A DNA stretch of 33,653 nucleotides, from contig JAPPHK010000001.1 of NCBI GenBank assembly GCA_028820795.1, positions 1 through 33,653 on the forward strand, read 5' to 3'. This stretch comes from Nitrospinota bacterium (GTDB lineage: Bacteria; UBA8248). A program made the position numbers and the translations under genes. The notes under the pieces are model-generated. The model made no database searches, was not told the DNA's origin, and saw only the letters and a list, made by a program, of their open reading frames with translations. Positions 1-33,653 of the stretch are shown one piece after another. The first letter of the stretch is position 1. Every line of letters starts with the position of its first letter.

Positions 1-66
1 TTCGAATATCCGGGATGGGAAAAACAGACCATCACCCTGCCGCCGAACGTTTACCCGTTCGGGTAA
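1..66 (+). CDS. 3' end of a CDS truncated by the window start (reads FEYPGWEKQTITLPPNVYPFG*)
   Basis: Open frame 1 from base 1 to TAA at 64-66; only 21 codons visible, no family identifiable. Confidence 0.35.
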   Translation, partial: FEYPGWEKQTITLPPNVYPFG

Positions 67-565
67 CCGTTCAGGCGAGCCGTGATGGAGGCGTCTGAAC
101 CAACAATCAGTCTGTTGTCTTTTCTTGGAGTGATTGGCTCGGCGCAGTGCTTTTATAATTCGAGAGCGACTTAAGAATCAAACAATAACGCTACACGTCC
201 AGTGTACACAACCTAGTAATGATCTCTGTCAAACCGTCTTCGATCTGACTCAATTGTTTGCTGTGCCCTGTTCTATCACGGCTTGCCTGAACGCTTACAC
301 CGATGGTGAACGTTCGCTGGTGAGATGATAATGCCGCAAGAACCAGAGACCGTTTTTGGTATGGCACGGCGCATCCCGTTTGGGTCGGCGAAATTTTGAT
401 GCTCATCACCCCACGGCTGAACGGTCATCCATGTCGGTAAACGATAGGCTTAGGTAGAGAGTCGTTACCGAGCCCCTCCCACCCCGCCTAAGCGATGGAG
501 TGGCCGCGCCTTCCCAGCGACTTCACATTGGGGCTAGGTGACATATCTTGTCGCCTTGCCGGATG

Positions 566-635
566 GTTGTCCAAGGAACGGGTTCACATCATAGACATCA
601 TTCTGGCGAAACTGAGTTTTCGATTTCAAGGCGCA
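566..635 (+). pseudogene. Degenerate remnant of IS110-family transposase 5' end
   Basis: gttgtccAaGGAACgGGTTCACATcATagacATCatTCTGGCGAAActGAGTTTTC aligns with the better preserved IS110-like N-terminus at 18723-18790 (MEQVHIIGIDLAKQSFQLYG); start ATG is degraded to AAG. Confidence 0.6.
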
Positions 636-853
636 TCATCGACCCGTTTACGCGCGTTGTCTCCCGCATCAACGGAATGTGCAACAATCCATTAAACTCG
701 GGCTCGCAACAGATTGCTTGCGATTGTATATCAGGTCCCACAGAGCCAATTGGAACCACAGATCGTCATAACATGAAAGTGGATAAAAACCGCTATGCTG
801 GTATTATGTATTAAACAATACTTGAAGCGTCTGGATCCGCAGGAGGTTTGCGC

Positions 854-2548
854 ATGGTGAGACACGTGGTTCGGTTAGCGGCGCTGGCCTTGGTGCTCGT
901 CTGCGCCCTGCCCGCGCAGGCGGACTATGCTGCGGGCAAGCGCGCGTGGGATGCGATGCGCCCCGCAGAAGCGCTCAAAGAATGGCGCGCGGCCGCGAAT
1001 GCGGGCGACAGGCGCGCGATGCTGGCTTTGGGGCGCCTGTACATGCGGGGGCTGGGCGCTCCGCAGGATTACGTCGAGGCGCACGTGTGGTTCAACCTGG
1101 CGGCTGCCCGGGGCGAGATGGCTGCAGTGAAAGAACGCGACGCCCTGGCGGCGAAAATGACGCCCCAGCAAATTGCGTCTGCGCAGGAGCGCGCGCGTTC
1201 GTGGCGGCCGGGTGGAAGCGAGAGAAAGCAAGCTGCGCCTTCCCCTCCCCTACGTGCAATTAGCGAGGCGCAGGAGTTGCTGGCGGCGCTCGGCTACAAG
1301 CCGGGTCCGGCCGACGGCCGCTGGGGCGCCCGCACGGCGCGGGCCTACATGGGATTCCTGCGCGATGCGGGTCTGCCTCGAGGCGATGTGCTGACTCCGA
1401 GCGGGCTTCGAGCCATGCGGGCTGCAGCGAGAAGCAAAAGACCTGCTCCCGCCATAAATGCCCCTCCCCGCCGGACCGTGCGTCCGGGCGCCCTGCACCG
1501 CGCGGTGCTGGCGGGAAACACCAATGGTCTCAAGGCAGCGCTTGCGGCGGGCGCGAACGTGAACGCGCGCGATGCCCAAGGCTGGACGGCGCTGATGCAC
1601 GCCGTGAACAAGGGCTACGTTCTGATGGTCGGGCCGTTGCTCGATGCGAAGGCGGACCCCGATATCCGCGCTTCGGACGGCGCGACGGCGCTGTTCATGG
1701 CGGCGGTGCACGGGCACTCGGAAATCATCGAACTGCTGATGAAGGCGGGGGCCGACCCCTCGATCGAAGGACCCAAGGGCAGGACGGCGAAGGATTTGCT
1801 GGTGATACATCTGAAACGCCGTTGGCCAGCAGGCAAGGTGTTTCGGGATTGTCCGGAATGTCCCGAGATGGTAGTGGTGCCTGCGGGTTCGTTCATGATG
1901 GGTTCTCCGCCGCATGAGAAATCCAGGCGTTCCAGTGAAGGTCCCCGCCACCGGGTCACGGTTTCCAGGCCCTTCGCCGTGGGCAAGTACGAGGTGACGT
2001 TCGCCGAATGGGAGGCCTGCGTGTCGGACGGCGGTTGCGGTGACCACAGGCCGGATGAGAGGAGTTGGGGGCGCGGGCACCGACCTGTCATCAACGTGAG
2101 TTGGGATGATGTCAAAGCATACGTCCTTTGGCTCTCGAGCATGACGGGTAAGGAATACCGTCTGCTCAGCGAGGCGGAGTGGGAATATGCGGCGCGGGCG
2201 AGAACGACAACCCCATTTCATTTTGGTTTGAGGATATCAAGGTCAAAGGCGAAGTACGATAGTTTTCAAACGGTGGCCGTGGGTTCGTATCCGGCGAACG
2301 GGTTTGGTTTGCACGACTTGCACGGCAACGTCTGGGAGTGGGTTGAGGATTGTTGGAACGGGAGCTATGTGGGCGCGCCATCTGACGGACGCGCGTGGAT
2401 AAGCAGCAATTGCGTTGACCGCGTTCTGCGCGGTGGTTCCTGGAACAACAAGCCGAGGAACCTCCGCTCGGCGAATCGCGACAGGTACGGGTCAGGGATC
2501 CGGAGCAGCAGCGTCGGGTTCCGAGTCGCCCGGACGCTCACATTCTGA
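854..2548 (+). CDS. Secreted mosaic protein: signal peptide, Sel1-like repeat, PG_binding_1-like domain, ankyrin repeats, C-terminal SUMF1/FGE-sulfatase-type C-lectin fold (candidate DGR variable protein, paralog 1)
   Basis: RBS AGGAGG at 841-846 and ATG at 854; signal MVRHVVRLAALALVLVCALPAQA; Sel1-like AMLALGRLYMRGLGAPQDYVEAHVWFNLAAARG; AQELLAALGYKPGPADGRWGARTARAY; ankyrin GWTALMHAVNKGYVLMVGPLLDAKADPDIRASDGATALFMAAVHGH; FGE-type PAGSFMMGS...EVTFAEWEAC...RLLSEAEWEYAARA...GLHDLHGNVWEWVEDCW...RVLRGGSW...GFRVAR. Confidence 0.9.
   Translation: MVRHVVRLAALALVLVCALPAQADYAAGKRAWDAMRPAEALKEWRAAANAGDRRAMLALGRLYMRGLGAPQDYVEAHVWFNLAAARGEMAAVKERDALAAKMTPQQIASAQERARSWRPGGSERKQAAPSPPLRAISEAQELLAALGYKPGPADGRWGARTARAYMGFLRDAGLPRGDVLTPSGLRAMRAAARSKRPAPAINAPPRRTVRPGALHRAVLAGNTNGLKAALAAGANVNARDAQGWTALMHAVNKGYVLMVGPLLDAKADPDIRASDGATALFMAAVHGHSEIIELLMKAGADPSIEGPKGRTAKDLLVIHLKRRWPAGKVFRDCPECPEMVVVPAGSFMMGSPPHEKSRRSSEGPRHRVTVSRPFAVGKYEVTFAEWEACVSDGGCGDHRPDERSWGRGHRPVINVSWDDVKAYVLWLSSMTGKEYRLLSEAEWEYAARARTTTPFHFGLRISRSKAKYDSFQTVAVGSYPANGFGLHDLHGNVWEWVEDCWNGSYVGAPSDGRAWISSNCVDRVLRGGSWNNKPRNLRSANRDRYGSGIRSSSVGFRVARTLTF
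2441..2536 (+). other. Candidate DGR variable region (VR1)
   Basis: 3'-terminal FGE/C-lectin segment WNNKPRNLRSANRDRYGSGIRSSSVGFRVART; compared with 7644-7739, 11 of 24 codons between TGG and the GFRVAR block differ non-synonymously; identical flanking block CGAGTCGCCCGGACG. Confidence 0.55.
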
Positions 2549-2691
2549 ATCCTTACCTCTTTACCTCGGGGGTCCAAGGGGCGAAGCCCTCGTTCGAACT
2601 GAAAATCCAAGGGCTGCCATTGATGCCTGTCACCATTTTATTTCAGAGGCTAGCGGCCTTGAACTCGATATTGATTTGGGAGCATCCATCC

Positions 2692-3618
2692 ATGACGGCG
2701 ATAATCCGCAGCGTTATTGGGGTGATACTGGCGGCAACGCTGTCGCTCGCTGCCTCGGCGGCGGCGGATGAGGGTGCGCGCCTGTTCGCGGCCCATACGC
2801 TGGCCCTGCGGGCGGAGGGAGTCGCGGGCGGAAAACAGGCGGCGGAAGTCCTGGCCGGCATGCCGGGCGCGGGGATGATTCGCGAGACATCTCCGGCTGC
2901 GCTTTGGAGTCCTTTTTTCTCGAACGCGGTCGTGAAACTGGGCCGTCTGCGCTCGCCCGCCCCGTCGGCGCTCTATTACGACCCGTTGCTCGACGTCGCC
3001 TTGCTCACGATTTGGGAGAAGAAAGGAAATAATTACCAAGTAAGCACGATCCGCGCGCTGCCCGGCGAGAGGCTCAACAACCCGGACACAAAACTATCGC
3101 TCAAGCCCCCGTGGATGTCGGCGTCGGGAGGGTTAGTCGATACCCTGGCCTCGACGACGAAAAAGCGTTTAAATGCATTCAGTTCCGCGCACCCGGCTGC
3201 GTCGCTAGAAGGCGCGCACGATGCGGTCACCTTCGCCTCGGCTGCTGCGGATATGAGGGCGGTTCTCCCGCGCCTGGCCTGGATTGCGCTCCAGCGCGCC
3301 CGATGGGCCGAAAAGGCGGGACAATGGCTTGGCCGTACGCTCGAGGTCGTCGAGAAGGCGCTCGCCGCGCGCAATTCGGCCGCCATCAAGGCGGCGGCTC
3401 CCGATACCGATGCGGAGACAGCCGCCATGCTCGCGGACCTGCCCGCTGCCTTCGCCGCGAAGCTTGCGCTCGACATGATTCTCGAGACGGGCGCGGGGGA
3501 TCGCCTGCTCATCGGCTCCCTGCCGGAGGACGGGGACATTTACGTCCTGGCGCACTGTCTCCTCAAAGGCGATATTTGCGGGCTTCGACGTTTCATACTA
3601 ATATCCTTGCTTGAATAG
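2692..3618 (+). CDS. Hypothetical secreted protein, partner of the FGE-type protein (duplicated at 7911)
   Basis: ORF with signal peptide MTAIIRSVIGVILAATLSLAASAAA; strong similarity to 7911-8573 product (GARLFAAHTLALRAEGVAG...KQAA.VLAGMPGAG...RETSPA). Confidence 0.8.
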   Translation: MTAIIRSVIGVILAATLSLAASAAADEGARLFAAHTLALRAEGVAGGKQAAEVLAGMPGAGMIRETSPAALWSPFFSNAVVKLGRLRSPAPSALYYDPLLDVALLTIWEKKGNNYQVSTIRALPGERLNNPDTKLSLKPPWMSASGGLVDTLASTTKKRLNAFSSAHPAASLEGAHDAVTFASAAADMRAVLPRLAWIALQRARWAEKAGQWLGRTLEVVEKALAARNSAAIKAAAPDTDAETAAMLADLPAAFAAKLALDMILETGAGDRLLIGSLPEDGDIYVLAHCLLKGDICGLRRFILISLLE

Positions 3619-3662
3619 GCGAAAAACATATTCTGACGACCCTGAAGCCGGAGGACATACGA

Positions 3663-5207
3663 ATGGCCTACAGAGCGAATGGTCGCAAGGGAATTCTCCT
3701 TGGTGTACTGGCATTGAGCGTCGCCGCGTTCCTTCTCGTCGCCACGCCGGCAAAGGGCGGATGGTTGAGCAAGTCGGGCGCTGCGGTCGGCGTCGGCGCC
3801 GCCGCCGGTGGCGCTCTCTTGCTCGGGAACAATCTGAAAAAAAGGTATAAGGAAATGTTCGGCATCCTGGAGAGATCCCATGACGCCTTCGAGAAGGGTG
3901 ACAGGGAGAAGGTCGATGCGGCATGGGAGGAAACCAAGAAAATTCCGGGAAGGCTTGTGGTGGACCAGAACCCGATCCTGAAAGCCAGCGCCTACGCAAA
4001 CGAGATGTACCAGAACACGAAACGAAGGATCAAGCGTTTCCTGGGCGGGGATGACGGGATCGATCATGGCCTGGCTTTGGTGCCGTTGGAAAGCGAAAGC
4101 GAGCGTGAACTCCTGGGTCGCAAGCCGATTCCCAAGCCCAGGGGAATTCGCTTTTCCAGGAGAACGCTCCCCGTCGGCCCTGGCGGCAGTGCCGGGGAAA
4201 CGGCATGGGGAGTTCAAGACGCACCCAGAGCGAAAGTCCCCTCGAAACCGGCCAAAAGATTTTCGTTCAACAAATGGGCGCTGGAGCAGCGACGCGCCCG
4301 GCCGCATTGTTACGGTGTCGTCTCCGATGAAACTTCCGCCGAATGCGACAGGGAATTATGGAGCAAAAAATGGAAAGAACCCAAAGCGAGAGGGGCCGAA
4401 GCTTCCTGGGGAAGCGACGATCGGTGGGGCAGCGAGGCTGGTGCGGGCGCGCAGTTGAAGGATTGTATCGCCCTTGTCGCGGCGAGCCAATCCCGGAAGT
4501 CGGCCCTCCAGTTCTGCTGCACAGGCACGTTCAATCCTGATAAGAAGAACTCGATGGGATGGATATGGCACGAGGGACTCAACCTTTATGTCGACAAATC
4601 GAAATGCGACAGCGCCGAACTTCGGAAAAACCATACCGAGAGGCTCGAGTCCGACAAGGCCCGCAAGGAATACGAGGCTGCCCTGTCGCGCGCCGTCGGC
4701 GGGAACTTGGGGACTCCCGAAAGCAAAGATTACATGGCCGCGCTGAACGAACTGGAGGAAAAAGAGAGGAAGGCGAAAGACGCCGCCGAGCGGCGTCGGC
4801 TGAGGGAGGACAGGGAACGATTGATGCAGGAGTTGGCGGCGGAAAGGAAAGCGCGCGTAGTCGCCGAGAGACGCCGGGTCGAAGAAGAGAGACGAGCGCG
4901 CCAGGCCGCGGAACGCCACCGAATCAAGGCGCAGAGGCTAGCGCGCGAAGCCGCCGAGCGGCGCCGGATCGAGGAGGCGCGGCGTGAAGAGCAGCGACGA
5001 AGAGAGATGGCGCGCAGACAGGCGGAGATAAATCGCAGGAACCAGATGCAGTATATTCAGCAGAGCATCAACCAGTCGATCCGGAATCTGACGGACGCTA
5101 ATAAATATAAGAAGAGGCGTTCAACCCAAAAGAGAGGGAGGAAAAAATGCTTTTCTGGAGGAGGATCAAAAGACTGTCGAGGAGGGTTTAGTTACAGCTT
5201 GAGATAG
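3663..5207 (+). CDS. Hypothetical secreted/membrane-anchored protein with long Glu/Arg/Ala-rich coiled coil
   Basis: Hydrophobic N-terminus GILLGVLALSVAAFLLVATPAKG; coiled coil EEKERKAKDAAERRRLREDRERLMQELAAERKARVVAERRRVEEERRARQAAERHR. Confidence 0.75.
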   Translation: MAYRANGRKGILLGVLALSVAAFLLVATPAKGGWLSKSGAAVGVGAAAGGALLLGNNLKKRYKEMFGILERSHDAFEKGDREKVDAAWEETKKIPGRLVVDQNPILKASAYANEMYQNTKRRIKRFLGGDDGIDHGLALVPLESESERELLGRKPIPKPRGIRFSRRTLPVGPGGSAGETAWGVQDAPRAKVPSKPAKRFSFNKWALEQRRARPHCYGVVSDETSAECDRELWSKKWKEPKARGAEASWGSDDRWGSEAGAGAQLKDCIALVAASQSRKSALQFCCTGTFNPDKKNSMGWIWHEGLNLYVDKSKCDSAELRKNHTERLESDKARKEYEAALSRAVGGNLGTPESKDYMAALNELEEKERKAKDAAERRRLREDRERLMQELAAERKARVVAERRRVEEERRARQAAERHRIKAQRLAREAAERRRIEEARREEQRRREMARRQAEINRRNQMQYIQQSINQSIRNLTDANKYKKRRSTQKRGRKKCFSGGGSKDCRGGFSYSLR

Positions 5208-5642
5208 GGGGTGGTTACAGTCACAAATAATACCAAATTTTCATATTTAACAAACCAATTGTATTCCAATATCCGATATTGCTCAGAAGCGAGAATCTAG
5301 ATTAGACAAGCATATAAGAGAGAGCTAACGCCCTACATACTCCTTCGAGACGTTTTTGCATTTTGAGACTGCAAAGTTGCTGTATCTCGTTTTTTCCTTG
5401 CCAAATTTGTTTTTAGCCCTCCATTCCTGGAATAAGCGCCATCTCCTGATATTGGATAGATTGTTCCCTTTAGCTTGTGTCGCACACACGCCGACTTGTT
5501 AATCTCACGGCTCGGAGCCTGAGAACCTCCTCTCTTGTTTTGTGGCCGGGTACAACTTCTACTGCTGATGAAATAAAGCCGCCTTGCTGGTATCATGGAT
5601 TCAAAAATCCTTGAAGTGTTTGGTGAAACAGGAGGTGAGAAC

Positions 5643-7751
5643 ATGGTTCGACATGCGCTGCGGATGGTGACGCCGTTGCTGGTCCTGGTGCTCGTCTTCG
5701 TCCCGCCCGCTCAGGCGGACTACGAGGCGGGCAAGAGGGCGTGGGACGCGATGCGTCCCGCCGAGGCGCTCAAGGAGTGGCGCGCGGCGGCGAACGCGGG
5801 CGACAGGCGCGCGATGCTGGCTTTGGGGCGCCTGTACATGCGCGGCCTGGGCGCTCCGCAGGATTACGTCGAGGCGCACGTGTGGTTCAATCTGGCGGCT
5901 GCCCGGGGCGAATTGGCGGCGGCCGGGGAGCGCGACGCCCTGGCCGCGAAGATGACACCCCGGCAAATTGCGTCTGCGCAGGAGCGCGCGCGTTCGTGGC
6001 GGCCGGGCGGAAGCGAGAAAAAGCAAGCTGCGCCTTCCCCGCCCCCAAGAGCGATCCGCGAGGCGCAGGAATTGCTGGCGGCGCTCGGCTACAGGCCGGG
6101 TCCGGCGGACGGCCGTTGGGGCGCCCGCACGGCGCGGGCCTACGGGAAGTTCCTGCGCGATGCGGGCCTGCCTCGCGGCGACACGCTGACTCCGAGCGGG
6201 CTTCGAGCCATGCGGGCTGCAGCGAGAAGCAAAAGACCTGCTCCCGCCGTAAAGGCCTCTCCCCGCCGGACCGTGCGTCCGGGCGCCCTGCACCGTGCGG
6301 TGCTGGCGGGAAACATCGATGGGCTCAAGGCGGCGCTTGCGGCGGGCGCGAACGTGAACGCGCGCGATGCCCAAGGCTGGACGACGCTGATGCACGCGGT
6401 GAACAAGGGCTACGTTCTGATGGTCGGGCCGCTGCTCGAGGCGAAGGCGGACCCCGACGTCCGCGCTCCGGACGGGGCGACGGCGCTGTTCATGGCGGCT
6501 GTGCACGGACACTCGGAGGTCATCGAGTTACTGATGAAGGGGGGTGCGGACCCCTCTATCAAGGGGCCGAAGGGGAAGACGCCCGTAGACGTGGCGCGAA
6601 AGAGATACGGCACGGCGGATGCGGCGCGGGAGAAGAATGAGGGTCCCGCGCTCATTGCCCTGCTGGAGGGCAGGTCATGGGCGAAAGTCGTAGCGGAAGA
6701 TGATGCGGCGTTTGCTCGTGCGCGCTCGGTGGGGACGTCGGCGGCGTATGATGAATATCTCTCATCACAGCCGCAGGGTCGCCACAGGAATGAAGCGCTG
6801 CGGCTCAAGGCGCAGGCGCAAACCGAAGAAGAAGCGGATGATGCGGCGTTTGCGCATGCTCGCTCGGTGGGGACGTCGGCGGCGTATTCTAGGTACCTAA
6901 CTGAATTCTCGCATGGTCGTCACAGGGAGGAGGCGCTGCGGCTTAAGGCGCAGCAGGCGGAGGTCGAGAAGTTGAAACAACGTGGGTGGCCCGCAGGCGA
7001 GGTGTTCCGAGAATGTCCGGAATGTCCCGAGATGGTGGTGATACCCGCAGGCACGTTCATGATAGGTTCGCCACAGGATGAAAAAGGCAGGTATTTGGAT
7101 GAAGGGCCTCGCCATCGGGTCAAGATCGCCAGGCCCTTCGCCGTGGGCAAATACGAGGTGACGTTCGCAGAATGGGATGCATGCGTGGCGGACAGCGGCT
7201 GCGGCGGTCTCCGGCCGAGTGACAATGGTTGGGGTCGCGGCCGCCGTCCCGTGATGAATCTGAACTGGAATGACGCGAAGGCGTATGTGGAATGGTTGTC
7301 GAAGAAAACAGGCGAGCAATACCGCTTGTTGAGCGAGGCGGAGTGGGAATACGCGGTGCGCGCGGGAACGACGACACCGTTTCATTTCGGGCGGACGATT
7401 TCGACGTCCCAGGCAAACTACAACGGGAACTATACGTACGGCGGTGGGGCGACGGGCGTGTATCGAGGGAAGACTGTGCCCGTGGGTTCGTTTCCGGCGA
7501 ACGCGTTCGGTCTGCACGACGTTCACGGCAATGTCCGGGAATGGGTTGAGGATTGCTGGAACGGAAATTATCGTGGTGCGCCTTCGGATGGAAGTGCCTG
7601 GACGAGCGGCGTTTGTTCAAGCCGCGTGTTGCGCGGTGGTTCTTGGCTCAACTTTCCGAGGAACCTCCGCTCCGCGAACCGCTCCGGGAACTCGGCTGGG
7701 AGACGAAACTTCAGCAACGGTTTTCGAGTCGCCCGGACGCTTGACCCCTGA
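5643..7751 (+). CDS. Paralog 2 of the Sel1/PG-binding/ankyrin/FGE-type mosaic protein (candidate DGR variable protein), with an extra 46-aa tandem repeat
   Basis: RBS AGGAGG ahead of ATG 5643; N-terminal half nearly identical to the 854-2548 product; C-terminus RVLRGGSWLNFPRNLRSANRSGNSAGRRNFSNGFRVARTLDP. Confidence 0.9.
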   Translation: MVRHALRMVTPLLVLVLVFVPPAQADYEAGKRAWDAMRPAEALKEWRAAANAGDRRAMLALGRLYMRGLGAPQDYVEAHVWFNLAAARGELAAAGERDALAAKMTPRQIASAQERARSWRPGGSEKKQAAPSPPPRAIREAQELLAALGYRPGPADGRWGARTARAYGKFLRDAGLPRGDTLTPSGLRAMRAAARSKRPAPAVKASPRRTVRPGALHRAVLAGNIDGLKAALAAGANVNARDAQGWTTLMHAVNKGYVLMVGPLLEAKADPDVRAPDGATALFMAAVHGHSEVIELLMKGGADPSIKGPKGKTPVDVARKRYGTADAAREKNEGPALIALLEGRSWAKVVAEDDAAFARARSVGTSAAYDEYLSSQPQGRHRNEALRLKAQAQTEEEADDAAFAHARSVGTSAAYSRYLTEFSHGRHREEALRLKAQQAEVEKLKQRGWPAGEVFRECPECPEMVVIPAGTFMIGSPQDEKGRYLDEGPRHRVKIARPFAVGKYEVTFAEWDACVADSGCGGLRPSDNGWGRGRRPVMNLNWNDAKAYVEWLSKKTGEQYRLLSEAEWEYAVRAGTTTPFHFGRTISTSQANYNGNYTYGGGATGVYRGKTVPVGSFPANAFGLHDVHGNVREWVEDCWNGNYRGAPSDGSAWTSGVCSSRVLRGGSWLNFPRNLRSANRSGNSAGRRNFSNGFRVARTLDP
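6699..6960 (+). repeat. Two-copy in-frame tandem repeat, 138-nt period (46 aa)
   Basis: gatgatgcggcgtttgc...cgctcggtggggacgtcggcggcgtat starts at 6699 and again at 6837; protein DDAAFARARSVGTSAAYDEYLSSQPQGRHRNEALRLKAQ / DDAAFAHARSVGTSAAYSRYLTEFSHGRHREEALRLKAQ. Confidence 0.9.
7644..7739 (+). other. Candidate DGR variable region (VR2)
   Basis: Same position and length (96 nt) as VR1; WLNFPRNLRSANRSGNSAGRRNFSNGFRVART; AAC-rich codons (AAC, AAC, AAC) remain at variable sites. Confidence 0.55.
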
Positions 7752-7910
7752 ATCCTTGTGTCGCGGATCTAGGATTCGAACGACTTTGTCCAAGTCCTGC
7801 GTTCTAAACGTCGGTTCCCATTTCAGAAACTAGAGCCTTGAGGCCGCTTGAGACATTTGGGATCATGAAGAAAACCTGTCGTTTCTTCCAAAGGCGAGGA
7901 GTTTCCTGAC

Positions 7911-8573
7911 ATGGAATCAATGCTCCGGAAAACTCTTCGGATAGCATTGGCGGCAACGCTGTCGCTCGCTGCCTCGGCGGCGGCGGCGGATGAGGGCGCG
8001 CGCCTGTTCGCGGCCCATGCGCTGGCGTTTCGCGCCGCGGGAGTCACGGGCGAAAAACAGGCTGCGGACGTCCTGGCCGGCATGCCGGGCGCGGGGTTGG
8101 TTCGCGAGACATCTCCGGCTGTGCTTTGGAGTCCTTTTTTCTCGAACGCGATCGTGAAGTTGGGCCGCTTGCGCTCCCCCGCCCCGATGGCGCTCTATTA
8201 CGACCCGTTGCTCGACATCGCCTTGCTCACTTTTTGGGAGAAGGAGGGGGGAAGTTACCGCGTGAGCTCAGCTCGCGCGCTGCCCGGCGAGAGGCTCAAC
8301 AACCTGGACGCAAAACTATCGCTCAAGCCCCCGTGGATGTCGGCGTCGGGAGGGTTAGTCGATACCCTGGCCTCGACGACGAAAAAGCGTTTAGATGCGT
8401 TCCGATCGGCGCACCCTACGGCGTCGCAAGAGGGCGCGCGCGATGAGGCCGGCCGCTGCAACATGAGGGCCGTCCTGCCGCGCTTGGCTTTGATGTTCAT
8501 TTGCGCACTGCCCGCGCAGGCGGACTACGAGGCGGGAAAGCGCGCGGGGCCGACGATGTTCATGCCGGTGTAG
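7911..8573 (+). pseudogene. Truncated, chimeric paralog of the 2692-3618 gene, fused to a piece of the mosaic-protein signal peptide region
   Basis: Homology to paralog through MRAVLPRLA, then switches to LMFICALPAQADYEAGKRA (N-terminus of the 854/5643 proteins), then to unrelated sequence GPTMFMPV*. Confidence 0.75.
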
Positions 8574-8827
8574 AAGACCCAGCGGTTGATGCTGTAGTTC
8601 ATCACGCCCAGAACGCCGAACCAGGCGAGCGCCTCCCAGCGGAAACTCCCCGGCTCGTAGAGCCAGAACCCGACGGCCCCCAGCAAAATGGTGTTGCCCA
8701 CGTTGTTGAACTGCGCCAGGGCGAACGAACCCATCTGACGCAAGGCAGGGGCGAAGGTGATATTCGTCGCCGCGCTGACGAAAGCCGCCGAAATGGCGAG
8801 CGCAATGGTTTGGGATTCTGGGCTCAT
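8525..8827 (-). pseudogene. Small membrane protein fragment, 3'-truncated at the rearrangement junction (possibly GtrA-like)
   Basis: Hydrophobic ORF ...FNNVGNTILLGAVGFWLYEPGSFRWEALAWFGVLGVMNYSINRWVFYTGMNIV; last residues (GPARFPAS) come from antisense of the mosaic-protein copy. Confidence 0.45.
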
Positions 8828-9104
8828 TCGCGCATCATTTCCAAAAACTCTCCCGGGTGACGCCGAGGCCGGATATTTCCAGGCGGTTCCAGACGGTGGA
8901 GAGAATATCCCTCCACCCGCCCCGCGTCGATGCGGATGGCCGGGAATTGTATCCTTTCCACCGCATGAACCCGCATCAAAGCGATAATCAACCTTTTTTC
9001 AGCTATTTGTCGATATTCACATGGATGGAACTTTGGTATATTTAGATTCTGGTATGTGATGTTTGTTGCCGCCAGGGCAATTGATGCGTAGAGGAGGAAA
9101 AAAA

Positions 9105-11831
9105 TTGAAATGCCAAAGAAAGCTGAGGAAAATTTGGCATGGAACAATCCTGGGAGTTACATTTTCAGGAATTCTTGCAGTAACCCCAGTTCCAGCGGTG
9201 GCATTTGAACCTCTTTCGACACTGGCGGTCAGCGTCGGTACGTCCCTCGTAGTCAAGGGATTCAACTATCTGTTCGGCAAGGCGGTACAAGCACCGGACT
9301 TGCACTTTGCAAAAACACAACAGATCCACAGCGAACTGCGAGAGGTGCAAAGAGATGTACTCGCAAACCGCACATTAATGATTGAGATCCATGCTCGTGA
9401 AGGCCTGGAACACGAAGAAACGAGAAAGACAACACTAGAAGCAGAAGAACGTCTCAAAGCATTTATCTCAAGCAACAGCGAGAAGGAACGTATTGCATTA
9501 GTGCTGGCGGGAGTCACTCAAGTAAACAAACTCGCTGAGCGAGTGCGGGCATCGACGGGGAAAGAACGTATTCAAACTACCGATGTACTAAATATCGAGA
9601 TAAGTGGATTGGAGCGCATGGTAGCAGCCTTTGCTTATGGCGAATACCTGCGGGCTGCGATGATCTTGCCACGTATCGCAGCGATACAGTCTCGGTGGAC
9701 AGCGCTTTCTGTACTTCCTCACATGGTACAGCACAGGAAGAGTTTAGTTATAGAGGAAGGATCATGGTTAGCAGCTCAGCGCTTGAAAAGCGGATCGCGC
9801 GATCCAGCATCCATGACACTCGGCGACATCATCGCAAACTTCGAGGAACACGTTATCGGATTGGATTTCTACTTGGGAAGTCTTTCCGACCCATGCTCAC
9901 CCCTTTGGTACGGCTACATAACGGTGGATGCAACAGAGTCCGGGGACACACTTACCATCCGTAAAGTCGGTGTTAGTCAGGTTCGTCGAAAATTCGAAGG
10001 TTACAAGTCATTTGCCAAAAAGAATTCCGAAACAGTTCGTTTTGCGAATAATCCTCTGATTCAACCAACCGAGCTACAGTGGGATCATTACGTGAAGGAA
10101 CTTCCAAATCCTGTTACGTGGAAGATACCGATTGAGGCAGAGTTGCTCAGTAATCGCCTGGAACTCCTGCACGACGAGGCTTTCGGTTGCCAAAGAAGGA
10201 TAGACCGTCTGGCACGTCAGCGTCTTGCGGAAGCTGTTCCTGCACTCATTAACCCCCGTCACGAAACAGAAGGAATTGGGGCACAGCCAATTGATTACGA
10301 CGCAATCCGGGACGAAACAGGAAAGCCGCAACTCACCGTGGAACGTTTGCTTTCCCGTAAGCCGTGCGTTTTGGAGCGGCAGTGTCGGCAACACTGGGAA
10401 CACGCGCATATGCGTCGTGAAATTATGGGTAGTATATTGGCAACTCTCTATGCAATTCGTAGTGAAGTAAACAAGAACCTCGAGTGGTTGGCTGAAGAAA
10501 CTACCGGCGCCAAATGTACGTTCCTTCGCGACGAGCCTAGGGTGTGTGTATTCCCGCCGACAATGAATAACGTGAGTGCAGCTAGCACAAAGCTTGATGA
10601 ATGGTCCGGCGGGACTGCTCGCATAAAAACGTCAGCTAGCGCTAAGTCGCTACAAGCATACCAAATTACACGAAAATTTCAGAAAACATTTGACGCTGTC
10701 CGTGTAGCAGCTACACGTCATCGACACGCTCAGCAGCGAATGCGACGCGAGCAGGCTATAGGAACCATGAAGCTGAACCTACAGAAACGGGCCAAGACCG
10801 TGGCGCTAGCGCAGCGAAATAACGATAGACATCTTGATACACTTGCCCAAGAAGCTGTTCGAAAGGCTTGGATGCAGTTTGCATTGAGTGTAGTGCAGGA
10901 TCAGATAATCGACGCAATTGAGACACACACTGAAGCGTATCTTACTGAAATATTCACCGGCAAGACCCCGGTAAAGGAATTCCCGAACCAGTGGACATCG
11001 GTAGCTTTCGATGTTCCACAAACGGACACGACATCATCAAAAGAAAGCTCAGTTGCAGAGACCTCACGAGAAGCGAAAATGGTTCCAAAAAAACAGGCCT
11101 CTGGTGCGAAGCGGGTCCTCGTGGCGATGGTTGCGCCATCCCAAGAACCATCCAAAGATACAAGTGCGACTAAAGCAGTTACCGAAGAAATCAAGAAAAC
11201 TGGATATGGAACAGATGATGGGTTGAGTGCAGCGCAAAAGTTCGCTTTGTGGTTACCTCCGATTCCTCCAAAAGCAACTAATTTCGCTGCAGGCCTTGGA
11301 GATGGGGTTACGATTGGTTTAACTCGCAAGGTTCGTAAGTGGACGGGCTTATCAGCGGAAGTTGATACCGCTACACGAGCCTACGTCAATGGAACACTAA
11401 CCGGTACGGTCACCTTAGGTGCTTCAAGTGGGGGGCATGCTATCGTTACAGCACTAAAGGCAGGAAAAGCAGGTGCCCAGTTGCTTCGCATGGGTAAGTT
11501 TTCGCTACACATGCGTCTGGCGAAGGGACCAACCTCGGGCATTTCAATCATCAACCACGCCATAAAAAGAAAACCTGGAGGAAAAATCTTATCCTTTGAT
11601 GTGCCCACGAAATTGGGAGGCGGAGGACGGTTAATTAAAAAGCTTCCACATTTTCATATACGTGGGCCGAAAGGTAAATGGGTGAAACTTCATCTACCAT
11701 GGGAACCCAAATGGCTGTTGCCGACCTTCGGCAAAGCCGTTGGCATAGCCGTCGGCGCAACCCTTGGACTCACGGCGGATACAAAGTTCCCCAAAATTAC
11801 AAGGGAAAAAAATGAAAGGAAAAAAAAGTAA
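9105..11831 (+). CDS. Predicted secreted polymorphic-toxin-like protein (N-terminal coiled/helical region, pre-toxin-like GLGDGVTIGLTRKVRKWTGL segment, short His-rich C-terminal domain)
   Basis: TTG start at 9105 with GAGGAGG 8 nt upstream (ORF track starts at 9063); signal KIWHGTILGVTFSGILAVTPVPAVA; C-terminus GGGGRLIKKLPHFHIRGPKGKWVKLHLPWEPKW. Confidence 0.65.
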   Translation: MKCQRKLRKIWHGTILGVTFSGILAVTPVPAVAFEPLSTLAVSVGTSLVVKGFNYLFGKAVQAPDLHFAKTQQIHSELREVQRDVLANRTLMIEIHAREGLEHEETRKTTLEAEERLKAFISSNSEKERIALVLAGVTQVNKLAERVRASTGKERIQTTDVLNIEISGLERMVAAFAYGEYLRAAMILPRIAAIQSRWTALSVLPHMVQHRKSLVIEEGSWLAAQRLKSGSRDPASMTLGDIIANFEEHVIGLDFYLGSLSDPCSPLWYGYITVDATESGDTLTIRKVGVSQVRRKFEGYKSFAKKNSETVRFANNPLIQPTELQWDHYVKELPNPVTWKIPIEAELLSNRLELLHDEAFGCQRRIDRLARQRLAEAVPALINPRHETEGIGAQPIDYDAIRDETGKPQLTVERLLSRKPCVLERQCRQHWEHAHMRREIMGSILATLYAIRSEVNKNLEWLAEETTGAKCTFLRDEPRVCVFPPTMNNVSAASTKLDEWSGGTARIKTSASAKSLQAYQITRKFQKTFDAVRVAATRHRHAQQRMRREQAIGTMKLNLQKRAKTVALAQRNNDRHLDTLAQEAVRKAWMQFALSVVQDQIIDAIETHTEAYLTEIFTGKTPVKEFPNQWTSVAFDVPQTDTTSSKESSVAETSREAKMVPKKQASGAKRVLVAMVAPSQEPSKDTSATKAVTEEIKKTGYGTDDGLSAAQKFALWLPPIPPKATNFAAGLGDGVTIGLTRKVRKWTGLSAEVDTATRAYVNGTLTGTVTLGASSGGHAIVTALKAGKAGAQLLRMGKFSLHMRLAKGPTSGISIINHAIKRKPGGKILSFDVPTKLGGGGRLIKKLPHFHIRGPKGKWVKLHLPWEPKWLLPTFGKAVGIAVGATLGLTADTKFPKITREKNERKKK

Positions 11832-13092
11832 AGCAACATGGTTCGCTTGCTTGTTCATTTTGCTGACAAGTATTTCAGTTTCCAAGAGTGTAGCTGCAGA
11901 TTCCGTGCCGAAAGGTTGGACGCGGCTTCATTGGGCAGCATGGACCGGAACAGCAAAGGAGATCAAACACCTCATTTTAGGAAAACATAATGTAAATGAG
12001 GTTACGGATAATAGCGCAAAGATACATGAGGGGATAGAAGCAAGATCAGAGGCAGTAGAGGAATTGAAGGAAGCCATTTTGCAACTACTACATTTACCAG
12101 CCAAACCGCATTCCCCAACAAATAGGTGGAAGAAATTTGAAAATTCATTGAAGGGGCAGTTTGGGAAACCCGAAGACATAATTGGCACATATCTCATAAT
12201 ATTAGCTCGATATCACCAGGTAATCCATGGTGATACTATAGTTAATGAAATTATGAAGAGAGGGGTCTACGAAGCATGTATAGAACAAGGTGGCAAACAC
12301 GAACCATGTAAACAAAGACAACCTGATAAACAAATTAGCTATTTCATCAATATCAATATGCCTAGTCTTGAAACCGTAGGTGGGCCAAAAAAATGGTTTA
12401 TTTTCATCCCATTTCTGTTAGCAAAACATCAATTTGACCGGTATCAGCGATGCCTTATGATGAGAAACCAAAAACTATGCGCTAATCAAATCCCACCTTC
12501 GCCGGTTTCATGGAAAGATTTTGATTCTAGTGAACATGAGATGCCCAGTTATCGTGCAACCCCCCATGGATTGCTCACATTGGTGAAAGCCAACGAAGTA
12601 ATCCGGCGAGCTTATCGCAATCACAAAGCAACTGCGTTGCATCTCGCGTCAGCTAGTGGAGATGCAAGTAAAGTTAAGCAACTTTTACAAAATGGTGCGT
12701 GGATAGATAATCAGGCTGGTGATGGAACGACACCACTTCACCGAGCGGCTCAAGTGGACGCTGTAGAAGTCGTGAAGGAATTAATTGAGGCAGACGCCAA
12801 TCTAGAGATTTTCAACCATAAAGGCTACACCCCCCTGCATGTCGCGGTTGTACACCGAGCAAGGCGTAGCGTTAAAGAGTTGTTGGGTGCTGGTGCAGAC
12901 CCAAATTCTGAAACTAAACAAGCAGAGACACCAATGTGGTTGGCTACTTTGTGGGGTCCAGAAGGCTGGATGGTTCGCAATATTTTAGAACGATGGGGTG
13001 GTCGATGTGGAAAACTATGCCAAGTGAAACATAAACGGCCAGCAGCTCCTTTCCAGGGTCACCCAGGACCAAAACACAGACCGAGACGATGA
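11812..13092 (+). CDS. Secreted ankyrin-repeat protein, candidate immunity/partner of the upstream gene
   Basis: ATG 11812 overlaps the end of the upstream ORF by 20 nt; signal KATWFACLFILLTSISVSKSVAA; ankyrin units GWTRLHWAAWTGTAKEIKHLI, KATALHLASASGDASKVKQLLQNGA, DGTTPLHRAAQVDAVEVVKELIEADAN, GYTPLHVAVVHRARRSVKELLGAGADPN. Confidence 0.85.
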   Translation: MKGKKSKATWFACLFILLTSISVSKSVAADSVPKGWTRLHWAAWTGTAKEIKHLILGKHNVNEVTDNSAKIHEGIEARSEAVEELKEAILQLLHLPAKPHSPTNRWKKFENSLKGQFGKPEDIIGTYLIILARYHQVIHGDTIVNEIMKRGVYEACIEQGGKHEPCKQRQPDKQISYFININMPSLETVGGPKKWFIFIPFLLAKHQFDRYQRCLMMRNQKLCANQIPPSPVSWKDFDSSEHEMPSYRATPHGLLTLVKANEVIRRAYRNHKATALHLASASGDASKVKQLLQNGAWIDNQAGDGTTPLHRAAQVDAVEVVKELIEADANLEIFNHKGYTPLHVAVVHRARRSVKELLGAGADPNSETKQAETPMWLATLWGPEGWMVRNILERWGGRCGKLCQVKHKRPAAPFQGHPGPKHRPRR

Positions 13093-13109
13093 ATCGTAGA
13101 ATGTGTCCG

Positions 13110-13345
13110 CTTTTCCGCCCGTTTTCAGACAGTGGGGTGTTTCTATCAGTTGCGAGATTCCAGTATTCCGTTGATATCATTGAGAAAAACTAACTCTTCT
13201 CAACCTCGTTGAGGATTCGCTTTCTGTAATACGTAATCAAACCGGAATTAGGCGAATTATAACTTCTGCGCATCCTAAAGCTTCTCTGTCGGATCACCCT
13301 CCAAAATCCGGCTCATGACGACTTGATTGCGGTCGTGTTCCAGCG
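13110..13345. repeat. Dispersed intergenic repeat, copy A (hairpin 13199-13213)
   Basis: Alignable by eye to copies B and C; core acgtaatcaaaccggaattaggcgaattataacttctgcgcat; hairpin CTCAAC-ctc-GTTGAG. Confidence 0.6.
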
Positions 13346-13370
13346 TTCCGGAATATTGGCTCAAGAACCG
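13275..13370 (-). pseudogene. Remnant 3' end of an unidentified ORF within repeat A
   Basis: Reverse strand reads RFLSQYSGTLEHDRNQVVMSRILEGDPTEKL*; partial DNA similarity to the tail of repeat C. Confidence 0.3.
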
Positions 13371-13600
13371 TCAGTCCGCCTTATAGCGTGAGGCTCACAA
13401 ACTGAACGCCACCTTTCTTTAATATGATATGAAGAAAAATTACGGCATCAACCGAGAGTGAGCTACATTCATTTTGTAGACGAGTATCCAAGAGGCGTAG
13501 TGAAAAATCAGGAACTCCACCTATAAGATAAGGTGCTGACTCATCGGTTGCATCGTCCATGAAATCCGTCCATGACCTGATTCGCTCGGAACCTAACGAT

Positions 13601-14176
13601 TCACCCAAACCGAACTATGGTGTCAATGATGCTGTCAGCGTTTTGTTTGGAATACCATTCAATAAACCAACAATGGCCCGGATAATACCAAGAAGGATAA
13701 TTAGATATCCTGAAATTCAATCCATAGGAGTCGGCGAATTCATCGAGGTCCTCGATATCTCTATTTAATTTCCATGGATACGGTTGTGACACAGCGATCA
13801 ACGGTATCTTCCCACGGACCCAAATTGATGAATGGTCCCAGGCCGGTGGTTTTTCAGGCCATCCCTTTGGCGGCGACTGACCGTACGTACCTCTAGGCGA
13901 CACACCCCCGACAACATTCCACCAGTGCACACGTTTATCTTCACATAGTTCAACGTTCAGTTGGTCTGCCCAATGGCTCTGGAGTTGCCGCTGAGCTTTA
14001 TTTCGTCGAGAAACGTCGTCTTGCTTTTTCGCTTCAATTACCTTGTGTTGATCCCTGCTCATGTTCTCATCGCTCAGCACTCGCTCCTCGCTGCTATTCA
14101 AAAATGTCAGCAGGAATTTCTTGTTTTCCTGTGAAAGTGGTGATGTTGCTGAAAACCTATCTCCCTTCGTTAGCAT
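13601..14176 (-). CDS. Hypothetical protein
   Basis: 191-aa ORF with ordinary composition, Trp/Pro-rich C-terminal half; no family recognised. Confidence 0.55.
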   Translation of the reverse strand: MLTKGDRFSATSPLSQENKKFLLTFLNSSEERVLSDENMSRDQHKVIEAKKQDDVSRRNKAQRQLQSHWADQLNVELCEDKRVHWWNVVGGVSPRGTYGQSPPKGWPEKPPAWDHSSIWVRGKIPLIAVSQPYPWKLNRDIEDLDEFADSYGLNFRISNYPSWYYPGHCWFIEWYSKQNADSIIDTIVRFG

Positions 14177-14348
14177 TTACTCATCTCCTTCCTTTCCACA
14201 GTCATGTTCGAAACGATGTTATTTGACTGGGCCGCTGCAAGCATCAGGCCATGGATTTCCTTTCGACCAGCAGGTCTCAACACGTATATAGCAGCCTTGA
14301 CATATGAGAGCGCGGTAATGTTACTAGCATCTTTTTACGGCTCCGCAC

Positions 14349-17300
14349 CTAGATTTGCCAACGCGCCTCTTCTTCTTGATCCTCATCACGGGCGTTTTTG
14401 ATTGCGTCATTGAGTCGCTGGAGCATGCTACGCGCCCAGCGACGTACTTGCCGTCTTGGATGCTCACACAACGCGGTTATCGGGGCTTGGTAGAGCGCAT
14501 AGTAGGTTGTCACTGAGCCTGTCCAGCCAAAGGTTTCTATATTTCGAGAAATCGAGCGTAGCATGTCTTCGAGGTCACCAAACTCGTCGAGCAATCGGTT
14601 CATAAACGGATGCAGTAATACCTGCTCGGAAGCATCGGCCCGGTAGGTTGTCAAGACCGGCACGATCGCGGCTGTGAAAGCCGGCGCGGAGTCCGGATGA
14701 GCATGACACCAGGCCAACAGGGTATCTTCCGGGAGGTTAAGGATTGCAGAAGCCTTCTCCCGACTAAACAAAGATGAATCTCCCAATATATGTTCTAATC
14801 GCCATGCCCGCTTTCTGTCTGAGACGATAGCCTGCCCGATGAGTGGCCAGGAGATTTCAGGAAAGTCAGACAGCAACATTGGGGTCATAGGCTCAATGAT
14901 TCTCTGGTTGTTCCAATCCACAACCTTGACCAGCGCTTTCGATAGAGCGAAGGCAGTGGCGCGAGCATCGTCGTCCTGCCGTCCCTTACTCAGCATCCAC
15001 TTCATGATCTTCTCGAAATGGTGGTTTGCCGTTGTTCTACCCAGCAATGGCTCCCACCTAGAGAAGTTCTCCGCAGCTTTCCGCACTTGAGCCCGAAGGT
15101 TGTCAAGTCGCTCGGTTTCACCGAAGACATACATTCCCATCAGTTCCACTCCCACCACATACGCTTCCGCGCTGTGATCAAGCATCGCATCAAACAAAGG
15201 TGTAACTTCGTGGATCGGAACCTTGGCGAGCTCTCCGCCGAACATCCATTGCATCAATCGCAAGGGAGGCAACAGACCCGCTTCCAGAGCACTAATGACC
15301 AATCCAATATCATATGATGTAATGCCCAATCGCCAGCAAAGCATGGGAAGTGCCGGGGCTAGATCCAGCGACTGAGCTGCCCTTTGCTTTATGCTATCTA
15401 CGACGTCTAGGTGATTCTCAGAGATGCCGACAATAAATCCTGTTATTAGATCAAAGTTGCGCTCGTTCTCCGGTGTTTCTGAAACTGCCAGGATAATTCG
15501 CTCCAGCCAGTCCAAGGGAGAGTCAGTAGCTCTGGCAATGGATTGTCCGAAAAGAGGGGCCATCCGCTGCTGGCCCCGGCTGATCTGAGGCAAGACTTTT
15601 TCCAGAATTTCCGGCTGCTCGATAATCTCGACTGCCAGCGCGCTAACAGCCTCGGCTTTACGCTTATCGCGTGTCTCGAAGTCCAGTTTTTCTCCGCATG
15701 GAAAGTCCCACGGCATCTCGGTAACGAGGAAGCGCACACGTGATTCCAGGTCTTTCGGTTGCAGATCAGCCATCAGCTTTCTGATCCGAGCAATCATTTC
15801 GTGATCCGTTTCGGAAACGTCGTATTCGAGAAAGTGGCCGAGGCTCTCGAGTGCTTCTACCCACTCACCGGTCTCATTACTAACCAGATCGATTACTGTC
15901 TCCACGGTTTCTATGAAGCCATGAGCAACCAACGACCGCAGCTGATGACCAAGTTCTGTACGCGCAACCATGCCTGACTCATCGTCTCGCCTGGCGAATT
16001 CGGCAAGGTGTGTCACACAGCTCCTGATATAGTCTGTTGCCTCTTCATTTGTTGCTGGACGCCAATCATCCAGAGCCGGGCTTGATCCGTGAGTTTCCGC
16101 ACCCACGAACCGGCGGAAATGATCTGTCTTTGAACCAGCGACCAGAGCTTGGACGACGACCGAGCGTTGGCTCGGATCATCGGTGATGACTACTTCGTCC
16201 AGAAAAGAAAGCCGTGAATGGCCATCGGCCGCAGTGTTGCCAGCGAGCATGGGAAAAAGAGCTTTGAACTTGGATGTAGCATCGTTGCCGATACGGACCT
16301 GATTTTCAGCGACTGCAAGGAGTAGCAAAAGGTAGGCGCCATCCTCAAATGTGTCGGAACGGAAGGCGATCTTCTCCAGTGCCCGGACAAGGTTCCAGCG
16401 TATATCGCCTTTGATGCCCGAAAGGTCTTCGACATCGGCTAGAGAGCGCTTGATTTGCCGCACGACAATCTCGGGATTGATTTCAGCAAGTGCCGACAGC
16501 ACCTCCGCGTGACCCGGACGGAAAATTCCCTCAAGTTTATCGAAGGGCCCACCTAGACGGCAGATGTGGGCCACCACTTCCTGAGAGACATCGGTCGTGT
16601 TGAGCAAGCTGAGTTGTCTGGCCGCCGAGATTTTGAGGGTGGAACTGGTGTCACCAGTCAACACTCTATCCCAATTGTCCTGACTCCACTCCCGCCACTG
16701 GCTCTCGGCCAGTCTCATGGCGATTGAGTGGGGCTGGAGAGTGACGAGCCTTCCTCGCCTTTGGGCGACCCCTCGATCAACAAGCCTTTTCATAGCGGCA
16801 TGTAGGTCGGCTGCCGTTAGGCCACGTCCTCGCGCCGCAATCTCCTCTAGTTGGCCACCAGCCGAATGCTCTATAGCGGTCAGGCCGAATACAGCTAGTA
16901 GCTTCGCCGATTTGAGCAACAATTCAGGCTCTTGGTTGCTGCGCCCTTGAACAAAGACTTTGACCATATGGTCGTCTGTTGCATGGGCAACGGGTATGGA
17001 GTCAGCCCACGCCCGACCAACGCGGATAGCGATCCCTGGAAAACCCTTGGAGAAATGTATGAGCCGGCGCTGGTCCTCGGACGGCAGGTCTGGCAAGACT
17101 TGATTGATAATGGCTTCGATGACGGAGAGCGGCGCTTCGCCCACCCTGAACGTCGTTTTATCCGGCGTTCCGTCAGGGAGTTCGTTGTCGATGGTAATCA
17201 ACGAGAGGCGGCTTTCACTTCGCGAAATCATGTTGACGAGTGTCTCATGAGACTCAGGAGGACAGCGATCGACTATCACTACAACTCGCGCTCCCATATC

Positions 17301-18380
17301 CACCCAGCATTGCACAACGCTTTTGATGGATACAGGATCAACCTGGGATTCGTCGGCATAGAGAACGATGTCTTTGAGAAAATCGCCTCCCTCCTCGACA
17401 CGATCAAGAGCTTCAAGAACCAGTCTTGATTTCCCGACACCGGATAGTCCGACTACGCGTGCTATGCCACGCGGTTTAGTTACATGTGCGCACAGTTGTT
17501 CTTGCAGCGGGGGAAGCCGCTTATCCTCCACCCAGGGAGAGCGCTCGTGTTCTGCGCGGCTCGCCCAGTGAAACCAGGAGCGAAAAGGGCCGACGGTTCC
17601 TGGTTGGGTTTGCTCCTTGGTCCATATTGCTACAGCAGGGTGGCTGTTCGTCCAGGCAGCGATTTGATCGGCATCGAGAAACCGGACTTGCTCGTCGTCG
17701 ATAGTCATACCGGCGCCGCGGAGTGCCTGCTGGATACGTGTTTCCCGCTCTTCGATTTGCTTTTGAACATAAGGATGAGCACAAAGCATGATGTAGTGGC
17801 CACCGGACTCGACGGCCGAACGGACCATATCTTTGACTCTCCCCGCTGTTGTCAAGACGTCGCGCCCCGCCTTGGCAGGCGAGATTTTTCCGGCCTTTAA
17901 CTGGAATTGACAGCGCCGGGAAGGGAGGTATGGAGTACGGTCGGGGCCATCTTTCCATGTAATCCGTCCGTCCTCGCCTCCATCGGGAATGGTAATCCCG
18001 CTGGCCACATGAATACCGTCGGTGGGAAGGTTGTTGGTCTGAGCTTCCGCGTATAGCAAGCTTCGCAAAAGCATAGCGAGATCCTGCCCGGAGAGGGCGG
18101 CAACATGTTCACCAGTCACCTCAAATGGATGAATTCCAGTTGTGGTGTGCATGGGAGTAGATTTCTTTCCTTGCAGGTTGGCGGCCATCGCCGGATTGGC
18201 CTCCAAAAGTCGCAGCAGGTTGATGACAGAAGCGGAGGGTTTCACGGTACCCGCTTCGTACTTCGTGAAAGCGCGCGGACCACCACCCAACAGTTCTCCG
18301 GCTTCGACCTGTGAGAGGCCGAGATGCTCTCGAATAGACCGGATTTCCTCAGGAGTGATTTCTTTTTTATTTTTTGCCAT
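14349..18380 (-). CDS. Giant STAND-type defence protein: MqsA-like HTH + PD-(D/E)xK-like nuclease domain + P-loop NTPase + helical repeats
   Basis: Start at MAKNKKEITPEEIR (18380); HTH IREHLGLSQVEAGELLGGGPRAFTKYEAGTVKPS; IPDGGEDGRI...CQFQLKAGK (D...QxK); P-loop VVGLSGVGKSRLVLEA; VVVIVD Walker B-like; long helical C-terminus. Confidence 0.8.
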   Translation of the reverse strand: MAKNKKEITPEEIRSIREHLGLSQVEAGELLGGGPRAFTKYEAGTVKPSASVINLLRLLEANPAMAANLQGKKSTPMHTTTGIHPFEVTGEHVAALSGQDLAMLLRSLLYAEAQTNNLPTDGIHVASGITIPDGGEDGRITWKDGPDRTPYLPSRRCQFQLKAGKISPAKAGRDVLTTAGRVKDMVRSAVESGGHYIMLCAHPYVQKQIEERETRIQQALRGAGMTIDDEQVRFLDADQIAAWTNSHPAVAIWTKEQTQPGTVGPFRSWFHWASRAEHERSPWVEDKRLPPLQEQLCAHVTKPRGIARVVGLSGVGKSRLVLEALDRVEEGGDFLKDIVLYADESQVDPVSIKSVVQCWVDMGARVVVIVDRCPPESHETLVNMISRSESRLSLITIDNELPDGTPDKTTFRVGEAPLSVIEAIINQVLPDLPSEDQRRLIHFSKGFPGIAIRVGRAWADSIPVAHATDDHMVKVFVQGRSNQEPELLLKSAKLLAVFGLTAIEHSAGGQLEEIAARGRGLTAADLHAAMKRLVDRGVAQRRGRLVTLQPHSIAMRLAESQWREWSQDNWDRVLTGDTSSTLKISAARQLSLLNTTDVSQEVVAHICRLGGPFDKLEGIFRPGHAEVLSALAEINPEIVVRQIKRSLADVEDLSGIKGDIRWNLVRALEKIAFRSDTFEDGAYLLLLLAVAENQVRIGNDATSKFKALFPMLAGNTAADGHSRLSFLDEVVITDDPSQRSVVVQALVAGSKTDHFRRFVGAETHGSSPALDDWRPATNEEATDYIRSCVTHLAEFARRDDESGMVARTELGHQLRSLVAHGFIETVETVIDLVSNETGEWVEALESLGHFLEYDVSETDHEMIARIRKLMADLQPKDLESRVRFLVTEMPWDFPCGEKLDFETRDKRKAEAVSALAVEIIEQPEILEKVLPQISRGQQRMAPLFGQSIARATDSPLDWLERIILAVSETPENERNFDLITGFIVGISENHLDVVDSIKQRAAQSLDLAPALPMLCWRLGITSYDIGLVISALEAGLLPPLRLMQWMFGGELAKVPIHEVTPLFDAMLDHSAEAYVVGVELMGMYVFGETERLDNLRAQVRKAAENFSRWEPLLGRTTANHHFEKIMKWMLSKGRQDDDARATAFALSKALVKVVDWNNQRIIEPMTPMLLSDFPEISWPLIGQAIVSDRKRAWRLEHILGDSSLFSREKASAILNLPEDTLLAWCHAHPDSAPAFTAAIVPVLTTYRADASEQVLLHPFMNRLLDEFGDLEDMLRSISRNIETFGWTGSVTTYYALYQAPITALCEHPRRQVRRWARSMLQRLNDAIKNARDEDQEEEARWQI

Positions 18381-18393
18381 ATTAGACCTCATT

Positions 18394-18412
18394 AACAATA
18401 AAATATATTGTT
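18394..18412. promoter_or_regulatory. Perfect inverted repeat, candidate operator for the HTH-STAND gene
   Basis: AACAATA-aaata-TATTGTT, 14 nt upstream of the start codon at 18380. Confidence 0.5.
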
Positions 18413-18475
18413 GACCATTATGGTGTATAAATATGAATTTCACAACATTTTGTCCAGAAAACGATCTTGCCACCC

Positions 18476-18650
18476 GTTTAGAGAGAGCGGGGGATTTTCA
18501 ACGGCGGTGGAATCTTTGTAGCTTGTTGAAAGTATTGCAGGTATTTGTTTTTACGAATCTCGTTTTAGGATTCGTTTGTAAAAAGATGCAATCAAACCGG
18601 AAGCGGGTGGATTACAACTTCTGCGCAGTTTGGCAGGTTCCTGTTGGTAA
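18476..18650. repeat. Dispersed intergenic repeat, copy B (hairpin 18553-18575), next to an IS110 relic
   Basis: Core atgcaatcaaaccggaagcgggtggattacaacttctgcgcag; hairpin ACGAATC-n9-GATTCGT. Confidence 0.65.
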
Positions 18651-18729
18651 CTGATGGGATGGACGCGTGCCCCGGCAACATCACGCTAGGGCAAGATAAC
18701 ATAGTTGCCGCTTTTAAGGAGGGTTGTCC

Positions 18730-18882
18730 ATGGAACAGGTTCACATTATCGGTATCGATCTGGCGAAACAGAGTTTTCAACTCTACGGCGCTCGCGAGGA
18801 CAAAGAGGGTAAAACGCCGTGGGATTACGCAAAAGCGAACACCGCGCTCAAGGAGGACGAAACCCTACTGGCAGCTGAATGA
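18730..18882 (+). pseudogene. IS110-family transposase N-terminal remnant
   Basis: MEQVHIIGIDLAKQSFQLYGARED matches the IS110 DEDD-domain start (GIDxAK..F); ORF ends after 50 codons. Confidence 0.75.
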
Positions 18883-18971
18883 CGCGTGGTTTCAATAGGA
18901 TGCCACGGCAAGAAATGGAATTTGAAGAGCGAACATCCGCGTGGTAGCCAGTCCCCTGGCCGCGCGGAGTG

Positions 18972-19613
18972 TTATTCGTAAATTGGAAGCCCCTCTCGAT
19001 CTTCATCCAGCCGCTCCGGCCCTTTCGTGATTTCCTGACACTTGCCTTTTGCGAATTCCCAGATTTGATGAAACCTTTCTGAGCGGTCCGAGCTGAAACG
19101 CGCCTCATGTCTGATAGGGCTGCTGGTTTCGAAAACTGTGAAATTGAAAAATTGATCACGTGCCAAGGAGTTGAGCTCCATCTCGACGGCTGAGCTTTCA
19201 TTGAGATTCAGTAGTTTTATATCTTTCGCGGGGCCCCCTTTGTTTTCGACTCTACACCTGCACCGACCACTCCACCATTCATCGGGATTCATGATTCTGA
19301 TAGTGAGATGGGGGATGGAATCCTGGTAATCCGCTGTTACTTGCTCCTGTAGCAATTCAGTCTGTTTACCGAGTTGTGCCCGTGTGAGCTCTAGCTCCTT
19401 GCGCTGAAGGGAAAGCTCGCTGGACTGCAGGAGGTAGCCGTATATCAACCAACCGAAAGCTAACGGAGTGAAAAAACCTGCGAGGAAGTCCCCCAACTCG
19501 TTCAGGTCGCCTGTCGTTAAGAGGCGCCAGGCATCGCTTCCACGCAAAAAGAAAATAATGGCGATATAGAGAACGCTAATGCCGCTTATCACCCAGATTC
19601 CAATATGCTTCAT
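18972..19613 (-). CDS. Membrane protein with two predicted TM helices and a coiled coil, unknown function
   Basis: MKHIGIWVISGISVLYIAIIFFLRGS...LGDFLAGFFTPLAFGWLIYGYLLQSSELSLQRKELELTRAQLGKQTELLQEQV. Confidence 0.7.
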   Translation of the reverse strand: MKHIGIWVISGISVLYIAIIFFLRGSDAWRLLTTGDLNELGDFLAGFFTPLAFGWLIYGYLLQSSELSLQRKELELTRAQLGKQTELLQEQVTADYQDSIPHLTIRIMNPDEWWSGRCRCRVENKGGPAKDIKLLNLNESSAVEMELNSLARDQFFNFTVFETSSPIRHEARFSSDRSERFHQIWEFAKGKCQEITKGPERLDEDREGLPIYE

Positions 19614-19756
19614 TCACTCCCCCTCACACACCGGAAAACGTCGGCGAGGCCGCCCGCGTACCGGATACAGGTGTCAGCGGTGCCGGAAAGATGCTCGCAT
19701 TCGCGCCGAACGCAAAGCAAGTCCGTTTGATGGAACAAGGTGAAACCAGAAAAGGT

Positions 19757-21142
19757 TCATTGCGTCTGTCTTATGCGCTCCTGTAACTCCCGGCCCTTGT
19801 TTGTCAGCCGATACTTCTGTTTACTGCTGCGGGGCTTGTCGGGAATAGTCATCTCGATGAGACCTGCGGCAAGAGCTGGTTGCACGTATTCTTTGGTCAG
19901 ATTCGACCGATCCTTGAGCCCCAGACTCTGAAGGATTTCCGCTCGTGTCCGCTCGCCGTCCAGTGAACGGATGAGGTTTTTGACTTGTAGGGTACTTGCA
20001 GGGGACTTGTCGGGTACTTGCGAGGCCGCATGTTCGACCTGACGCGCGAATGTGGTAGTCACCCAATTCTCGGAGACGTCGATTGTCGGCTCGGTCACCC
20101 CGTAGTCGCGACATAATTCGCGAATGCGTCGTATGCCGCTACCGACCTGCTCGACCAGCCCCATGCGGTAGAACATGCCGAACAGGAGTGGGTTCCGGGG
20201 GACGCTCTTCGTGCCCAGGTCCTCTTCACGCATCCCGGCCGGCAATCCGCCCGGTGTCACGATCTCCAGACGGTCGCGGAAGACGTGAACCTGTACGTTC
20301 GCGGTAGAACGATAGTCCCGATGAACGATGGCGTTGACAAGAGCTTCCCGCAAGGCGCCTTCGGGAAGCTCAAGACGCTCGTCCCTTCCTAGGGCATGGG
20401 GTATCAAAGCCGTGTTCAGCCTGGATTGCAGGTACGCCATACAATCCTCAAAAATAGAAAAAAGATCGGCGTCGAATTCCCTGCGGTCGAGGATGTGGGT
20501 TTTTGTTACCCCTCGGAAGACTGCACATATCACTCTGGCCTGTAAGGTGTAGCGAGTGATGTCGTCGGCAAGCAGCCATGCCCCGGCGTTTGTCATCTCT
20601 CCGACTTTCAGCAAATGCAGGTTCTCCAGTGCCGAAACTGGCTCGAGGTCTTCGGGGATCCTCGCTCGTTGAGAGAACTTTGCCCACTTCTCGTTTGTCA
20701 AATCGTTCTCGATGTGGAAATCACCACACTGCATCTCATCGAATCTGATGAGACCTTCTTTGAAGAAGAACTCGCGTATCTCCTCCCGCGACATTTGCTG
20801 GGAATTGGCGCCTTCACGCATGAAGAACCTGCCACCGAAAGAATAGGGTTTGCCATGTTGCTCCGGGACCCTGACACAGAGCACACTGTCGACTGACGTC
20901 ACGTCGATGGCAATCGGTGGATCCGCTGAGCGGGCGGTGGCTTGCACCCTGGACTTCAGGCCGTTGTGGTCGGCGACTCCCACAATCTCCCCACTATCCT
21001 CTACACCGATCAGAATCACACCACCGGTGGCATTTGCAAAAGCGCAGATTTCGCGTCCCAAGCTGGATGTCTCGGAGCGTTTAAACTCGGTCGTAAAACC
21101 CTCGCCAAGCGCGATCAGTTCAGAGAGGTCTTTGGAATTCAT
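19757..21142 (-). CDS. AlbA_2 (Schlafen AlbA_2-type) domain protein with ATP-binding region and C-terminal winged helix (COG2865-like)
   Basis: EGFTTEFKRSETSSLGREICAFANATGGVILIGVEDSGEIVGV; ALREALVNAIVHRDYRSTANVQVHVFRDRLEIVTPGGLP; start set at MNSKDLSELIALGEG (21142). Confidence 0.85.
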   Translation of the reverse strand: MNSKDLSELIALGEGFTTEFKRSETSSLGREICAFANATGGVILIGVEDSGEIVGVADHNGLKSRVQATARSADPPIAIDVTSVDSVLCVRVPEQHGKPYSFGGRFFMREGANSQQMSREEIREFFFKEGLIRFDEMQCGDFHIENDLTNEKWAKFSQRARIPEDLEPVSALENLHLLKVGEMTNAGAWLLADDITRYTLQARVICAVFRGVTKTHILDRREFDADLFSIFEDCMAYLQSRLNTALIPHALGRDERLELPEGALREALVNAIVHRDYRSTANVQVHVFRDRLEIVTPGGLPAGMREEDLGTKSVPRNPLLFGMFYRMGLVEQVGSGIRRIRELCRDYGVTEPTIDVSENWVTTTFARQVEHAASQVPDKSPASTLQVKNLIRSLDGERTRAEILQSLGLKDRSNLTKEYVQPALAAGLIEMTIPDKPRSSKQKYRLTNKGRELQERIRQTQ

Positions 21143-21872
21143 GGTTGGCTCTGCATCCTGTTGGTTCCCGGCACGTGATGTGGGCAGGATCGGTATACTT
21201 ATCAAAGGTCTTGATGTCTGAGGCGCAAGTGCTTGCCCACTCTAGTCTCTCGTGCAGGTAATCGGCGGTCGTCTCTTATGCCAGCTTATCTTCATCCATA
21301 CTCATCCTGCAATCCACCATCGATGAGAGGCGGGAATAGAAGGTCACGGGCAGTCACAAGTTTCTCACTCTCTAGCAGCATTATTTCTTAATGTTCGAAC
21401 AACTGTCTGGTTAATTCAGCCAGAGAAGTACAGAGTACTGCTGGCGGTGTAATTATGACCTAGCATTTTGGCTATAGCTTCAGTACATTCGTGCCGACTG
21501 TATAGCGCTTGGTTTAGTAATTGTGGAAAATCCGGCAGGCAAGCAAGACTTTCATTTGGGAGGAACAGTTACGCCATATTCAGATATTTTCTAAAACCGA
21601 AACCGCGACAATTGATCACCCATCCCCTAGTATCGTGTATAGCCCGTGTTTTTGCCTATAGATGCCTGGATGACTTGAAGGGTGTCTTGCTGATCGACTG
21701 GCATGACTGAAAGAGGTTCGAGTGATGTGTATTGCATTGTTATTTCGTGCTTTTTTTAGTGACGCCCACAAGCCGCAAGACAGGTCGGGATCATACGGTA
21801 CTGGCCCGAGTATGCTTGTCTTGGCTCGCCGGTTTTGGGCCATATAAAGCTGCGCACTGCTCGGAGATTGTC

Positions 21873-24800
21873 ATGACCCTTCGCTTTTCAAATGGTGGCC
21901 CCGAATTCCCCGGTGAACTGATCGATTCACTTCTGGCCGGTGAAGTGGTTTTTCTGTGTGGCACAGGGGTAAGCGCCCCGCAAATGCCGGATTTCGAAAA
22001 ATTGGTCGAACGCACATACAAGCTCTTGGCGATCGAGAGAACAGACTCGGAGCAAAACGCGTTTGACTTAGGTCGTTTCGAGGAGGTCTTGGGATCGCTC
22101 AGTCGGCGGTTGGCGAACCCCCACGCCGTGACACGTACGGTCTCGGAACTACTCGCCGTACCTGATCATCCTCGTTTGGATCAACATCGCACAATCCTTC
22201 GCTTGTCGCGCGATCACGACAACCGGATCACGGTAGTCACAACGAATTTCGATACGCTGCTTGAGCGGGCAGCGGTCGAGGTCATGCCAAATGAGCCGCC
22301 ACGGGATTTCAGCTTCGCTGGTCAAGCGCTGCCGGCTCCGGGCAGTTCGTCTTTTTCAGGCATTATTCACATTCATGGGCGTCTCGCAGATCACGAAATA
22401 GGTCTTGAGCATACTCCGCTGGTGCTTACGAGCGCCGACTATGGCGATGCCTATATGCGCTCTGGATGGGCGTCGCGTTTTCTCTTTGATCTGGCGCGCT
22501 GCAAAGCGATCTTGCTCGTAGGATACAGCGCGAACGATGCGCCGGTTCGCTATTTCCTCAACGTGCTTGAAGCGGACCGCGCACGTTTTTCCGATCTAAA
22601 AACGGTTTATGCGTTCGATTCATACGAGCATAACCAGGAGGAAGCAACTCGCTCATGGGGCACTCTCGCCGTGACGCTGTTGCCCTACTGCAGGGTAAAT
22701 TCTGAGACAGGAGAACACGACCACTCGCCCCTTTGGCGCGACTTGGCGGCACTGGCGGAGATCGCTGAACGTCCTAAACGCTCCCGACGAGAACGGGCCC
22801 GCAGAATCTTGGAACGTCCAGCCGCAGATGCGAATGCTGATTCTCGGCGAGAACTGCGTTGGCTTTTCAGTGGACGCCGGGATCTTGGGTCGGTTGCGCT
22901 GAATGCAATTGTCGATCCCGAATGGTTTAAGGTCTTTGAGGACGAGAGGCTATGGTCCAGAGATGAGGTTTGGGTGATTTCCTCTTGGGTCGCGAAAGAC
23001 TGGCAAAATAGAGATCGGCTTGAATGTGCACTTGAGTGGCAAGGACGTCTAGGCCGTCCTTTCACTGAGAAAATCGAGCAGCGATTGCGCCAGACGGAAG
23101 GCTTGGACGAAACTTGGATTCGTGTGTGGCGCTTGTTTTGCCTTGCCGAACCCATGCAGCGCGATGAATTGGCTTACTATGCGAGCAAGAAACGGCTTGC
23201 TAGTGGGCTAGTCCTAGATAGCGATTTACAAAAAGCCGTGAGTCTAATCGCACCAAGGCTGAATTTAAGCCGAAGTCATCGCGAGCTTCGTGCAGAGAGT
23301 ACTAGTAAACCGATCCAAAGACTTAGCGACATTGTTTGGCCACGCATGACAATCTCTAATTTGCACGGCGCGGGGGAGTTGGTTGATGTTTTGTGTTCGA
23401 TGCCGGACCGCGCCAAGGCGATTATCGACCTCGCAACGGCTGAACTGCGCTCGGCTCTTAGTCTTGAGGCCGAACTCGAAATGATAGGCGAAGTATTTGA
23501 CGAAAACGATTTCACTGTGCCGTCAATTGAACGCCATGATCAGAATCTGTACCGCGAAGGTGTGAATTTTCTGGTTCGGGCGCTTACAGAATCCTTGTCC
23601 GATGCCGCGATTTCGGACCGCGTTCACACTAGAAGGGTTGTTACGGGATGGAAGAGTCTTCCCGGTCGGATCGGTCTGCGTCTTTGTCTGCACGCGATGC
23701 GAAATTCGATACTCTTCGATGCGGACGAGGCGATGTCGATCTTGTTGTCGGTCTCTGAACAGGATTTCTGGTCGATCCGACGAGAGATTGCGCTTCTGCT
23801 GAAAGAACGGGCGGGGACAGCATCCACAGAGCTCGTGAACAAGGTTGAAGAACGGATTCTTAAAAGTGGCGATGCTTATTATGACAGCTACCTCATAGAA
23901 CCGGGCGAAACTGATTGGAGAGCGCATGCACGCGATTCTGCGGTATGGCTTCGCCTCAAAATGTTGCAAGACGCCGGCATTCTATCCAACGTCGGGGCCA
24001 TTGAACTTTCAGCCATAACCAAACGGCACGACCATCTGAATCGTTCTGTTGAGGATCGGGATTTCTTCGGAGGATACATCTCCGGTGTCCGCAGTATTGT
24101 TGGTGATCCTGCGCCGATTGCAGAGGCGCTGGAAGAAGATCGTCTTCAGATCGCGCATGAGCTTACCGGCAGTCCTGACCTAGATTTACAGCAAGGCTGG
24201 TCCGCATTTTGCCGATCCGATCCGCAAGGAGCGTTCGATTCACTTTCTAAAGGAGAACTAACGCCAGAGAACGGAGTGTTGTGGAACCAGTTTCTCGGTG
24301 GACTGGCATTCGGCGAAGAGGAGAGCAAGACGGTTCGCGAGGATCTGCCAATCCAGGCGCTGGAACACCTGCATGGAGTGGATGCCGATACCCTGCGACC
24401 AATGGTTTCCGGTCTGTGCGACTTGTTCTACTTTGCACCGCGACAGCGCGTTCGGGATGTCGAAGGTTGGCTCGTAAAACTTTGGGAAACGATTTCGAAT
24501 CAACCCGAAGAATCACTTGATCTCACGGCAAACCTATACGAGAGGGCGATCAATTCCCCGGCAGGGAAGATTTCGCGAACGCTATTGCTGCAGATTGAAG
24601 AGCGCAAGGAAAAAGGGGACGGGCCTACAGACACCCAACTTAGGCTCATCAAGAGTATTTGCGATTTTGGAGGTGTGGCGGGTCAACTAGGGCGCGCCAT
24701 ACTAGTCCGTAGCATAGCATTCCTGCTCAGCGTAGATCGGCAATACGTCGTTGAGGTATTTAGCCCGCGCATCAACGCTACAACAGCTGAAGGAGTAGCA

Positions 24801-25481
24801 CTGCGTACCGTGATGCTGAGGTATTGTCCGATCACGCCTGAAGTCACCCAAGAGTTCCGGCAAGCGATTATCACAGGTGTGGTTGAAAGCGAATCGACCG
24901 ATCATCATGCTGCCACAATTGCTTCGAACATTCTCCGCCCCGCGTTAGCTGACCTTAGGGCAGACAATACGTTTCGGTGGGGTTTGACGGCGACGGACGT
25001 TGCCAAAATTCTGCGAAAAGTTCCGCAAGCCATTCGAAGCGGCACGCTGGAGGTGCTTGCGACATGGCTTCGAAATGACCAGAGTAGTGCAGAAACGGCT
25101 TGGAGACGGCTTGGAGTCTCGTTCTTTGAGAAAATTTGGCCGAAGGAACGTGAATTCCAGGATGTGTCGCTTACCCCTCATTTGATCAAGCTTGCGGTTG
25201 GTTCAGGCAGCGAATTCCCCGCGGCTTTGGAGCGTCTTCGGCCTTATATCTCTCCATATGATCGTGGGTACGGGAGTCTTCATGCTATCACCTCATCAGA
25301 AGCACCGGAGAAATTTCCCCGCGAAACACTAGATTTGGTTTGGTTGGTCTGTGGCCCCAAAAGCAAAGGGAGCTTTCATGATGTTCCAGAGATTATTGAT
25401 AGACTGATAAAGGCGGCTCCAGACATTGAAACAGACCGTCGATTACAGGGGCTTGAGCAACGTGCGGAGAGATACGATTGA
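21873..25481 (+). CDS. SIR2-domain giant protein with helical-repeat C-terminus (Dsr-like defence-associated sirtuin)
   Basis: VVFLCGTGVSAPQMPDFEKL (NAD-binding GxGxS), TTNFDTLLE, GIIHIHGRLAD (catalytic His), ILLVGYSANDAPVRYF; start set at MTLRFSNGGPEF. Confidence 0.85.
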   Translation: MTLRFSNGGPEFPGELIDSLLAGEVVFLCGTGVSAPQMPDFEKLVERTYKLLAIERTDSEQNAFDLGRFEEVLGSLSRRLANPHAVTRTVSELLAVPDHPRLDQHRTILRLSRDHDNRITVVTTNFDTLLERAAVEVMPNEPPRDFSFAGQALPAPGSSSFSGIIHIHGRLADHEIGLEHTPLVLTSADYGDAYMRSGWASRFLFDLARCKAILLVGYSANDAPVRYFLNVLEADRARFSDLKTVYAFDSYEHNQEEATRSWGTLAVTLLPYCRVNSETGEHDHSPLWRDLAALAEIAERPKRSRRERARRILERPAADANADSRRELRWLFSGRRDLGSVALNAIVDPEWFKVFEDERLWSRDEVWVISSWVAKDWQNRDRLECALEWQGRLGRPFTEKIEQRLRQTEGLDETWIRVWRLFCLAEPMQRDELAYYASKKRLASGLVLDSDLQKAVSLIAPRLNLSRSHRELRAESTSKPIQRLSDIVWPRMTISNLHGAGELVDVLCSMPDRAKAIIDLATAELRSALSLEAELEMIGEVFDENDFTVPSIERHDQNLYREGVNFLVRALTESLSDAAISDRVHTRRVVTGWKSLPGRIGLRLCLHAMRNSILFDADEAMSILLSVSEQDFWSIRREIALLLKERAGTASTELVNKVEERILKSGDAYYDSYLIEPGETDWRAHARDSAVWLRLKMLQDAGILSNVGAIELSAITKRHDHLNRSVEDRDFFGGYISGVRSIVGDPAPIAEALEEDRLQIAHELTGSPDLDLQQGWSAFCRSDPQGAFDSLSKGELTPENGVLWNQFLGGLAFGEEESKTVREDLPIQALEHLHGVDADTLRPMVSGLCDLFYFAPRQRVRDVEGWLVKLWETISNQPEESLDLTANLYERAINSPAGKISRTLLLQIEERKEKGDGPTDTQLRLIKSICDFGGVAGQLGRAILVRSIAFLLSVDRQYVVEVFSPRINATTAEGVALRTVMLRYCPITPEVTQEFRQAIITGVVESESTDHHAATIASNILRPALADLRADNTFRWGLTATDVAKILRKVPQAIRSGTLEVLATWLRNDQSSAETAWRRLGVSFFEKIWPKEREFQDVSLTPHLIKLAVGSGSEFPAALERLRPYISPYDRGYGSLHAITSSEAPEKFPRETLDLVWLVCGPKSKGSFHDVPEIIDRLIKAAPDIETDRRLQGLEQRAERYD

Positions 25482-25554
25482 GCCTTTATAGATATGCACA
25501 ACGCATGGATGACAATCGCCCGTTTACAGCACGTTGTGGCGTTAACAGAATAGT

Positions 25555-25765
25555 CGCCTGTTTTTAGACAGTGGGGAATTTCTAACGGCTACGAAATCCT
25601 CGTAGTTTATTGAAAGTATTGTCGGTATTTCTTTTGAATTATGTGCAGTGTGTGCTTACTGCAGTCTGTAATCTAAATGAAAGCGGACAAAATACAACTT
25701 TTGCGTATTTAGGAGTGTCTCTATCTCACCATCCTCGAAAATTCAGTCTGAAGCAACTTGTTAAT
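25555..25765. repeat. Dispersed intergenic repeat, copy C (hairpin 25644-25663)
   Basis: Core ctgtaatctaaatgaaagcggacaaaatacaacttttgcgtat; hairpin TGCAGT-n8-ACTGCA. Confidence 0.6.
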
Positions 25766-25821
25766 GGTTAAGTACCACTACCCCCACAACATGTATACAG
25801 GAACCACCGCTTCGAGCTACC

Positions 25822-25950
25822 TCACCACGCCTGGTAATCTTTTAGTGTAACAGTTAGCCCTGCTTTTTTGATCGCCCGCTTGGCAGCACCTAGCCTTGTC
25901 GGTGTAAGCTTCACGTACTTAGCAACGATTCGTTTTTGGATTTCGCACCA
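25822..25950 (-). pseudogene. Possible truncated ORF remnant downstream of hamB
   Basis: Reverse strand reads EIQKRIVAKYVKLTPTRLGAAKRAIKKAGLTVTLKDYQAW*, no start codon; protein-like composition only. Confidence 0.25.
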
Positions 25951-26007
25951 AAACGCCCAATGATGCCCTCGGCATGCCACTGCCTCCATTGTACACGTCC
26001 GCAGTTG

Positions 26008-29000
26008 TCAACTACGTCGATCCATAATATCCGGACCAATTAGTCGAACATGGACCTTATCCTTGTCCGAATCTAGTTCAGCGTAGGCCACTGAATTCGG
26101 TAGAACGTCAATCACCTCGTCTAATCGACCAACTGCCCGAAAATCAGCTCCAGCCAACAACGTTGTCCCACTGGCGACGTCTGATTCAACGCGAACCAAG
26201 GCGCGCTTCGGTAAAGGGTGATCGTACATTTCAGAGATATCGAAGCTCTCAGACGATCTTCGCCAAGTCTGTTCCTTATCACCAAGTACTTGGTCTCTGA
26301 ATCGCCGCCAAAGAGATGCCGTTGATCTACTCGGCCAATCCTGTCGCAGCGACAAATCAGTTACGATATCGCTGGCAAGCCATTGACGCATTTCGTTGCT
26401 ATCGATGAATACTGGTTCGAGTTCATTCACTACCTTTTGTGCTGCTTTTCGTGATGTAAGGCCCCCGCGAACCAATAGCGTCATACGATAATCCGGCAAG
26501 CCAGTGTCAACACATGCTGCCGCAGCACCGGCTATGATTCCCATTTCAGGTTCCCAACCACGTGATTGACGCTGGATCCGAATCGCTTCGAGCGCCCAGA
26601 CAAGCCGATAAATAAACGCATCCTCTATCAATCCAACATGTTCCGAGCCAATATCGGATAGCGACGCGCCTCCAATCCATTGACGTAGCACATCAATCCA
26701 GTTATCGGCGAGCGTATTCGGAGCGAACGGCCGAATGTCCAGCAATAGCGCCGCCAACCGGACGAGAGCTAAGTGTAAATCTTCCTCGTCCGCCTGCAGA
26801 GCTGCAAGGTCCGCTTGTTCCAGATTTTCTCCAAGAGCATCAGCCATCTCGTCTACTTGAAGACCCGTCTCTAAGCCAACGCCCATCGCAAAATACCCAC
26901 GCCGCTGCATGGGAGTCGTTTTCTTCCAAATGAGTCGCGCGCGGGCTGTTAGAATACACATTTGCCTTTCTCTTTCATCAGGCGTCCGGCGCACAAGTTG
27001 CCTAGCCCACAATGACCCCGACAAAGCAGCTTCGAGTAGTTCAGGTAAATTATCTGCATCCGCCTCCAGCGCTTCGACCAAACCAAAAACAATAGAATCG
27101 AGTTTCGCCACCAGAGCATTGAGCGATTCCCCCTCGACATCATCCGCATCTTCGAGCCATGCCTCGTGTACATTAGCCAGATATTCATATCCCCCTTTTT
27201 CTTCAACACCATTTGCCGTTAAACGCCGGATTACTTCATGGATGACTGTTATCAATCCGCTCTTTAGAGACCGTTCCTGCACTTCATTCACAAGGCGCCG
27301 CCACTGAGTCCGACGGTAGTGATGTCTGTCCTTTATCACATGTAGAATCAGCCCCTCCGTATCAACAAACGCGCGTCCCGCACGCCCAGCTACATTGGCT
27401 AGTTCCCCGCTCGATATTCGCTGACCTTCGCGAACTAGGTAAGGGACAAGCAATACTGCCGCATTTAGATTTAGGCCTTGAGCAAGCGTCGGAGACGTCG
27501 CAGTAATTTTGATAGTGCCCGAGGCGAGCAGTCGCTCAACTTCACGCAAAAAAGGGCTTGGCAAGTTGCCATGATGAATCGCAATTCCGTAGCGCAAACA
27601 TTTTACAGCCGGATGATCGCTTCCAAGCCATTCAATACCTATAGCCACCGCTGCCTCGACAGCATTTGGTTCTTCCAATAATGACGGCAGATAGCCTTTT
27701 TCGACTAAGTCAAAAGCCTGATTGCCATAGCCTTCTACCCAATTCGCCTGGGTTATGTAAATCAATGTGCGCTTTCCATCCTCGGCGAAGCGCCATGCGC
27801 TCATCAAAGCCACATCTCTGATATCTCTTGGGTAGGCTATTCTGTCTCTGCCACGCGGAGGCAGTTTCCGGATGAACTGGTTTACGAATGGGCCATTGTG
27901 CTCGAGGTCGTAGTTTAGCCGCCCAGTTTCGGAGCGCCATTCGAGTGTTCCGTAGCGATGACGCGTCGGGCGCCATTCAGACCTGATTGGTTGTCCCTCA
28001 TCGTCAGAGCGAATCCATGCGGTCATGTCGTTTAGTTGTTCGCCATCCGGCAATATCGCAGACAGGCATACTATCCTGCGTTCCCCCGCATCGGCCCGGC
28101 GTAGTAGGCGCTGTACAAGAACCTCGTAGTGAATTTCGCGCTCTCCAGGACCGATGAGGTGGCCTTCATCCAAAACGATCAGGCCGACATCGGCGATGAT
28201 GGTTGGATCATTACGCAGTGCGAAATCCAGTTTCTCGGGCGTAGACACGACAATATGATGACTGCGAAGCGCATCTTCATCTCCTACCGACAAACCGCTC
28301 TTGCCATAGAGCGCGGACACACTCGCTCCGAGCGGTGCGAACCGCGAACGAAAAGATCGTTCAGACTGTGCCGACAAGGCGCGCAGAGGTGTCACAACCA
28401 GCACCCGTTTCCCCATCGCCAGAGCGTTGAGCGTCGCAAGTTCGGCAATTCGGGTCTTACCCGCGCTAGTCGGCAATGAGACCACAAGATCGTCGGTGGG
28501 ATCTGCCGCTCTTTTTGCCGCTTCTATCTGTGAAGGCCAGAGTTCAATCTCCGAAATATCACGAGTGAACAAGGAAGCGATAAAAATGGTTCGGAGGTCT
28601 GAATATACTTCCAAAGCACCTTCTGGTGGGCTTGTCGGAAGCACCACATGAAGCGATTGATTCCAGAGATCATCCACTAACCCAAGGGTCAAGCGAATTA
28701 TCCACCAGAGTGATGACATACCGGTCTCCGCAGATAACTTGAGAGCATTCGAGAGTATTTCCCTGGCAACTGTTACAAAATCCGATTCTCCCGTACGCAG
28801 GGCGAACTCATAGTTCGCCAACGCCCTGCAAACGGAACTGATCAGGATCAGTGCGAGTTCAGCATCCCGGTCATCATCTGGTCCTCGCAAACGTTCCGAG
28901 ATCGCTTCGTCTTGATGCAGATTATCGCGAAGCCAGTCTTTTGCTGTGTCTCGCACCCCGCCGAGATCTCTCAACATAAGTTTGACAAGACAGGTTTCGG

Positions 29001-29418
29001 CGGTGTTCAAGTTTTGCTCTGCGGAATCCACTGGTCGGAAAAGGGCGTAGGAAATTGCCGCATAACTACCGAGATGATACGAAGCTGCTGCCATAACTCG
29101 GTGAAATCCGCGCTGCGGATCGCTCGGGTCACCATTTCTCACAAGGTTTTCAAAAACCCTGCCTGAAGTTGCAAATGCTTTTCGAGCTAAGGCATGTCCG
29201 TTTTCAAGAGAATTCAGCGTCAGCCCGGCGTCCAGTATTGCAAATCCATATTCCGCGAGATCGGCATCCAATGTAAGACGAAAATCAGGCGCGTCCTTCG
29301 GGAGCGTGCCTTCTTGCCTTATGATCGACCAGGCTTCACTCGTATCAACAACACGTCCCCGCGCCCCGCTATCCAATACGTTCTGCAAGAAATTGACCAG
29401 TTCCTCAATTGTCTCCAA
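26008..29418 (-). CDS. hamB: Hachiman HamB-like SF2 (Ski2-like) helicase
   Basis: Motif I SLPTSAGKTRIAE, Ia VTPLRALSAQ, II VLDEGH, III-like LSAILPDG, VI-like GRAGRA; directly downstream of and overlapping a DUF1837-like gene. Confidence 0.8.
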   Translation of the reverse strand: METIEELVNFLQNVLDSGARGRVVDTSEAWSIIRQEGTLPKDAPDFRLTLDADLAEYGFAILDAGLTLNSLENGHALARKAFATSGRVFENLVRNGDPSDPQRGFHRVMAAASYHLGSYAAISYALFRPVDSAEQNLNTAETCLVKLMLRDLGGVRDTAKDWLRDNLHQDEAISERLRGPDDDRDAELALILISSVCRALANYEFALRTGESDFVTVAREILSNALKLSAETGMSSLWWIIRLTLGLVDDLWNQSLHVVLPTSPPEGALEVYSDLRTIFIASLFTRDISEIELWPSQIEAAKRAADPTDDLVVSLPTSAGKTRIAELATLNALAMGKRVLVVTPLRALSAQSERSFRSRFAPLGASVSALYGKSGLSVGDEDALRSHHIVVSTPEKLDFALRNDPTIIADVGLIVLDEGHLIGPGEREIHYEVLVQRLLRRADAGERRIVCLSAILPDGEQLNDMTAWIRSDDEGQPIRSEWRPTRHRYGTLEWRSETGRLNYDLEHNGPFVNQFIRKLPPRGRDRIAYPRDIRDVALMSAWRFAEDGKRTLIYITQANWVEGYGNQAFDLVEKGYLPSLLEEPNAVEAAVAIGIEWLGSDHPAVKCLRYGIAIHHGNLPSPFLREVERLLASGTIKITATSPTLAQGLNLNAAVLLVPYLVREGQRISSGELANVAGRAGRAFVDTEGLILHVIKDRHHYRRTQWRRLVNEVQERSLKSGLITVIHEVIRRLTANGVEEKGGYEYLANVHEAWLEDADDVEGESLNALVAKLDSIVFGLVEALEADADNLPELLEAALSGSLWARQLVRRTPDERERQMCILTARARLIWKKTTPMQRRGYFAMGVGLETGLQVDEMADALGENLEQADLAALQADEEDLHLALVRLAALLLDIRPFAPNTLADNWIDVLRQWIGGASLSDIGSEHVGLIEDAFIYRLVWALEAIRIQRQSRGWEPEMGIIAGAAAACVDTGLPDYRMTLLVRGGLTSRKAAQKVVNELEPVFIDSNEMRQWLASDIVTDLSLRQDWPSRSTASLWRRFRDQVLGDKEQTWRRSSESFDISEMYDHPLPKRALVRVESDVASGTTLLAGADFRAVGRLDEVIDVLPNSVAYAELDSDKDKVHVRLIGPDIMDRRS

Positions 29419-30199
29419 TTGACCCCGCCTCCTCGTAAGCCCCGTCGTAAACGGCCTCGACGAACTCCCCGTGGCCAGAGATTCGCAGGTTCACCAAGTA
29501 TTGCTCGCGCGTGCCGTCCGCAGCATGGAAATCGTCTTGAGTGATTTTATTTGCCTTGTTGCCACTAAGGGTAAATAGGAGATGAGCGAGCCTTCTCTTC
29601 GGTATTGCTCGATTCGTTGCTTGCTTGAGAATCTTCCCACCGAGAACCTTCTTTTCCGGGTCCTCGCTCTGAATTAGTTGGCGGGCGACGAAAATCAGCG
29701 AGTACGCCGATGGTCGTCCATGGTTCTCCTCGAGCCTCGTTCGTGCCTCTTGGATCGTTCCCCTGGAAAGTTTCCTCGCACTCTTGGCTTCACCCTTTAA
29801 TAACTTTAGCCGGTCCTTATTATCATATGCGATGCCGATCACGTCCTCACCTCGCATCGCCATTTCCCGATGATCCTTGCCGCGTAATTTCCTTACCGGA
29901 ACTTCATAGCCAAGCCTTTCCTCTACGAATTCCGCTGCCAGAATCTCGCCGAGTTCGCCTGATCTGCCATTCACCTCTTCGGGCATCAATGTGCGTATAC
30001 ATTCTGCAACTTCTGGATACTCCAGTGTTTCTAGAAAAGCCGCAATTTCATTATCAGAAACATAGTGATTCAGGACGCGGACAGGTAGCTCTTCCAGGGC
30101 ATACTCACGCCCATTCTTAAGTTCGGACAGGCGCCATAAGGTTTTCTTCATAACCACAGTTCGTTCACCGCGGCACCAATTTTTGTAAAGCTCAGTCAT
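29405..30199 (-). CDS. hamA: Hachiman HamA-like DUF1837 nuclease
   Basis: RSGELGEILAAEFVEERLGYEVPVRKLRGKDHREMAMRGEDVIGI...LLKGEAKSARKLS (DUF1837-like E...D...ExK arrangement); 14-nt overlap with the helicase gene. Confidence 0.75.
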   Translation of the reverse strand: MTELYKNWCRGERTVVMKKTLWRLSELKNGREYALEELPVRVLNHYVSDNEIAAFLETLEYPEVAECIRTLMPEEVNGRSGELGEILAAEFVEERLGYEVPVRKLRGKDHREMAMRGEDVIGIAYDNKDRLKLLKGEAKSARKLSRGTIQEARTRLEENHGRPSAYSLIFVARQLIQSEDPEKKVLGGKILKQATNRAIPKRRLAHLLFTLSGNKANKITQDDFHAADGTREQYLVNLRISGHGEFVEAVYDGAYEEAGSIGDN

Positions 30200-30783
30200 A
30201 TGTTTGAGAATCCGATCAGGATGTATGTTATGACTTTCAAATTATTGAATGTTATAGTTGTGCAATGTCATCACAGTTTCTCAGTTGAACCCTAAATAGC
30301 ATATTGCTTTATAGAGGTTTTGTCTCTCTGGGCAAGAATCTTCAATATAGCGACTCCTCAGTCCGTAAATATGCGGATTGATTCCAACTTCTGATGTGAG
30401 AGGTTCTGCCTCGTCACATCCCCTCACGAATTTGAGGCCTTCCGGCAGTATTATGTTGCATCGCCAACTCCCAGCGTTGTTTGTAAGGCTTGTCGTCGAT
30501 TTGGTGCTGAGTTGCTGCGGACGCGGCGCGCGGGGTAGGCATGACAAGTCGCTCCATTACTGGCATGAAAATAAAGCTGATAAGTGCAGCAGTGAGTCGC
30601 TAATCCCAATTACGCTTGGCAATCCAACTTAGTTCCCTTGCTAGAATACTGGCCAGTGCAGCCCGCCATATCTCGTGTATAGATGTGTTAAAACAATTTA
30701 TAGGATATGAAATACAGTTATCCCATTGATATATCTTTGGGATAAATTCGTTGTCCGCAGTCTCATTCGAGACCACCTTCCGC

Positions 30784-30830
30784 AAAATGCAATCAAAACG
30801 AAAGCGGACGAATTACAACTCCTGCATATA
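30784..30830. repeat. Dispersed intergenic repeat, copy D (core; hairpin 30760-30773 upstream)
   Basis: aaaatgcaatcaaaacgaaagcggacgaattacaactcctgcatat; hairpin GTCTC-attc-GAGAC. Confidence 0.55.
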
Positions 30831-30855
30831 CTGGAACACCCTTTTCCTCTTTGTC

Positions 30856-31410
30856 CTAGAATACATCTTCCTTCCTATTATCGTAGGCGTCGATGATGAC
30901 GATTAGCGCCCGGTTAATCTCAGCAGTTTCAAACACACCACTTGGGTCTTCGTAGATGAACCTCCAGTGTGTGTGGGCATCCCTATGAGAACACAAAACG
31001 TCACGAAGGGGATGCATCTTTGCTTGAAATATGTCCTGCAAATCTTCATGAATGTTTTGCATGCGTGGATCTACCGCCCACACCGAGTGTGGACTCAGTT
31101 TTCGCATTCTAGTTTCCAATCTCTCTTGTGTTCTCGATTTCAATCCCTCGAACAACCTCAGCAAGCGATGGGTTCTCTCAGGCTTTCCCTTCCGTTCCCG
31201 GAATTGCCATGCTTTAAGTGCGATCTCAGTCGCAAGTGACAATAAGATTGGACTTGCCAACGCTATTCCCATAAAAAGAAATGAGTCCAGTTGTGGAAAA
31301 TCGGACTTTTTCCTTTCCAATTCCTCCGCAACACGCTGCAACGACTTTGCATTCCAAATCATCGAATCCGGGTCCCACTTCTTTGCTTCGTTCTTGCTAT
31401 CAGACACCAA
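30856..31410 (-). CDS. Hypothetical protein with one probable TM segment
   Basis: FLFMGIALASPILLSLATEIALKAW; charged flanks; located between hamA and hsdR. Confidence 0.6.
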   Translation of the reverse strand: MVSDSKNEAKKWDPDSMIWNAKSLQRVAEELERKKSDFPQLDSFLFMGIALASPILLSLATEIALKAWQFRERKGKPERTHRLLRLFEGLKSRTQERLETRMRKLSPHSVWAVDPRMQNIHEDLQDIFQAKMHPLRDVLCSHRDAHTHWRFIYEDPSGVFETAEINRALIVIIDAYDNRKEDVF

Positions 31411-31491
31411 GCGTTCCCCCTGCGAGTCATTATTCTCGTTTTGTTCTGCCTGCGACAGTTTTCGGACGTGATAGATTTATACGGTCTCAAC

Positions 31492-33653
<2,162 letters not shown>

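Follow-up and report, generated by a model that had tools for sequence, protein, structure and literature searches.

The gene on the minus strand described here probably encodes an anti-phage effector that belongs to the PD-Lambda-4_A family and works as a single gene, with the DNA-binding half of an MqsA antitoxin, gained once long ago, serving as a cis-acting autorepressor; this reading is drawn from sequence comparison, structure models and analogy. The window, i.e., the whole stretch of DNA analyzed, is an entire 33.6-kb contig of a MAG that consists of 322 contigs and is 79% complete. If the proposed reading is true, sensor, effector and repressor reside in one chain, with an 11-bp operator. 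Little is known of the regulation by which bacteria limit their NLR-like immune nucleases but have them at hand when needed, and the known regulators are mostly separate proteins.

The open reading frame was confirmed between an ATG at 18378-18380 and a stop at 14349-14351 (1343 amino acids [aa]). Starting instead from an in-frame GTG at 18473 would lengthen the protein by 31 residues, but this codon is located upstream of the promoter and the candidate operator (Table 1). A first-pass annotation of this DNA had described one polypeptide with an MqsA-type XRE helix-turn-helix (HTH), a D...QxK segment, a P-loop and a helical C-terminus. This observation was confirmed, and since independent genomes show this architecture too, we rejected a chance fusion as well as an assembly or MAG chimera. 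Its interpretation also stood with respect to the HTH, the nuclease-like and STAND-type domains, the helical sensor-like region, the defence context and self-regulation, but not with respect to the Avs assignment and the wording "antitoxin-like." The annotation had further suggested an AlphaFold model of the N-terminal part. Using a 55-sequence alignment of the window protein and proteins of related loci as input, AlphaFold2 (AF2) predicted for aa 1 to 285 (pLDDT 86) a five-helix, MqsA-like HTH, a linker (aa 71-82) with pLDDT below 50 and a PD-(D/E)xK-like domain, and for aa 286 to 1343 (pLDDT 89) a P-loop NTPase, a winged-helix region and a long helical solenoid.

Table 1. Features of the fused gene and its upstream region, in window coordinates
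Feature	Position	Strand	Basis
Whole gene: HTH, nuclease-like domain, STAND-type NTPase and helical solenoid	14349..18380	-	Open frame; PADLOC PD-Lambda-4_A
MqsA-type XRE HTH, aa 5-69, helix GGGPRAFTKYE	18174..18368	-	Pfam, NCBIfam, AF2 vs 3fmy
Flexible linker, aa 71-82	18135..18170	-	pLDDT < 50; variable length among fused relatives
PD-(D/E)xK-like nuclease domain (predicted), ~aa 86-260; D133, D137, Q160, K162	17601..18125	-	Invariant residues; AF2; weak fold matches
STAND-type NTPase core, ~aa 288-480	16941..17519	-	Weak AAA_16/NB-ARC matches; conservation
Winged-helix region after NTPase, ~aa 481-570	16671..16940	-	AF2: helices, then beta hairpin
HEAT-like alpha-solenoid, ~aa 571-1343, putative sensor	14352..16670	-	AF2 pLDDT 89; Foldseek, low TM-score
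Palindrome ACCATWATGGT, proposed operator of fused HTH	18414..18424	.	5/5 fused genes, 0/62 HTH-less
Promoter-like TTGTGA-N17-CATAAT, -10 within palindrome	18417..18445	-	TTGACA-N16/18-CATAAT at equivalent place, L023-L025

Residues 86 to 1339 matched the PADLOC model PD-Lambda-4_A (E 2.7e-96, 321.5 bits) at model positions 4 to 1280 of 1283, i.e., along 1277 positions. As the core thus aligns to nearly the whole model, the HTH is the only part missing from the catalogued family. The Avs type named in the first-pass annotation was not borne out: no Avs model was among the PADLOC matches at E <= 0.1, and a full-length PD-Lambda-4_A homologue beginning at aa 86 was found instead. The refuting condition attached to the annotation, a fusion already catalogued, applies in spirit to the nuclease-STAND core, which is ordinary, though not to its joining with the HTH; the proposed built-in self-repressor with its identifiable candidate site is out of the ordinary. 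PD-Lambda-4 was described by Vassallo et al. 2022 (PMC9519451); in the open-access literature, we found neither a mechanistic study of it nor a report of an HTH-fused, self-repressing member. The window protein resembles PD-Lambda-4 in its nuclease motif, P-loop NTPase and helical C-terminus along the whole A model and differs from it by the extra N-terminal MqsA HTH and in that no _B gene was found in the five genomes, being only 22 to 31% identical to most PD-Lambda-4_A homologues. The partner PD-Lambda-4_B was found in none of five genomes, including the window's own (79% complete), by a model that did match the E. coli control. The function is therefore not simply transferable from PD-Lambda-4, and we file the gene as an A-family homologue, acting alone or with another partner, rather than as a two-gene system.

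The spacing of the D...QxK motif, which reads DGGED...QLK in the window protein, had been taken to suggest a PD-(D/E)xK nuclease, and further evidence agreed with this. Residues D133, D137, Q160 and K162 were invariant in 67 of 67 homologues, a count that is unbiased for Q160 and K162 alone because the search pattern required DGG[EQ]D; plasmid homologues recovered pattern-free also have DGGxD...QxK. The AF2 model of the domain (pLDDT mostly above 90) has the element order a-b-b-b-a-b-a-b (helix 98-115; strands ~122-124, 138-141 and 156-162; helix 184-191; strand 195-200; helix 206-222; strand 232-235), which fits the PD-(D/E)xK fold with D137 and Q160-x-K162 at the expected positions. The few non-HTH matches in Foldseek included the nucleases Cap4, EcoO109I and Cdn1 at an E of about 0.3, weak because the HTH dominated the search, and a PDB profile search with the N-terminal alignment yielded no nuclease. 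The predicted nuclease fold is backed by motif and strand order, not by a strong fold match; the Foldseek matches are consistent with this fold but do not prove it.

The P-loop GLSGVGKS (aa 311-318), also pointed out in the first-pass annotation, is conserved, with G311, G316 and K317 invariant, as are a Walker-B-like VIVDRC (aa 368-373) and a GxP-like GFP (aa 446-448). Weak AAA_16 matches were obtained for 27 of 33 NTPase homologues and weak NB-ARC matches for 13 of the 33; the AAA_16, NB-ARC and nSTAND3 matches were all weak, none singly exceeding its curated cut-off. The NTPase profile weakly matched plant NRC NLRs, a bacterial NB-ARC protein and the STAND protein PH0952. Motif conservation and models together place the protein among STAND NTPases, by its P-loop, Walker B, GxP-like motif, winged helix and repeat C-terminus. 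The long, sensor-like helical C-terminus was modeled as a HEAT-like solenoid, for which Foldseek returned importins, SF3B1 and CAND1 at low TM-scores, that is, HEAT proteins in general.

The surroundings are a defence island. On the contig, the gene is flanked by Hachiman HamA/HamB, a gene for a Dsr1-like SIR2 protein and one for a type I restriction subunit, a truncated HsdR; an AlbA_2/Fic-like_C protein is encoded there as well. In a related locus (L023), a type III R-M-like pair, methylase and Res, lies downstream of the fused gene. Both sets of neighbours, together with the full-length PD-Lambda-4_A match, make it unlikely that the HTH binds the promoter while the gene serves a purpose other than phage defence, even though PD-Lambda-4_B is missing from the five genomes and we infer the defence role of the fused clade.

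By sequence, the HTH head joined to this defence core corresponds to the part of an MqsA-type antitoxin that binds DNA. As had been proposed, aa 5 to 69 matched the MqsA family, namely Pfam MqsA_antitoxin (PF15731; 1.5e-14), NCBIfam TIGR03830 (7.9e-19, over its cut-off) and the sequence of PDB entry 3fmy (1.7e-10); the latter, MqsA, was also the top Foldseek match of the modeled HTH (TM 0.89 of target, rmsd 1.3), and when viral proteins were searched by fold, all matches were HTHs. The N-terminal zinc- and toxin-binding half of MqsA is absent, since Pfam model positions 1 to 65 were unmatched, the match began at 66 and the protein starts 4 residues ahead of the HTH. The term "antitoxin-like" was therefore too strong, although the MqsA-family DNA-binding half is there. 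In each of the five genomes, the fused gene was the sole MqsA_antitoxin match above cut-off. No toxin gene was recognized beside the fused gene, as family model searches found no match for the neighbouring ORFs (13604-14176 and 18975-19613). A genome-wide MqsR search gave zero matches, with the controls equally silent.

Scanning 84,980 genomes with a profile yielded 71 loci; a single-sequence scan of genome contigs gave no match. The HTH fusion recurs in uncultured gammaproteobacterial chromosomes (L023, L024 and L025; 60 to 61% identity) and in a further MAG (L038; 47%). A sixth fused member, counting the window, is L110, which turned up when 369 genomes of the same class were surveyed; it lies on a short contig, and its HTH has diverged. 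More than 60 homologues with at most 35% identity begin at the nuclease and have no HTH. In a tree built on the nuclease-NTPase part, with the HTH excluded, the fused proteins grouped together (SH-aLRT 93), as did the five close ones plus L026 (100); the placement of L110 is less sure because of its long branch. L026, from a member of the Caldilineaceae, lies within the fused clade and has no HTH, its gene being truncated on a short contig. The simplest history suggested by these sequences is one old fusion that spread between phyla, with one loss. Apparent N-terminal "extensions" in Thalassobaculum (L007) and in Rhizobium tblastn hits were out-of-gene reading, not HTHs. As a separate observation, an XRE HTH was seen in Rhizobium in the gene upstream of a PD-Lambda-4_A gene, along with a weak trace of the same family.

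The strongest evidence for self-regulation, an idea of the first-pass annotation, is a palindrome at the gene's own promoter that was unknown to it. ACCATWATGGT lies 42 to 49 bp upstream of the start codon in all five close fused genes, whose upstream regions are otherwise only ~50% alike across three lineages; the upstream regions of 62 HTH-less homologues contain no copy. The association with the HTH (Fisher 1e-7, with related rows counted as independent) and the motif frequency of 0 to 3e-4 in 20,000 dinucleotide shuffles per 200-bp upstream region are partly after the fact, as the motif was first spotted by inspection. Whole-genome counts and MqsA-family operons in other genomes are independent of that inspection. 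The exact palindrome occurred once per genome in four related genomes (5.1 to 5.7 Mb), each time at the fused-gene promoter, against a chance expectation of about 0.6 to 0.8 anywhere in those genomes. In the window's own genome it occurred twice; the second copy, at the start of an unrelated M23-peptidase-type gene beside secA and inside the coding sequence, was taken as chance. Some stand-alone MqsA-family operons, which were not used in motif discovery, share the exact palindrome: three mutually related ones (L122, L123 and L125) have TTACCATAATGGTAA, and L117 has ACACCACTATGGTGT plus GCACCATAATGGTGT; a Methylocystis MqsA-family site reads ACACCATTAAGGTGT.

E. coli MqsA binds AACCT-N3-AGGTT (PMC4894380), and the palindrome of the fused genes has the same ACC-N5-GGT spacing. 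R36 and K40 of the fused protein take the places of an N and an R in the corresponding helix of E. coli MqsA. A second ACC-N5-GGT lies 29 bp downstream of the first in L023 and L025 and is degenerate in the window; tandem palindromes are also found at the E. coli and Magnetospirillum mqsRA. L110, with its diverged recognition helix, has no ACC-N5-GGT upstream. A 7-bp inverted repeat closer to the start codon, AACAATA-N5-TATTGTT (18394-18412), was rejected as operator: 14% of shuffles equal it, and it is not common to relatives. Since the -10 hexamer lies inside the palindrome, HTH binding there would block RNA polymerase; no good -35 was seen in L038. Phylogenetic footprinting links the palindrome, near-unique in these genomes, to the HTH, which very probably occupies the promoter of its own gene and holds the protein at low abundance.

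Placed beside the nuclease domain on a flexible linker, the HTH might instead be a targeting module that steers the nuclease to specific phage or chromosomal DNA; we consider this quite improbable, as the only exact site in four genomes is the own promoter and a site over the own -10 box is not expected of such a module. Still less probable is that the HTH is a remnant antitoxin neutralizing the fused nuclease in cis until infection, for while it derives from the MqsA antitoxin family and toxin-antitoxin modules, including MqsRAC, serve in defence (PMC9519451), the half that binds MqsR is gone and the DNA-binding half alone kept, more than 60 homologues exist without any HTH, and the conserved operator argues for DNA as the ligand.

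Under the autorepressor reading, the N-terminal HTHs of an uninfected cell, paired as in MqsA, would bind ACCATWATGGT over their own -10 box (candidate site for aa 1-85, ACCATAATGGT), and repression would limit the amount of a nuclease that could harm its own cell. On infection, the solenoid would recognize a phage product, upon which the NTPase may oligomerize and bring the N-terminal nucleases together, so that DNA is cut. Dimer binding and repression are suggested by analogy to MqsA. Avs-type STAND proteins combine C-terminal sensing, NTP-dependent oligomerization and nuclease activation, and from them we infer the same three steps here. In layout, the window protein is like Avs/AVAST, with an N-terminal nuclease, a STAND NTPase and a long C-terminal repeat sensor, but it has no PADLOC Avs match, a C-terminus that is HEAT-like in the model and an additional HTH. 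An antitoxin-type XRE HTH is also joined to a defence protein in PD-lambda-2, where a HigA-type HTH is fused to a peptidase (PMC9519451); there, however, the HTH family and the effector are different, and a HigB-like toxin plus a third gene are encoded alongside.

More tentatively, the sensor could itself be a transcriptional switch. Oligomerization of the NTPase, triggered by phage, might detach the HTHs from the operator; detection would then both activate the nuclease and raise its expression in a feed-forward manner, and the family may have gained DNA-binding heads (MqsA HTH, LexA winged helix) repeatedly for that purpose, a possibility that we rate well below even. Such heads ahead of PD-Lambda-4_A proteins offer a simple search handle for further cases. 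A homologue on a plasmid of Xanthomonas campestris CN13 (L018) similarly has a DNA-binding domain ahead of PD-Lambda-4_A but with a LexA winged helix in place of the MqsA HTH; as it lies on a different tree branch, this head is an independent gain. The L018 gene has the palindrome CGCCGTAAAGTACGGCG at -45.

DNA-binding domains also occur in or near PD-Lambda-4_A proteins in other genomes. The LexA winged helix of the Xanthomonas homologue, whose gene carries a palindrome at -45, is a DNA-binding head gained independently. The 1372-aa Rhizobium protein combines an XRE HTH (Control_protein-like) with a weak PD-Lambda-4_A trace, and no P-loop is evident in it; it may represent a degenerate partner of the adjoining PD-Lambda-4_A gene.

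Within the island, the SIR2 protein matches Dsr1 strongly at aa 51-349, while the remainder barely matches, and its score is 371 bits against a cut-off of 1400 bits. This protein is thus possibly a new SIR2 effector/sensor combination. The defence modules are separated by copies of a ~150-bp repeat, and two related pieces continue into an IS110-type transposase start (MEQVHIIGIDLAKQSFQLYGA). The repeats are possibly decayed IS110 left ends, which would mark how the island was put together. Near the start of the window, one protein of a tandem duplication combines Sel1, PG_binding, ankyrin and FGE-sulfatase domains.

Features of the island, the window and two plasmid loci (L018, L022) with PD-Lambda-4_A homologues
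Feature	Position	Strand	Remark
HamB/HamA (Hachiman pair)	26008-30199	-	PADLOC matches, full-length
AlbA_2 + HATPase_c_4 + Fic-like_C protein, within island	19757-21205	-	uncharacterised neighbour; domain matches
SIR2 protein	21732-25481	+	Dsr1 match, N-terminal part
PD-Lambda-4_A homologue, Xanthomonas campestris CN13 plasmid	L018:3668-7774		N-terminal LexA winged helix, in frame
1372-aa protein, Rhizobium leguminosarum plasmid	L022:813-4931	-	directly upstream of PD-Lambda-4_A gene
~150-bp repeat, 4 copies	13116-13272, 18470-18640, 25555-25707, 30690-30828	all same	63-75% alike
Repeat-related pieces	548-634, 18705-18791		
~5-kb tandem duplication	848-8573	+	copies 75-88% alike
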